Shown here: one piece after another, positions 1 to 64,000 of the stretch
Position numbering within the stretch: position 1 is the first letter of the stretch
Layout of the letters: each line of letters starts with the position of its first letter
DNA from: Effrenium voratum
Taxonomy: Eukaryota; Sar; Dinophyceae; Suessiales; Symbiodiniaceae
Length of the DNA: 64,000 nucleotides
NCBI GenBank assembly: GCA_963377175.1
Contig: CAUJNA010000575.1
Span: 117,001-181,000, forward strand
Reading direction: 5' to 3'
Translations under genes and position numbers: made by a program
The notes under the pieces: generated by a model
What the model was told of the DNA's origin: nothing
Database searches by the model: none
What the model saw: the letters and a program-made list of their open reading frames with translations, nothing else

Positions 1-80
1 CCTGAGGAGCTCGGCGGCGCTGGCGTCTATTCCGTGGACCTCTGGCGTCGAGCGCTGTTGGAGGCCGGACAAAAGGGGCA
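1..80 (+). CDS. Possible host exon fragment at window edge
   Basis: The first ~80 bases have coding-like composition and are open in frame 1 (begins PEELGGAGVYSVDLW), with an in-frame stop not met until about 130. The family is not recognised and the 5' boundary lies outside the window. It could be the end of an exon of an upstream + strand host gene. Low confidence because only composition and openness support it. Confidence 0.25.
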
Positions 81-132
81 AGGGGATGAGCGGATGAGGT
101 CACGAGCTATTGGAAGAGTTTCAACCGACTGA

Positions 133-1317
133 AGTACATGGCTTCCGTTTGCTGACATGGCTATTTTTGAGTTTCCCTTGTTGGTTCTGAAGGGAATCGA
201 TTTCACTACAGGAAATACATTCGATTTGTTCCAAAGGGCCCCCCTGTGAGCCCTCGAATTCTACCCGCATGAAAGGACCTGAAGGTTTTGCGACCGGGTT
301 ACTCGTTGGCTTAGCCGAAAAACCCTCTTGTCAAGATCGTGGATATGCTCAGGCGCCCTTTTCCAGATCGATTGGCATTTCAGGTTTTGGTTTTGCTCCA
401 TGCTTGGGAGCGTCACCAAGAGGTGAAAGATCAAAGCCCGAGAACCGCTGGAGGTGGGAAGATCACGCACTACATTCGACCTAATTGTTTTCCTGCAACG
501 GACCAAGTTTTTCAGTGAGTGACCTGGTTGTGGAAGAAAATGTGGGTACCATCCCCCCCCCCCAAAGGACCATAGACTACATGGTTTTTGTCGGCTGAAC
601 CTCAAGTGAAGCTGTTTTGCTTGGACCTATCTCACAGCTTGTTTCATTTGTAAATCCTTGTGATGTCGACGTCGGAGAAGGATGACAGCACCAATCAGGG
701 CCACCTACAACCCCTCAAAATTGATCCAAAGTGGACCTCAAGTTAAGGGAAGGGGTGCTGAAGTGCAACATCAGCTTCGGAGTTGCTCGCCAAAAGACAC
801 GAAGTTCAGAAGCGATGCCTTGTCATTCTTGATTCCGGCTGGCGCATCTAGATGAGTCGCGAATCTAAATGGCCAAGGGCAGTAGGTTGATCAGTTGATT
901 TGTCCCAGGGTCTATGGAGCAAACTGCCAGCCCCACATCGGCATAATCTCTTAGTCTTCAAGAGACACATGGACTCAAACACCAGAAGATTACGTGGACG
1001 GCGTTTCTTGTTTTTTTTTTCCGCTCGCGTGATTAGCTGGGCCTTGCCGTTTGCGCCCCCTGGATTTCTGGCAAACAGGCGCAGCCAGGACACCGGGCGC
1101 GAGTCCGACCAAAAAGTATGGGGAGGGACCTGACGTCGGCCTGATATAGGTTTCCTTGACCAGATATGCAGGCTCTAAACGGGCCACGGTTTTAAAGCTG
1201 CGGGTGGGCGGAGCTGGTTGCCCAAGGGGAGGTTTAGAGAACAATTGTAGGGGTTTCTACGTAAGGCATGACCAGTCCCTGCACAGGGAGACTTGTTTGT
1301 CTTTTTGACTACACTCC
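133..1317. other. Host intron/intergenic DNA
   Basis: No convincing exon is seen. It contains a diverged repeat at about 140-240 that recurs at about 8,165-8,285 (shared TTCCCTTGTTGGTTCTGAAG-like core) and short C and T homopolymers (about 547-562 and 1,010-1,020). Short ORFs on both strands look incidental. Confidence 0.5.
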
Positions 1318-1470
1318 AGGGGTGCTTGTACATGCCCCTTTTACATACCCCTTGGGCACATGAATCCAAAAGGCCTGCGGATGTTCATACCCCTCTCCCC
1401 AAAACGGGTATATACCCCTTATAAAGCCGGGGAAGCAAAGGAACCGGTATGAACAAGGGGTATGTACTTC
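1318..1470. repeat. Small inverted-repeat element
   Basis: ACATACCCCTT near 1,342 and its inverted match AAGGGGTATGT near 1,457 bracket about 100 bases that are rich in ACCCCTT motifs. The layout is that of a short MITE-like element. No second full copy was identified. Confidence 0.35.
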
Positions 1471-1499
1471 CGCCCTTAGATGCGCGGGCTGTTTGCCAG

Positions 1500-1568
1500 G
1501 ACCCCTCCTGGAAGTATGACATGGTGCCGGAGATCATGGACGGCCACAACATCCTGGACTTTGTGGAT
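1500..1568 (+). CDS. Exon-like fragment resembling NOG1 GTPase C-terminal region
   Basis: After a CAG acceptor at 1,497-1,499 the frame reads a short peptide containing VPEIMDGHNILDFVDP. This resembles the conserved PEI-x-DGHNI-x-D-[FY]-[IV]-DP segment that follows the GTPase domain of nucleolar GTP-binding protein 1 (NOG1), a 60S ribosome-assembly factor. The frame reaches TAG at 1,587, so either a GC donor near 1,569 is used or the fragment is a pseudogene. The next candidate exon at 2,284 continues the expected NOG1 pattern (acidic helix after the DP). The match is from memory of the family; no GTP-binding motifs are in this window. Confidence 0.45.
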
Positions 1569-1626
1569 CCGGCGCGGGCCGCAGCATAGGAGGAGTTGGT
1601 GGCCAGATTTGGCAGGACTCCTTAAA

Positions 1627-1800
1627 AGAAATAGCAGTTGGCAACCATTTGAAGCATGTTTTGTTTGTTTCCCCAAAATAAAAGATACATCTTGGAAATC
1701 TTTGAAACATGTGGCTTTTTCAACACCAAAATGCAGGAAATACACAAATTGCATCAAATTGCACTGTTCAGGTGTAATGTAAGGATCCCTGGAGGCCTCC
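1627..1800. repeat. Dispersed repeat, copy 1
   Basis: A segment containing AAACATGTGGCTTTTTCAAC (about 1,706-1,725) followed by GTTCAGGTGTAA recurs at about 3,770-3,880 with similar spacing. Family unknown; a non-autonomous interspersed repeat is likely. Confidence 0.5.
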
Positions 1801-1839
1801 GCCAGGCCCAAACCTTGGGGTGCAAAGACGGGGGGAAGC

Positions 1840-2060
1840 AGGGATTCAGACCACTTTTTGGAGGGGAACATATTGGCAGAAAGGGGTTGATGAATCTGGC
1901 GCCATTCAGGGAAGCCAGTTTGCAGGGATACAGGGGGAACCAGGGATGCGGGAGGATTGCATCCGTTTGATGCAAGGGACTCAGTTTGATATGGGAAATG
2001 GCGCCAAGGGAATCCCCCGATATCCCCGCTCCGTATCCCCACTTGTTCGTTTGTCCAAAA
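1840..2060. repeat. Dispersed repeat, copy 1
   Basis: This stretch contains GATTCAGACCACTTTTTGGA, CATTCAGGGAAGCCAGTT and CCCCGCTCCGTATCCCC-like blocks in the same order as at about 10,640-10,770. It overlaps several incidental ORFs. Confidence 0.5.
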
Positions 2061-2283
2061 AGGGGCCTAAACTGTTTGACCCTGTTTCAAAGCGGCAAAG
2101 CGGCTTTCGGAAGGAAGCCGCCGAGTGAGTTGACTTGAAGCAATCGAGTCATGGCTTTGGTCGCACATCTGGCCTTTCCTGCGAGGTCACCCAACCGCAA
2201 CTCGTTTTTGGCGCTTCGGGGCAAGTTGTGTTCCGGGAAGAGAAGTGGGCGGGGGGTCTGGTGTTGAGTCACGGGTTGCCTAG

Positions 2284-2346
2284 GACATCGACAACACCAT
2301 CGCCAGACTAGAGAAGGAGGAGGCGCGAAAAGTGGATGATGAAGTC
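2284..2346 (+). CDS. Exon-like fragment, possible NOG1 continuation
   Basis: After TAG at 2,281-2,283 (acceptor AG) the frame reads a charged helix beginning DIDNTIARLEKEEARK. NOG1 proteins carry an acidic helix of the type DPDI-x-KLEELEREE directly after the DGHNI-DF-DP block, so this could be the next exon after the one at 1,500. The donor is not clear. Assignment is inference from pattern order only. Confidence 0.35.
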
Positions 2347-3212
2347 GCGTGGTTGGCCTTTTTCAGGTTGAAGTGGGCGTGGTGAACACCCACTTTTGGT
2401 CAAAGGAAGACATAAGTAGATGCCAGGGACGTTCAACATGATAGGAACGTAGGGCTTTGGCGCGGAGCTGGAAATTGAGGTGGGTAACCTCACCCTGACT
2501 TTCTTCTACTCCCTCATCTTTTAAGAGAGGATTTCTTGGACTTTAGCTGAGTCTCCGCCCAAAATCCCGTGACCGGATTCGGTAGAGTTCTGCATTCTCT
2601 CGGTGCCCAGAGCGCGGGGCTGGACAGGGGCAGATCGGGCCTGTCACACCTAGGCCTGCGGTTGAACCAGGGTGGGACTGAACCCACACCAGTCCAGAAC
2701 AACTGCAGAAATGTTGGCGCTCACACAAAGCAAGGAGGCAAAAGGGTGTTGAGTGCTGTTGGGTTGAGGGTAATTAAACGCCTTCTGGCATTTTCCCATT
2801 TGCCGACATAACTGTAGCGAGCATGAGCATCTCACCGGCATGCCTCTGCCGTTTCGACCAGACAAGCACGTTCCTTTGCGTTGTGGCGACTCTTTGTTGT
2901 TTGGCGAAGCGGCATTTTCTCGAAGCGGTTGTCGCGCGTTTGTTTTTTTCTTTCTTTTTTTATGTGTGTGGGGAGGTGCAGTGTCTGGGTTAAAAGCCAG
3001 GGACAGCCCCTTGGTTCTCATTGGCTGGCATTGCTTTCTCTTTCGGATGACCAGAGACCCCTCCCCAAACCTTTTCTTCAGAGCCGGCACCTGAAAAGGG
3101 ACAAGTAAGTATAGGTACTTGTACGTACCCAGATTCCCCATGGCTTCGTGTTTTGGAGCCGGCTCCCCGAATCCACTATATACCAAAGAGGGGGTGGAGC
3201 TCAACATTTCAG
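2347..3212. other. Host non-coding DNA
   Basis: Nothing beyond incidental ORFs and a T-rich tract at about 2,940-2,960 is seen. Confidence 0.4.
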
Positions 3213-3286
3213 CACATCCGGCTTGCCCGACAGGAGCTTCTCAATGCGGAGGCGAGCCTGGGAGATGACGACCAGGCGTGCGCCGG
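3213..3286 (+). CDS. Possible host exon
   Basis: A TTTCAG acceptor is followed by an open helix-rich peptide starting HIRLARQELLNAEASLGDDD, then by a GT donor candidate near 3,287. Family not recognised. It might belong to the same + strand gene as the NOG1-like fragments upstream. Confidence 0.35.
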
Positions 3287-3769
3287 GTGTGATGGCTATT
3301 TCTGGGGCCAAAGTGAATTCCTTTCTTTTTTTGAACGGGTGCCCTTGTTTTTGAAGACACCCCAATGAATTTGTCCATTCCGAAGGAGCAGCAATGAAGA
3401 GCCCTTGTACCTTTGACAATTTTAATACTTGGTTGCACTTAGCTTCATGAGGGTTTGAGGCAAAATGCCAATAAAGACCTTTATGGGCATAGAGCCAAGA
3501 AACAATGGGCTGTGTGGGCGCTCAAATGGGCGCACGTCTTTTCTACTCAGCCGGAAAACTGGTGGTTTTCCTGTATGTTTCCCATTAAGCACCCACCAAC
3601 CAGGGGTACCAACTCGACCAAAAACTCACCCGACCACTGGTGACCCTCAGCTTGGATTAGGCCAGAGGAACCCAAGAAAGACCCAGGAAAAGCTTGCTGG
3701 TGCTCAGAAGGGAATGTGAGAATGAACCGGTTTTGTGGATTCCCTTAAAGGAAGCCACCACAGGGCTCC

Positions 3770-3880
3770 TTAGAAGAAAATCATTTTGCAACCATTTGAA
3801 ACATGTGGCTTTTTCAACACCAAAATAAAGAGAAACCACCATTTACAAGGCAATGTTCAGGTGTATAAATGTAAGGACCC
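3770..3880. repeat. Dispersed repeat, copy 2
   Basis: Second copy of the repeat at 1,627-1,800, sharing the AAACATGTGGCTTTTTCAAC core and the GTTCAGGTGTA block. Confidence 0.5.
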
Positions 3881-5270
3881 CTGCACCAGTTGGATGGTTT
3901 ACAGGGTCATTCCCAGATTCCCTGCTTATCGCACCAGCCAGAAAATACTCCACCTGAGAAAGCCAGATCCACCCGGATCGGATTTATGGCACCCCCTACA
4001 CCAATTCTGCGAGCAAGCCACTCCTGGCAGGGCAAGCTCCAGAAAACGGTTTGGAGGTGGCTTTTGCGGATCCACCCCTGTGGAATATTCAACGAGTACT
4101 ATAAGATTGTTTAAACAAAAAAAACATAGGGAAGAACTGGTGAAATCCACAAATCCACGCCACTAGGGTAACCCCGAAGGCAACATGCGGATATGCCACC
4201 GCTAGGGGTTTTGTAGGCGGAAACCATCTTAGACCGTTTTTCCACCATGGGTGCCTGGCTGGAAACTGGGGTCCGGCCCGAAGCTCTGATTTCCTGGATC
4301 CCGGGATGGGCTTTGGATCTGTGAAAGCGGATCCATGCGTAGCTCCAGGGCTAGTCTTTGGTCACGAATTGCAAAGCCTTGGTCCATCGAGGTCCCACTC
4401 AGTCTCCTTCCTGATTTCAGATGCGAGGGAGCTCAAAACTGGTTTTCAGATGCTCACCAAAGGGTTTCAACCAACTCACGACCAGCAATCTGACAGGTGA
4501 TTCGGCAGTACAAGAAGACTCAACACGTGCTGGATGAGGTTCACAGCAGGCGGGTTCAATCCCAGTCTCGTGGATGGACACCTGTTGTGTCACTGGATCC
4601 CATTTTAGTGAAGATCTCGAGGGGTTCTCAAGGAACCACCGTTTCGACTTGCAGAGTAAGTATGAGAAAACGTTACTTTCAGTGGATCCAGGAATCCCCA
4701 CTTAGTTCTGTTGCAACTGGGTTGCCCAGGTCAAGCAGTTGCCAACTGGGCCCCTGTTGTTTGAATCAACAACCGTTGCATTTCTTCAGTTTCATTTCAC
4801 CATAGACAAGGGGTCCCTTTCCAAGTTCGCGTACAAAAAACTGCACGCATGCAGCAAATCCGGCAGACTTGGTTCCGCCATTCTATGGATCATCCTTCGC
4901 CAAGTGAGGCTTGAGGCGCTTCCCAGCCATCCCCTGGTTTGAAGCTTTTAGTGTTCAGTGGGGAAGCTCAATTTAAGCCACTAAAAGTTTTCTTCTGCCT
5001 AATACCCAAGCCCTTGATGTTACCCTGTGAACAATCACAGTGAAGAGGTTCTTCCGAGAGGATGGTCTCAGCCCTTTTATCCACTTCCATCAGACATATG
5101 TCTGATGGGCAAACAGGGTAGGACAACTCTCCAAAATCAAATGTCAACAACTTCATCTAAGTGTTTGTTGTTGCTTTTTTGTAAATGTAGCCTGGATGAT
5201 GAATCCGAATCATCTACTTCTTGGTCCACCCTGCACCTCCAATTTGCAGATCCCTGCCCCGTCCCCCCAG
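3881..5270. other. Host non-coding DNA
   Basis: No exon is supported. At about 4,940-4,995 there is a TTTAGTG...CACTAAAAG inverted pair of the kind also seen near 11,900, 14,590 and 25,970 (GGGATTTCCATTTAACCC-like blocks), a short dispersed repeat family. Confidence 0.4.
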
Positions 5271-5340
5271 GATGCGTCAGAAGCGCGTGGAGCGCAGACT
5301 GGAGAAGTCCAAGCGCAACACCCAGATGTTCCATGAGTAG
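5271..5340 (+). CDS. Possible terminal host exon, basic C-terminus
   Basis: A polypyrimidine tract and CCCCCCAG acceptor precede a strongly basic open frame (MRQKRVERRLEKSKRNTQMF) that ends with TAG at 5,338-5,340. It looks like a last coding exon. A highly basic helix of this sort occurs in ribosome-assembly proteins, but no family is assigned. Confidence 0.4.
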
Positions 5341-5356
5341 AATGACCGCGAAGAAA

Positions 5357-5411
5357 CCATCCAACGGGTGGTGTCCATCCAACGGGTGGTGTCCATCCAA
5401 CGGGTGGTTTC
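5357..5411. repeat. 18-bp tandem repeat, three copies
   Basis: CCATCCAACGGGTGGTGT is repeated three times head to tail, with a diverged fourth copy near 5,440. Each unit contains CCAACGGGTGG, an imperfect palindrome. Confidence 0.85.
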
Positions 5412-6426
5412 ATGAGGGAATGAGGGAAGGACCCCTATAAGCCATCCAACTGGTGGTTTCCTTTTTTCGGGAATCTCCAGGTTGATTCCCTCATCCCTAC
5501 TGAGCACCATCAAGAAAAAACAGAAGAGAAGACACGGTTCTTGAAGTTTCGGTCGGGGGCTCAGACATTTACATGGATTCGTGTCAACACATGTTCAGAA
5601 GTTTCGTAGACATCGGGGTTTGAGTTGTTTTTCCCCGTACCACCATTTGGAGGTAATTTTGAGGATGTGAACTTGACTGGTCCAGTGGAAGTCAAAGACC
5701 AATTGCACAGTTTTTTTCCTGATGCTTCAATGGCCCTTGCCATTGCACGCTCAATTGTCCCTGGGATGTCTTGAGGCCTTCCACTTGTGCCTTTTGGCTT
5801 TTGTTTGCCAAAAGGTTCACTGGCAAAGACAGATCGGCATGCGATTCTGTGAATTTTCTATGCTGCTTGTTTCTCCGTTGTTGTTCCTGGGGGTATGATG
5901 AGTGTGTGGGTGGTTGACGTAGAGGCCCGAGTCGGTTTGAAGTCTCAAACCGGTACTTTTGTTCTTGACTCCGGGCTCGGATTGCCTGCCACAGCCTTCA
6001 GGGTCTTTTGTTTACCCGTTTCTGATTTTCTGGATCGGTTAGACAACCAAAAGAACACCACCCCTTTGTTTCCATATCTCATACGCATATAGTATGCTGT
6101 CCATTTAGCTGCTTTCTTTTTATGGGGCTCAAAGATGGTTGGTGGGCATGAATCTATATGTCCATTTGCTCAATAATATGTTGTGTGTGTTTCCACTTGC
6201 TGTTCTTTTTTTTACAGGAAAACCATCACCACTGGAAATACGTTCTCATTTTCTCCAGTGGGCGCAAACAAAATGGAATCTGAAGGGTGTCATACCCATG
6301 CTCGTGAATTTGGGCTTGCACTGGCAGCTGGCCTGGACTCAGGAATGGGCTGCCGAAGCTGCGCAAGAATCAGAAGAAGGGGGAGGAGGCGTTTTTGGCT
6401 TCCTTCAAACCCCACAAAGGGAACCT

Positions 6427-6550
6427 CTAGGGGTTGATTCCTTTTCCATTCTTTTCAGCCATCGCTCTTTTCAAAAAACAGCCATTCCCCAGGGTGTTTG
6501 GTGGTTCTCTAGAAAGAAGGATCCCTGGAAAGAACGGGGAAGCTACCCCC
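6427..6550 (+). repeat. MITE-like family with CTAGGGGTTGATTCC end, copy 1
   Basis: It starts CTAGGGGTTGATTCC and contains TTCAACCAT-like, GGTGTTTGGTGGTT and ATCCCTGGAAAGAACGGGGA blocks. The same layout recurs at 15,113, 49,815 and 60,658 and in reverse at about 23,204-23,336. At 60,658-60,768 both ends are clearly inverted (CTAGGG / CCCCTAG). Confidence 0.6.
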
Positions 6551-7239
6551 AGACTTACAAAAGCGACGTACCCATTCCTGCAGTGGCCCCCTCCCCAAAA
6601 AAAGTGTAGGAAAGGTGATTCAAGCCATGTTGGGGAGCAAACTGCCGCGAGATCTGCGAACGGGTTGGAGAAGTTTAGTCGGACGTTTTTTTTTTCAGGG
6701 GATGCAAAGCGTGCGCTGGAGACGTGCCGGTTCATTGGTCTCATTCGGACTGAGAAATGTTTTGATTCAAACGATCTCTGAGCCCATGAATCCAGCACTT
6801 GACTGCCGCGCTGTGGCCACTATGGGTTTCCCAGGAAGCAACCGACTGACAGACCTCTTTCTGCATGCATAATGCTGCATAATGATGAAAAAACATCGAA
6901 AAAACAAAAAGCAAAAGCGGAACTTGAAAAAACACAAGAGAAATCAACTAACCCGACAAACCGACAAACAGAGAACTCCGCAGGAGTTTAGCATGCTTTC
7001 AGTGGGAGCAGGGGTTTCCCTTGCAGGCTCTAGAGGTCAAGCCCTCCAATCAGCCGACCCCGATTTTTTTGAGGCCCTTGACATGTCGCCTTTTCGAGGA
7101 CAAAAGCCGCTGGCCGGGAGGGAATTCTTGAGATCCCACTTTGCTTGCTTCTTTTGGCGCGCCTCGTCCTCGCCTAGGCAACGGCCTGCCTGAAAAGAAT
7201 CCCCCCTTCTGCTCGGCCGAAACAAATTTCCATGGACGG

Positions 7240-7330
7240 ACCCCACCCCACCCCACCCACCACCCCCACCCCCACCCCCACCCCCCCCACCTCACCTCAC
7301 CCCACCCCAATCCACCCCACCCACCCACAG
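7240..7330. repeat. CCCCAC-type simple repeat
   Basis: A run of CCCCAC/CCCACC units about 90 bp long, preceding a possible exon. Its G-rich complement could form quadruplexes. Confidence 0.85.
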
Positions 7331-7369
7331 TGTTTTGTTTGGCTTCCTTCCAACAACCTCCCAGCAAAA

Positions 7370-7500
7370 CCCGGAAGCGGAAGCAAGTGGACCCTCGGAT
7401 GCGATTTCTGCGCGAGTCGGAAGGTCGAGGAGCAGCTCAATAGCCTGGGCTACGATGGGGCCAAGGCGGGCTGCCTTCGGTCTTCCATGGCTCGGCTTGC
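7370..7500 (+). CDS. Possible host exon, frame uncertain
   Basis: GC content rises and two frames are open. One contains VEEQLNSLGYDGAKAG, which loosely recalls the LGxDP helix near the NOG1 C-terminus. Acceptor candidate CCTCCCAG at about 7,357-7,364. Frame and boundaries could not be decided. Confidence 0.25.
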
Positions 7501-8409
7501 TTGCTGCGAGAGGTCAGGTGGATTTTATATTAGTCAACCTCAGTTTATGAATAGGGGGGGCTGCTTTCCCCTGGGTGAAATGTGGGGAATCAGACTCCTT
7601 GACCAGTTTTGGAGGGGCCAAAAACCAGCCCCCTATTAGTAAACGGGGGTTGATCAATAAATATGGGATCAACATTAGGGAATGACCACTTCTGGGTGTT
7701 GTGAATGAACCGGAGGATTCCTGAATAAAGGAAACCATAGGTTGGATGGTGTTTTTGAGATCATTCCATGTCTCATTCCCTGCTCAAAACCAAACCGGAG
7801 CCATCTCTCCTCAAATGGCCATCGTTTCAAGGGAAACCACCAGTAAATTGAGCAACTTTTGATTTGGGGAAGGAAATCCAGTGACCCCGGACCCCTGTTT
7901 TGCTGCCTTTTTTTTTGCGAGTCTCCCTTCAGGTTGATATCTGAGAATCCAGGCAACCCTGGAGCCATTTGGCTTGGCCATTTTTGGTGAAGGGTTGAAC
8001 CCACGGTTGCTTCGCCGCACCGAACAAATGTTGTCGCGATTTCCCAGCCAGCAAGTGGGAAGAGTCCTCGCAAACTGGGAGTCTCTTCCTGCTACCTGCT
8101 AACCTGCCTGGGTTTGGGAGTTTTCTTTGGGGGGTTGGGGTTGGGAAGGGGGAATTATATGAGTAACCTTGAGGGGCCGACATAGTTTCCGCTTGCTGAA
8201 ATGAATGTGTTTGATTTTCCCCTGTTGGTGCTAAAGGGAATCTATCACCTGGACATATGTTCAAATGTTGTCCAAGGGGCGAAGAAGCAAATGGAAGCCT
8301 CGTTTTGCCCATAGCCGGGCAACACAAAACACCTCAGAGCTTCGGGTAGATGAATTTATCTTTTCGGAGCTGGTACCCCTTGTGTGCGGTTTTAAAGGGA
8401 AAACAAAAC

Positions 8410-8460
8410 TCAGTTGTTCAGTGGCACCGATTCCTTTTCCGTCTTTTTTCAAGCCATTCC
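8410..8460 (+). repeat. CAGTTGTTCAGTG MITE, half copy
   Basis: It begins CTCAGTTGTTCAGTGGCACC like the full copy starting 70 bases downstream but lacks the right end. This is a truncated or partially duplicated copy. Confidence 0.7.
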
Positions 8461-8479
8461 AATGCTGTTGTTTGTTCAA

Positions 8480-8587
8480 CTCAGTTGTTCAGTGGCACCC
8501 GTTTTCCCTTTTTTTTGTGGCTGCCCCACTAAAAATGGCCTTCCCAAAAAGGGTTCCCTTTTTTTCCAGGGTCACTGAACAACTGAG
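8480..8587 (+). repeat. CAGTTGTTCAGTG MITE, full copy
   Basis: The left end CTCAGTTGTTCAGTGGCACC and right end GGGTCACTGAACAACTGAG are inverted repeats. The middle holds the family core GTGGCTGCCCCACTAAAAAT and a run of TTCCCTTTTTTTCC. About 108 bp, no coding capacity: a typical non-autonomous DNA transposon. Confidence 0.85.
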
Positions 8588-9163
8588 AAAAGGAAGTCCG
8601 CCATCTTTGGGGCGGCCCTACAAGACACAGCCAGATAGCAATGCACTTGGGGGTTGATTCGATCCTCATGTCTCAAGTCTTTCAGTTCGCATGTTTTGTA
8701 TTGGTCGCCTTATTTCAGTTTTCTGTGGCCATCAGCAAATGAGTTTAGTACCTGTGGTTCGCCAATTTTAGATCTCCGTGTTGCATCGGACAGTACCCGG
8801 ACAAATGGCACGACCTCATTTGTGGGTTCCAGGTCAATTTGTGGACATCAAAGGGAAACGGAAGCTTCAGGATTTGACGCCCCCTTAGAACCAGTCAACA
8901 TGGGCAGTTGTGATGCGGAGGTCGAACCCTTGAAATTCATGGGGGCTTCCCATGGAGAATCTCAACGCACCTTGGAAGAACTTGTTATGGCGACCCTGTG
9001 ACTGAGACATCAACGCCCGTGATCCCCAGAAGCGCAACTTGGGTCTCGACACGGGAAGGCTTCTTTTGACAGCTCATGTGAATCAAAGGGCACTCTTTCG
9101 GGACCAAGGGGACGTGTGCAAGTGGACGTGTTGCTTGGGTTATCTCTTGTTCTGCAACGGAAA
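8588..9163. other. Host non-coding DNA
   Basis: Nothing recognisable beyond short incidental ORFs. Confidence 0.4.
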
Positions 9164-9285
9164 CTAGGTCCCCCAGTAGTGCCCTTTTACCTTTTTTTGG
9201 AGTTTTGGGTTCCCCTTCTAAAATAGACAAAACCGAAGAAAAAGAAACGGTACCCTTCTTCTAAGCTCTCTACTGGAGGACCTAG
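9164..9285 (+). repeat. CTAGGT...ACCTAG MITE-like element, copy 1
   Basis: Ends CTAGGTCCCC and ACCTAG are inverted. The interior has AGTAGTGCCCTTTTACC and CTAAAATAGAC, as at 11,145-11,259. A diverged relative lies at about 21,465-21,585. Confidence 0.7.
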
Positions 9286-9469
9286 GAAAACCAAAAAAAC
9301 ATCACGCAGTGCCCCATGTGCCGTTCGAAGGTGAGAGGACGATCTGCTTCAAAGAAGCGGGGCACGTCCTTGTTGAGCAGTGGCCTCAGGTCTGAAGGAA
9401 CGACATGGCAGGAGTTTTCCTGAAAGCCAACAAGGAGGGATCCGGGTTTGAGGTAATTCTGGGCCTGTG

Positions 9470-9610
9470 TCTTTTTCGAGGGCACCATTTTTTGAGGCAC
9501 CATTTTTTGAGGGCACATTTTTTTAGAGGGCGTTTGTCTTTTTTGAGAGCACCATTTTTCGGAGGGCGCCACTTGTTTTAGGTCTTTTGTCTTTTTGAGG
9601 GCACCATTTT
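9470..9610. repeat. Degenerate GAGGGCACCATTTTTT tandem repeat
   Basis: Several imperfect copies of GAGGGCACCATTTTTT follow one another with drift. Non-coding. Confidence 0.6.
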
Positions 9611-9675
9611 CTCGGGGGCACCCCGAGTTTTGTTTGTTTGTTCCTAGGTTTGGCGAGCTGGGTTGTGGAAGAGTC

Positions 9676-9722
9676 CCCCGGTCGGTCGGTCGTTCGGTCG
9701 GTCGGTCGTCGGTCGGTCGTCG
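9676..9722. repeat. GGTC microsatellite
   Basis: (CGGT)n / (GGTC)n simple repeat about 45 bp long with one interruption. Confidence 0.85.
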
Positions 9723-10639
9723 GGTGTGGCTGCTTTTTGGCGTTCGCGGCTTTTTGGGTGCTTTGGTGGCTTTTGGCGGTCTTGTCGTGGCTTTGGCTTC
9801 AAACATCCTGAGCTAGCATCACTGCCAGGACAGTGTTTTCAACCCACCCCAACACATTTGTTTGTGTTTTTTTTCATTTGCAAACCTTCATTTTGGGGGG
9901 GTCCCCGCCAAAAAGTCCGCAATGGAAAGAGCCGATTCGCGTCGGAAGTGAGCATTGCTTTTGAAGACAGTCAGACGTTCTCGGATACCTATCCTTCCCT
10001 TTGGGTACCAGTCGGCCTATGTCGGCCTGCGAGTCGCACCAAGGCCCATTGAAAGTTCCGTAAGACTTCTCCATGGTTTTCCAGAGGTGGACAACTTCCA
10101 ACGGCCGATTTAAGTGAAGTGGATGTGGCTCAAAAATGGGGGTCCAAAGTTGGAACCCTGGAAAATAGAAAGGTCGACTGAAACCTACCCTTTCCCCGGC
10201 TGCGGAATTTTGAGCCACACCCAAGTGATTGTTTTGCTTGGTTGATCCGGGTGCGTTTTGTTTTGCCATGGCGAGACGATGTGTCCCTTGGTTTGGCCTT
10301 GGAGAAGGTCGCTGTGCCGGGAGAACTCCAACCCTTTGGTTTTTGGTAGGTGCCAGGGAATCTCCCGGCACATGCAAGGGAGAAACCTACCAAAGAGCAA
10401 TGTCACGGGAGTTTCTCAAAATGGTGGAAGCCCCTTGTGGGTGGCTTTACGGGAAAAGCAAAAGAGCACAGGCCGTTTGGCGTTCCCCCATGCCCAAGGA
10501 AAGCGAAAGCACGATGTCGCCGCTGGCGGGGAGGAGGAGGCACGGACTTGCACGCTTTGGGGTTGCCAAAGGATGTTTGGTTCAGGGAAACCAACTAGGG
10601 ATATTCGGGGGATTCCCCTGAATGTTGACCGTGCCCCTG

Positions 10640-10770
10640 GTTTTACTGGGGATTCAGACCACTTTTGGAGGGGAATCATATTGAGTCACAGGCGTTGACT
10701 AATCCGGGGTCGACATTCAGGGAAGCCAGTTGGCGGCAAGGGAATCCCCCCATATCCCCGCTTGTTCGTT
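10640..10770. repeat. Dispersed repeat, copy 2
   Basis: Shares GATTCAGACCACTTTTGGAG, CATTCAGGGAAGCCAGTT and CATATCCCCGCTTGTTCGTT with the segment at 1,840-2,060. Confidence 0.5.
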
Positions 10771-10937
10771 GTCCAATTGGTGCTTGATTCGGCATACGGC
10801 TTGGCTCTTGATCCGAACGTGGACTGAGACCCCATCCGTTGATTTCGTCAACGGCCCCTTTGATCCGAACGTCCCAACGAAGACCTTTAAGTGGAAAATC
10901 CTCGGGTCGAACTGGGTCAAGGGAAGAGTTTTGTTTT

Positions 10938-11048
10938 GGTCCAACAGTATGCTTTTTTGACACCATTTGATTTAAGAGTCTAAGGAAAGTGTCCTTAGAC
11001 TCTTAAATGAAATGGTGTCAAAAGCACACTGTTGGACCTGATTTCATG
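10938..11048. repeat. Fold-back element with ~50-bp arms
   Basis: GGTCCAACAG at the left and CTGTTGGACC at the right are the outer ends of a nearly perfect hairpin. The inner arms (GACACCATTT.., TTTAAGAGTCTAAGGA) are matched by TCCTTAGACTCTTAAA and AAATGGTGTC around a loop of a few bases. Only one copy is seen here. Confidence 0.9.
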
Positions 11049-11144
11049 TGGCCCCCGCCCCTCCCCAGAACAGTCAAACCCGTGCTCCCGGGTCCTGAAT
11101 AATGGCCTGCCAGGGAGCTTGGATGACAAAAAAGTATTGCTTTA

Positions 11145-11259
11145 CTAGGTCCCCCTGTAGTGCGCTTTTACCATTTTTGGGGGAGGGTTCCCCTACTAAA
11201 ATAGACTACAGAAACAAGACACGGTACCCTTATTCAAAGCTCTCTACTACAAAACCTAG
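11145..11259 (+). repeat. CTAGGT...ACCTAG MITE-like element, copy 2
   Basis: Inverted ends CTAGGT and ACCTAG; the core blocks TGTAGTGCGCTTTTACC, CTACTAAAATAGAC and GGTACCCTTATTC match copy 1 at 9,164. Confidence 0.75.
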
Positions 11260-11522
11260 TTTAGTATGGCCAATACTTAATTTAGTATTGCCAGCACTCC
11301 CTGTTGGATTACCATTACATAGTTTAGTCTTGCCCAGTTTAAGTTTTGTATTGCCAGGACTTGCTCTCAGACTCCCAGTGCTTAGTCTAGTGTGGCCTTG
11401 TCTAAATTTAGCATTGTCAGGACTTACTTTTAGATTCCCAGTACTTTGCTTCGTATTGGCTAGTCCAAATAAAATACAGCCAGGACTTTCTCAGATTCCA
11501 AGTCCATGGCTTAGTATTGCCA
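11258..11522. repeat. Degenerate TTTAGTATTGCCAG tandem repeat
   Basis: The phrase TTTAGTATTGCCAG(GACTT) and relatives recur about eight times at 30-60 bp spacing. They create a long Leu/Pro-rich ORF (11,102-11,941) that is most simply a product of the repeat. Confidence 0.6.
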
Positions 11523-12560
11523 GATTTGACCCACCCCAAGAAAACTTGACGTTAAAGAAGACCCCCAAAACAGTCACGTTAAACAGAATCAGGGCCTCTT
11601 GTGGGCAACCCCGTTTGTGTGATTGGTTGCCGCTACTTCCTTGTAAAGAAGTTATCTTGGCATCTGACCCGTGTCATGGCTGGATCCGATTTTGCTTCTT
11701 CGTTCGTTTGCAAAACTGGTACAATTCCCAGACCATTGGCCAATTTTGCAGGAATCCCAGGAAGGATCCCTCTTCCGAGGATCGGGGATGGTTGGCACCA
11801 GAGCGATTTGTTCAGGGGTTGCCACAGTCATGTAAGAATTGGAGTCCGAAGTTTCTGCAACCTACCACTGCACCTGGAGGGTCTCAGCCATGCTGCGAGG
11901 TTTGTAGTCTTTTAGTGTTTATAGTGGGGATTTCCATTTAACCCGCTAAATGTCAAACTTTTAGCAGGAGATCTGAAGAGAGAGAGATGAGATCTGAGGA
12001 GAGCCCAGTCACTTCCCCGCTTTTCTGGACTCGATCGGGGGCTTGGTTTTGGAGCCCAAGAGATGGGGTTCGTCCGAAAACGGCGAGTTTCTCAAACCGT
12101 GGAGGGCGTTGGACACTTATTGACTCAACGAAATTGGACTGTGGCATTTTCTCACCAAGTTGCAACTTGTGTCCCTTATCGGGCCTTAGAACATGGGGAA
12201 AGAAGGATCATTCGCTCGGCCTTAGAGCGAAGGGCTTTCTTTCGTTCATGACTCGGGCCTGTACCTGGAGTCTCCTGGCCCTTCAAACATGGGGTGACGA
12301 GCCCCTGGAGCCTCAAAGTACCAACTTAAACCCAAAGAAGGAGAGCGAATTATCTTTTTAGGGGTAGTTGGGTTTAGGCCCTTTCTTTCGAGCGCTGGTC
12401 TCATTGTCCAAGCCGAACTGTGGGCTCGGCGCCACTTCGCCCAAGTCGGCCAAGTCTCAGGCTCAAAGCGCGGCAAGGGGCCGCAGCAGGCCGGCGTCGC
12501 AAATAGTCGGAAACCGCTGGTTTCCGAGACCCTGGGAATTGTCAGGTATGGTTCTTGGAG
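11523..12560. other. Host non-coding DNA
   Basis: It includes a short dispersed element near 11,900-11,975 (TTTAGTG...CCGCTAAATG). GC-rich coding-like sequence at about 12,460-12,505 is open as a basic tail ending in TAG, but the frame is unsupported. Confidence 0.35.
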
Positions 12561-12561
12561 G

Positions 12562-13149
12562 TACTGTGGATGGACGCAATTCTGCACCCCTAAGAAACCC
12601 TGGTTATACCAGTGAGTTGTTGCACCTTGGATGGGTGCAAAGACCATGGCGTGCTGCACGACACGCGTGCAAAATGTCCCAGGGCTTTGACAGGTACTCT
12701 GCGCGGCTCCATTCGTTGGAAGGCATCAAAGTATACTCCATGACAGGGCTTGATTCATGGAGCATACCAGTAGAAGCCGTTGAGCAGAAAGGCGAACTAC
12801 ATCCATCAATCATAGCTGGGACATGTTCAGTGAAATCGCCAAGTGCATGTTGAGATATCCCAAAATCACACACTTCCGTTGCCGCCTCCCGCATCTTACC
12901 CGAAAGAAAGATGCAAGCTTTCGAGCAGGCGCCCGAGGCATTTTCCACAGCCATACCGTGTTCTGAACTTGCCCGTAGGCTCAGCTGCTGAGCTGCTCAT
13001 GACCAGCACTCCAAGACAACTTGCCTGCCAGCTCCTTGCATCGTTGCAAAATAATAAGTCCTGTTTCCTGATGATTCCCCTATAAATACCAACAACTAGT
13101 GTATTCCCATGGTGTCAAAGTGGTGCAAACGGATTTCGTCCATCCACTG
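12562..13149 (+). repeat. TACTGTGGATGGACG element split by a ~460-bp insertion
   Basis: The left half (12,562 to about 12,605: TACTGTGGATGGACG, CCTAAGAAACCCTGGTT) and right half (about 13,070-13,149: CCTGATGATTCCCC, GTCCATCCACTGG) together make one member of the family found whole at 23,880, 24,010 and 60,043. About 460 bases of unrelated DNA separate the halves, so this is a nested insertion or rearrangement. Confidence 0.6.
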
Positions 13150-14261
13150 GATGCGTCTCGAATCTCCAGGAGCCGCAAGAACTCTGTCATGGCGGAGGAG
13201 ACCTCGCAGGCGGAAAACGGCCTGCAACAGTTGACACAAGTTGAAAACTCCGATGGCATGTTTTCCTTGGGGGACACATATCTTTGTTGCATGTTGCCTG
13301 GATGTTGGGACTTTAACTTGTTGCCAACTGATGGGTTTTCCATTAAACAACTAGAAGCTAAACTTTTAGCAGGGGAGCAGAAAGCAACAGAGATATGGTG
13401 GCCCTTTGGGGTTCCTGAAAATGTGCCTGAAAACGGGCAACCAATGTATAGCGGGATTGTGGTTCGTTTATAGCTGGGTCCTGGTAGCTTGTAACATCGG
13501 AGCCATGGCTAGGCCTGTTGCCTCACTTCAAACAATGTCAATGGCTGTAGCTTAAGTAGGTTGAACCTGCAAGAGGGATGCCAAAGCTCGAACGGAAGAG
13601 GCCTAGAAGAGGGTTTTTTGGCACTTGGACCGGGCATGGTTGGAGATTGGTTGGTTTAAAATTCATGTGTTGTCCACACAAAGCGCCCAGACAAGCCAAG
13701 TTTGGCAAGGAGTTGCATCACCCGGACTTTGGTTTTCACCCACAAGAAGGCACATGGTGAGGTCCAACACCTTGGAATGGAGGTCCATGTGCAACTCGAT
13801 GGAGGAAAACATGATGCTGAGGGGGGTGGATGTGTTTTGGCCACACTTAATGCTATTGCGATTCGTTGGGAGGACATGGTGGGACACCACGATCCCCTGG
13901 CTTCACACAAAAGCCCAGGACTTCCCTGAATGAACATGAAACAGTTTGTTGCTTACGCATTTCAATGTAGGCATGGCTTGAAGAGACATGATGGCACGAG
14001 CCATTCAGAGACTCTGAATCTGAAGAATGCGAACCCGGTTCGGCTTGCAGCGCCTTGCCCGTGGTTTTTCTTTCTTTGCTTGCCTGTTTTGAAGGGTGCT
14101 AAATATCCCACAACATCCCTTTGTGTATCGTTCTAGCTCACGAGGGGATTTGAAGGAGCTTTCCCGTGATCAAGGTTCACTGCCAGCCTCCAGCGACTTC
14201 TTACAACCTCCCAGGCCCATTCCCTCCCAAGTCCGGTCCAAAAAGATAGTCGTTGGGTAAG
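13150..14261. other. Host non-coding DNA
   Basis: No exon or RNA gene is supported; both strands carry short ORFs without recognisable domains. Confidence 0.4.
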
Positions 14262-14372
14262 CTCAGTTGTTCAGTGGCACCCTTTTTCCTTTTGTTTTGG
14301 GTGGCTGCCCCACTAAAACACGTCTTCCCCAAAAAGGGTTCCCCTTTTTTCCAGGGTCTCTGAACAACTGAG
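14262..14372 (+). repeat. CAGTTGTTCAGTG MITE, full copy
   Basis: Ends CTCAGTTGTTCAGTGGCACC and CTGAACAACTGAG are inverted; the core GTGGCTGCCCCACTAAAA matches other copies. Confidence 0.85.
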
Positions 14373-14416
14373 TAGGAGCATCCTCAGGGCCCGGTGAGTT
14401 TTCTTTGCGTCGCCAG

Positions 14417-14485
14417 TTTGTGGAGAAGAAGCGGAGAAAGACCATGCGCCTACACACCAAGAAGGGCCACAAGGGCGAGGCCTAA
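14417..14485 (+). CDS. Possible terminal host exon, very basic
   Basis: A CGCCAG acceptor is followed by a lysine/arginine-rich frame (FVEKKRRKTMRLHTKKGHK) ending GEA then TAA at 14,483-14,485. It has the look of a last exon of a nucleolar or RNA-binding protein. It might close the NOG1-like gene, but the distance is large and the link is unproven. Confidence 0.4.
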   Translation, partial: FVEKKRRKTMRLHTKKGHKGEA

Positions 14486-15112
14486 AACGGAGGGCGCCGT
14501 GTTCTCGATGTTCTCGGTGTGCTTCCAGTTGGCTTGCAGGGTCCCAGCCATCCTTCTTAGGTTTTGAGGTTGTGAGTTGGTTTACTGGGGTTTCTATTTA
14601 ACCCACTAAAACTTTAACTTTCAGCAGGGGATCTGAGGACAGCCATAGGGTGCGGTTCACAACTTTTTGAGGAGGGTTGTTGTATGCTGTTTTCAGGGAC
14701 GCCAAGGGCAAACTGGGCATTCTGTTCCGCTCAGGGGAACCCCGTGCTGGGGTTGGTTGAAATGGGGAACCAAGGTGGAGACAATCCCAAGCCAGAGTGT
14801 AGCAGTTCAACATTGGAAGCCCAAGAAGAAGCCAAGAGGGGCGCAATATCAATAGCACAGCTGAGCAACATCGACAGAACGGCACAGCTGAGAACCAACC
14901 TTTTATTGGGCGTCCCATTTTGGCGGTTGCGTTCTTCATCGTTTGGGGCCAAACCCTCCACAAGTCCACCAGGCTGATGAAACTCGTTGACATGAGTGCA
15001 TGACGTTTGGCCTTTGGCAGTGACTAGCGATGCCGAGTATGAATTTCAGTCAAAGCATAGTCCCAGCAGGTTTTCTTCCTTTAACTTTGCACTGGCCGCA
15101 TTGTGGTTCAAT

Positions 15113-15234
15113 TCTAGGGGTTGAGTCCAACCATTATTTTCAACCATCGTTCTTTCTAAAAACCGGATCCATTTTCCCTGAGTAACCCCGGAGGTTTTCT
15201 AGACAGATTTGGATCCCTGGAAGGCACCCCTAGA
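15113..15234 (+). repeat. CTAGGGGTTGATTCC family, copy 2
   Basis: Starts CTAGGGGTTGAG, contains CAACCATCGTTCTTTCTAAA and ATCCCTGGAAGGCACCCCTAG; ends are inverted. Confidence 0.65.
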
Positions 15235-15263
15235 TCAATTCCTACAAGAAAGAGGTGCAAATA

Positions 15264-15377
15264 GGGCTGTGGGTCAAAACCAATGGTACCATTTTGGGGT
15301 GGGTGCACCACTCATTTTAGTCTATTTCAGTGGGGATTGGGATGTTCACTGGGGGTACGGGATTTTGACCCACAGCC
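15264..15377 (+). repeat. GGCTGTGGGTCAAAA MITE, copy 1
   Basis: Perfect inverted ends GGCTGTGGGTCAAAA / TTTTGACCCACAGCC with ATTGGGATGTTCACTGGGGG near the right end. Related copies are at about 21,699-21,828 and 54,055-54,194. Confidence 0.8.
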
Positions 15378-16084
15378 ATATGGAGGTGTTTCTTGTGTCA
15401 GGCAGACAGATGGATCCCCGACCTCAAGCCAAAGCACTTGTACTCAGGCGCGAACCGATGGACCGGTGTCCCCCGTATTTTTCAGGACCTTTTGGTCGAA
15501 ACGCGGTGCCCAAACCTATACCTCGACCACTCTCAGAAAGGGATCGAAGGATTGTCCGTTGACGTTTGCTTAAAAATTAACGGTGGATGGTCGCTTCAGC
15601 ATGTGTGACCTGCCAGAAAATCCCATTCAGTGGTTTCCCGATTCATCCTTGTCCCAAGATCTTTTCCTAACCGGCCTTTTCAGGGGCTTCCGAAGCTCAC
15701 TCCCATGGCACATTCCAAGCACAAAACCCACGCCCAGAAGCACCGAACAACTTCACAGCGCAGCAAGAAAACCAAACAACCTTTCCGGGGCTTGTCCAAA
15801 AAATATGAACCCTGGTTGAAAGGGTTTATTTCGTTCTTTGCTTTTCTGGCTCCTAATGAAGTTGGCATACCCAACCAGCAGGTACAGTTCACACACAGTT
15901 GATAAACCTCTCTCCCGGTACTCGCTGGATCGGCTGAGGCAAGCGTGGTATCGGCAAAACCGACCGGCGGTGAGCCCTTTTGGCTCGCGGAGACTCTGGC
16001 GCATTTGTCTTGGCGCGTTTGCCTTGAGACAAGAAAGGGAACCTGGGCAAAGAGGGCGGTTTTCTCTTCAAAAACATCCATTTG

Positions 16085-16203
16085 GCTATGGGTCAAAGTT
16101 CGACCACCAGAAAAACCACAGATTTTAGTCCTTGGTTCCATTCCCCAGGGCAAGCCATGAAGGGGCCTTTTGGGTACCCATTTTTGACCCACACCCATTT
16201 CAT
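16085..16203 (+). repeat. GGGTCAAA...TTTGACCCAC MITE (second type), copy 1
   Basis: Contains GACCACCAG, TTTTAGTCCTTGGTTCCATT, CAGGGCAAGCC and TTTTTGACCCACACCCAT. The same order of blocks occurs at 18,621, 19,081 and 54,191. Confidence 0.7.
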
Positions 16204-16867
16204 GAACTTGTAGCAAGGTAGCCAGTTCGCCAGGTAAAGCGAGCTCGAGGAAGGTTGACTGAGGGATCCTTGATTCATGGGAGCATCACGGAACACTTGC
16301 CGGCATGCGGGTTCCAAACGTAGCCACTAGCACAAACCCACCACTCAGCAAGATGCACTATTTTTCAGAACCTAGGTGGCAATGAACAATTTAATGAGAA
16401 GCATAAGAACTACAAATGCCACCCAAGTCATGTCGACCAGAGGGTCCTTAGAAGAAGAAAGAGTATCACTTATGTAACCCTATTTTAAAAACTCCTTGTG
16501 AACAGTCCGGGGCCGACATTTGACACCACACCCTTTAAAAGGCGAATATTTTGAAGTGGGTAGACTGCTGTTGCCATCTCCCCCCGCGCCAGGTGTTTGG
16601 ACATAAGCCGCTCCAGGGAAATGAGCCGGCAAGGAGATGCGGACGAGTTGGAAGTCGACAAACACTCGCCACCTTGCAAACTCAACCAAAAACAGGATTG
16701 TGAATCAGAAAGGATAGGCACACCAGATTTCTGGTTGGGGACAGTTACGATTCTGAAATGTGGATCCTCGTCCCATGCAGGCTGTCAGTGCATTCGGGAA
16801 GCAACTGGATGGTAGGCTCGTTCAATGCACGAGCTAAGCGGGTCTCTAAGAAGCTCAAATAGCAACT

Positions 16868-16990
16868 AGAACTGTATAAACTGCATACAACAACTGCATA
16901 CACAAACTGCATAAACAAACCGCATAAACTGTTTATACTGCATAAACGACTCATCGCATCGTCAAACAACAACGAACTGCATAAGCAACA
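16868..16990. repeat. CTGCATAAAC degenerate tandem repeat
   Basis: About ten imperfect copies of AAACTGCATA(CA) in a row. Confidence 0.7.
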
Positions 16991-17162
16991 CATGTCAACT
17001 ATGGTGACTTCGCTTTCCAAGCAATGCGTCCGCTCTTCCTTGATGTGTCGGCCCTGTCCGTCCGCCGGGCAGTCCCTGGGGTGCTGGCCGGACAAAAAGC
17101 AGCGGTGCCTTGAGTCTGCCCGAGGCATTCCGAAATCACTTGGACAATTGCATTTTTTGTTT

Positions 17163-17165
<3 letters not shown>

Positions 17166-17201
<36 letters not shown>
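17166..17201. repeat. CT microsatellite
   Basis: (CT)n run of about 36 bp. Confidence 0.95.
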
Positions 17202-17204
<3 letters not shown>

Positions 17205-18283
17205 GCGGCACTCCGAAGTGAAAAACTCCATGGCCGAGCGGCGAGCCGATTCGACACGGATTGCATTTCTCATAGTAAGGGTCCGATGGATTCCGGCATC
17301 AATCTCAATGGATGCTCCAGACCAAGAGCCACGGGAACAGGCAGAGAACGTGTCCAACAGGGATGGATGTCTTCGGAAAAACGATGTAAGGAGCAGATCC
17401 AAAATCCCATGGTGGTGATTTCTAACGTTTCGGTGTCTCTTCTTTTGGACATCATGTCTTTTCATCCCGTTTGCCGGATTGGCCCGAGGGCCAGACAATT
17501 CTTGCCAGGTGCCAGCCCTCCAGAGGCTACATTGAGGCAGTTGCGAGTGAACGGCCTACTTCATGAAGCTGCCTCCTTGGTGCAAACCAACGACATGATG
17601 ACGCCCCCACTTTTGGCCAAGACTCTCAGTTGAACCCTCTTTCCAAACTTCCTTGACGTAAGATGGGCATGAGCGGCAGAGCGACACCCAGTACGATTCG
17701 CCCTTGCCTGGGAACTGGAATCGATCGAGATGTGATTGCGCTGGAAAAACTCGCCATGGACGCAGCAAGCTGGCTGTCTTCACTGGCAGCGGAGTCGACG
17801 CTCCTCCGTCTGCAGCAGATTGGGCTCCACTGACTGGTGCAGATCTTTGCCGAGTCAGGGCCCCGTAACTATCTGACTACTCACCCAGCCAGTGGGCGCA
17901 CTTTACACTTTTTTTTCTTGCCGGCTTTCCCTTTATTTGAGTGGTGGTGGATGTTTGCCGAGGATCATTTTATCAGTTATTTTTTCATAGGTTGGATTTT
18001 AACTTTTTGTCCTTCCTTATCAAAGTCTGTGTAATAACGGATACGTCGGTTGTACCCAACCTATCTGACTATATCCTATGATCAAAATGGACACAATGGC
18101 TGGGTAGTCTCTAGTGATGCAGTCGATGGCCAGCCCTTTGGTTTCTACACGGCTTCTTTCTGCACAGTATTTCAAAAGTTGGAGAAGGATATGTGTCAAG
18201 CGAGGGGTGCCCCAAAATCGGTTTTCTCTTCATGTCCCTTTCAGCCAGCCTTAAAAAGAGGTACGGAGCTCCAAAAATAACAG

Positions 18284-18403
18284 CTCAGTTGTCAATTGTC
18301 AAGTGGCATCCTTTTTCCCTTTTTTGCTGGTGGCTGCCCCATCAAAAATCCGGTCTTCCCCGAAAAGGGTTCCCTTTTTTTCCAGGGTCACTGGACAACT
18401 GAG
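18284..18403 (+). repeat. CAGTTGTTCAGTG MITE, diverged copy
   Basis: Ends CTCAGTTGTC and CTGGACAACTGAG; core GTGGCTGCCCCATCAAAAAT. A short local duplication (GTCAATTGTC) enlarges the left arm. Confidence 0.8.
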
Positions 18404-18433
18404 ACAGAAGCGATGGCCGGCCCCCTACTGCAG

Positions 18434-18491
18434 GCCTGTGATCGAGGAGCCCAAAAGCGAGGAGGAAGATGCCGGCACCGCCGCGAGCTGA
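18434..18491 (+). CDS. Possible terminal host exon, acidic tail
   Basis: A CTGCAG acceptor precedes an acidic frame (PVIEEPKSEEEDAGTAAS) ending TGA at 18,489-18,491. It looks like the C-terminal end of a host protein. The adjacent MITE ends 30 bases upstream, inside the presumed intron. Confidence 0.4.
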
Positions 18492-18620
18492 GCGAAATCG
18501 AATTCCCCCCCCCACCAACTAACATAGCACCAGACATGGGACCAACTGCAACCTTTGGGATTGGGTTCTTGAAGTGTTCAACCCTGATATGCTATATATC
18601 TACATATATATACATATATA

Positions 18621-18737
18621 TGTGGGTATGGGTCAAATTTTAACCACCCAGGAATTGGACCACTGGTTTTAGTCCTTGGTTCCATTTACCAGGGCAACCC
18701 ATCTTGGGGTTACCCTATTTTTGACCCACAGCCATGT
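18621..18737 (+). repeat. GGGTCAAA...TTTGACCCAC MITE (second type), copy 2
   Basis: TGTGGGTATGGGTCAAATTT at the left and TTTTTGACCCACAGCC at the right; shares GGTTTTAGTCCTTGGTTCCA with copy 1. Confidence 0.8.
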
Positions 18738-19080
18738 GAAAGCAGACGGGCCAGGTTTGGGGTTCGCGTGGGTCGTCTGGGGGAGTCTTGTTTGTGGCGG
18801 AATCGTTCGGCATTTTACGGGAAACCAAGACCAACCATTTCGACGACCGTTGCAGCCCCCTTTTTGGATGTCGGGATAGTGCAGAATTGGAAAAGGAGCC
18901 CCTGGATGTCAGGAAGGCCATGCGGCACACTGTCCGACAGTGTCCAATGGTTTGGGCTCCCTGGCGCGTTATCCGATTCCAATCGGATGACGTGTGACGT
19001 CCGCTGTAGCCCTTCTTGATTGAATCCAGCGGTCTCCGAGTCGCAGAGCGGAGTCCCAAAAGGAATCGCAATCAGCCCAC
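18738..19080. other. Host sequence, no gene assigned
   Basis: Moderately GC-rich with short open frames on both strands; nothing recognised. Confidence 0.35.
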
Positions 19081-19308
19081 ATGTGGGTGTGGGTCAATAT
19101 TAAACCACCAGACGAAACGCAGATTTCAGTCCAGGTTTCCATTTACCACATGGTTGTCGTTGGGAAACATTTTACATGTTTGCTTATTGTGGTTTAGTGG
19201 TTGAAATCCCCACTTAGCTGCTAAAATTTAATTATTTGTTCCCCTTCCAACATCAACCAAGACCAGGGCAACCCATTTTGGGGTTACCCGAATTTTGACC
19301 CGCCATGT
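19081..19308 (+). repeat. Second-type GGGTCAAA MITE split by another repeat
   Basis: The outer parts (19,081-19,152 and about 19,257-19,308) match the family at 18,621. The middle (19,153-19,254, TTGGGAAACATTTTAC ... TTCCCCTTCCAAC) is an independent repeat that also occurs alone at about 22,801-22,900. This is a clear nested insertion. Confidence 0.75.
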
Positions 19309-19849
19309 GCGGTTTCGACTCGGGATGGGAGTCCCCTGCGTGCCGCCCGTGTCGTCACATTGCGTCACCGCCCGGGTCAACAACTCGTGAGTGTCTGCCT
19401 TGTGCTGCCACGTCATGACGAATCATATACCCTCCCACCAGCTAATATGGGTAAGTGCACAGACCCCTGTTGAAAGACTCTATTTTCCTCCTCTTGGTTA
19501 GTTGGCCTTTTTGCACTTCCATGATAGTTGGTGGGAGGGTAATTGTCTCCGTGATTAGACCTGTTGTCGTGATTCGTTTGATCATCGTTGTTCTTCTTGT
19601 TGACAGTATTCAGTTTGAGAAGCAACACAACCTGTGCGCCCGTAGTTTGACCCATGCTTGATAAGAACCCTCGGTTACGACTCCTACAAGCGTTCTTGTA
19701 TTTTGTTCCTTCTTGCAGGTTCAACCAGCAGGGAACGAGAAAGGGAATGCATTTGACCCAAAAAAAAACGGACACAAAAGGAAAAGCAAGAAAACACACA
19801 ACAATCAACATATGGCGTCCTTTCGGGAATCCGCCCCCGCTCTTTTTAG
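19309..19849. other. Host non-coding DNA
   Basis: No gene recognised. A-rich around 19,760-19,810. Confidence 0.35.
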
Positions 19850-20030
19850 AACGGGTCAGCCGGACTCCCCAGGCCCTGGAGGAGTTGCTGTCCATGGGCT
19901 TCAAGGAGAAGGAGGCGACGGAGGCCCTCGCCAGCCCCGCGGACGGGGAGCGAGCGGAAGAGACGAGCGGAAGCCGAAGCGAGCTGTCGGGCGGTTGCGC
20001 GGAAAGCGGCCGGCCGTCCGTCCGTTTGGG
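19850..20030 (+). CDS. Host exon with UBA-like domain
   Basis: After a TTTTTAG acceptor the frame reads ERVSRTPQALEELLSMGF followed by KEKEATEALAS. The pattern LEEL-x-x-MGF-x-x-x-x-A-x-x-AL is the first helix, MGF loop and second helix of a ubiquitin-associated (UBA) domain, a ~40-residue ubiquitin-binding three-helix bundle. The exon then becomes acidic and Ser/Gly-rich. The 3' end is not defined. The domain call rests on the MGF core only. Confidence 0.45.
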
Positions 20031-20099
20031 ATTTCTGAAAAAGATTGCTTGGAAAAGAGATGTCAGGTCCTTAGTTGGTGGTTTGGACCTTGCCCCTCA

Positions 20100-20225
20100 T
20101 GTTCCTCTTGTTTTCCCTGTAAAACCCACTAAAAACGGATGTGTTGCTCTTGGCTTCCCTATAAAACCACAAACAAAACGGATGTATTCCTCTTGGTTTC
20201 CCTATAAAACCCACTAAAAGCTGGA
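20100..20225. repeat. ~55-bp tandem repeat
   Basis: The phrase TTCCCTATAAAACCCACTAA and variants recur three times with CGGATGT(AG)TT between them. Confidence 0.65.
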
Positions 20226-21840
20226 TGTCAGGTCGCCCGTCAGGTTGGATTGGATTTGGAATTGAAGTCCTGATTCTTGTCGCTACATGGGGGAGTCCCA
20301 TGGGAAAAAAAATGAATCACCAAAAGGATTGCTGGGACCAGATGTTGCCATCAAAAGACCTGCTTCATTGGGGTTAGGGAGGGTCATCCAGGATTTGTCA
20401 GCCGCCCTTTTTCAGGGCTCTCTCAGTAACACGCTTTGGTGGTTTGGATTGGGAAATTGAAGCCCTGGTTCTTGTGGGTACATGAGAAACCCTTCTCAAC
20501 CACCGGGCTTCAAACCACCAAATCAGTGGGAAGCTGAAGAATGGTGGTTTCGTGGCTTGACAGTCCAAAGAGGAATACTCTTTTTGGGGAGCTCTTTTTT
20601 GGAGGACTGGGTTTGGTCAGCATGACTTTGGCCAACATGTGGGTGTGCCGCAACAAAGAAGAGGCCCGAATTCGATAGTTTTCATGGACGGGTTTTGGGA
20701 GTTTGGGTCGTCACCATGAAATCCAATACGTTGAAAGATTTTGCGGCTGTTCGAGTGGGTATGAAGGTGACAAGGACTCTGGAAACATCCATGAGACATT
20801 GGGATCGACGTCTTCTGAATTGGGATCTTGCTTGAGGTTCCATATCAATATTTGTGTGTTTTTTGGCGGTACCCCTTCTTTGTGGTTTTTCAAGGGAAAC
20901 CAAAAGGAACACCACCACTTGAAGGGGTCCCCGGTTTTTTTTTTTTAAAAAAAAAAAAAACAAAAAACAAAAAAAACACGCCCATATTGGGGGTTCCAGC
21001 ATCCATAACGGGCGGGCCAGCCAGGCTCTCCCAAAGGCTGTTGTTTTATCAGATGTTTGCGTGGAACATCTGGGAAAGCACCTTCAAATATCCATGCCCA
21101 GTCACAAATGCTTGCCATTTCAGCCAGACGTGGGTAGAAATGCCATTAGGGTATGTTTTAATGGGAAGATTCCAAGAGCCTGCCATTGCCGGGCTGCCAG
21201 ACCCGAGACCCTGTAAAGCTTGGTTGGTGAATTTCCTTTTGCCTGTCGGCAAAGGCCAATCCTGTTCCAATTCTGAGCCAGGGATCAAATTCTTTCCAAC
21301 AGCCAGGTTGGCCTTTGCAGAAGCATAGGGAGCAAGGTGTTGAGGTTGGCCCGTCGAGCCATCGAGCGCGCTTCCCGGGCCAAACCATCATGAAGGTCCG
21401 TGAATTGGAGAATCCCAGCATTTTCCATGTGCGAAGTACTGCAATTTGTGTGGATACGTTCAGTACTCGTCGGAATCCAAGGGGTGCCCTTTTACAAACA
21501 CTTTTTTTTGGTTGGGAGGGTTTTACTAAAATAGGCAGAGAAAAAGTTGGTACCCTTATAACCTCTCAGGCGAACCTACTGCAATTTGTGTAGATAGGTA
21601 AGCAAAAGGTTTTCCCTCAGGCCCGCAGCCCAGAATTGTGGTGGTCAAAACCGCTTTGGGATCGATCCCATTTTGGTTGGTTTGCTAGGTGACTATGTGG
21701 CTGTGGGTCAAAACCAAATGGGATCCCATTTTGGGGTAGGTGACTTCACCGGCCCCATTTTAGGTTAGCTATTGTGGTTGGATTGGGTCCCGTTCACGGG
21801 CTAACCGATTGGGATGTTGAAAAGATGGCCATGGTTTTCC
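20226..21840. other. Host non-coding DNA
   Basis: Contains two related segments (about 20,245-20,295 and 20,433-20,482, sharing GGTTTGGATTGG and TTCTTGTGG), a T-then-A homopolymer pair at 20,935-20,980, a diverged CTAGGT-type repeat (21,465-21,585) and a GGCTGTGGGTCAAAA repeat (21,699-21,828). No exon is supported. Confidence 0.4.
21699..21828 (+). repeat. GGCTGTGGGTCAAAA MITE, diverged copy
   Basis: Left end GGCTGTGGGTCAAAACC matches copy 1 at 15,264; the right end is eroded (GATTGGGATGTTGAAAAG). Confidence 0.6.
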
Positions 21841-22216
21841 TGAGGTGGGGGTGACCTCATGGAGGCGGTCGCCCTGCTGGCGAAAAAGCGGGCGGAAGAA
21901 GGCGGCCACACTGAAGCGCTCGCTTCCTGGGGCTATAGCTTTCCCAACAATTCTCGTGTGTGTGTGTGTGTTTTAGTGTTCAGTCTTCTTCTTTTTCTGA
22001 GAACCAGCAAGTGTGGATGTCGTTTCTGGGCCGTCAGAGTCCCTCAGAAGAGAAAGAAACGACCACCTCAGACTTGTTGGTTGACTGGCCAGCGAATCCC
22101 GAATCGCCGTGCCGTTTGCGGCTCCTGCGGCTCCTGGCGCCCTGTTCAGGGTTCTTGAAGCAAACCCCCCGGCCATTTTTTCTCCTTTTGTTTGGGGGGG
22201 CTCCCCCCGTTTGCAG

Positions 22217-22341
22217 ACCAACTCTTGGAGTTCCCGGGTTGCTCTTGGCGCGCAGGGCCGCAGCAGAGCGAGGAGACGCTGGAGGTGGAAGGAATCCGCT
22301 GCGGCTTCAGCGAAGATGGCGAGCTGGTCATGTCGCTTGGT
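22217..22341 (+). CDS. Possible host exon, family unknown
   Basis: A C-rich tract and TTTGCAG acceptor precede a GC-rich open frame containing QSEETLEVEGIRCGFSEDG and ending near GTCGCTTG|GTACG, a GT donor. Frame chosen because it is open across the whole acceptor-donor interval. No domain recognised. Confidence 0.4.
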
Positions 22342-22402
22342 ACGCTCAAAGTCAATGGAGGTCTGTTTCACGCTTTTGAACTCTGAAGCACACCACTGGA
22401 GC

Positions 22403-22565
22403 CACTTGCTCAAAACGGATTCGGGGAATGATGAAGGTTAGTAGGGGACAATCCCCTTGCCATAGCTGCGGAGATCCGCCCTTCAATTTCCTTACATGGT
22501 TCCGGGTCGACCATGTTGATACCGGGTTTTGATTGTGACTCACTTGTCCTCCCGGACGTAGGCTG
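22403..22565. repeat. GGTTAGGGAGGGGCAATCCCC-type repeat, copy 1
   Basis: Blocks CACTTGCTCAAAACGGATTC, GGGGACAATCCCCTTGCCAT, GGAGATCCGCC, ATGGTTCCGGG and GATACCGGGTTTTGATTGTG recur in the same order at about 24,532-24,700 and 24,905-25,085. Confidence 0.7.
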
Positions 22566-22800
22566 CTGCACCCCTTGGACTTGGATTCTTGTTCCTGTTG
22601 ATGTTGCGGCCTCAGATTTGTCATCAGAGGATGAAAGAGACGAGCTAAGGGCCAAAGGCCTGACCCCCACCAAACACTGGTTGGCGTGTTTGGCAAACCT
22701 CTTGCAGATCTGTCTGGGTGTTTTCTACCATTGCAGCTGCAATTGAGTGATGTATTGACATGGAATTTTCTGCAATACACGGTCAGTCGTTTTCATGATT

Positions 22801-22900
22801 GTTGTTGGGAAACATTTGACATTTTGGCTTATTGTGGTTTAGTGGGGAATCCCCACTTCACTGCTAAAATTCGATTTGTTGCTCCCCTTCCAACCTCACC
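22801..22900. repeat. GGGAAACATTTGACA repeat (stand-alone copy)
   Basis: Same sequence as the insertion inside the repeat at 19,153-19,254 (TTGTGGTTTAGTGG, CCCACTT, TTGCTCCCCTTCCAAC). Confidence 0.7.
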
Positions 22901-22969
22901 CGAGGATTTTTGCGGGTTTGGAGCCTTTTTAGCATGAGAGCTCAGCATCGGGTTTGCGAGTCCGGCTGG

Positions 22970-23200
22970 CAACTGGCAACTGAAGCGCAGAAAAGCTGGG
23001 AGCATCTGGGGCACGACTCGACTCGACGACTGGAGGCTCCTGCCGGGGGACGAGCTGCGTCCAGGGCCTGTGGTGGGACACAAAGCGCCCGATGGGGCGG
23101 TGGTCTTCGATGGTATGGACGACTGGCTCTGGGAGCTTTACGAGGGGCACAAGCCCCGGCCGGGAGGCGCCGGGCGATCGGGCCATGGGTCCACGCAGTT
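22970..23200 (+). CDS. Possible host exon, family unknown
   Basis: A GC-rich open frame with LLPGDELRPGPVVGHKAPDG and a following DDWLWELYEGHKPRPGG segment runs to about 23,190, where GGCCATGG|GTCC offers a donor. It could be an N-terminal exon of the dioxygenase gene suggested by exons further right, but there is no direct link. Confidence 0.35.
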
Positions 23201-23203
23201 TCG

Positions 23204-23336
23204 GGGTACCTTCCATTTCCATTCTGAACCCAGGGAAATCCGGATCTTTTCAGGAAACCAGCAAAACCCCAGAAGAAACAGATCCGGTGTTTGAAAAGAA
23301 TGATGGTTGAAAAGAATGGTTGGAATCAACCCCTCG
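23204..23336 (-). repeat. CTAGGGGTTGATTCC family, reverse copy
   Basis: Read on the minus strand it has the family order: GGGGTTGATTCCAACC, CAACCATCATTCTTTTC, then CAGGAAACC-type and GGTACC blocks. The outer left end is eroded. Confidence 0.5.
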
Positions 23337-23879
23337 TAAAATGCTTTGTTTATAGGGGGGGTGGTCCATTTTGTGGAAGAGTGCCTTGGTACCCAGAAAA
23401 GGGACCTTGAATCCCCGTTTGGGGGCCCCATTTTGTCGTGAGGCATGTTGAAACCTGTAAAGGACTTGCATGAGAAGCTGGGTCCCTGTGAAGATTCGGC
23501 ACTAGACGGGTGCGCTTCGCTCCAGCTTGGCCTCGCAGCCTTTCAGGTTTGCTCTGAGGGTTTTTGTATTACACCCTGGGAATACGTTTTCTGGGTACTA
23601 ACCCCATTTAGGCACATTTCCGGATATAAAACCGTGTTATGTTGAACCATTCTGGGTCATTTCCCAAGGGTGGATCCCAGCGTGCATTACAAAGACCCTC
23701 AGATTTGCCTGAGTCCTCTTTTTCCCTCCGAAGTTTGGAAGCCCACTGCCGAATGCCTACTGCTGCTCGTGCGGGGCCCTGGTTTCCCTTTTCAAGGACG
23801 GAGCGCGGGTTGTCGGTTTTGGGTCTGTCGCAACTGTAAAAGCTCCATATCACCAAACCACCAATCAGAGGGAAGCTCA

Positions 23880-24011
23880 TACTGTAGATGGACGAAATCC
23901 TGCACCACCTAAGAAGCCTGGGAATGATGATTCCAGTGTAAATACCAACAAAGCAATGGTTTCTCACGGTGTCATTTCCTGGTGCGAAATGGATTCTGTC
24001 CATCCACAGTA
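23880..24011 (+). repeat. TACTGTGGATGGACG MITE, copy A
   Basis: Ends ACTGTAGATGGACGAAATCC and GGATTCTGTCCATCCACAGT are inverted. It lies directly against copy B, sharing the junction ACAGTACTGTGGATG. Confidence 0.85.
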
Positions 24012-24127
24012 CTGTGGATGGACGAAATCCTGCACCGCCTAAGAAACCCTGGTTTCTGATGATTCCCCCCGTAATGTTCTCTCATGGTGTCGATCGAAGT
24101 GATGCAAGAATTGGTCCATCCACGGCA
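24010..24127 (+). repeat. TACTGTGGATGGACG MITE, copy B
   Basis: Head-to-tail neighbour of copy A; ends TACTGTGGATGGACGAAATC and TTGGTCCATCCACGGCAG, core CACCGCCTAAGAAACCCTGG. Confidence 0.85.
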
Positions 24128-24297
24128 GAGTTGTGGGATCAAGAGGTCTATTCCCACTTCTGTGATACAAGAAAAAAACCCTCTTTATACAGGAAATTGG
24201 TCTTTGGGCCTTTTGTTTTTTTGTGTCACAGATTCGTGGATTCCATTTCAACCACCGCCCTGATCCACGTTTTGTTTTATCGGTTTTCGGCTGTCCA

Positions 24298-24398
24298 GCC
24301 TTCGACTTGGAGTCCTTCCGAGGCGAGCTCCCGGCCTTCGACAGCGAGGCCGCGCTCGCCGCCCTGGAGGAGATCGGGCTGGGTTTGGTTACCCCGCA
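24298..24398 (+). CDS. Possible host exon
   Basis: Begins after CTGTCCAG with FDLESFRGELPAFDSEAALA and ALEEIGLG, then GG|GTTTGG as donor. GC-rich and open in one frame only over this span. Function unknown; orientation is the same as the dioxygenase-like exons. Confidence 0.4.
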
Positions 24399-24412
24399 TC
24401 TAGCCTTCACAT

Positions 24413-24528
24413 GAGCAGTTGTTGAGTGGCACCCATTGTTTTTCCCTTTTTCTTGGTGGCTGCCCCACTAAAAATCCGGTCTTCCGCAAAAAGGGTTCCC
24501 TTTTTTGCAGGGTCACTGAACAACTGAG
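24413..24528 (+). repeat. CAGTTGTTCAGTG MITE, full copy
   Basis: Left end GAGCAGTTGTTGAGTGGCAC, right end GGTCACTGAACAACTGAG; core GTGGCTGCCCCACTAAAAAT. Confidence 0.85.
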
Positions 24529-24531
24529 AAT

Positions 24532-24700
24532 GAGCCGCTTGCTCAAAACCGATTCGGATAGAGGAAGGTTAGGAAGGAGCAATCCCCTTGCCATAAATAG
24601 CTGCAGATATCCGCCTGCTTAATTCTTGAAGCATGGTTCTGGGCTTGGACCATCTTAATACTTTTTTCTTTTTTTTTATTATGACTCAAATGGGTCGACT
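24532..24700. repeat. GGTTAGGGAGGGGCAATCCCC-type repeat, copy 2
   Basis: Shares GCTTGCTCAAAACCGATTCG, AATCCCCTTGCCATA, GATATCCGCC and ATGGTTCTGGGCTTGGACCA with copies 1 and 3. Confidence 0.7.
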
Positions 24701-24904
24701 GTTGGTAGTCACCATGGATTCTGTGCGATAGGTATCTAGGGTTCCGTACGACTCTGTTTTTGTTTTCATGCACATTTACCCTTCAAATGAGCCACTGCTC
24801 AAAACCCCAGCTGAGAGCTATGGATTTGGTCTCCTAGGCGAGAAGGGGTGGTTTGGGCCAGCTTTCAGTGGAGGGTTTCAGAGGGTTTCCGGGGCTTTTG
24901 GGCA

Positions 24905-25085
24905 TACCGCCTGAGCCCTTTGCTCAAAACCCGGGCAGATGAAGGTTAGGGAGGGGCAAATCCAACAACAGCTAGCTGCAGATATCCGCCTTCCGAATTC
25001 TTGAAGCATGGTTCTGGGCTTGGACCATTTTAGTACCGGGTTTTGATTATGACTCAAATGGGTCAACTGTTGGGAGCCATTGCTT
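24905..25085. repeat. GGTTAGGGAGGGGCAATCCCC-type repeat, copy 3
   Basis: Contains TGAAGGTTAGGGAGGGGCAA, GATATCCGCC, ATGGTTCTGGGCTTGGACCA and GTACCGGGTTTTGATTATGA. Confidence 0.7.
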
Positions 25086-25768
25086 CTGTGCACCACTCGG
25101 GTTTTTACATGGCAATGGGAACTGAAATAGCCTTGGCTTGCAAAGGAAAGCATTCGTTGAGCATGCTAAATGCAAGAAATTGGGAGATACAACTTTGATT
25201 CCATGTCAAAGGGGCATGGGAGAATGATTGTGGCGCGCGTCGCATCTTTGGCGACGCAGATTGTCGCCCTATTCTTTGCGCCCGGATCTTTTTGGTAGGC
25301 AGCGTGCAGGAAGCCCTGCAGAACATGGATACCTCGGCAAAATGCAAGTCGTCCGTGCCATGTTGAACGCCGGGCCCAGCCGGAAAATTGGAGCTACTAG
25401 GGCTGGCTTTGCCTTCTTAGAATCTGAGTTAGACTTAGGATACATTTTACATTTTACCAGTGACTCAAAGGGAAGCAAACAATAGAATATACATTCTATA
25501 ACTGGGCCTAAGTCTAATCATAGAATTGCCAATGACATTTTGTTGCCCATGCAGTCTCGTAGCTTTCACTCACTGCCCATGATTGCGCAACAACACTCAC
25601 TTGCTTTCGCCAAATGGGGTTTTCCCTTCCAATGCGCCAGAGCTTGGCCCTCTTGTTTTGGTCGCCGTACATTGTGTATAGTCACTTTTTCCAGTCATGT
25701 GCGGTTTACCAAAAGCCATAGCTTTGCCAAGTGAAACCCCCAGACGGCTGGCGCGGCTTCTTTTGCAG
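25086..25768. other. Host non-coding DNA
   Basis: Nothing recognised; presumed intron 5' of the dioxygenase-like exon. Confidence 0.35.
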
Positions 25769-25854
25769 GATGGGGCGCCGTACGTCTGGGACGGCTTTGC
25801 CAGTGCGGCGGAGATTCGCGAAGCGAACCATGCCCTCGAGGAGATGTTTCAAAG
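25769..25854 (+). CDS. Host exon, putative N-terminal part of 2OG-Fe(II) dioxygenase
   Basis: TTTTGCAG acceptor, then phase-0 frame DGAPYVWDGFASAAEIREAN and HALEEMFQR, closing at AAAG|GCTTCT (a GC donor, as used by some protists). The pattern D-G-x-x-V-x-D-G-F-x-x-x-x-x-I followed by an amphipathic helix is typical of the start of prolyl-4-hydroxylase and related 2-oxoglutarate oxygenase domains. Exons encoding later motifs lie on the far side of the virus, so this exon is probably the 5' part of the interrupted gene. Inference from order and pattern. Confidence 0.45.
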
Positions 25855-26549
25855 GCTTCTCCGATGGGGCAAAGTGGGCTTCAACTCTTGGGGAGCCCGG
25901 GCCGGTTCCTTGGTGGTTCAACCAGCCATCCGGTTTCTGAGCTTTCTGGCGAGTGTTTTGTCGGGGCTTCCATTTAACCCACTAAAAATTAGTCACTTTT
26001 AGCGGAAAATCTGAGGACAGAACTATTGGCTACTTCTTGGACCAGGCTGCAGGTGCTAGTCCTTATTTACCAGGTTTCCATTTGGGCACCATTTTTGTTG
26101 ACCCACACCCAAATATTGTTTGGGCAAGTCAAATTGCCAACCTTGACGTAAGGGCAGAAACTCTTGGGTTTTCTTGGAAACCTTGACGCATCTTTGGGTA
26201 GGCTCCATGTGATTGCTCCGCATGATTCGCCCATCTTGGGCCCCAAAAGAGCGTTTTTTTACTCGAGAACCTACCGAAACATCGGTTTGCCGCCCTCCCT
26301 CCCATGCCAACCTCCTCAAATCACAGGGAAAGGAGTGTTGAAAAGGGGACCCCCCGAAATCTGTTTGCTTCGCGTTTCCCTTCAAAGCAACCCCAATATT
26401 TGGGGTATCAACTCAAACAAAGACCTCTAAATGGAGAAAGCAAACGCAAACTTGGTGCCAACTCAAAAACGGCCACCCCGCAGCCCCCAAATGAACCCCA
26501 ATTTTTTGGGGGGTACCAGCTCCAAAAGGCCGCCGTTCTTGTCTCTAAG

Positions 26550-26695
26550 AAGAGGCGGCAGCTGACCCGGGGCAGCGGTGTCTGGGTGGACGAGTGCGCG
26601 GAGGGTGGCCACGCGCGGAACCGGCGCGCGCTGGCGGGGCAGCGCCGGGAGGACGCCTGCGGGTTTTGGGATGTGCAAGGCGCGCACTGGGCTTG
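26550..26695 (+). CDS. Possible host exon immediately left of the virus
   Basis: A CTCTAAG acceptor candidate is followed by very GC-rich sequence open in two frames. One reads LTRGSGVWVDECAEGG and later ends TGA at about 26,695 unless spliced. Its place between the 25.77 kb exon and the 53.81 kb exon suits the dioxygenase gene but no motif decides the frame. Confidence 0.3.
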
Positions 26696-26804
26696 ACGAA
26701 GGCAGCCTGGCGTGTCTATGTGCGTGGTTTCCTTTGAGGTTGTGCCGCCCATTGGTTTCTGTGTGAGCGGATGGTCGAGTGTCGAGTCTGGGTGTAGACG
26801 GCCC

Positions 26805-26851
26805 CAGGGGTGGGGGTGGGGGTTGGGGTGGGTTTTGGAGGGTGGGGTAGG
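26805..26851. repeat. G-rich tract at viral target site (left flank)
   Basis: GGGGTGG-type repeats run up to the viral left end and resume after the right end at 49,253-49,285, showing that the virus split one G-rich tract. Confidence 0.75.
26847..26851 (+). repeat. Target-site duplication, left (GTAGG)
   Basis: GTAGG directly precedes the terminal AGTTAGACAGG and is found again directly after the right terminus at 49,248-49,252. Five bases fit DDE-integrase insertion; most Polintons give six. Confidence 0.75.
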
Positions 26852-27353
26852 AGTTAGACAGGGGGCTTTCCCGTCCGCATTTTGCCATCCGGTCCTAGGG
26901 TCCCCCCCACACTTTTGGGCACATTCTGAATACGCCCACTAAAACAGCCCATTTTCAACATTCAAATTCAATCACCCACCCAATCCAACGCCAAAAAACA
27001 CATATTCACATACCCATCTTCATTTCTTACCCCATCTCAACATCACCCTTACACTCATTCAATAACAACAATCATAACTACATACCACCTCAACAAACCC
27101 CACCAACAAAATCCAAGCTACATACCAACATTTTTTCATTCCCAAGATCGCAACCCCAAGATCTCAATAATTTCTCCCTTGATCCAAACTGCAACCCTTT
27201 CCCATTTCCAACAAATACGAACAGTCTAAAAAAGAACCCTATGTTCGCCCCGAAAAATGGTTAACCAATGGAAAAGGGAGAATTAAAACCGTTAACCCAA
27301 ATCTTGAAAACAATCCCAGTAAAATATGGATGGCAAAATGCGGATGGGAAAGG
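26852..27353 (+). repeat. Left terminal inverted repeat
   Basis: Matches the reverse complement of 48,749-49,247 almost base for base over the outer ~450 bp (for example CAATCACCCACCCAATCCAA and GAACCCTATGTTCGCCCC), with more drift over the inner ~60 bp. The outer end CTTTCCCGTCCGCATTTTGC and inner end GGCAAAATGCGGATGGGAAA are inverted copies of each other, so the TIR is itself flanked by a short inverted repeat. No ORF. Confidence 0.95.
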
Positions 27354-27399
27354 CCTATGTAGGAAAGCACCCCCCACGGCTTATACGGGAAAATTAAAC

Positions 27400-27439
27400 T
27401 ATAATTATAACATATAGTTTCTTACATGTTATAATTATA
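27400..27439. terminator. Perfect 14-bp AT hairpin after small ORF
   Basis: TATAATTATAACAT and ATGTTATAATTATA pair around a 12-base loop, 8 bases downstream of the stop of the minus-strand 44-codon ORF. A near-identical structure sits at 28,114-28,155. Likely a 3'-end signal. Confidence 0.7.
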
Positions 27440-27447
27440 CTATGGTT

Positions 27448-27582
27448 TTAATCATCATCATCTCTGTATTCAGGTAATTTAAATTCTGGACATTCTACAA
27501 ATTTAGTGTTATGTGCAAAACACCTTCTACAATATTCATTGTCGTAGATGTATTTAACAACTTTACTAAAGTCTCTGATCAT
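27448..27582 (-). CDS. Small putative zinc-binding protein (44 aa)
   Basis: Not recognised. ATG at 27,582, TAA at 27,448. It contains CRRCFAHNTKFVEC, a C-x2-C-x2-H...C arrangement that could bind one zinc, and ends in a run of aspartates. Its ATG overlaps the TGA of the upstream 151-codon gene in an ATGA tetranucleotide, suggesting coupled expression or a shared transcript. A hairpin follows its stop. Confidence 0.55.
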   Translation of the reverse strand: MIRDFSKVVKYIYDNEYCRRCFAHNTKFVECPEFKLPEYRDDDD

Positions 27583-28034
27583 ATTATTGAATTAAATTTT
27601 GGTCCTTCGCAACAATAAGCTATTCTGTTAACATCGTTATTGTAAATGCCTCTATATATGTTTCTTAATATGCTTATCTTGTCAAACGAGAACTTGAATT
27701 CTACTTTCAAGTCTTGTTTGTCAGGAAAACTATGACAGCGAGAGAATAAGTAAATATATTCATTTATGGCTGTTCCTCTTTCGGGGTTTTTAACTGCCAT
27801 TTTTCTCCTTCTCGCTGACTTGCACCCCTCGCATTCTTCATAGTTAAATTTACACATGTTATTGATGATATTACTTGACAAGTTTAACTTACTTAACTCA
27901 ACTTTCTCGTCATTTAACTTACAATAGCAGTCAGCAACACGTTTATCAAATATGTTTAGCATGTCATTTGTATAGATCTTATTTAAGAATTCATTCATAA
28001 TTTCCTCTTGTTCAATCTCAGTAAATACTACCAT
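27579..28034 (-). CDS. Uncharacterised cysteine-rich protein (151 aa)
   Basis: No family recognised. The protein is mostly helical with an acidic N-terminus and several cysteine pairs (ADCYCKL, CKFNYEECEGCKSARRRK, AYCCEG), so a zinc-dependent fold is plausible. The lysine/arginine run after the central cysteines suggests nucleic-acid contact. It lies just inside the left TIR, a position often taken by accessory genes in these elements, and overlaps the downstream 44-aa ORF by four bases. Base composition matches the viral core. Confidence 0.65.
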   Translation of the reverse strand: MVVFTEIEQEEIMNEFLNKIYTNDMLNIFDKRVADCYCKLNDEKVELSKLNLSSNIINNMCKFNYEECEGCKSARRRKMAVKNPERGTAINEYIYLFSRCHSFPDKQDLKVEFKFSFDKISILRNIYRGIYNNDVNRIAYCCEGPKFNSII

Positions 28035-28113
28035 TCCGATGCTAACATATATAGGTAATATTTCTTTAAATACATGTTCAGAGAAATTATAATTTATAGA
28101 AATAGTTTTACCA

Positions 28114-28155
28114 CTATAATTACAACATATAAGATCTTACATGTTGTAAGTATAG
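28114..28155. terminator. AT hairpin (15-bp stem, one mismatch)
   Basis: CTATAATTACAACAT pairs with ATGTTGTAAGTATAG around a 12-base loop, 5 bases past the stop of the 48-codon ORF on the minus strand. Same stem and loop pattern as 27,400-27,439. Confidence 0.7.
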
Positions 28156-28160
28156 CAAAA

Positions 28161-28307
28161 CTATGGTATCAAAGGCTTTAATCTATGTATTTCCTTAATT
28201 CTATCATACATTTTGTGAAAATCCTTTCTTGGCTTTGCTTCGTCGCATTTACTGCAAGGATAAACCTTTGTGCATCCTGTTTCTTCTTCGTCATCTGTAG
28301 AACTCAT
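28161..28307 (-). CDS. Small CxxC protein (48 aa)
   Basis: ATG at 28,307, TAG at 28,161. An acidic start (MSSTDDEEETGC) is followed by YPCSKCDEAKPRKDFHKMYD, a knuckle with C-x2-C then a histidine 11 residues on, and a basic C-terminus. The CxxC-x(n)-K-x-F-H pattern resembles small zinc-ribbon proteins common in large DNA viruses. Hairpin directly downstream. Function unknown. Confidence 0.55.
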   Translation of the reverse strand: MSSTDDEEETGCTKVYPCSKCDEAKPRKDFHKMYDRIKEIHRLKPLIP

Positions 28308-28363
28308 AATATTAGTTATGCCAATATGTCTTTAAACGGATTTTCAGAGAAAACTGTATTCAA

Positions 28364-28636
28364 TCAAGAATAAATCCCTGTATCTTCATCATAGTCGATT
28401 TGATAAAATGTCATAGTTGAAGCCTTCGGTTCTTTAATTTCTTTGTTATTAAGTTTGTTTAACTAAATATTTCTTTTATTTTTATATTCACCATTGGTTC
28501 GATCTACTTCTTTACTTTGATAACTGTTTGTTAACGGTTTCTTCTTTTCCATTTCTTGCAAGATTTCTAAAATATTATTATTCTGTTCTAAAACCTTGTT
28601 CAGTTGTTTAACAATCTTTTCTAATCCTTCATCCAT
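28364..28636 (-). pseudogene. Coiled-coil small gene with in-frame TAG
   Basis: Starts ATG at 28,636 (MDEGLEKIVKQLNKVLEQNN, heptad-like) and reads 57 codons to TAG at 28,463. The same frame stays open for another 32 codons with protein-like sequence (STMTFYQIDYDEDTGIYS) to TGA at 28,364. Either a nonsense mutation truncated a ~90-residue protein, or TAG is read through, or there are two ORFs. No other viral gene here needs TAG recoding. Confidence 0.5.
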
Positions 28637-28697
28637 GTAAATATATATATTATATTATAAAATGAAACTTTTAAAACTAAACTTTTATTTTACAAAA

Positions 28698-29201
28698 TCA
28701 TATATCATTATAAGTCAATTCAAAATTAGTTATTGTGTAACTCGTTAAATTATTATTAAATTTACCAATTAAATTACAAATATTTTTGTAATTTTTGTTT
28801 GAATATTTATGAAACTTTTCAATATTATCTGTAATATAAATTATTAAACATTTAATACATTCAAACACATTAACAACATTAATGTTACTATTTGTGTGAA
28901 TATTATTCATTTTTCTCAATGTAATTTCATAAAACTGAATAGCATTTTTATTATCATAATTAGCAATAAATCTTAAAGTATATGAATATATTCTTTTACA
29001 ATAAAATTTTAAATCTGATTGTTCAAATAAATCAGCATAATTAATAGAATTATAAAACATGTTAAAATCAATTTTACTATTTCTAAAGTCATTAACAAAA
29101 TTAATTAATATATCATTTTCGTTATATTCTTCAATAACAATATTTAATTTCAATTCCTTTACATCAATGAATTTAATAATATTATTTATAACATCTTGCA
29201 T
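28698..29201 (-). CDS. Uncharacterised viral protein (167 aa)
   Basis: Very Asn/Ile-rich, all-helical in appearance, no motif recognised. ATG at 29,201 is the first available. Composition and codon use match neighbouring viral genes, and it lies in the same minus-strand run of small ORFs. It could be a lineage-specific accessory gene. Confidence 0.6.
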   Translation of the reverse strand: MQDVINNIIKFIDVKELKLNIVIEEYNENDILINFVNDFRNSKIDFNMFYNSINYADLFEQSDLKFYCKRIYSYTLRFIANYDNKNAIQFYEITLRKMNNIHTNSNINVVNVFECIKCLIIYITDNIEKFHKYSNKNYKNICNLIGKFNNNLTSYTITNFELTYNDI

Positions 29202-29224
29202 TATAAATAATAATGGAAATAATT

Positions 29225-29590
29225 TTAACTATTATGTTTCATCATTTCACGTATAGTTTTCTGTGTGTCATGATCACCATTATCGGATGGAGTAACTCCC
29301 CTCCCAAAGCGTATAGCAATATTATGAACATCTGTTTCTAAGTTGATACTGTCTTTAGTTTTATCAATATTCATTTTCTTATCATTCTTACTTAGTTTGA
29401 AACTTGTCGGAATACACGAACATTTGCAGTTTCCTTTCTTTTGTATTTCTAATTCATTTTTCATTTCTAATATTCTTTTACACATTGGACAAGCAAACTC
29501 AATAACTGATGTCTCTTTAACAACTTCTTCTTTTTCTTCATCAGTTGAAGAAACAACTGGTTCAGTCTTATTCTTTTTCTTTCTTCCCAT
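29225..29590 (-). CDS. Zinc-ribbon-like basic protein (121 aa)
   Basis: The N-terminus is lysine-rich (MGRKKKNKTEP), then an acidic linker, then FACPMCKRILEMKNELEIQK followed by CKCSC: two cysteine pairs about 27 residues apart, the layout of a zinc ribbon. The basic start could act as a nuclear or DNA-binding signal. Function unknown. The 69-aa ORF upstream overlaps it by 23 bases. Confidence 0.6.
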   Translation of the reverse strand: MGRKKKNKTEPVVSSTDEEKEEVVKETSVIEFACPMCKRILEMKNELEIQKKGNCKCSCIPTSFKLSKNDKKMNIDKTKDSINLETDVHNIAIRFGRGVTPSDNGDHDTQKTIREMMKHNS

Positions 29591-29777
29591 TTATATTAAT
29601 ATTTACATTTCTATTTTTGATATTTTGTATCACAAACTTAATTATTTCTAAAACAAAATAGCATACTTTCTTGCATCTATTATCAGTTATAACAACTTGT
29701 TCTATATTCTCTACTTCATCTATTATATTGATATAATCCGAATAGCTTCTATTCATATAAAATAATAAATATAACAT
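29568..29777 (-). CDS. Small hypothetical protein (up to 69 aa)
   Basis: First ATG at 29,777; a second at 29,756 (MNRSYSDYINIIDEVENIEQ) is the more likely start because the first seven residues are hydrophobic leader-like. The middle CYFVLEIIKFVIQNI could be a membrane-facing helix. It overlaps the next gene by 23 bases and diverges from the ATPase gene, leaving only ~30-50 bases for two promoters. Confidence 0.45.
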   Translation of the reverse strand: MLYLLFYMNRSYSDYINIIDEVENIEQVVITDNRCKKVCYFVLEIIKFVIQNIKNRNVNININGKKEKE

Positions 29778-29808
29778 ATTTTCTAAATAACTTTAATATT
29801 ATTTTATT

Positions 29809-30571
29809 ATGTCAGATGTTCCAATAATAAAGCCAATAAACATAACTGAATATGAATTCAAACAATCTAAATATGAGCACGTGCCAAAATTACCATTTAG
29901 AAGTATTATAGTTGCTTCTTCGACAGGTGGCAAAACAGTCTTGGTTCAGAACCTTATCTTAAATGTTTATAGAAATTCATTTGCAAGAATATTTAGATTT
30001 TCCCCCAGCGTTCATAATGACCCAACCTTTACAGAAGTTAAAAAATATATCAGGGATGAATTGCACGTGGATGATGAAAAAGAACAAATATATTTTGATA
30101 ATTATAATCCAAGTGATTTAGAAAATGTAATTGAAAGACAGAAGAAAATAATTAATTATATGAAATTAAAAAGATAAAGAAACTACATTCAATATTAATC
30201 GTTATAGACGATCATGCCGACGACCCTAAATTTGTGAGATATAGTAAATTATTACATGGATTATGTACAAGAGGTAGGCACGATGCAGTAAGCGTAATTT
30301 GTTCAACACAGAAATATAATGTGTTGGCGCCTATCATTCGTTTAAATGCCAGTTCATTATATATTTTAGGTTGAAAAATGCCAGTGAATTAATGAGTTTT
30401 ATTGAAGAAAATAGTGCCATTGTTGATAAACAGCAATTATTAGATATGTATCATCAAGCAGTGAATTTTGCTCCATATTCTTTTTTCTACGTGAATATGA
30501 ATTCAAAAGACATTAACAAAATGTTTCATATCAATTTTGAACAGGCATTTCAAATTACAAATGATGAATAA
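29809..30571 (+). pseudogene. A32-like FtsK/HerA genome-packaging ATPase, frameshifted
   Basis: Packages viral DNA into preformed capsids in Polinton-like viruses, virophages and NCLDV. The first frame (from ATG 29,809) has the Walker A region IIVASSTGGKTVLVQN; the second (about 30,170-30,370) has Walker B SILIVIDDHADD and the downstream VSVICSTQKYN strand; the third (to TAA 30,571) has the C-terminal SELMSFIEENSAIVD region. The frame is lost twice, near 30,160-30,175 (A-run) and near 30,365-30,372 (T-run), each consistent with one missing base. Walker A is divergent (STGGKT). About 250 residues in total, normal for the family. Order and motifs make the call firm; function depends on whether the frameshifts are real. 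Confidence 0.85.
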
Positions 30572-30601
30572 AGATATTCTAATTTAATATAATCTAATAA
30601 T

Positions 30602-30834
30602 ATGCTAATGAAACTATGTAGATGTGGTGGATTTTATCGTAGAGGTAATTACAATTTTCATACTAATTCTTGGATACATAAACTTTATAAAGTGTTAAAA
30701 AGACGACCAACAGACGAGGAATTATTAAGATTTCAAAATAATTTTGTTATGAAGAAGATTTAATAGATGATATGTGTAGCAACGCCTCAACAAAATTACC
30801 CGAAAGTGAAATGACAGATTATGATAGTAATTAA
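30602..30834 (+). pseudogene. Small hypothetical gene with frameshift
   Basis: ATG 30,602 (or 30,608) opens KLCRCGGFYRRGNYNFHTN and continues to TAA at 30,761. The +1 frame then gives YEEDLIDDMCSNASTKLPE and ends TAA at 30,832, so one base seems missing in TTTT near 30,742. About 76 residues altogether. Contains C-x-C-G-G near the N-terminus and an acidic tail. Not recognised. A perfect hairpin abuts the final stop. Confidence 0.45.
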
Positions 30835-30859
30835 TAATATTAATGTATGTTAATATTAT
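30834..30859. terminator. Perfect 10-bp AT hairpin
   Basis: ATAATATTAA and TTAATATTAT around the loop TGTATG, starting on the last base of the preceding stop codon. Confidence 0.65.
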
Positions 30860-30923
30860 CAATTTAAAATAATGAATAATTACATAATTGAACAGGTAAT
30901 TTATATATTAATTTGTCAGATTT

Positions 30924-31068
30924 TTATTTTTCTAATTTCTCAATTCGTGCCACACATTCTTGAAGAGATTTAATAATTAAAGTGTCTGCTCGTGTTTTCA
31001 TCTATACTTAAAACCTTAATGTCTTCCAAACTATTATTTTCATTATTTTTACTTTGAAAAGCACCCAT
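30924..31068 (-). pseudogene. Small N-myristoylation-motif protein, frameshifted
   Basis: ATG 31,068 gives MGAFQSKNNENNSLEDIKVL and stops at 30,970. A shifted frame continues with ADTLIIKSLQECVARIEKLE to TAA at 30,924, so a single indel near 30,990-31,000 is likely. MG-x-x-x-S/Q at the very N-terminus resembles an N-myristoylation signal, and the second part is a coiled coil. Total ~47 residues. A membrane- or capsid-associated role is possible but unproven. Confidence 0.4.
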
Positions 31069-31221
31069 TATATATAATATTATTTAGATTTCAATTTTTC
31101 AAAATTATATTAACCAGGCTCCCGCCTGCTGCCGCCGACCCTCGGCGCATTAAGGGAAAAGTCACAAGGACCGTCCTGAAACACGTCCGCAAACCCAGGG
31201 ACCACTTACAAGATCCTCTAC

Positions 31222-31521
31222 GACCACAAACAAGGATTAACGGAAAAGTCAGAAATAGGGCAGCTAGTCCGTTAATTACCGCTTGGGCCGGCTTGCGCCC
31301 AAGTCACTTCGAGTTGGCCCGGGAGCAGTCGCCTCTCCCGGGGTCGCCCTGAAACTGGCCCTCCCGAAGTTGACCACAAACAAGGATTTACGGAAAAGTC
31401 AGAAATAGGGCAGCTAGTCCGTTAATTACCGCTTGGGCCGGCTTGCGCCCAAGTCACTTCGAGTTGGCCGGGAGCAGTCGCCTCTCCCGGGGTCGCCCTG
31501 AAACTGGCCCTCCCGAAGTTG
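31222..31521. repeat. 150-bp tandem duplication
   Basis: Two copies beginning GACCACAAACAAGGATT (31,222 and 31,372), differing at only a few bases, each ending CCTCCCGAAGTT. Confidence 0.9.
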
Positions 31522-31596
31522 CCCTGGACTGGTTGCCGGCAGCAGGCTGGTCCCAGTCTGGCGCGGTTTGACTTGACGTATTGGACTCTCTTGCAG

Positions 31597-31684
31597 AATA
31601 GATCCAGGGATCCTCTACTACCACAAGGACGTCAATAACCGCACGGGCCGTCTGGAGCGGTTTGAGGTGGCAGCACAGCAGTAG
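31597..31684 (+). CDS. Host-like terminal exon fragment in the insertion
   Basis: TCTCTTGCAG acceptor, then a frame containing [18 protein letters not shown] and a stop TAG at 31,682-31,684. Composition is host-like, and a related snippet (AAGATCCTCTACGACCACAA) lies upstream at about 31,210-31,229. It is probably a captured host exon. Family not recognised. Confidence 0.4.
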
Positions 31685-31689
31685 GACTC

Positions 31690-32000
31690 GATCCCGGACC
31701 GGCTTCCCAGACCGGTCCCAGGACCAGTCCCAGGACCGGTCCTGGGACCAGTCCCAGGACCAAACCGCCCCTGGGACTGGTCCTGGGACCAGTCCCAGGA
31801 CCGGTCCCTCCCAGGACCGGTCCTGACTGGTCCCGGGACCGGTCCTGGGACCGGTCCCGGCACCGGTCCCAGGACCGGTTTTGGCTGACTACAAGTAATC
31901 TGAAACAGCACAACCAGGAATCCCAGGACCGGTCCCAGGACTGGTCCCAGGACTGGTCCCAGGACCGGTCCCGGGACCGGTCCCGGGACCGGTCCTGGGA
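31690..32000. repeat. GGACCGGTCC palindromic minisatellite
   Basis: Dozens of GGACCGGTCC, GGTCCCGGGACC and GGTCCCAGGAC units, interrupted at about 31,880-31,925. Each unit is self-complementary, so the array can extrude into hairpins. The [14 protein letters not shown] ORFs through it are products of the repeat. Confidence 0.9.
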
Positions 32001-32122
32001 ATCCACTTTTTGTGGGTTCGGGCGTGTTCCCCAGGGACTATCATTGATTCCAATCACTTCCAGTTGCATCCCACGCCGGTCCCCTCTGCAGGAGGCTGGG
32101 ACGGGAGGCAGAGGGTCGGCGG

Positions 32123-32911
32123 ATTTTTGTTTTTCTTCTCCGTCTTCTTCTTCGTCTTCAGTTGGTGCTGGTATTTCTGTTGGACTTTCAGATGAAGAAC
32201 TATGAACAGTAATAGGTGGAGAACTATGAACACTAATAGCTTCATTTGATGAATTGCTACTGCTACCTTGTGCATTTCCTGCTGTTATTTGATTAACTAA
32301 ATCTGCGATATTTATTGTTGTTGCAATTGCGCTATGTGATAAGTTTAATATTATATCTGCTACCGTAGCGCCGTTGTGTAGCATTATTTCTATCATTTTT
32401 GTCAGTTTGAATCTTTTTTCTTCTTCATCGCTGTCCTCCTCGTCTGGTGGTTTCTTTGGCGGTGGTTCTGGCGGTTTGTTGTTGTCAAGCATTGTAGTAA
32501 AGGCTGACACCATTGCGTCGCGTTGGTTTTTCAGGGTTTGTGTTGCTTGCGTTCTTGTTGGTTCATGTCTTTTGTATGCGTTGTGCCAAAAGTTTTTAAG
32601 CATTATTTTAAACATATTGTCTTGGTTTTTTCCTCTACCTTAAACGCTTCAAATGTCATATTTAATTGCTGATTTGCATCATTGTATAACTTTTCTTGCG
32701 TCTCTCTGGTTTCTGTTGCAATTGTATCTGTATTGGTTGCAATGTCAATAAATTCTCTCGGTATGCATTTTTTCATCATTTTCGGTGGTTGTATTGTTGT
32801 TGGTGTGTTTGGTTTTGTTAGGTTATGTATTGAAAAACTGTCGTCGTGATCATAATTATCATTGAACTTCTGCTTCTTTCTTTTCAGTATATTTTTAGTT
32901 AATATTATCAT
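32123..32911 (-). pseudogene. Acidic/proline-rich viral protein, frameshifted and truncated
   Basis: ATG 32,911 opens a basic start and a helical region (102 codons, stop 32,603). The next frame from about 32,630 onward continues helices (MFKIMLKNFWHNAYKRHEPT), a PEPPPKKPPDEEDSDEEEKR linker and a Ser-rich acidic tail until the GC-rich insertion at 32,122. An A6 run at about 32,631 is the likely indel site, so both ORFs are probably one ~265-residue protein whose C-terminus was cut off by the insertion. Family unknown; its position near capsid genes suggests a virion or assembly role. Two overlapping genes are the alternative. Confidence 0.5.
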
Positions 32912-32931
32912 TATTATTGTTATTTATATTT

Positions 32932-33033
32932 TTATTTCTTACCTTTACCCTTAAAACCTGTCTTGAGTTCTTCCATTCTACCTTTGCTTAAATTTGCTAT
33001 CCAACCGCCGTTATCAATAGTGTCTAAAATCAT
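32932..33033 (-). CDS. Basic micro-ORF (33 aa)
   Basis: ATG 33,033 to TAA 32,932, MILDTIDNGGWIANLSKGRM then a Lys/Gly-rich tail. It fills the gap between two larger minus-strand genes with 12 bases to the upstream stop. Could be a small DNA-condensing virion peptide or part of a neighbour separated by a frameshift. Not recognised. Confidence 0.4.
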   Translation of the reverse strand: MILDTIDNGGWIANLSKGRMEELKTGFKGKGKK

Positions 33034-33045
33034 ATCCACTAAATA

Positions 33046-33942
33046 TTATTTGTATGTTCTCGCCTTGCCTCTGCCCTTGTGTTTCAATTCTTCTTGTATT
33101 TCGCTTTCTTCTGGCACTTGAATTCCTCTTAAATAAAACTGAAATTTAATATCATTTACTGTTAAATTAGGGTTGTCTTTCCAGTAAGCGGGACTAATAG
33201 TATTATCTATTGTTGTTTTAAATAATGGCGTCATTGGCAATGGTGGTGGTTGTTGGGCTGTTGAACTTGATGCTCCTGTTGCTTGTTGAACTGGTGTCGC
33301 GTAAAAATTGTCATCTACTGCTCGAGGTGATAGTTCAACATCTTCTACGCGCATCGTTTGCTGGTCGTCTGCTACTGCTCTACCTGCTGGCGCTTGTCGT
33401 GGTTCTGTTGGTGCTGATTGTCTGTTTGCCACCATTTTATGAAATAATGTCCCGCCCATCTCTCTTAAATTTGATGCCATCGCTCTGCCTACTTCTTCCG
33501 CTTTCCGCTTTGTTGCAGTTGCTATATCTTGTAATTGTGTATCTACCATTGCCTCGTGTTGTCTTGTCGTTTGTTGTGGTGTTGAAAAATCATATTCGTC
33601 TGCTATTGCTTGGTCGTTTGTATGCTGTGGTGTATCTGTATCCATCTTATGAACTGCATATGTGTGTCCGTTTCTGTGTGCTTCCCGTCTCATCATTATC
33701 TCTCTCATTTGCCTGTCTAATATTCTCATTTGTTGGTCTTTCAATAATTCTAAATGGTCGCTCCCGTCAAAAAAACTACCCTGAGGACTTGATTTAAAAA
33801 ATGTAGCATCTCTGTTAGGTAGTTTTCCTGTTAATTGTTCGTTCTCGCCTATTAGATTAGCGATTTCTTCATAGGTAGGTCGTCTCTTGAGTCCAAATTT
33901 TGCATATGGATTTATTAATTCTAAACTTGCTGTAGTTGCCAT
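33046..33942 (-). CDS. Conserved PLV virion-associated protein (298 aa)
   Basis: The N-terminal block NPYAKFGLKRRPTYEEIANL, then GKLPNRDATFFKSSPQGSFF and a long charged helix, is a pattern I associate with an uncharacterised protein encoded beside the capsid genes in algal Polinton-like viruses. The middle and C-terminal parts are Gln/Pro/Ala-rich and probably disordered, ending in KGRGKARTYK. No enzyme motif. Position next to the major capsid gene and length suit a minor structural or scaffold role. ATG 33,942 is preceded by the AT-rich TATTATATCAAT. Confidence 0.65.
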   Translation of the reverse strand: MATTASLELINPYAKFGLKRRPTYEEIANLIGENEQLTGKLPNRDATFFKSSPQGSFFDGSDHLELLKDQQMRILDRQMREIMMRREAHRNGHTYAVHKMDTDTPQHTNDQAIADEYDFSTPQQTTRQHEAMVDTQLQDIATATKRKAEEVGRAMASNLREMGGTLFHKMVANRQSAPTEPRQAPAGRAVADDQQTMRVEDVELSPRAVDDNFYATPVQQATGASSSTAQQPPPLPMTPLFKTTIDNTISPAYWKDNPNLTVNDIKFQFYLRGIQVPEESEIQEELKHKGRGKARTYK

Positions 33943-33971
33943 ATTGATATAATATTAATTAGAAAATATTG

Positions 33972-34002
33972 TTAATAATATTTTTGTGAAACATATTATT
34001 AA
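33972..34002. terminator. AT hairpin, 10-bp stem
   Basis: TTAATAATAT / ATATTATTAA with loop TTTTGTGAAAC; first of two hairpins between the 298-aa gene and its upstream neighbour's stop. Confidence 0.6.
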
Positions 34003-34018
34003 TAATAAGATGTTATTG

Positions 34019-34049
34019 TTAATAATATTTTTGTGAAAAATATTATTAA
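34019..34049. terminator. AT hairpin, perfect 14-bp stem
   Basis: TTAATAATATTTTT / AAAAATATTATTAA with a 3-base loop GTG, 17 bases past the stop of the minus-strand gene ending at 34,066. Confidence 0.7.
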
Positions 34050-34065
34050 TCTATATCAATATATT

Positions 34066-34383
34066 TTAAGTAAATATTAACTTTTTTGTATCTTCATACC
34101 ATTTATTTAAATGTTCTTTTGTTGCGTGTGGTAAGTTAGGACGATATAATTCGCCCATCATTCTATCCAGCTCATTTACATAGTTTGCTCTCTTGTTTCC
34201 TTCGTCAATCTTTTTCCTTAATGCTACCGATGCTTCTTGTGAATTTCTTAATTTCATTTGTTCGTGTAGGTGTTCTAAATATTTTGTATCTTTTAGATCA
34301 AACGGACTATATTTAATTTGTGAGGATTGTAAAAATACTTTACCTTTATTTTTTAAATTATTTCGTTTATGAAATTTATACAT
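34066..34383 (-). CDS. Hypothetical basic helical protein (105-116 aa)
   Basis: The preferred start is ATG 34,383 (MYKFHKRNNLKNKGKVFLQS), which avoids the 8-base overlap with the capsid gene that the earlier ATG at 34,416 creates. Charged helices throughout, with no recognised motif. It follows the major capsid gene directly and may share its transcript. Confidence 0.55.
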   Translation of the reverse strand: MYKFHKRNNLKNKGKVFLQSSQIKYSPFDLKDTKYLEHLHEQMKLRNSQEASVALRKKIDEGNKRANYVNELDRMMGELYRPNLPHATKEHLNKWYEDTKKLIFT

Positions 34384-34408
34384 TATATATTTATCATAGA
34401 TTTTAATT

Positions 34409-35996
34409 TTAATCATAGAGCAAACTTCCGGATTCGCGTAATTCTAACACGCTCTCACTAATCATATGCACAAATAATTCTCGCACATCTTCATCAGTTG
34501 TCAGTGGTGCTCTATTAGTCCCTTTCAATTTAAACACGAGTAAACCTCCCATTTTAGTATTCTGTCCAGTAAAATTAGTGTCTGCCATTTTCTCAAATGA
34601 TATACCAATCACGAATTGATCTTCTCTAAATCGCTTGTAGGAAATGCTAAAGGCATCTTGGTCAGGGTTCAAATAGTGTAATGTTCGTCTTAAATAATAT
34701 GCAGTTTCTGCCATTGATTGACATTCAAACTCTGGGTATTTCTTATTATTAATTTGTAATTGCCACGTTAAATTTAAATCTTTATCTTGAAAACCTTTAC
34801 CTTGGAAACGCTCGCGCCCAGCACCATCAGGGTCAGCACCATCAAAAATACGAGAATTAATCATAGGATTGTAAAAATAGTTCCATCTCTTATAAATATA
34901 ATTATCGTGTCTGTAGTAATTATTATTATCAGCATCTACACCTGCTCTTGGCGCACGATACAATGTAATGAAGCAACCATTTAATTTAGAAGCGGATTTA
35001 ACAATATTCATATTAATTTCAGTTCCTGCCGCGTTGAATGATTGCGTCATAGTGTGATACATTGGAAAAACTAATTTCAATCTTTGACCCTCTAACAAAT
35101 GTTTAACTATGTTATTGTTGACCGTGTTGTCCAATTGTATTACCTCTGCTCGTAGAATTACATTATTTAATTCCCACGAGGTGCTGGTGTCTCCAGTTGT
35201 GAAATAATAACCTTTGGCATCATTTTGAGTGTTGGCATCAGTTACGGTAAAAGGCGTAACTACTGGCATATGTTCATCTGATACAATTGTAAATTCCAGT
35301 TCAAGTGGAGCATAACGAAGAGGTAAATAATAATTGCTTTCTAACAGTCCGCATACCGGTTTATGTCCTAATCGCATATAACCATTAGCGCCGGGAATTC
35401 CTGCTACTGAATGGCGAGTATATCGTGCTGTTAAATCTCCCCAGTTGTTGTGGTCTCGTGTAGTTGGAAATGTAGTTGCTGCGGGGTCTGCTGCGGGATC
35501 AGTTCTTTTATTGACATCTAACATTTCTGCCAAGTCCAGTAGCATAAGTATGTCGCCAGTCATCATCCCAGCGAGGATTAGCGCTACTTTCTAAATCGTC
35601 CATATCTCGGGCATCTTGACTTTTAAAAGAATTATACAATTCACAGTGCCTATTGTATTCAATAATATCTTGAACTTGTTGCCCGCCTACAGTGCATCTA
35701 TACCGACTGAAGAAGGATGACAAATTACCCAACGGTCGTAAAAAATGACTTCGTGTTCCGTCGGTGTTTTGAAGATTGGCAAATAAACGAATAGAAGATA
35801 AATCAATATACGTGTTGTCTTCACCTGATATATGAAATCTAATATTTTTGTTTCCTGCATTTGGATTATAGACATTACTACCCGATGGAAAATAATTAAC
35901 GTGTCGTCGGTCTGTGATGTATTGTGCTGTTTCTGGAAGTCCAAAATTTAACGAGTTAATCATTGTGGTTTCACTTTCTGCAATTATATTATCCAT
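34409..35996 (-). pseudogene. Major capsid protein (double jelly-roll), one frameshift
   Basis: Forms the icosahedral shell as pseudo-hexameric trimers. The N-terminal ORF (ATG 35,996 to stop 35,508) contains FRPLGNLSSFF-type and FSRYRCTVGGQQVQDIIEYN sequence. This matches the family pattern in which a short loop, NL-x-S-[FL]-F then V-x-G-x-x-V-x-x-I-x-x-YN, marks the first jelly roll. The second ORF runs to 34,409 with strand-rich sequence, LESNYYLPLRYAPLELEFTI, and late WQLQINNKKYPEFECQSMAE typical of the second jelly roll. The frame changes between 35,510 and 35,565. Joined length ~510 residues is normal for PLV capsids. Read leftward with the downstream structural genes. Confidence 0.85.
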
Positions 35997-36098
35997 ACTT
36001 ATATATGATAAACTTAGATTTTATTTTTATTTTTATATTTTTCTTATGTGGAAGCATTGTAGTAGAATTATTTGAAGTTGTATTTTTTATAGTATTTA

Positions 36099-36239
36099 TT
36101 AAATAATTGTTTTTGTATCAACTATATCTTTTATAGTATCATAATCTAAATTCTTATATTGTTTATCGTATTTTGACGGTTCTTTTGTCAGTTTCTTCTC
36201 TAATGGAATTTTGTTTTGCTTGTCTTTATTTCTATACAT
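36099..36239 (-). CDS. Small lysine-rich ORF (46 aa)
   Basis: ATG 36,239 (an upstream in-frame non-ATG extension is less likely). Contains KIPLEKKLTKEPSKYDKQYK and ends at TAA 36,099. Sits 22 bases after the lipase stop. Not recognised; a small basic virion peptide is possible. Confidence 0.4.
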   Translation of the reverse strand: MYRNKDKQNKIPLEKKLTKEPSKYDKQYKNLDYDTIKDIVDTKTII

Positions 36240-36261
36240 TATTATTAATATTATTGATATT

Positions 36262-37044
36262 TTATTGTTCCGGTGTTGAATTAGGATTAAACCCATTAGA
36301 AATATCAGTAGTAGGATTTATACTTGTGAGTCCATTTCCTTCCCAATTATTGAAACTGTGTTTATCTAATAAGTTGTTGCTTTCTATTTCTCCAGTTATT
36401 GCCGCGTCATCAAACATTGCTATAGGATCTCCGCGATTTCTAAATCGTAAGTATCGCGGGTTTTTCTGTTGATTACTTCCTGATACAAAAGGTGATGAAT
36501 AAACAGTAGTAGCATATTTGTTTCCGTGTCTATTGTTAATTTCTTGAACAACGGATGAGCCGAGGGAATGGCCGACCAGTCTATTAACATCTGGATTTTT
36601 ACTTAATTCTTCCATTGTGTCTTTATATCTTTCGCTTAATTGAACATTATGAGTAGGAATAAAAAACAAATCTGCAATGACATCATTGACTTTGTGATTT
36701 AGTCCCGTTTTAGCACCAGTGCCACCAATATATAATGTGTTGCCTATTCTTGTTATTCCATTCACATTTGAATACGCGGCGTCTAAACCCTTGACATCAT
36801 CAATTTTATTTTTATTTTGAACATTAATTTCTTCAGCATATCTTGTTTTATGTTTCATTATTTGCTTATCAAAATGTTTATTGAAACCTCCTATTTTGTC
36901 TTCCAATTTCTTTTTATGGTTAAACAATACATCTTCTATTAAATCCTTACCTGCAGTATATGCTTTATCACTTGCTACGCCTGCCATCATTTGCGTAGGC
37001 GATCTGCCTTCAATAGCACCTAATAATAATTGTCTTCCTATCAT
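36262..37044 (-). CDS. Class-3 lipase-like protein (260 aa)
   Basis: Intact. The nucleophile elbow VNRLVGHSLGSSVVQEI gives the G-H-S-L-G motif of alpha/beta-hydrolase class-3 lipases. Downstream RNRGDPIAMFDDA supplies a likely catalytic Asp and DKHSFNNW a likely His, in the right order. The preceding NTLYIGGTGAKT resembles the substrate-side strand. The first ~90 residues are helical and lysine-rich. Lipases of this kind occur in PLVs and some virophages and are thought to breach a membrane during entry or release, which is family knowledge rather than anything shown here. Divergent from the penton gene, with 42 bp between ATGs. Confidence 0.8.
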   Translation of the reverse strand: MIGRQLLLGAIEGRSPTQMMAGVASDKAYTAGKDLIEDVLFNHKKKLEDKIGGFNKHFDKQIMKHKTRYAEEINVQNKNKIDDVKGLDAAYSNVNGITRIGNTLYIGGTGAKTGLNHKVNDVIADLFFIPTHNVQLSERYKDTMEELSKNPDVNRLVGHSLGSSVVQEINNRHGNKYATTVYSSPFVSGSNQQKNPRYLRFRNRGDPIAMFDDAAITGEIESNNLLDKHSFNNWEGNGLTSINPTTDISNGFNPNSTPEQ

Positions 37045-37086
37045 ATAATAATAATTATATAATAATTTCTATTGTATATTATATTT
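37045..37086. promoter_or_regulatory. Divergent AT-only promoter region
   Basis: The 42 bases between the lipase ATG (minus) and penton ATG (plus) are almost all A/T, with TATATTATA-type blocks on both strands within 15 bases of the starts. Comparable blocks precede ATGs at 33,942, 38,098, 41,206 and 45,240. Confidence 0.45.
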
Positions 37087-37940
37087 ATGAGTGATAGATT
37101 AACATATAAAAAAATCTATGTTGATAGTGCCTACAGATTGCAAGAAAGTAATTCTACCAGCGATTTTATTATAGAACTTGACCAAAACTTTGAAATTCCA
37201 CCAAGAACAAAAATGTTCGTGACAGAGTGTTCATTCAGCACTCCGTTTTATACAACAGAGAAAGGGTTTTACGAACGCTTCTATATTATGTTGTATAATA
37301 GTTCCAATGTCTTATTGAGAAGCACTGCCGTTGATGTATCCGGTGAAATTTATTATGCCAATCAATTATCATTTAAAATACAATCAGAATTAAACACGGC
37401 ATTTAATGATATTGTGCCTGACTTATTCTTAACAGTATACGGACAGAGCGAGAGACGCATGGAGTTGAAACTCAACGACCCCCTAACTTACAAATCAAAA
37501 TACCTACAGATGAAGAAGTAGAAACTTATGTAAATGGCGAATGGAACAGAGGACAGTTTGAATATGACAATTTAAGACCAAAATCTATTAATTATTTATT
37601 AAGTAATTATATTGCCTATGATCCTGCGTCATCTTGGTTAAGTGGATACTTTAATTTAGTTCCTTTTCAGAATATATACATAAATTGTCCTCAATTAAGC
37701 GATTATAAATATTCAGCGCCTAATAATTTCAGCAGTTCAGTAACTAAAAAAGTTCAAATTAATCAACAACTTGGCGGAGTTATTAGCGACTACACCTCGC
37801 CCATATATGCAGATTTTATTGATGTGGGTGGTAAAAATATTAAGAGACTACACTTTAGAATAACAACATCAAGAAACGAATTAATTGATTTTCACGGCGT
37901 TCCCATTTCCTTTAGCATTTTGTTTCAATTAGATAATTGA
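37087..37940 (+). pseudogene. Minor capsid/penton protein, one frameshift
   Basis: Occupies the five-fold vertices. From ATG 37,087 the frame opens MSDRLTYKKIYVDSAYRLQE and SDFIIELDQNFEIPPRTKMF, the family pattern [IV]-D-S-x-[YF]-R...S-[DN]-F-x-[IVF]-x-L. It runs to TAG at 37,519. A shifted frame carries on from about 37,455 and finishes IKRLHFRITTSRNELIDFHG then VPISFSILFQLDN, TGA 37,938. The closing LH-x-R-x-x...DFHG-x-P-x-SF is also typical. A C5 run at about 37,479-37,484 is the likely site of one missing base. Total ~285 residues, usual for the family. Confidence 0.8.
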
Positions 37941-38097
37941 ATAAACCCCTAAATATTAATATTAATAATATTAAAAATATCAAATTAATAATATTAAAAA
38001 TATTAAACATATCAAATTAACAATATTTATATTTCTCAGTTTGTCCATATAGACAAAATATATACAAGATATAGACAAAATATATAATATATTATAT
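37941..38097. promoter_or_regulatory. AT-rich intergenic region with repeats
   Basis: Contains repeated TTAATAATATTAAAAATAT blocks, a TTTGTC...GACAAA palindrome at 38,041-38,058 and two TATAGACAAAATATATA copies before the ATG at 38,098. Likely combines the 3' end of the penton gene and the promoter of the next gene. Confidence 0.5.
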
Positions 38098-38658
38098 ATG
38101 TCAGAAGTTGAACCTGAAATTACTAACACAATTGAAGCAGACGAGCCAGTAAATGAATTACCACCAATTGAAGAAGAAGCACCAAAGGCAGACACACCAA
38201 TAGAACCAACGCAAGAAATAAAACATGTAGAACCACTTAAAAACAACTCAAAAACTCAAGCACGCAATGAAAAGAAAATAACCTGTCCAAAATGTGCCAA
38301 AACTTTAACACTAAAATCTTACAGATACAGTCACGAACGCAATTGCCAAGGACCATTAGAATCTAAACCCATAAAGCCTAAACCGAAAGCAGTTCCAATA
38401 GCAAAACCCCAAAGGGTAGAATACAACGAAGTAGCGCACCGCGAAGAAGAGCAACGTATTCCGCAACAACAGCAACAAAATAATATAATAGCGAACACCC
38501 CGCCCCCAAGAAGAACGCAACCACAACCGCCTCCAAACCCGCTACACAATATAGCACAGCATTACCAATTATTGCAAAATGAATATTTGAGACAGAAGCA
38601 AGAAAAATATAATGCATTAAATAAAGGTATATTTGGTTCAAGAGGAAAGAAAAGATAA
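38098..38658 (+). CDS. Zinc-finger protein with disordered flanks (186 aa)
   Basis: An acidic, proline-rich N-terminus (about 1-60) leads to ITCPKCAKTLTLKSYRYSHE then RNC: a C-x2-C...H-x3-C finger seen in uncharacterised proteins of PLVs and some giant viruses. The remainder is basic, Gln/Pro-rich, with a final helix of charged heptads ending FGSRGKKR. Probably a nucleic-acid or capsid-assembly partner; function unknown. Its stop is followed by a perfect hairpin that reaches the next ATG. Confidence 0.65.
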   Translation: MSEVEPEITNTIEADEPVNELPPIEEEAPKADTPIEPTQEIKHVEPLKNNSKTQARNEKKITCPKCAKTLTLKSYRYSHERNCQGPLESKPIKPKPKAVPIAKPQRVEYNEVAHREEEQRIPQQQQQNNIIANTPPPRRTQPQPPPNPLHNIAQHYQLLQNEYLRQKQEKYNALNKGIFGSRGKKR

Positions 38659-38661
38659 AAT

Positions 38662-38695
38662 ATAATTATTATATAACCTACTATATAATAATTAT
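38662..38695. terminator. Perfect 14-bp AT hairpin overlapping next start
   Basis: ATAATTATTATATA / TATATAATAATTAT around ACCTAC, from 4 bases after one stop to inside the ATG at 38,694. May act both as 3'-end signal and promoter/5' structure. Confidence 0.7.
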
Positions 38696-40819
38696 GTTTT
38701 CAACATTATCACTGGACGGCTCAAGTAGAATTATAGCAAGTGAATTAGTATTAATAAATTCAACAGAACCATCGACATTAAGCAGTGTTTATGCTACAAA
38801 ACAAGAATTAGCAGACACAGCAGGATCATTAGGTGGAGGTTATACAATTGAAGAAGTTGATGCTCTTATTTTAGCACAGAAAAATAAGATAGATGCCAAT
38901 ATTTTAGATATTACTGAATTAAACGCAACATCAACAACTATGTTTAATGAACAAGTAAATCAAAACGCAACAATTACAAGCAACTTTAATAATATAACAG
39001 CACACGGATTAACCATAACTTCAATACTACCGACTATATCAGCAAATACAATTAAACTTGATTCTAATTTTAATAACATTAGTTCGAATACACATTTAAT
39101 CAGTAATTTAAATGCTACAATAACATCGCATATATCATTAATTGACACAAACATTAATAACATAACAGGACACGGAAACACAATAACAACCATTCTTACA
39201 GATATAGCAGATTTACAAGCAGGAGCGGGCGCTTCTTGGACTACAGATGAAAAAACAACTATTCAAGCAGATGTATCAACATTATATACAAACGATACTA
39301 ATTTATTCAATACTAACACTGCTTACAGTAATACATTTGCTTCAATTATATCAGATAATAATATACAAGATGTATTAATAACTCAAAATTCAAACACAAT
39401 AAATAGTTTAATATCAGCAGATTTACAAAAGCTAGATAAAATAGATACTAACGCTCAATCAGTAGCAGGTGCTATTAATTTTAGCGATAATGCAACTTTA
39501 CATAGTGATTTAAATATGCTTACTACTGGTTCTATAATATGTAATAAGTTTAGCTGTACCCCTTCACCAAATTTAGGACTACAAATGACTTTTCAAATGT
39601 TTAATCGTGAATTTAATATTAATAGAGATGGTAGAATGTGGATGTCAAGCTCAGGAGGCGTTTGGGAAACGCAAATCGGATTGCTAATGTTGGTCGTGTA
39701 TGGATAAAAGATCGATTCGGTTTAGGGGCAGTTGGCGTTGTTAATTATGTTTTAAATTGTGCTGGGCAAGCTCGATTTACAAGCGCTGTCCAGTTTATAG
39801 GAACAGACAGTGCAATAAGTCTTAACAATGGTTCATATTTAAATTTTAATAATAATGGTTCAATACGAAGATATACACCAGATGCTACAGAAGGTTTATA
39901 TATGGCGCATAATAATTTTGTTGCTGTTAGTGTTGGCGATATTACTAATTCTTCTAATCAATATTTTATGTGCGACGGTGCTGTATCAAAAACCATATTC
40001 AATAAACCAGTTGATATATTAGGTGATGTATATACAAATGGCGATTTAACAATGGTTTCTGGTAAAAAGATTGAAGTCAATCAAGTTCAGTCAGTATCAG
40101 GAAATACTTTATTATTACAAAATTCACCGAGTGGCAATGTTCAATTTGGCAACACATCAAAACTAATAATTGATAATGCTGAAATGTATGTCGATACAAA
40201 TGATTTAATAATTAGGAATAGCAACACTTCAAACTCTATTAATTTGGTTGTTGGATTATCTGCAACATATGCTGATAATAAAATTATTTTGAATAGTGGA
40301 AGCAATAGCGAATTGCGAGGCGACTGGACTATTGACGGCGATATGACTTTTGGAATTGCTCATAAAATCAATTTGAGACATTTAAATAGTGATGCTGTTT
40401 TAAGATTAGAAGCATCAACAACTATTGATAGTTATATTGATGGCACTAAATATTTACAATTGGATGATACTCAATTTTCATCATTTAACGGATTTAATTT
40501 AAGTAGCGATAAGAGACTGAAAGATAATATAGAAGATGTAGAAGATGATACTGTAAATATGGTAAAAATATATATGATTAAAACATTTGTTAAAAATCAA
40601 AAAACTAAAAAAAAACTGAATTAGGATGGATTGCTCAAGATGTTCAACAATACACAAATCCGAAATATAAATTGTAAATGATTCGGGAGAATACTTAACG
40701 ATGTGTTATGATCGTATGGCTTGTATTAGTTGGGATGCCTTATCAAAACTAATCGATCGTGTAGAGTATTTGGAAAATGAAGTTTTTAAAAAGAAAAAGA
40801 AAAAAGACAAGTCTAAATA
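38694..40819 (+). pseudogene. Fibre protein with S74 intramolecular chaperone, frameshifted
   Basis: The N-terminal ~300 residues hold a repeated S-N-F-N-N-I-[TS]-x-H/N pattern (ITSNFNNITAHGLTITSILP and variants), expected of a trimeric coiled or beta-helical shaft. A strand-rich head follows. The C-terminus has LSSDKRLKDNIEDVEDDTV, then LGWIAQDVQ in a shifted frame and ISWDALSKLIDRVEYLENEV in another: the order of the Peptidase_S74/endosialidase chaperone domain that trimerises and then self-cleaves fibres, with the conserved S-x-D-x-R-x-K start. Frame changes at about 39,640-39,700, about 40,610 and about 40,670, the last two at A-runs. About 700 residues in total. Likely the receptor-binding spike of the virion. 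Confidence 0.75.
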
Positions 40820-40880
40820 ATATAATATGATCCAAGACATGGAGAAACGATTTAGAATTAAAATTATTAAAAAATGATCA

Positions 40881-40905
40881 ATTTAATCATAATCAATGAT
40901 TAAAT
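40881..40905. terminator. Perfect 10-bp hairpin between convergent genes
   Basis: ATTTAATCAT / ATGATTAAAT with loop AATCA. Lies after the fibre gene and overlaps the TGA of the convergent small gene, so one structure could end both transcripts. Confidence 0.65.
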
Positions 40906-41081
40906 AAATCAATTATTCTACACCACTCGGCATTTTCAGCCTGTTTAAAGCATTTTGCCTTTTTTTTGGCTTTGTATGCTTCATCGTCTCTGACTTTATA
41001 ATAATAGAGTCGGTTGTAATACGCCAGCATTGTTTTTATTTCTTCCAGTGTCAAGTCGTCGGGGTGTTTGTCTGTGATCAT
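40893..41081 (-). CDS. Small helical protein (62 aa)
   Basis: MITDKHPDDLTLEEIKTMLA then a Tyr/Lys-rich helix with two cysteines. No motif. Convergent with the fibre gene and divergent from the polymerase gene. Composition is viral. Confidence 0.5.
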   Translation of the reverse strand: MITDKHPDDLTLEEIKTMLAYYNRLYYYKVRDDEAYKAKKKAKCFKQAENAEWCRIIDLFNH

Positions 41082-41205
41082 TACTATAATATTATATGTA
41101 ACATTTCTTTAAGGCATTTTATAGGAAATTAATTTAAATATGAATTCTTCCCTAAATTACACCTAAAGAAAAAATAATATTAATAATTAATATCTAAAAT
41201 ATATT

Positions 41206-44200
41206 ATGTCATTGTCAAAAACTATAAGAAATAACATCAGGTCACTAAATTCAAGAATTGATAGGTTGGCAGGCGATACCAAGGAAAAAGCCACCGAATT
41301 GAGAGATCTATATGAACAGCGAAAAATTGCACAGTTTAGCACCGCATCAACTATTATTGACGGGTTTATCAATGCCACCACCCCAAAGGAAAAAAAGAAA
41401 TGGGACAAAAAATACGACGATGTGATCCAAAACAACCGTATAAATCTACCGTTGAATGTTAGGATGAAACGAAGCACTGTAACTAACATTGTAAAGCAGT
41501 CTAAGGCGAACGATGAATCGTGGACATTAGACGTCATGCTTTACCGCGAAGGTGTTAGGGAAGGTGACAACAAAAAGCCGGCTTTCACATACAAAACAGA
41601 ATACGGAGAACTCAAATATTACCCCATAACAAAGGACGGTAAGGAGAGAACATACACCGTTAACGCCAGCACAAATATAGACGAGTATGTAGGCAAACGA
41701 ATTGTAAAAACCAATGATTATGATCTATTCAGAAAGTTCATTGTAACACTCGCCCAAGATCCAGAATTTGAAACAATGCTAAATATTATGGGTGGGTATG
41801 TTGGCGTTGATCAGAAAAAAACAATCGAGATCAACAAGAAGAAGAGGTTAACCAAGAAGACTAACGCTGTGGCTTACAACGTAGAGACGGGGTATATTGG
41901 CGCCTTGAAGATCTTGAGAGCCAGAAAGGTGGAAGGTGGACAGCCTAGTAATCCACGACAAGCCAACCTGAGAAGATCGGAAAACATCAGTATGTATAAT
42001 ACTTACATGTATACCGAATTGGATACATCGAAAGAAACATTTATGGAAGCAATCCAGAAAGGTAATTATGTAGACAATCAATGTTGGTTGAATACACTCA
42101 CTGATTATTATAAAGATACCCTAATGAACAACAAGAAGAAAGAACCAATGTCGCGAGGGATGATACTAAAACTAATAAATAAAACAGAACAGGAATTCAC
42201 AGAGTCAGGGGCGTCAATTGATGACATGATCCCGGTATTTATAAAATACAGAATGCGTGTGAGAATAATAGACCAACTGGGCAAAATCATTTATTCCTAT
42301 TCACCAGAGATGTTTGACCGCAACATCAGAGCCTTTTATGCAATGGTCAAAAATAATCATATCTACACACTGAATAATAATATTAAAAGATTGGAACAAA
42401 AACAAAATACTGATGATGCATTTGTAGTAAAGGCACGACCCGACTATCATATAAGTGATAGAGAGAAGCCATCGATTTGCAAAATGTTTTCTACTATTGA
42501 TGACATTTTTGAAATGGTTAAGGCAACAATTGCGAACAGAACCGACAAACAGGAAAAGAACTTTTTAGATTTAGTTCATAGAGAGAATGATCTAAATAAA
42601 TTATTTTGCGATTTCAAAAATATCGGGTATGAATGCAGGATTATTCACAAAGCAGGGACTATTTCAGAATTGAGGGCGGACTTCAATCATGTATATCTAA
42701 ATATTAGGTCGCAGTGTTTGGTCGATGACCAAGCCAATAGCGACATCACGGTAGACAGAGAAACGGTTTACAACAATATGACTGAAGCGATGTTTACATT
42801 CAAAAAGAAATTATTCAATCCAAATCACAAGTCTTGTTATAGTCCTACCGATATACAAGTTTTAAATAATTATAGAACCATCGTCCCACAAGGCGAGTTA
42901 TTCAAGGGCTTGGATAAATTGGATGTTCCAAAACAGGAGATCGACATGAGCAAAGCGTTTACAGATGCATTTAATACGATTACCAGAATTGGAGTTTTTA
43001 ATCAGTTTGATAATTGGAAAGCTTATCATAGTAAATGTAAGATCAAGGATGTAAATATATATTTGGTAAAAGCAGAACTGACACATCACAATCTGTTTTT
43101 TAACAATGATACAAATATAGTTTATGGTATGTTTCTTCAGCATTTTATGCCACTTGTTGCATCTGGCGAGTTGTCCATTACTCACTACAAACAGCCACAT
43201 TTCATTCACAAGGTAAATAATAAAATGTTGGTTGAGGAACTCTGGGGAAAGCGAATAAGCGAAAATATTGAAGAAGACAAGGCAATTAAAAAAATAATAG
43301 CCAACTCGATTTTTGGCTTGTTGGAAAAAAGTAAGAACAGCAGTCAGACATCATTCGTTTTTGATGATCTCAATGAGGCGATCAGCCTTCAGGCAGATGC
43401 AGGTGGGAAGTTAAACATGATGAGTAAGCATACTGCCAAGTGGGTTGAGGAATACGATGACAACGGGGTGTGGTGCCGTGATAGAGAAGTATCTGAACAA
43501 AACGACAATTTATATTATATTCTGAATGTGGTTGATAGGCGCGAGTTGTCCAATGGGTTTCGTTTTATTAAAGAAATGCTTTTGCAGTATCATAATTTCA
43601 AAATGCAATGCGCGTATCAAAAATTGACAGAGAACAATGTTAAGGTATTGAGTGTCAAATGCGACGCTTTTGTCGTGGACTGTTCGGGTTTTAATAAGTT
43701 TGGTTTGAGAAAGACTCAGCAGTTGCTAGATTTTCACGATGGGATCGGTGGGTGGAAATTAGCCAAGACTCACGATGAGATCCATCATACAGGAAAGCAG
43801 TTGTATGAACAGAAGAAGTGTGAATATGTTGATATCCCGATTGTCAAAAGTAAGAGAGTTAACATCATTAATGAGTATGATGAAAATGAATTGGTTGAAC
43901 TTGTTGAGAAATATAGGTGCTTGATGATCAAGGCCAAATTCGCAGGAGCGGGGAAGTCCACCATCTGCAAGAACATGGAGAGACTCAAGGGTTATAAAGT
44001 GTTGTTCGTGGTTCCTACCAATAATCTGGGTTTGGAGTGCGAAGTGGAAAGCGTCACTGTAAATAAATTCTTCGGTATAGCAGTCAATGACGAGAAGCTA
44101 GATAAATACGATCATTCGATGTTTGATGTCATTGTGTTTGACGAGATTTGTTTTAATAATACCTTTGTATTGGCAAAAATCAAGGGCTTTGTTGAGCAGT

Positions 44201-45213
44201 TCAAGGACAGTAAAATAATGTTGGCAACCGGTGACGCCAAGCAGTTGAGCCCCATAAAAGCACTGACTAACACTAAGAAACACGAGATTTATATGAATGA
44301 ATGTATTGACAGCATTTTTCCTCATCATTTGTTTTTGGAAGAGTGCAAGCGATTGAAGACTCAGGAGGACAAGGATAAACTTAAAAGTATTTATGCCGAC
44401 ATCTTTGAGCATGAGTTGTCTCTACATGATGTCATCAATAAGTATTTTAAATATACTGATGACATCACAGGAACAGAAAGCAATGTCGCATATTTAAATA
44501 ACACTTGTAGAGAGGTTTCAAGGCAGATCAGGAAACGACAGGGCAAACAAAATGAGTTTGAAGTCGGCGAGATCATGATATGCAGAGAGTATAGGAAGAC
44601 AAAAACCTATAAGTTAAATGTGAATTTTAGGTATGAGATAATTAATATTTCCGATCCTTGGATTACCATTGCTAATATCAAAACACGAGAAGAGATCACG
44701 CTAAATATTGGTATCTTGAGAAGTCATTTTATCTTTGCCTTCTGTTATACTTGTCATTCTGTTCAGGGGTGTTCCATTGATGACGATGTCGTGATATTTG
44801 ACTGGAACCATCATCTGATAACTCGCGAGTGGCTTTGGACGGGGATCACTCGGGCAAGGGATTTAAACAGAGTAAAATTTTACAAATACAGTAGTGATTT
44901 AAATGAAGAGTTTAACGCAAAATGCATTATGAATTATTTTGATAGAAAGGTGTTAGCATACAAGGAACAGGATAGGAAAAACAAATTTGAGATCCCAAAA
45001 GACAATTATGTGGATGCCGAATGGTTGAAGGACAATGTCAACGGAAAGTGTGCAAATTGTGGCTGTGGTTTCGTGTTGTCAATGGATTCTGGTAATATAA
45101 ATTCTAATCTGACTTGTCAAAGGTTATGTAATGATCTTCCCCATACAAAGGATAATGTCATTGCCTTCTGTGCTTCTTGTAATAGATGCTTCAGTGATAA
45201 AATAACATACTGA
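41206..45213 (+). CDS. DNA polymerase B - SF1 helicase - zinc-finger fusion (1,335 aa)
   Basis: A single intact ORF. Residues ~1-280: unknown. ~290-395: DNQCWLNTLTDYY ... KNNHIYTLNNN, a Cys...His arrangement faintly like an OTU/papain-type domain (speculative). ~560-830: PolB-type palm with motif A QEIDMSKAFTDAF (Asp ~578), motif B KKIIANSIFGLLEK (~694-707) and motif C VKCDAFVVD (~818). ~905-1,225: superfamily 1 helicase with Walker A FAGAGKST, DEI box VIVFDEICF, motif III ATGDAKQLSPI, and YTCHSVQGCSID ... WTGITRARDL (V/VI). ~1,280-1,335: CANCGC ... NLTCQRLCNDLPHTKDN ... CASCNRC, a treble-clef/HNH-like cluster. No clear 3'-5' exonuclease was recognised. Likely the protein-primed replicase with its own unwinding and DNA-processing modules. 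ATG follows AAAATATATT. Confidence 0.85.
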   Translation: MSLSKTIRNNIRSLNSRIDRLAGDTKEKATELRDLYEQRKIAQFSTASTIIDGFINATTPKEKKKWDKKYDDVIQNNRINLPLNVRMKRSTVTNIVKQSKANDESWTLDVMLYREGVREGDNKKPAFTYKTEYGELKYYPITKDGKERTYTVNASTNIDEYVGKRIVKTNDYDLFRKFIVTLAQDPEFETMLNIMGGYVGVDQKKTIEINKKKRLTKKTNAVAYNVETGYIGALKILRARKVEGGQPSNPRQANLRRSENISMYNTYMYTELDTSKETFMEAIQKGNYVDNQCWLNTLTDYYKDTLMNNKKKEPMSRGMILKLINKTEQEFTESGASIDDMIPVFIKYRMRVRIIDQLGKIIYSYSPEMFDRNIRAFYAMVKNNHIYTLNNNIKRLEQKQNTDDAFVVKARPDYHISDREKPSICKMFSTIDDIFEMVKATIANRTDKQEKNFLDLVHRENDLNKLFCDFKNIGYECRIIHKAGTISELRADFNHVYLNIRSQCLVDDQANSDITVDRETVYNNMTEAMFTFKKKLFNPNHKSCYSPTDIQVLNNYRTIVPQGELFKGLDKLDVPKQEIDMSKAFTDAFNTITRIGVFNQFDNWKAYHSKCKIKDVNIYLVKAELTHHNLFFNNDTNIVYGMFLQHFMPLVASGELSITHYKQPHFIHKVNNKMLVEELWGKRISENIEEDKAIKKIIANSIFGLLEKSKNSSQTSFVFDDLNEAISLQADAGGKLNMMSKHTAKWVEEYDDNGVWCRDREVSEQNDNLYYILNVVDRRELSNGFRFIKEMLLQYHNFKMQCAYQKLTENNVKVLSVKCDAFVVDCSGFNKFGLRKTQQLLDFHDGIGGWKLAKTHDEIHHTGKQLYEQKKCEYVDIPIVKSKRVNIINEYDENELVELVEKYRCLMIKAKFAGAGKSTICKNMERLKGYKVLFVVPTNNLGLECEVESVTVNKFFGIAVNDEKLDKYDHSMFDVIVFDEICFNNTFVLAKIKGFVEQFKDSKIMLATGDAKQLSPIKALTNTKKHEIYMNECIDSIFPHHLFLEECKRLKTQEDKDKLKSIYADIFEHELSLHDVINKYFKYTDDITGTESNVAYLNNTCREVSRQIRKRQGKQNEFEVGEIMICREYRKTKTYKLNVNFRYEIINISDPWITIANIKTREEITLNIGILRSHFIFAFCYTCHSVQGCSIDDDVVIFDWNHHLITREWLWTGITRARDLNRVKFYKYSSDLNEEFNAKCIMNYFDRKVLAYKEQDRKNKFEIPKDNYVDAEWLKDNVNGKCANCGCGFVLSMDSGNINSNLTCQRLCNDLPHTKDNVIAFCASCNRCFSDKITY

Positions 45214-45239
45214 TATTTATTCTATAGTATTATATATAT

Positions 45240-46156
45240 ATGAGTGAAAAAGACAAGACAATCAGTGAGGTCTACTACGATCAGGCTGGGTTTGGTAGCA
45301 TCGCCACCACTTACAAAGATGCAAAAAAGAAAGATGCATCCATAACAATGCAAGATGTCAAGGAGTGGTTTCAAGAGAACGTGGAACGGAAAAAACAACT
45401 GTCTGGATACAATTCGTTTATTGCCCCTGATATCAACTTTGAATATCAATTGGATCTGTTTTTTATATCAAAAAATGATTTAGATAATCAAAAATATAGG
45501 ATAGGCTTATTGCTTATTGATGTATTTTCCCGCAAAGCCGTGGTGGTGCCTATTGCATCCAAGCAACCTGCCGACATCACGGCTGGGATCATGGAGGCAT
45601 TAAACAAAATGGGAGGGAAACCCAAATTAATTTATTCGGATGACGAGGGGAGTCTCAATACCCAAGATCTTGTCGATTTTTTCAAGGACGAAGGGATCCA
45701 AAACTATAAAACACGAGGGCACCCCCATTTCGCCGAGCGTTTCATTCGCACGTTCAAGGACATGCTTTTCAAGAGGGTTGATGCAGACGAGAAAAAGGGA
45801 AAGGTTAATATACAATGGGTTGATTATATCCCCGAGATCATGCTGACATACAACAGTAAAATGGTTCATTCTGCCCACGATATGACTCCAAACGATGCCC
45901 ACAAAAAGGGAAACCATCTTGAGGTCAAGATGAAGCTTGAGATGAACAGAATCAAAACCCGTAAATATCCCCCTGTTAGGGTTGGCGATGAGGTCAAAAT
46001 ATACCGCAAAAAAGGGATTTCCGAGAAAGAAAGAACGAGCAACTGGAGCAGTGTCAAATACAAGGTTTCAAGGGTTGAAAAAAACTTGGTCAAGATTATT
46101 ATTCTGTTGAAGGGATGAACCGCCCCTATTTGAGGTCAGAGGTTTTGAGGGTTTGA
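45240..46156 (+). pseudogene. Retroviral-type (rve) integrase, late frameshift
   Basis: Catalyses insertion of the linear genome. The RNase-H-fold core has D72 in YQLDLFFI, the second Asp in LIYSDDEGSL (~134) and the Glu in HPHFAERFIRTFK (~166), about 31 residues apart, close to D,D-35-E. An N-terminal helical region precedes, and a C-terminal SH3/chromo-like segment PVRVGDEVKIYRKKGI follows. The annotated frame ends TGA at 46,116. A shifted frame continues YYSVEGMNRPYLRSEVLRV to TGA 46,154-46,156, the usual integrase ending, so one A is probably missing in the A7 run at about 46,079-46,085. Catalytic core intact. Only 26 bases separate it from the polymerase stop. Confidence 0.85.
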
Positions 46157-46202
46157 ACAGCGACTACGACAATCAGTCACCAACGACCAGGGTTGAGACG
46201 AT

Positions 46203-46393
46203 ATGTCACTGTTTCTGGGACACCGTTTCTATGACAACGTGTCACTGTTTGTATGACAACGTGTCACCGTTTCTATGACGACACGTCACTGTTTCTATGA
46301 CGACACGTCACTGTTTCTATGACAATGTGTCACTGTTTCTATGACGGCACGTCACTGCATCTATGACGACATGGCACGGTTTCTGTCACGATA
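46203..46393. repeat. 22-bp tandem repeat after the integrase gene
   Basis: Units of GTCACTGTTTCTATGACGACAC with variants (GACAACGTGTCACTG...) repeat about eight times. GACACGTC/GACGTGTC cores are partly palindromic. Composition is intermediate between the viral core and the cargo gene, marking the junction of the two. Confidence 0.85.
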
Positions 46394-46573
46394 TTTCATA
46401 AACAACATTTGCTGAGACAACATGTTGTAATGGCGGTGGCAAAACTGATTCCGCCAACGGTTGGTTCAAGCTTGAGGTAGCATGATCGGGCGATTTGCGA
46501 CCAAAGCACGATGAGCATCAGTCATTGAAAGTGTCATGTTTGTTTAGGTTTACGTTGCTCTCAGTTTTGCGCA
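46394..46573 (+). promoter_or_regulatory. Putative promoter/5' UTR of the cargo gene
   Basis: 180 bases of host-like composition between the 22-bp array and the ATG at 46,574. No TATA box recognised. Confidence 0.3.
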
Positions 46574-48536
46574 ATGGTAGAAACAGCACCGCCAAAGAAG
46601 CGGAAGCTTGACCATGACTGGACTGTGGCGCAGCTCAATGACGTCGCCATGGATGAGGCTTCCAAAAGCAGTGTCGGCTCGCTCATTCAACAACTTCCGG
46701 AGGATGACCTGCGCAAAGCTTCAGCAGAGACATTGTCCTTCTATTTACACGAAGTGGGTGATTTGAATGTGCGACGCATCGTGGCCGTAAGACTGCACCA
46801 TCGGATTCAAGACCTCCAGCCACCATCAGCACCCGCCCCTTGGCTTAAACATAATCAACATGTTGCGCCATTCCCTTTTCTAGGTTTGGTTGTTTCGTTC
46901 CTCTCTGGTTCTTAGGTATGTTTGTTTGAGTGGTTTATTTGCTTGTGTTTGGGGTGATTGCTAGTTACTTGTTTTGTTGGTTTGCTTTCACTGCACTGCT
47001 CAGGACCCTGGATATCAAGATGAACTTTGCCATTGGCTGGATGAGGCTGTGTCCAAGACACCGAAGCCCAGCAACTGGGAAGCTGACACCGTGCAGGAGT
47101 TTGCACACAATATTCTGGGAAAGAGGGACATGAATAAAAGGCTGGTTCTGCGAAAGTGTTACATGGACATGTGTAGCCTTGTCCACAAATGGTTGCTTCA
47201 CAATTTCTCCCAAGAGGACATGGGCGTTTTCGTCATTACAGGCACTCCCGGCATTGGGAAATCCGTTTTTCTGGCTTATGTGGCAAGTCGTTTGGCTGAA
47301 GAGGGCATCAACATCGTCATCCAGCTGGGCAAAAGGTGGTGGTCGCGCATTTCAGGGCAGACCATCACGCACAATGACACATGGCCGGTCAAACTCCTTG
47401 ACCACTCCAAAACTGTTCTATTGGCAGACCCAGTTGGCGGTGAGAACTCCCAGCCTGTTGACCCTCGCATGCGTGGTTGCACTATTATTTTCACCTCGCC
47501 ACAGCAGAAGAACTACGACAGTGTTTGGAAGCAGGCTGAAGGTCGTTCAAAGCGCTATTTCATGCCAGTTTGGTCAGAAGAGGAGGTGCTGAACCATTGG
47601 AAAGCTGGGGGCATACTGCAGATTTGCAAGGAAGAAGCAGACGTGAAGAAGGCATATTCCATGATTGGAGGGAGTGTGCGATACTTGCACAAATTGCTGG
47701 TGGCAGTAGCCGAGAATAAGACCACTCTGGAAGAGGAAGCAAAGCAGATGATTCGCGACTGCGTCGTCAAGTGCACGTTTGAAGACTTGTGTCAGGCTGC
47801 TGACAGTGGCGGTGCAGACATGGATGCACAGAACAACAGGAGCAAGATGAGTCGGGTGCTACACATCCATTCGGATGCCAAGTTTCAGACGCCCAATGTG
47901 AAGTTGATTGAGTCCGAGGTTGTTCTCAACATTTTGTGTGACCAACTGGCAGAGAAGCAACGGAAAGCTCTTCCTGACCTTATCAGGGCAAGTTTGAATA
48001 TCACCCCTTTGGGCACACTGTGCGGTCGGCTATTTCAGATGCATGTCGCCGAGGTTTGCAAATCCAAGAAGGTGGAGCTTGTTTGCACTGCATTGAAGAC
48101 GAATAAGGACAAGACAGAGTCAGCTGCAGTCAAAATTTGCATCCCGACCCTGCAGAAGATGCTCAAGAAGTTGGGTGACCAGCCACCACCAAAGCCTTTG
48201 CCAGAATTTGATGAGAATTGCTTGTATTGTCCTGAATCTGAGACATTTCCAGCCGCTGATTTTTTCTTTGTTACCAATGAGGGCAAGAACATCACGCTTT
48301 GGCTACTGCAGGTCACGAAGGCAAAAAGTCACGACTGCAAGATTGATGCTTCTTACAAGCAGTTCAACAACTATTTCCAACTGAATGGAGTCAAGAGCAT
48401 CAAGTGGGTTGTAGTCGCTCCTGAAGGTGACATTGCAGAAGGATATGCGTCGAGGCAGAAGGTTGTCGGCACATGGGGTGTTTCGGAGAAATGCAAGGTC
48501 AACGTTGAGCAGTATGTGAGTTCATGGAAGGTATGA
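46574..48536 (+). CDS. Crinkler/RHS-type NTPase-nuclease protein, viral cargo, intron-containing
   Basis: Exon 1 from ATG 46,574 starts with a nuclear-localisation-like PPKKRKLD and runs in frame to about 46,880-46,915 (GT candidates at 46,881 and 46,916). Intron of ~90-120 bp; acceptor GCTCAG ends at 47,003. Exon 2 (47,004-48,536, TGA) encodes a P-loop domain with FVITGTPGIGKSVFLAYVAS, Walker B TVLLADPVGG, strand CTIIFTSPQQKNY and FMPVWSEEEV. The SP...MPxW-x-x-EE series is characteristic of the Crinkler (CRN)/trypanosome RHS family. The C-terminus has FPAADFFFV then LWLLQVTKAKSHDCKI, the D...Q-x-T-x-x-x-x-H core of the family's PD-(D/E)XK-like nuclease. In the family such proteins act in host nuclei as effectors or in inter-genomic conflict. 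Codon use and GC are host-like, unlike the viral genes. The splice junction frame is not settled. Confidence 0.75.
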
Positions 48537-48607
48537 TCTTGACTCGTTCAAGCGACTGAAATGCGGTGAAAAATGGTGGGGTGGGGAGAGGCGGTGTTGG
48601 AAAAACC

Positions 48608-48691
48608 GGATTTGCAATTCCAACGGCGGATTTTGCAGTTCCAACGGCAGATTTTGCAGTTCCAACAGCGTCTGTTGCAGTTCCAACGGCA
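48608..48691. repeat. 21-bp tandem repeat
   Basis: Four imperfect copies of GATTTTGCAGTTCCAACGGCA downstream of the cargo gene, ~60 bp from the right TIR. Confidence 0.85.
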
Positions 48692-48748
48692 TTTTTTGCT
48701 GTTTCATGGTAGTTTCGGCAGTTTCTAGGGCGGTGTGTCTACTGAAGC

Positions 48749-49247
48749 CTTGTTCAATCCGCATTTTGCCATCCCATGTTACACAGATTATTTTCAAGAT
48801 TTGAGTTAGCCCTTAGAATATTCCTTTTTCCATTGGTTAACCACTTTTCGGGGCGAACATAGGGTTGTTTTTTAGACTGTTCGTATTTGTTGGAAATGGG
48901 AAAGGGTGTCAAGTTGGATCAAGGGAGAAATTATTGAGATCTTGGGGTTGCGATCTTGGGAATGAAACAATGTTGGTGTGTAGCTTGGATTTTTTGGTGG
49001 GGTTTGTTGAGGTGGTATGTAGTTATGATTGTTGTTATTGAATGAGTGTAAGGGTGATGTTGAGATGGGGTAAGAAATGAAGATGGGTATGTGAATATGT
49101 GTTTTTTGGCGTTGGATTGGGTGGGTGATTGAATTTGAATGTTGAAAATGGGCTGTTTTAGTGGGCGTATTCAGAATGTGCCCAAAAGTGTGGGGGGGAC
49201 CCTAGGACCGGATGGCAAAATGCGGACGGGAAAGCCCCTGTCTAACT
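48749..49247 (-). repeat. Right terminal inverted repeat
   Basis: Reverse complement of 26,852-27,353. Ends CCTGTCTAACT. The inner edge (CCGCATTTTGCCATCCC at about 48,759) is the inverted partner of its own outer edge (GGATGGCAAAATGCGGACGG at about 49,210), as in the left copy. Confidence 0.95.
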
Positions 49248-49252
49248 GTAGG
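49248..49252 (+). repeat. Target-site duplication, right (GTAGG)
   Basis: Direct repeat of 26,847-26,851. Confidence 0.75.
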
Positions 49253-49290
49253 ATGGGGTGGGGTGGGGGTGGGGGTGGGGTGGTCGAGTC
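49253..49290. repeat. G-rich tract (right flank of insertion)
   Basis: GGGGTGG units continuing the tract interrupted at 26,851. Confidence 0.8.
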
Positions 49291-50007
49291 TGGAAGTCTA
49301 CCCCCGCGAACTTTCATTTGCTGAAATGTTTTTCCCCCCGCTGGTTACGGCTTAAGCAAATGGAAGATAAGCGCCATGGGTCCCTCCAATGCAGACTTCA
49401 CACCCCCATACCTCACCTGCCAATCATCCAACACCTTCCAAACCATGCTATGCTAGTTGTTTAGTAACCATTTGGGTATGTTTTGTTGAATGGTTGGACT
49501 ATCCTACACCCAGAGCTGGTCTTTTGATCGGTGAGTTTGGTTGAACAACAGGGTTCCGCTGGTTTCAGCTTGACTCAAGTGCCATCTCTTTTTTCAACAG
49601 GACGCTTATGCCAACATCCTTTTTTGGGTGTAGCCATTTGGGCATGTATCCTTTTCAAGTGGAAGCACCCCTTCATATTTGTTGGTCGCCATTCGGGCAT
49701 GTATCATTTTCACGAACTCTCTACGAACATTCCTCCAATTCTCTACGAACATCCCTCCAATTCCAATTATCATGTTAAAATTGGATTTTGGTTGGTCGCC
49801 ATCTGGGCATGTATCTAGGGCTTGATTCCTCATTATTTTCAACCATCGTTCTTTTTAAACCCCAAATCTGTTTCCCCTGGGTGTTTGATGGTTTCCTGAA
49901 AAGATCCGGATCCCTGGAAAGAATGGACATGGAAGGTACCCCTAGATTCATGGGCAAAGTTAGCCATAGTCAAAACTGTAACCCCTAAATGGTATTTTGA
50001 TCAACCC
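49291..50007. other. Host intronic/repetitive DNA
   Basis: Contains three copies of GGTCGCCATTCGGGCATGTATC-like sequence (about 49,625, 49,682, 49,793) and a CTAGGG-type MITE copy at 49,815-49,945. No exon seen. Confidence 0.45.
49815..49945 (+). repeat. CTAGGGGTTGATTCC family, copy 3
   Basis: CTAGGGCTTGATTCCTC at the left, TTTCAACCATCGTTCTTTTT, GGGTGTTTGATGGTTTCC and GGTACCCCTAG at the right. Confidence 0.7.
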
Positions 50008-50046
50008 CCCCCCCCCCAAAAAAAAATAAATAAATAAATAAATAAA
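50008..50046. repeat. Poly-C/poly-A then TAAA microsatellite
   Basis: C13, A9 and (TAAA)n in succession. Confidence 0.9.
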
Positions 50047-51045
50047 ACAAGATAACAATATTAAAGGACCGGATAACCCCACATGCTATGTTTTTTCTCA
50101 AGGATGTGAGTTCAAATGTCCACACACATGTACCGTGCGCCCCTTGTATGGATGCGATTACAGAGCAGGTCTAGCGCGCTTTTTTCATCGCAGGCGTTGC
50201 TAACCTACTGCAGCCCGAGCCGCTAATCAACAAAACAAAGCAAGTTCGAGACATTCTCGAACTTAGTCCATCTTGTTAGATTATTGGCTGCGCCGCACGT
50301 GCATCTCAGGAGGTCATCTTGCAGCTCAGCATCGGAGAAGATCTGGACACTTTCCCAAAGAGAAATAGCACTGTGGTATCCGTTGGACGATGAAGTCAAG
50401 CTTTTTCAGTCAGATGTCCATCTCAAGGCTTCTCCGCGGGGAACCTGCAGGGCCTGCCTTCCTGAAAGGTTCCAATGAAGGTGCGCGCTGCGGCTGGAAT
50501 GTCGACAGAACGCGGACCGCTCCGCCTACATTGTGAATCCATCAGCAGCGCCGAGGGCTTGGCAGGGCAGCCGTGGAGCAGCTTATCCAACTTGAAGAAG
50601 ATGCCCCATGGCTGGCCTTGGATGTTCAAACTCATGGCTGTGAAACAACAAGGCAGTTGGAGACAACCTCAAGAAGCTTGAGCCGTGCGCAAGTGGTTGT
50701 GCTGCAAGCTTGTGGCAGGGCTCATGAACATCGCGGAGACAACTAGCATGCGTTCTGTCACCTCACCCCGCAAACAACTGCCATGCGATCGAACTGCTCA
50801 ACATTCTTCTGCAAACTTCTGACAACACTTCTGCAATCTTCTGCCAACTTCTGACAAAACTTCTGCAAAATATAAGTTCGTGACCCTGGACACAAAGCTT
50901 CTGCGAGCCCAATCTCAACATCCAACAGCTTGCCTCACAATGCACCCTGCCTCATGTACTCACAGCTCTGCACTTACACAAGCCTTGTAGACGACCCTTT
51001 AGACATCCGAGAAGTGTGAGTGAGTGTGAGTATGAATGCGAGCGA
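50047..51045. other. Host sequence without assignable gene
   Basis: Moderate GC; short open frames on both strands between 50,280 and 50,690 have no recognised domain. At about 50,805-50,880 an AACTTCTGACAAAACTTCTG-type short tandem repeat occurs. Confidence 0.35.
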
Positions 51046-51049
51046 ATGA

Positions 51050-52222
51050 GTGACAAAATGCTGCCCCTGCCACACAAACACACACCCAGATGCACAGAAT
51101 GCTGCGGCTGCCACGACTTCGGCAACGGCATCGCCAAAGTGCTGCGCCTGCCACGATTTCGCAACGGCATCGCCAAAGTGCTGCGCCTGCCACGATTTCG
51201 CACGCCCCCCGCCGCGCGCGCGACAACATCCTGTCCCTCTAGACAGCTGCCGAATGCGACCCCTGCCACACAAACACACACCCAGATGCACAGAATGCTG
51301 CGCCTGCCACGACTTCGGCAACGGCATCGCCAAAGTGCTGCGCCTGCCACGATTTCGCAACGGCATCGCCAAAGTGCTGCGCCTGCCACGATTTCGCACG
51401 CCCCCCGCCGCGCGCGCGACAACATCCTGTCCCTCTAGACAGCTGCCGAATGCGACCCCTGCCACACAAACACACACCCAGATGCACAGAATGCTGCGCC
51501 TGCCACGACTTCGGCAACGGCATCGCCAAAGTGCTGCGCCTGCCACGATTTCGCAACGGCATCGCCAAAGTGCTGCGCCTGCCACGATTTCGCACACCCC
51601 CCGCCGCGCGCGCGACAACATCCTGTCCCTCTAGACAGCTGCCGAATGCGACCCCTGCCACACAAACACACACCCAGATGCACAGAATGCTGCGCCTGCC
51701 ACGACTTCGGCAACGGCATCGCCAAAGTGCTGCGCCTGCCACGATTTCGCAACGGCATCGCCAAAGTGCTGCGCCTGCCACGATTTCGCACACCCCCCGC
51801 CGCGCGCGCGACAACATCCTGTCCCTCTAGACAGCTGCCGAATGCGACCCCTGCCACACAAACACACACCCAGATGCACAGAATGCTGCGCCTGCCACGA
51901 CTTCGGCAACGGCATCGCCAAAGTGCTGCGCCTGCCACGATTTCGCAACGGCATCGCCAAAGTGCTGCGCCTGCCACGATTTCGCACGCCCCCCGCCGCG
52001 CGCGCGACAACATCCTGTCCCTCTAGACAGCTGCCGAATGCGACCCCTGCCACACAAACACACACCCAGATGCACAGAATGCTGCGCCTGCCACGACTTC
52101 GGCAACGGCATCGCCAAAGTGCTGCGCCTGCCACGATTTCGCAACGGCATCGCCAAAGTGCTGCGCCTGCCACGATTTCGCACGCCCCCCGCCGCGCGCG
52201 CGACAACATCCTGTCCCTCTAG
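51050..52222. repeat. 196-bp satellite, about six units
   Basis: Near-identical 196-bp units follow each other (boundaries near 51,240, 51,436, 51,632, 51,828, 52,024). Each unit contains two to three internal copies of GCATCGCCAAAGTGCTGCGC then CTGCCACGA, and a GCCGCGCGCGCGAC block. It is open on both strands, giving long artificial ORFs. Confidence 0.95.
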
Positions 52223-52535
52223 TGAGTGTGAGTGAGTGAGTGTGAGTGAGTGAGTGAGTGTGAGCGAGTGAGTGAGTGAGTGAGTGAATGAGAGTGAGTG
52301 AATGAGAGTGAGTGTGAGTGAGTGAGTGTGAGTGAGCGTGAGTGAGTGAGTGTGAGTGAGCGTGAGTGAGTGAGTGTGAGTGAGTGTGAGTGAGTGAGTG
52401 TGAGTGAGTGTGAGTGAGTGAGTGTGAGTGAGTGTGAGTGACTGAGTGAGTGAGTGAGTGAGCGAGTGTGAGTGAGTGAGTGTGAGTTGAGTGAGTGTGA
52501 GTTGAGTGAGTGAGAGTGAGTGAGTGAGTGAGACG
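52222..52535. repeat. GAGTGAGTGT microsatellite array
   Basis: About 310 bp of GAGT/GTGA units with higher-order GTGAGTGAGTGTGAGTGAGC phrases, directly abutting the satellite, then a GGAGGAGGAGG tract to about 52,565. Confidence 0.95.
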
Positions 52536-53552
52536 GAGACGAGCGGGAGGAGGAGGAGGAGGAGACGCGGCGCGCGGACGACGAGCGGAAAAAGTAAGAA
52601 CCCCACACAAAGATGTGGGGAAATAGTAATATTTGTATATACAATTTTGAATATCGAACTATAATTATGTCAGTTATACTGGGGGCCCTACATATATATA
52701 CGTACACATTTGAATATCAACAAAAGTTTTAAAAAAAAAACGTTTAGCAGGAGCAGAAAGCAACCGAGATCCCTCCAAGTCCAACGGCCCATGGCCCCAA
52801 AGCTCCGCTCGCTCGCAGGGGGTGAGCCGCCGCCGCCTGCGCCGGTGCTGCGACTCTTCCGGCGCCTTGAGGCGGCCGCCTGCAGGCCAGGTGGCCGGGC
52901 GGTCGGGTGGCCGGTGGCGTGGTGTCCAAGACTTTGGGTGCATTTGACTGTTAAAGTGGGGCTTCCACCAGTAAATTGATTAGGGAGAAATCCCTTTTTG
53001 GAAAACCCGCCCAAAGTGGAGATCAGCTACGTAGTCAGTGACGCCTGGTGTCCAAGCCGTTTATCCCTTTTGGAAAACACACCCAAAGTGGAAATCAGTT
53101 TAGTGGGGTTTCCAACAGTAAATTGAGTAGAAATCCAGTGACCCTCTGGTGGATTTGAGGTGTGAGTGTGATTTTGGGGTTAAGGGTTTTTAGGGGAGGT
53201 GTTTGATGGAGCCACAATGCTTTTACTTGGGTGTTTCTTTTGAAGGTACCATTTTTAGGTTGGTTTCAAGGGAAACCAACAGGAACCCATATCTACCGGG
53301 GAAACCTTGTGACTTTCATGGAACCTGCTTAAGATGTCAGATGTTCTGAAACAAGACCCACTTGCAACATGTTGTACACATGTACATATATGAATATATT
53401 TATAGAGATGTGCGCTTGCACGAATATGTATATACCTATTCCTCAAACTACTCTTAACCACAGGGAATCCACCAACCATTTTTGGCGCAACAACCCATAT
53501 TTCACTTGGCATTTTAAGGGTCCAGGTATATGTAGATCCATATCTACATATA
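52536..53552. other. Host intronic DNA
   Basis: A GC-rich patch at about 52,780-52,930 is open on both strands but without recognisable protein family. Repeated phrase TTTTTGGAAAACCCGCCCAAAG / TTTTGGAAAACACACCCAAAG at about 52,996 and 53,070 marks a local duplication. Confidence 0.35.
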
Positions 53553-53663
53553 CTCAGTTGTTCAGTGGCACCCTTTTTCCCTTTTTTTTGGGTGGCTGCC
53601 CCACTAAAAATCCGGTCTTCCCCAAAAGGGTTCCCTTTTGTTCCAGGGTCACTGAACAACTGG
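53553..53663 (+). repeat. CAGTTGTTCAGTG MITE with TATA flank duplication
   Basis: CTCAGTTGTTCAGTGGCACC ... GGGTCACTGAACAACTG, flanked left by ACATATA and right by TATATG, suggesting a TA or TATA target duplication. Confidence 0.85.
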
Positions 53664-53810
53664 GTATATGTTATATACTTATTTCTAAATGTATTTCTAT
53701 ATTTATATAACACACATAAAAATAAATACATAAATGAGTATACGGGCATTGTGTATATATATATATATGTGTATACTCATTTCTATATGCATTTCCGTGT
53801 CTCCGTTCAG

Positions 53811-53921
53811 ACCAGGTGGCCTTCGGATGCGAAGGTTCGACTCGGTAGGCTGCGCGAGAGCTTCGGCTGGCCGCTGCTGTGCAGCCGCCTGGGCATGGCT
53901 GCGGTCTACGACGGCCAGGGG
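53811..53921 (+). CDS. 2OG-Fe(II) dioxygenase exon (pre-HxD segment)
   Basis: CTCCGTTCAG acceptor, phase 0, GT donor at 53,922. Reads RLRESFGWPLLCSRLGMAAV then YDGQG. In prolyl-4-hydroxylase/EGL-9-type oxygenases the strand L-x-x-Y-x-G-x-G immediately precedes the iron-binding H-x-D. The next exon (54,771) begins ACYAQHRDNEW, giving the expected continuation in phase 0. The enzyme family hydroxylates proline or related residues using Fe(II) and 2-oxoglutarate. Confidence 0.6.
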
Positions 53922-54054
53922 GTTGGGGGCCCAGCACCACAGGCTGCAGAATTTTTGGAGAGGTGCACCACCCTGGGAATGCCACTATTTGTTGGTATTT
54001 ATAGGAGAATCATCAGAATTTCAGGGTTTCTTAGGTGCAGAATCTTTTGATCAT

Positions 54055-54194
54055 ATGGGTGTGGTTGTCAAAACCGCTTTGGGATCCCATTTTGGTTGGT
54101 AGGTGAGTTCACCACCCATTTTAGAACCTATTTTAGTGGTTGGATTGGGATGTTCACTGGGGGTACGTTTTGGATTTTGACCCACGGCCATATG
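54055..54194 (+). repeat. GGCTGTGGGTCAAAA MITE, copy 3
   Basis: ATGGGTGTGGTTGTCAAAACC ... GGATTTTGACCCACGGCC with ATTGGGATGTTCACTGGGGG near the right end. A partial TACTGTGGATGG-family piece precedes it (about 53,985-54,042). Confidence 0.75.
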
Positions 54195-54306
54195 GGTATG
54201 GGTCAAAATTAAACCACCAGGATATGGACCGCAGGTTTTGGTCCATGTTGCCACTTACCAGGGCAACCCATTTTGGGGTTACCCCAATTTGACCCACAGC
54301 CACATG
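54191..54306 (+). repeat. Second-type GGGTCAAA MITE, copy 4
   Basis: TATGGGTATGGGTCAAAATT ... CAATTTGACCCACAGCCACA; shares CAGGGCAACCCATTTTGGGG with the other copies and directly abuts the previous element. Confidence 0.8.
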
Positions 54307-54770
54307 AGGCAACGATTTGTGTGGTCGATTTTGGCTGTTTGATGATTTTGGGCTTTGGCTTTCACTGATTTTGGCCGAATGTGGGCCGTTTTGGGCCGAT
54401 ATTTCATGATTTTGGGACCTGCTTTTCACTGTTTTTGACCGATTTCCGCCGGTTGTTGGTCCATGAGAGAAACCTGGTCGTGGACAGTTTGTTTTTAACG
54501 TCTTGCCACTTTCTGCGAGGCAATCCAACCGAGTGATCAGAAGGTCATGGGAATTACACTTCAGTGGCCTTCATTCAGTGTCACTGATTGGTCAGGGTGG
54601 TTCCTTTGGCCATTAAGGTAAGCAGGGGAAAAACTATCATGCACATGGGGCATGGTCGGAATAGGGAGAAGGATCTTGCTGAAACCTGCTTGTGGGTTTG
54701 GAATCCCTTCGTTTCCCCCCCAAAAGGCCAAAGGCCCTAGCACGTTCTTTGCCTTTTCTGGCGTCCAGAG

Positions 54771-54824
54771 GCCTGCTATGCGCAGCACCGGGACAACGAG
54801 TGGCAGCGGCACTTGACGCCAAAG
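54771..54824 (+). CDS. 2OG-Fe(II) dioxygenase exon with HxD motif
   Basis: After the acceptor GTCCAGAG the frame gives ACYAQHRDNEWQRHLTPK, then GT donor at 54,825. Y-x-x-H-x-D-N is the metal-binding start of the double-stranded beta-helix in this family (first His and Asp of the facial triad). Only 54 bp, but phase, splice sites and motif order agree with the exons on both sides. Confidence 0.6.
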
Positions 54825-55001
54825 GTGCCGAAGCAGGCAGTGGGGGGAGCTGAGCTTGCCGCAAGTGGTTCTCTCGCGAGCAAATTCCGATGGCTCAACC
54901 CAAAAACGTTGCCCAAAATGGCACCACTGGAGCAAATGCAAAGCAACACGCGAAGTTCCGCGCAGCTGACCGAAGTCTTTTCGATTTTGAGCCACATCCA
55001 A

Positions 55002-55112
55002 TCAGTTGTTCAGTGGCACCCCTTGTTCAGTGGCTGCCCCACTAAAAATCCGGTCTTCCCCAAAAAGGGTTCCAACTTTTTCTCCAGGTCACTGGGTCAC
55101 TGAACAACTGAG
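55002..55112 (+). repeat. CAGTTGTTCAGTG MITE, internally shortened copy
   Basis: Left TCAGTTGTTCAGTGGCACCC, right CACTGAACAACTGAG; part of the T-rich core is missing and TCACTGGG is duplicated near the right end. Confidence 0.8.
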
Positions 55113-55242
55113 AATGTGGCCCAAAATGGCACCACTTGGCAACTCAAAGTTCTGCGTAACTGACCAAAGTGTTTTTTATTCTTTTTAATGAGCCACACCC
55201 AACTGGGTCGTTTGGTGCCTCACGAAGGCAGAAAGTAGGCCC

Positions 55243-55335
55243 AAGGCGTCCGGACGTGGTACGGCGATGTTTTCGTTGAGGCGGCGCCCAGCAGCGAGGG
55301 CGAAGCCAAGCGCCGGCGCCTGGACTTTCAGGGGC
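55243..55335 (+). CDS. Possible host exon
   Basis: GC-rich and open: GVRTWYGDVFVEAAPSSEGE then KRRRLDFQ. It lies among the dioxygenase exons but does not match an expected motif; it could be a lineage-specific insert or a different gene. Confidence 0.3.
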
Positions 55336-55353
55336 CGATAGGCGGGACCGGCG

Positions 55354-55492
55354 GTGGGGTTTGGGTTGGGTGGGGTTTGGGGTTGGGTTGGGTTGGGTTG
55401 GGTGGCTGGGGTTTGGGTTGGGTGGGGTTTGGTTGGGTGGGGTTTGGGTTGGGTTGGGTTGGGTGGGTGGGTGAGAGGGTGGGTGGCTGGGG
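55354..55492. repeat. GGGTTGGGT G-rich tandem repeat
   Basis: About 140 bp of GGGTTTGGGTTGGGTGG units, quadruplex-prone. Confidence 0.9.
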
Positions 55493-57560
55493 TTCTAAGG
55501 CAGGTTTCGAATTCGAACTGCTACAAAATCTGCCAAGCGTTGCCTGTCATCGGGATGGGGGCTCATGTGGGGAGGGGCCTGATAAATATTAGCCTTCACC
55601 TAAGGTGTCCCGTCTTGGCGCTTGGCTTCCTTGCTTGGGGGCTGGGCATCCCTAGTGACAGTCACTTGTGGGCTTTGGGTGGTTGAGTCTGGCCTTAGCG
55701 CAGTCACCTGCGCGGAGCTCGGGCATGGACGGTCCTGTGGTTTCCTTGAACATGTAACTGGGGTCATTATTTTGACCGTTTCTAGGGGTTATCAAAGTCA
55801 GAAAATGGGGTTGTTTCCCTTACCCATCACTTGGGGGTGACTTTGATCATGGTAAATTAATGAGGCCAGTGTAAACCAAGCACAGATGGGCGGGTGACAA
55901 ACCAATGGGCTCCTTGTAGGACCCTCTGAACTGTCCTGCTGAAAAAAAAACAAAAACAAAAACTCTCCCCAATATCTGCGCGTTTTGACTCAAAACTTGG
56001 TGTCGAAGCCAGCCATCCGGTTCCTCAGCCTTTTAGCTTTTTAGTATTTAGTGGGGGGATCACACCAAAAGTTATTAAACCAATAAGTTATTCACTTTTA
56101 ACACACCAAAAGTTGTTAGTCTCCATTTATCTCACGAACAGTTGTTCACTTTGAGCGGGGGATCTGACAACGGGCTTTGAAAGCTTGAAGTAGTCAGTGC
56201 CAAGCGGCTGGACGCGGGTCTGACCACAACTTTTGGGGACCACGGCCATTTTCACCAACTCCAAGGCTAGGCTTGACATGATCCTATGGCCATTTGGGGT
56301 CCCTTGGCTCTTTTTGTTTTCATAGGCGCTTGGATGAACTTCCGCGAGCTCACCATGCACCTCGTCTGCGGACTCTTTTTTGAGTCGGTGTCCGTTTTTT
56401 GGGACTGGTTCTGACTGCCTGAGTTCATGGACTTCACACTCTTTGGGAAGACCCTTTTAGTGGTGAATATAAAGTTTGGACCTTTTTAGATACTCACTCA
56501 GCAAGTGTGGGTTTTGAGGGAAATTCAAAGGACAGCCATCATTCGGGTGTCCCCTTATTTGGACACATACACCCTTCCAAGCCACCAACGGCGAAACCTG
56601 GTGGGCCTCTGAGTCAAGACATTGGTGGGTGTGCCGAATGCGCAGAAACAAAATTGTAAACACCCTACTTCGGACCCGCCCAAGAACTGCTTTTCCCCAC
56701 GTCCAAAACCCCCAAATGCTGTCTAAAAAGCAGTAGCTGGGGAAAGGGCAGGTTCCAACCAATTGGCAAATAGCTTTTCCCCATGTCCAGAACCCCAAGC
56801 GTGGCCCAGCTGAAGCCAAAAGGGGCAGGTTCCAACTCAATTCGGGTCGACCCGGCCCTCTCCCTTCAGGCTGGCCTACGTGAATCTGCCCGAGGCAGAT
56901 TCGATTCGTTCCGCTAGGGTTTTCAACACGGTGAGGCGCCGCCTAGAACCTCCAAATGGATGACCTGCATGGTTCTCCCCCCTAAAGCATCCAAAATGGT
57001 TGGTGTCCTGTTGGTTGCGCTTTTTTTAACACCACAAAAAGGCCCCTTAAAACAAGACACACTGGGTGTGTCTGTCTTTTGTATCCCCCATTTTAGGTAG
57101 CGGGAAACCGCCCATTAGGATGTCTATTGCTTAACCCAAACGCATGTGTGTTGGCTTCCTTGATGGCTGCGGGTCTTGAGTGCGGGGGTGAAGCCTACAG
57201 CTGCCCAGCCATTGGGGTCGAAGATTCAGAAAGGAGGGCCATTCTTTTTAGGATTTTTTTTTTCGTGTTTTTTTAGGAATTATTTTTGTTTTTCAGGGTG
57301 GGTGGCTTTTCGGCTTTTTGGCTTTTGTGGCTTTTACGTGGGTTTTGGTGGCTTTTGTGGCTTTTCATTTCGCATCCTCTGCATTCACAGTTCCTCTCTT
57401 TCGCATCCTCTGCATTGCCAGTTCCGTTGGCTTTTTGGCTTTGTGGCTTTTGGCGGCTTTCTGGCTTTGGCTTTTCGCATCCTCTGCTTTCCCAGTTGGT
57501 TTTTGGCCTTGGCTTCCTGCATCCTCAGCATCGCAAGTTCCTCTGCGATTAAAATACACG
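55493..57560. other. Host intronic DNA
   Basis: Includes a TTTTGTGGCTTTT degenerate tract (57,295-57,500). A short candidate exon near 56,870 (after CCCTTCAG: LAYVNLPEADS) is too weak to call. Confidence 0.35.
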
Positions 57561-58430
57561 CCAAATTGAATCATCACTTTTTCGATCATCATGCGACAGC
57601 TGCTTTTTAGATTCTTTGCCTGCCGTTTTACAGGGATTAGTTTGCCCGTGATTGAATCCTCACTTGTACCATGAGGCCTTGCCGCAGAGGAACTGATGAC
57701 CCCCCCGCTGCTTTTTGATATTTTTTTGGCCCTAATTGAATCATCACTTTTTCAATCATCGTGGGGGGGGCTGCCGCCCCCCCAGCCCCCCCGCTATTTT
57801 TTGCCCCTATTTGAATCATCACTTTTTCGATCATCATGCCACCGCTACTTTTTAGATTCTTTGCCCCTAATTGTTCGATCATCATGGGGGGGGCTGCCGC
57901 CCCCCCCAACCCCCCCGCCATTTTTCAGACTTTTTGCCCCTGATTGAATCATCACTTTTTCGATCTGCAGGGATTAATTTGCCCGTAATTGAACCCTCAC
58001 TTGTACCATGAGGCCTTGGCGCAGAGGCACTGATGCCCCCCCCGCTGCTTTTTGTTTTTAATATTTGTTTGGCCCATTGAATCATCACTTTTTCAATCAT
58101 CGTGCGGGGGCTGCCGCCCCCTCCCAATCCCCCCGCTATTTTTTGGACTTTTTGCTGCCCCGCGCCTTTAATTGAATCATCACTTTGTCAATCATCATGG
58201 GGGGGGCTGCCGCCCCCCCCCAACCCCCCCGCTATTTTTGGACTTTTTGCCCCTACTTGAATCATCACTTTTTCGATCATCATGCGACCGTTACTTTTTA
58301 GATTCTTTGCCCCTAATTTTTCGATCATCATGGGGGGGCTGCCGCCCCCCCTTCAAGGGGGCTGCCGCCCCCCCCCCACCCCCCTGCGCCTTTAATTGAA
58401 TCCTCACTTTTACCATGAGATGCGGGAAGC
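57560..58430. repeat. Array of ATCATCACTTTTTCGATCAT and GGGGGCTGCCGCCCCC units
   Basis: About eight alternations of an AT-rich unit (TTGAATCATCACTTTTTC, GATCATCATG) and a GC palindrome (GGGGGGCTGCCGCCCCCCCC), with TTTTTAGATTCTTTGCCCC between. The palindromes can form very stable hairpins. Confidence 0.9.
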
Positions 58431-60042
58431 CACTTTGCTGGTGATGCTGGCGATGTTGGCTGGACATGCGGGGGATGTTGAAAACGATGCTGGTGATGTT
58501 GACGGACGCGTAGAATACGTACATTTCGCGAGAAAATGCTGTAAATTACAGCATTTTAGTAGCCAGGACGGGATTCTGGCATATAGGTATCGCAGAATCC
58601 CAGAATAACTGATGGAGTTGTGGAGCACGCCCAAATTTTGTTTATGCTCGTACAGCCATGATTCTTAGCGGGCAGGCTTTTTTGTGTCTTGGGCCCTCAA
58701 AAAGGCCTTCCAACGGAGGTCCGCTTCGACAAGAACCAAAGGGGTCCTGTCCGATGCTTGCAGGTGCGAATCCCTCCAGCACTTGGGAGACCCCCAAGCT
58801 TACAGCTGGGGAAGAAACAACATGCCCCCCCACTCGGAGAAAGCCAGCACACGCACAGGCACACGCAGAGACACCAAAAACCAGCGCACGCACAGACACA
58901 CACAGACACGCAGACACGCAGACACACACAATTATTGTTCGACAGCCCTCCCAGAAAAGCAGTCAGGCTGCGGGTTGATGTCGTTTTTGACTTGGCGGGA
59001 CCGGTTTTTTGCGTGCTTGTCTGGCAACAATGTGTTTTTTGGGGGGTTGGTCCCCCCCCCAGTTTTAGATGCCGGTACCATCACCCAGCTGCTGCTTGTT
59101 CCCATGTCCGAACCGTCAAGCTCCGTGACTAAACATGGTAGAGATGAGGTGCTCAGACGCTCATGCGCCCCAAAGCAATACCTCCATTTGTCGATACGTC
59201 CCCGAAAATGGGAACATGTGTCTAGCAGTGACAGATTCCCTTTAAAACCAACAAGGGAAACTAAAAACATATGCTTCAGCAAATGGAAGACTTTGGCTTT
59301 CCATTGGTTTTCCTTTCAATCGAGCCCAGAACGGGTGCCCTCAAAAGAGGACACCCAATTGGCACCCTGGCTGTGAGCTATCAAACATCTGGGCTCATGT
59401 CCGATGGAGTGGATGGCGCAGAAAGCCGTGCGTGTGTCAATCTTTGATCTTAAAAAGAAGGCTTCCAAAGAAGGCTCCCCTCTTTTAGGTGAACAGGGTA
59501 CCTCCGAAAAAGCACAAAGCAACTGGGTTCGATAGGCAGGTTCGAGTTGCAATGACCCCAGAACTCAAGCCTTCCGAATGTGGTTTCCTTGTCGAGCTCT
59601 TCATGAATTCCTGAGCAGCAACCCCCACCAAATTGGGTTGTCAATCATACCCAAGGGAACCCAACCGGTGGTTGTTTAGACAGTAGTGGCTTAAGACCGT
59701 GATGGAAACAAGGCCGCGCTTCGATTGCGCTTCAAGAGCCGGATTTCCCAGGCAAGCCGCAAAACCGGAGTTTTCCCATCAACGGGGTCCCACTTGACTA
59801 CCCGTGCTCACTTGCCCAAAGGACAAGGAAAAAAGCTCAGGCGATATCCCCAAAGCATGCAGTGTGCTCGCACCACCCCGCAGCCATCGCAGAACCTCGT
59901 GGAACCCTGGTGGAAACCGTGGTGGAACCTTACCTCAGGGCCGCCCCGGACCACCCCGGAGCCTATTTGGGCTGAGACCCCAAAGCTTTCAGCTGTTGGG
60001 GAATAAAAGGTTCACCTTTTGGGACCTCTACTAAACATAGAA
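58431..60042. other. Host intronic DNA
   Basis: Contains ACACGCAGACAC-type short repeats (58,850-58,930). No exon supported. Confidence 0.35.
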
Positions 60043-60170
60043 CGTAGCAAAGGACGAAATCCTGCACCACCTAAGAAATCCTGGAATGATGATGACCCTG
60101 TAAATACCCACACAGACGTTCTGGTTTCCATGGCTTCTTAGGTGGTGCGAACGGATGTCCATCCACAGTA
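60043..60170 (+). repeat. TACTGTGGATGGACG MITE, copy C
   Basis: The left part AAGGACGAAATCCTGCACC is eroded at its outermost end; the right end GCGAACGGATGTCCATCCAC AGTA is intact; core CACCTAAGAAATCCTGG. Confidence 0.75.
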
Positions 60171-60243
60171 GGGTTCCCACTTGGTTACCCATAGGAAACG
60201 GGGACTTCGTGGCGCCAGGACTTTGGGGATGAGACAGAGACAG

Positions 60244-60359
60244 GGCAGGCCGCCGGGGGGCGGTTGCGGTGCTACGTGGCCACCAAGCGGGGGGACTTGG
60301 CCGGGGACACGGCGCGGGAGCTGAAGGCGCGACCGACCGACCCGTGCGACCCGGGCGGG
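60244..60359 (+). CDS. 2OG-Fe(II) dioxygenase exon (post-HxD strand)
   Basis: GACAG acceptor; frame GQAAGGRLRCYVATKRGDLA then GDTARELKARPTDPCDPGG; donor GG|GTTCG at 60,360. The pattern G-G-x-L-R-x-[YF]...G-D/G-x-x-A...P-x-G-G matches the strand after the HxD site in P4H/EGL-9-like enzymes, which carries on to the second iron-binding histidine in a later exon not found in the window. The exon encoding the intervening YLN segment was not identified. Confidence 0.55.
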
Positions 60360-60379
60360 GTTCGAAGGAATCACCGGTG

Positions 60380-60600
60380 AAGGTGGTCTGTTTTTTGTTT
60401 GAGGGCGCCCTTGTGTTGTGTTTTTTCGTTGTGTGTGCGTGTGTTTGTTTGTTTTTTTTTGGGGGGGGTCCAGAGGGCACAGAACAGGAACACGGTTTGT
60501 TTGTTGTTGTCTTTTTCTTTGGGGAGGGGTTGAGGGCACACAACAGGAAGACCGCTTGTTGTCGTTCTTTTTTGTGTGCCTAAAAAAAGACACCCGGGTG
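60380..60600. repeat. GTGTGTTTGTTTTTTT/GGGAGGGT... duplicated tract
   Basis: Two or three variants of GAGGGCACA(G/C)AACAGGAA(C/G)AC with T/G-rich spacers. Presumed intron following the dioxygenase exon. Confidence 0.55.
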
Positions 60601-60657
60601 GACCTGGTACTCGTGGTTGCGCGTTTGCAGTCAGAACCCTGAAAAGTGCGGACATAT

Positions 60658-60768
60658 CTAGGGCTACCTTTCCCATTCTTTCCAGGGACGCTTCTTTTCC
60701 GGCAAACAGACAAACAGCTGGTTTTTGAAAAGAACGATGGTTGAAAAGAATGGGGAATCAACCCCTAG
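60658..60768 (+). repeat. CTAGGGGTTGATTCC family, inverted-end copy
   Basis: CTAGGGCTACCTTTCCCATT at the left; TTGAAAAGAATGGGGAATCA and ACCCCTAG at the right. Confidence 0.75.
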
Positions 60769-60989
60769 AACATACGTCTCTACCCTTCTGTCCGAAGGGT
60801 CCCAATCAAAACTCATACCCATACGGTATCTCTGGGCAATTTGTTGTGGGGATACCAGAACAAAGTGGTGCACTGAAAGGATAGACTCAAGTGAGCAAAC
60901 GGTGCTTTTCAAAGAAAAAACCTCTGGGGTTGGGTTCTCGTTTAGTTGTCTAACCGCGAGAGAGCGAGGATTGGCACGGGTTCGGCCTG

Positions 60990-61430
60990 AAGTGTACCAT
61001 GTTTGCAGCATGCCGTGTAAACGCCACTGGCCGGGAAATGGCCGAACTGGCGGCCTGCCGGCTGAATTGCCGGCAAGAACGGGACCGGTCTCAAGTGTGC
61101 CGAGTTTACCGCACACCGCAGGGCCGAGTTTGCAGCATACCGCGCTAAGCGCCGCCAAGAACGTGACTGGTCTCAAGTGTGCCGAGCTTTGCCGAGTTTA
61201 CCGCATACCGCAGGTGGCCGGGCTTCAAGTGTACCGAGTTTGCGGCATACCGTGCAAGCGCCGCTGGCGGGGAAATGGCCGAACGAGCGCTTTGCCGGCT
61301 GAATTGCCGGGACGACCTTGACTGTCGGTGAGTGTGCCGGCTGAATTGCAACCAGCGCCGAGGTAACGGGAGTTGCTGGAGGCCGCGCGCGGCTTGCCGG
61401 CTGAATTGCCGGGACGACCTTGAAACCTTT
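60990..61430. repeat. GC-rich degenerate tandem repeat
   Basis: Phrases TTGCCGGCTGAATTGCCGG, GTGTACCGAGTTTGC and GGGGAAATGGCCGAAC recur three to four times, probably as a ~200-bp unit with deletions. Confidence 0.65.
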
Positions 61431-61825
61431 CTTGTTGTAGAAGGTCTTTCTGCAATCATAAAAGTGCTCTAAAAACTCTTCAGGCTAAGACTTAGTTGGA
61501 CCTGGCCATGCTGAAATTCCTGGATTTTCTTGTGTGGGGGGGGGGGGGTAGGGCGTCAGATTAAATGCAGTGTACCCAACAGGTTTACAGGTTTAAAGGT
61601 GTTTCCCTCAATGTGACCTGCTGACTGCTTTGCAACTTCTTCATGAGCAACCTCAACTTCATCGTGACTCAGGAGATCAGTTTGGCCCTCGACATCAGCA
61701 CTGTATGAAGTGCTGTCCACTGCAAAGTGGTTATCTCACAAGCAGTGCACGAAGTTTTCCGCTGTAAGTGGCTTTAGGTTGTTTCGCACTTCCACCCTTT
61801 GGGACGCCTTCAGATTCATGTTCAA
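61431..61825. other. Host non-coding DNA
   Basis: Shares GATCAGTTTGGCCCT...ACATCAGCACTGTATGAA and GTGCTGTCCACTGCAAAGTG with 62,510-62,570, indicating a larger duplication spanning 61,560-62,750. Confidence 0.5.
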
Positions 61826-62270
61826 TCCATCTATTTTCCAAGATGAATGAAAATTGAGATAGATTGAAACTCAATCCATTTGGTTTTCATGGATGCTTGA
61901 TTTTTGCGATATCTTGAAATTCAAATCCATTTGGTTTTCATGATGTTTGAATTTCGGGGTATCTTAACAATCCATTTGGTTTTCATGATGTTTGGATTTT
62001 GAGATATCTTGAAACTCAATCCATTTGGTTTTCATGGTGATTGAATTCTGAGGTATCTTGAAACTCAATCCATGTGGTTGTCATGATGATTGAATCTTGA
62101 GATATATTGGAACTCAAACCCATTTGGCTTTCATGATGCTTGAATTTTTGGATATCTTGAAACTCACAACCAGTTTGGTTTTCATGATGTTTGAATTTTG
62201 ACATATCTTGAAACTCAATCCGCTTGGTTTTCATGATGTTTGAACTTTGAGAAATCTTGAAACCCACAAC
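61826..62270. repeat. ~50-bp tandem repeat
   Basis: TTTGGTTTTCATGATGTTTG then ATATCTTGAAACTCAATCCA recur about nine times at 46-58 bp spacing. Confidence 0.85.
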
Positions 62271-62844
62271 TTGTTGCAACCTTTCTGTGTTGAGCAGCGG
62301 GCATGTCAGCAAGGCTCTGTTTCAATGTAACTGCAGTGTACCCACTGTACACTCTAGGCTTAGAGTTTAGCCACGCACATGCTTCTTCAGGAAAGCAAGG
62401 GACAAGCTTCAGGCTGAGTTTTCCCAGAAACAGGTTTGAAGTTGTCCCTAGTGTGACCTGGACTATCAGCTTTGCAGTTTCCCGGGCTACTCCATCATCA
62501 TCTTGACTCAGGAGATCAGTTTGGCCCTTGACATCAGCACTGTATGAAGTGCTGTCCACTGCAAAGTGGTTGTCTCACAAGCACTGCATGAAGTGCTTTT
62601 CCGCTGTAAGAAGCGGCATGTTCAACATGTCATGTGGCGGCTCTAGGTTTGTTCAGCACATCGCCCCTGTGAGACCCGTTTGCCTTCGTGTTCAATCCAC
62701 TTTGTGTTCCTGATGTTTGAGTTTTGAGATCTTGAGGCCTACAACTTGTTTCAAGCTTTCATGCGATGAGCCACGGGCATGTCAGCGAGGCTCTGAATTT
62801 AACTGTAGTAGTGTACCCACTGCGCACTCTATGCTTAGAATGCT
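62271..62844. repeat. Duplicated segment (second copy of 61,560-61,820 region)
   Basis: Contains GACTCAGGAGATCAGTTTGG, TGCTGTCCACTGCAAAGTGG and TTTTCCGCTGTAAG in the same order as upstream, plus AGTGTACCCACTG twice (62,337 and 62,812). Confidence 0.6.
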
Positions 62845-63135
62845 GGGCGTGCCGGTGGGATTCCACAGAGGCGCAGCGATAACGAGGCGCGGTCGCCGAG
62901 CGCAGGTGGGATTTGGTTCCAGGAAAGCAGCGAGAACGAGCTGGGGTCATCCGTGTGCCGGTGGGGCTTGGCTTGGCGGAGGCGGCAAGGATGGAGGCGA
63001 CGGCGGCGTGTGCCAGTGGGATTTGCTTCTGCGGATGCAACCGGCGTCGAGGTGACGGGAGATGCTGGGCGTTGTTCGTGTGCCGGTGGGATTTGGTCCA
63101 CAGAGGCGCAGCGATAACAAGGCGCAGTCGCTTGG
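62845..63135. repeat. GTGTGCCGGTGGGATTTG repeat
   Basis: Four variants of GTGCCGGTGGGATTTGGTTC with CACAGAGGCGCAGCGATAAC blocks, period 60-90 bp. Confidence 0.7.
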
Positions 63136-64000
63136 TTATCAGACAGCTGCAACCGTGTGAATTTCATCCAACGCTGGCAAGATGGACATCACATGGAAAG
63201 GCGCGCAAGCGGTGCGCGCGCCGCCGTCCCCTTTGAACCACTTTATAGCCCAAAAACATTGCAAGCAAATAAGAAAGAGCAAGCCAGAATGTTGGTTTCC
63301 TTAAAGACAAAGTGAACGTGCATGTTCGCACGAAGTGATGCCCTTTGGACAAGTGGGAGACGCCCCTTTGCCGAACACCCGCAAGAGCTCCGAGAAAACG
63401 TGACAAACCATGGCTTGTTGCAACGATGTAGTTGCGACTACCGCTGCCACGTCCTGGATTCGCATCTCTTGCTCTGGTCCGATGCTTGCAGCTCAGCGCA
63501 AGGCTGCCACCTAAGAGCTTTTGCTGCTTGCAAAGACCCAAGTGTCCGTGGAGCCCTCAAGGGGCCATAGCAAAAAGGCATAATCCACGCAGCAATAGCA
63601 GCATTGTCGGTCTGCCTGTGTCGCCCACGAGCTCCTGCCTGCAAACTGCTTGGGCAAGCAGTTCGCTGACAGTCATTCATAAATATGTGTTCGCATCTGG
63701 GTTTTTGGGTTCCCCGGCTCTCCTTGTTTTTTGAGAGGGTACATTTTTTCATTTTCGGGTTTAGATTTGTTTTGGGGTCCAAGTCCCTATTTTTGACATG
63801 CCCAACTGGCCTGTCAGAGCTGTAGGGGTGAGAGACGGCGCAATTCCCTCATGGTATAGCACCCTTTGCCCACAACGTTCTGTCCGACTTCTTCCGACTT
63901 TGATTGGAGGGTTCCTTTAAGCAACTACCAACACCGGGCCGGGGGGGTGAACCTGGTTTAGCGGTCCTGGTCATTAATTGATTCTTCGGGTAAACAGTTT
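63136..64000. other. Host sequence, no gene assigned
   Basis: Open frames on both strands around 63,320-63,560 lack recognisable domains. Nothing else seen. Confidence 0.3.

What the first reader, a model, noticed from the sequence alone, without database searches (positions are those of the whole stretch)
46574..48536. Crinkler/RHS-type NTPase-nuclease carried inside a Polinton-like virus
The gene lies between the integrase and the right TIR, so it is inside the mobile unit, yet it has host-like GC, an apparent spliceosomal intron and an NLS-like start. Its P-loop (GTPGIGKS), the SP...MPVW signature and the C-terminal D...QVT nuclease core match CRN/RHS proteins. These are known as oomycete/chytrid effectors and as trypanosome retrotransposon-hotspot proteins and are thought to derive from conflict systems. 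A virus delivering one would explain how such genes spread, and it may act against competing elements or the host nucleus.
Basis: partly seen in the sequence, partly recalled or inferred. Interest (0 to 1): 0.92.

Follow-up and report, generated by a model that had tools for sequence, protein, structure and literature searches.

The report
Crinkler/RHS-type gene of algal virus-like elements
In a dinoflagellate alga, a family of virus-like jumping elements carries, in a fixed slot beside one end, a gene for an ATP-powered, probably DNA-cutting protein related to the Crinkler/RHS proteins, which suggests that such conflict genes can travel as viral cargo.

Summary
The gene lies inside a 22.4-kb element with ~520-bp terminal inverted repeats (TIRs) and GTAGG on both sides, between an rve-type integrase and the right TIR. 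The host is probably Effrenium voratum. A search of the window's own 1.16-Gb assembly found 20 loci matching exon 2: all adjoin TIR sequence, 18 have the integrase upstream in the same order, and flanks beyond the TIR are unrelated, so these are separate insertions. The gene is therefore a resident gene of this element family, not a one-off insertion.

The protein has an NLS header, a STAND-like NTPase and a C-terminal domain of PD-(D/E)XK-like predicted topology. Its family profile matches a brown-algal family with a Pfam RHSP member; the window protein alone stays below that cut-off, and no Crinkler header was found. Ten of 20 copies keep exon 2 open, with pN/pS 0.46. The intron has a GC donor; the apparent TAG is intronic.

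Three sister elements have the same header and slot but another C-terminal gene, one kind with its own P-loop: the slot looks modular.

Function (nuclear nuclease in genetic conflict) is inferred. Elements lacking the gene exist; their number, and the situation in other species, are untested.

The parts
26852..49247 (.). Polinton-like element, 22.4 kb
   Evidence: Inverted repeats and GTAGG on both sides; lower GC
26847..26851 (.). left copy of target duplication GTAGG (the surroundings are G-rich, so 5 bp is weak evidence alone)
49248..49252 (.). right copy of target duplication GTAGG
26852..27375 (+). left terminal inverted repeat
48728..49247 (-). right terminal inverted repeat
   Evidence: also beside the gene at other loci
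41206..45213 (+). replication protein, 1335 aa: SF1-helicase-like, endonuclease VII-like C-terminus; Tlr-helicase type by comparison with PMC12721341 (label inferred)
   Evidence: Pfam AAA_30 and UvrD_C_2 below cut-off; PHROG endonuclease VII E 1.2e-4
45240..46118 (+). rve-type integrase; ends early by a frame change relative to relatives
   Evidence: Pfam rve E 8e-5, below cut-off; 690 homologues; alignment
46574..46834 (+). CR gene exon 1: NLS-bearing header
46835..47003 (+). intron, GC donor and AG acceptor, phase 0 (donor 46829 also possible)
47004..48536 (+). CR gene exon 2: STAND-like NTPase and putative PD-(D/E)XK nuclease domain
34409..35996 (-). capsid protein candidate, split over two frames (unproven)
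   Evidence: reading by eye; no Pfam hit; single-sequence model pLDDT 35
29809..30177 (+). short packaging-ATPase-like ORF
   Evidence: Pox_A32 E 0.0025, below cut-off

Best explanation
A lineage of Polinton-like viral elements in a dinoflagellate genome (probably Effrenium voratum) carries a CR (Crinkler-RHS-type) gene as a resident gene between its integrase and right terminal repeat. Shown: fixed place in many separate insertions, about half the copies with an open and constrained exon 2, an NLS-bearing header, a STAND-like NTPase fold, and a kept intron. Inferred: the gene is transcribed and spliced in the nucleus; the protein returns there by its NLS; NTP binding switches a C-terminal nuclease that attacks or restrains rival DNA (giant viruses, other elements) or manipulates the host nucleus; varied segments before and behind the P-loop and exchange of whole C-terminal modules behind the shared header change what it senses or does.
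For: 20 loci in the genome match exon 2; 20 of 20 adjoin TIR sequence and 18 of 20 have the integrase upstream in the same order; flanks beyond the TIR are unrelated at the 19 loci where they could be read, apart from one 91-bp match at 82%. Exon 2 open in 10 of 20 loci; pN/pS among the ten 0.459, bootstrap 0.369-0.570. NLS header kept. Model pLDDT 87.4; best PDB matches NLR RPP1, Apaf-1, WRR4A, SAMD9, mS29 and CED-4 among the best by VIA. Homology to an RHSP-matching family. Reviewed model for NTPase-REase CR proteins: nuclease as toxin, NTPase as control (PMC5289972 section 11).
Against: No activity, expression or localisation was tested. The nuclease domain was not searched alone, and its third motif is Q-x-T-K rather than a plain (D/E)-x-K. 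Constraint (dN/dS 0.436) is weaker than on integrase (0.250) or helicase piece (0.171), and only open copies were used. 14 loci have pieces of the spacer-exon 1-intron stretch but no exon 2 match; of the 4 examined, one has no gene match and three have another gene in the slot, so this C-terminal module is not universal. Several genes of the window element are broken.
Confidence: 0.72

Rival explanations
1. Neutral passenger: one element once took up a host CR gene beside its right repeat, and the gene has since been copied along without serving the element.
For: Host-like GC and an intron; related CR genes of about 40% identity occur in other Symbiodiniaceae; 10 of 20 loci have a broken or partial exon 2.
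Against: pN/pS 0.459 among open copies, though this may partly reflect constraint before capture or the choice of open copies; a shared header with exchanged modules in the same slot.
Confidence: 0.15
2. The protein works for the element's own movement: an AAA+/STAND ATPase joined to a nuclease beside an integrase and a TIR, comparable in arrangement to TnsC and TnsA of Tn7, choosing targets or processing ends.
Against: TnsC is one of many AAA+ matches of similar Z; related elements have a different gene in the slot; Polintons generally move without such a gene (recalled).
Confidence: 0.1
3. The CR gene is itself a separate mobile unit or host gene that landed in this one element.
For: GC step at the gene; CR genes elsewhere lie near retroelements and helitrons (PMC5289972 section 11).
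Against: Same junctions at 18 loci; no shared word of 9 bp or more on the two sides of the gene, one 8-mer; intron kept and no spliced-leader relic in the window.
Confidence: 0.02

Closest known systems
CR (Crinkler-RHS-type) proteins with NTPase + REase C-terminus (Zhang et al. 2016, not held; read through review PMC5289972, section 11)
   Same: P-loop NTPase followed by a nuclease-like domain; varied N-terminal headers; modules exchanged behind headers
   Different: No Crinkler (LXLFLAK/Ubl) header detected; instead an NLS-bearing helical header; resident in a Polinton-like element
Trypanosome retrotransposon hot spot proteins (Pfam RHSP, PF07999)
   Same: Linked by profile homology through the brown-algal family of P0195
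   Different: Window protein alone is below the Pfam cut-off (12.7 of 25 bits); different host and mobile element
Nematode Mavericks (Polintons) carrying wosp proteases and krma kinases as cargo (Widen et al. 2023; seen only as passages of the meeting report PMC10680173)
   Same: Polinton-type element carrying gene families of hosts, with a link to genetic conflict
   Different: Here the cargo is a CR NTPase-nuclease, in an alga, in a fixed slot; transfer between species not shown
Oxyrrhis marina PLVs (PMC12721341, passages)
   Same: Endogenous PLVs of a dinoflagellate with helicase-polymerase fusion
   Different: Those have tyrosine recombinase, no rve integrase, and no NTPase in the text searched (0 occurrences of the term)
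STAND NTPases (Apaf-1, CED-4, NLRs, DAP3/mS29)
   Same: Predicted fold of residues about 18-330
   Different: C-terminal nuclease-like domain in place of a repeat sensor

Membership tests
CR (Crinkler-RHS-type) proteins | P-loop NTPase domain | tested here: met
   GTPGIGKS and ADP (Walker B) kept in the ten open copies; AAA+/STAND fold
CR (Crinkler-RHS-type) proteins | C-terminal REase (PD-(D/E)XK) nuclease domain | tested here: inconclusive
   Predicted helix-strand-strand-strand-helix-strand order with D419 and Q436-V-T-K439; domain not searched alone, fold matches cover residues 5-324 only
CR (Crinkler-RHS-type) proteins | homology to known RHS/CRN members | tested here: met
   hhalign of family A4 against brown-algal family A5, no shared member: probability 100, E 2e-40, 405 columns; P0195 of A5 passes Pfam RHSP, 31.2 of 25 bits; 6 of 19 members of A3 match RHSP at E 0.01 or better; P0037 carries the submitter's name CRN16
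Pfam RHSP (PF07999) | score above the gathering cut-off for the window protein itself | tested here: not met
   12.7 bits against 25, E 0.088
Crinkler (strict sense, oomycete CRN) | Crinkler N-terminal (LXLFLAK/Ubl) header | tested here: not met
   No Pfam family on exon 1 at E 0.1; header is NLS-bearing and matches dinoflagellate headers
Polinton / Polinton-like virus | terminal inverted repeats and short target duplication | tested here: met
   GTAGG on both sides; usual length of the duplication is recalled
Polinton / Polinton-like virus | rve-type integrase | tested here: met
   Pfam rve E 8e-5, under its curated cut-off; full-length relatives some of which carry PF00665
Polinton / Polinton-like virus | protein-primed PolB or related replication protein | tested here: inconclusive
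   helicase signals only; polymerase motifs read by eye from recall
Polinton / Polinton-like virus | double-jelly-roll major capsid protein | tested here: inconclusive
   No Pfam or PDB hit; model pLDDT 35
STAND NTPase | STAND-type NTPase fold | tested here: met

The most novel reading that the evidence does not exclude
The place beside the right repeat is a cargo slot in which Polinton-like viruses assemble CR proteins: one NLS header, kept with its intron, is joined to exchangeable C-terminal modules (the NTPase-nuclease here, other genes in sister elements), and recombination between integrated viruses varies the segments around the P-loop. In Symbiodiniaceae the CR family would then be at root a viral gene family, and 'host' CR genes viral genes or domesticated remnants.
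Probability: 0.4. Interest if true: 0.93.

Novelty: new variant of a known kind. Interest (0 to 1): 0.85.

Why it matters
How CR genes reached so many unrelated eukaryotes is open; an origin in transposon-linked conflict systems has been proposed (PMC5289972, section 11). Here such a gene is a fixed part of a virus-like mobile element, with many separate insertions to compare, so vehicle, direction and selection become testable. It adds an NTPase-nuclease to the cargo known from Polintons and a possible weapon in conflicts within algal nuclei. In the library searched no paper holds both 'polinton-like virus' and 'crinkler'; the one paper with both 'virophage' and 'crinkler' (passages seen) reports CRN genes and Polinton pieces on one oomycete contig, and the passages seen do not say that one lies inside the other. 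Subscription papers and preprints were not searched.

Tried and rejected
Led nowhere: viral-contig scans with exon 2, the integrase alignment, the CR alignment, the helicase and the capsid candidate and one genome-contig scan gave no relatives; phages by tblastn none; PHROGs none for the CR protein; Rfam none; spliced-leader relic none in the window. The model of the capsid candidate is useless. The viral structure library gave, in the rows shown, general AAA+-type proteins. By sequence the PDB gave only P-loop matches and nothing useful for P0073. Tree: five chimeric gene models (P0006, P0007, P0010, P0016, P0025) and P0071, P0072 were left out; several long branches make deep order unsure.

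Superseded: before the genome search was answered, I used equal contig lengths as a sign of a shared contig (P0079 with P0005, P0083 with P0002): 2 coincidences between the 120 listed of 690 integrases and 70 CR proteins with a contig length. None was seen for the CR proteins of about 40% identity from other Symbiodiniaceae. As only the longest contig of each cluster is listed this is a weak result, but it speaks, if at all, against the novel case. One search was partly circular (P0073 on both sides) and was replaced.

Rejected: the 88-nt GT-AG intron; a separate insertion of the gene; positive selection as the cause of the variable segments, since dS is raised there too (0.50 in codons 1-60), which fits recombination between divergent copies better. 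The variable segments were chosen after seeing the alignment, so its p-values are descriptive.

This limits 'resident gene' to part of the wider family and raised my probability for the modular novel case from 0.35 to 0.4 and interest from 0.82 to 0.85.

Full report
Where it is. The window is bases 117001-181000 of contig 575 of an assembly of 1.156 Gb in 3,699 contigs. Close named homologues of the gene come from Effrenium voratum, and the flank GC (0.505, 0.513) fits the 50.6-50.9% given for E. voratum (PMC11114475, passages); the host name is an inference from these. The element spans 26852-49247: inverted repeats of about 520 bp, GTAGG outside both, an rve-type integrase, a helicase-containing replication protein, a short ATPase-like ORF and a capsid candidate in two frames. 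The capsid is not proven. Some element genes are broken: the integrase ends early by a frame change, the capsid candidate lies in two frames, the ATPase-like ORF is short.

The gene is resident in the element. Exon 2 matches 20 loci (35 matches, a lower bound by the tool's own remark). The other 19 loci were fetched, with one stretch that has spacer but no gene. In 18 loci (window and L009-L025) the order is integrase, spacer, exon 1, intron, exon 2, repeat, with these gaps: L022 has no detectable exon 1, only part of the integrase, and 3.4 kb between spacer and intron; L019 and L022 show no helicase match; L020 keeps only the inner part of the right repeat. L026 and L028 are remnants: a C-terminal piece beside repeat pieces, no integrase in 8-9 kb. 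So 20 of 20 adjoin repeat sequence and 18 of 20 have the integrase. The sequence beyond the repeat differs at all 19 loci where it could be read; one 91-bp match at 82% was the only one in register. These are separate insertions.

Elements without this exon 2. One search matched pieces of the spacer-exon 1-intron stretch at 14 further loci without an exon 2 match. Four of the 14 were examined. L027 has integrase end pieces and spacer, no gene match and no repeat match in 9.5 kb. L029, L030 and L031 have a header piece (42-59% identity) and the right repeat, no match to exon 2 or seven CR relatives at E 0.01, and other ORFs between them: in L030 and L031 a 233-aa ORF (the same first 40 residues) beginning with a P-loop GTSGIGKS, in L029 ORFs of 314 and 161 aa. 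The slot can thus hold different modules behind one header. L030 and L031 look alike and may be one event; 10 of 14 loci were not seen.

Gene structure. All 18 loci have TAG before GTATGT, and CTGCTCAG (17) or CTACTCAG (1) before exon 2; 5 of 17 copies have an earlier TAA in the exon 1 frame. Coding sequence must end before that. The pattern for a phase-0 GC donor is found in 16 of 17 copies; L012 lacks it. The predicted protein P0007 runs from the header straight into exon 2. Which GC site is used (46829 or 46835) is open. Frequent non-GT donors in dinoflagellates are recalled. Kept introns and no spliced-leader relic point to copying as DNA.

The protein. The header carries PPKKRKL and aligns at 37-43% with headers of three other Symbiodiniaceae-type proteins. 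Exon 2 gives a confident model (pLDDT 87.4, pTM 0.83). Residues 18 to about 330 match STAND and other AAA+ NTPases. The C-terminal part runs helix 334-354, strands 357-363, 420-426, 429-437, helix 447-457, strand 463-473, with D419 and Q436/T438/K439, which fits PD-(D/E)XK as I recall that fold; the domain was not tested alone. Conservation over 73 homologues, gaps counted as misses: K86 67, D142 67, D419 61, Q436 59, T438 59, K439 60.

Family. The direct RHSP match is below threshold. P0073, a homologue of the window protein at E 2.7e-10, leads to a brown-algal family (Ectocarpus, Pylaiella, Laminaria); P0195 there passes the RHSP cut-off and 6 of 19 members scanned match at E 0.01 or better. 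Family profiles without shared members match at E 2e-40. In a tree of 69 rows the window copy lies in a clade of seven close copies (SH-aLRT 99).

Selection and mosaic structure. Ten open exon 2 copies give pN/pS 0.459 (bootstrap 0.369-0.570), and 0.564 (0.368-0.869) beyond codon 180. Mean dN/dS is 0.436, against 0.250 for nine integrases and 0.171 for six helicase pieces. Only open copies were used, which favours low values. Residues 30-73 and 114-137 differ strongly between proteins that are 84-98% alike in the segments compared: 11 of 15 pairs show clustering of mismatches at p 5e-6 or less, 4 do not (segments chosen after seeing the data). Raised dS in the same region points to recombination. 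Headers vary likewise.

Mechanism. Shown: place, recurrence, constraint, NTPase fold. Inferred: nuclear import, NTP-gated cleavage, conflict. The review puts toxicity of NTPase-REase CR proteins in the nuclease and control in the NTPase, and relates that some plant CR proteins with DNA-binding headers may act on invading DNA inside the cell (PMC5289972 section 11). A mobile element gains if such a protein harms rivals in the same nucleus. Help in integration is a real rival.

Papers. Seen: PMC5289972 (passages and section 11), PMC12721341, PMC10120064, PMC11071213, PMC11114475, PMC12220804, PMC10680173 and PMC8204020 (passages only). Zhang et al. 2016 and Widen et al. 2023 were not seen themselves.

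Noticed in passing
window 47091-47222 and 47343-47414 (exon 2 residues 30-73 and 114-137): Segments on both sides of the P-loop are mosaic between otherwise similar copies, as if cassettes were exchanged.
   Followed up: partly
L030:1190-1888, L031:1212-1910, L029 (ORFs of 314 and 161 aa on the minus strand): Sister elements carry other ORFs in the same slot behind the same header; the 233-aa ORF of L030/L031 has its own P-loop.
   Followed up: partly
45240-46118; homologues P0074, P0083: The early integrase end seen in the window is shared by P0074 (18 member sequences) and P0083 (16), so copies with it have multiplied.
   Followed up: partly
46221-46391 and 48607-48703: Tandem repeats of 22 bp and 21 bp lie on either side of the CR gene.
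   Followed up: no
31683-31995: GC-rich array of a 12-bp palindromic unit (AGGACCGGTCCC) within an ORF of the AT-rich element.
   Followed up: no
51057-52222: Nearly perfect 196-bp tandem repeat, 5.9 copies, with long ORFs on both strands, followed by a GTGA-type array to 52533, right of the element.
   Followed up: no
28698-29201: ORF of 167 codons with only 16% GC.
   Followed up: no
P0006, P0007, P0010, P0016, P0025: Predicted E. voratum proteins in which CR pieces are fused to host-type sequence (kinesin, Vps16 and others), probably gene-model chimeras across inserted elements.
   Followed up: no
P0026 residues about 15-100: A dinoflagellate-type transcript whose N-terminus looks by eye like the ubiquitin-like Crinkler header (recalled resemblance; no Pfam hit).
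   Followed up: no
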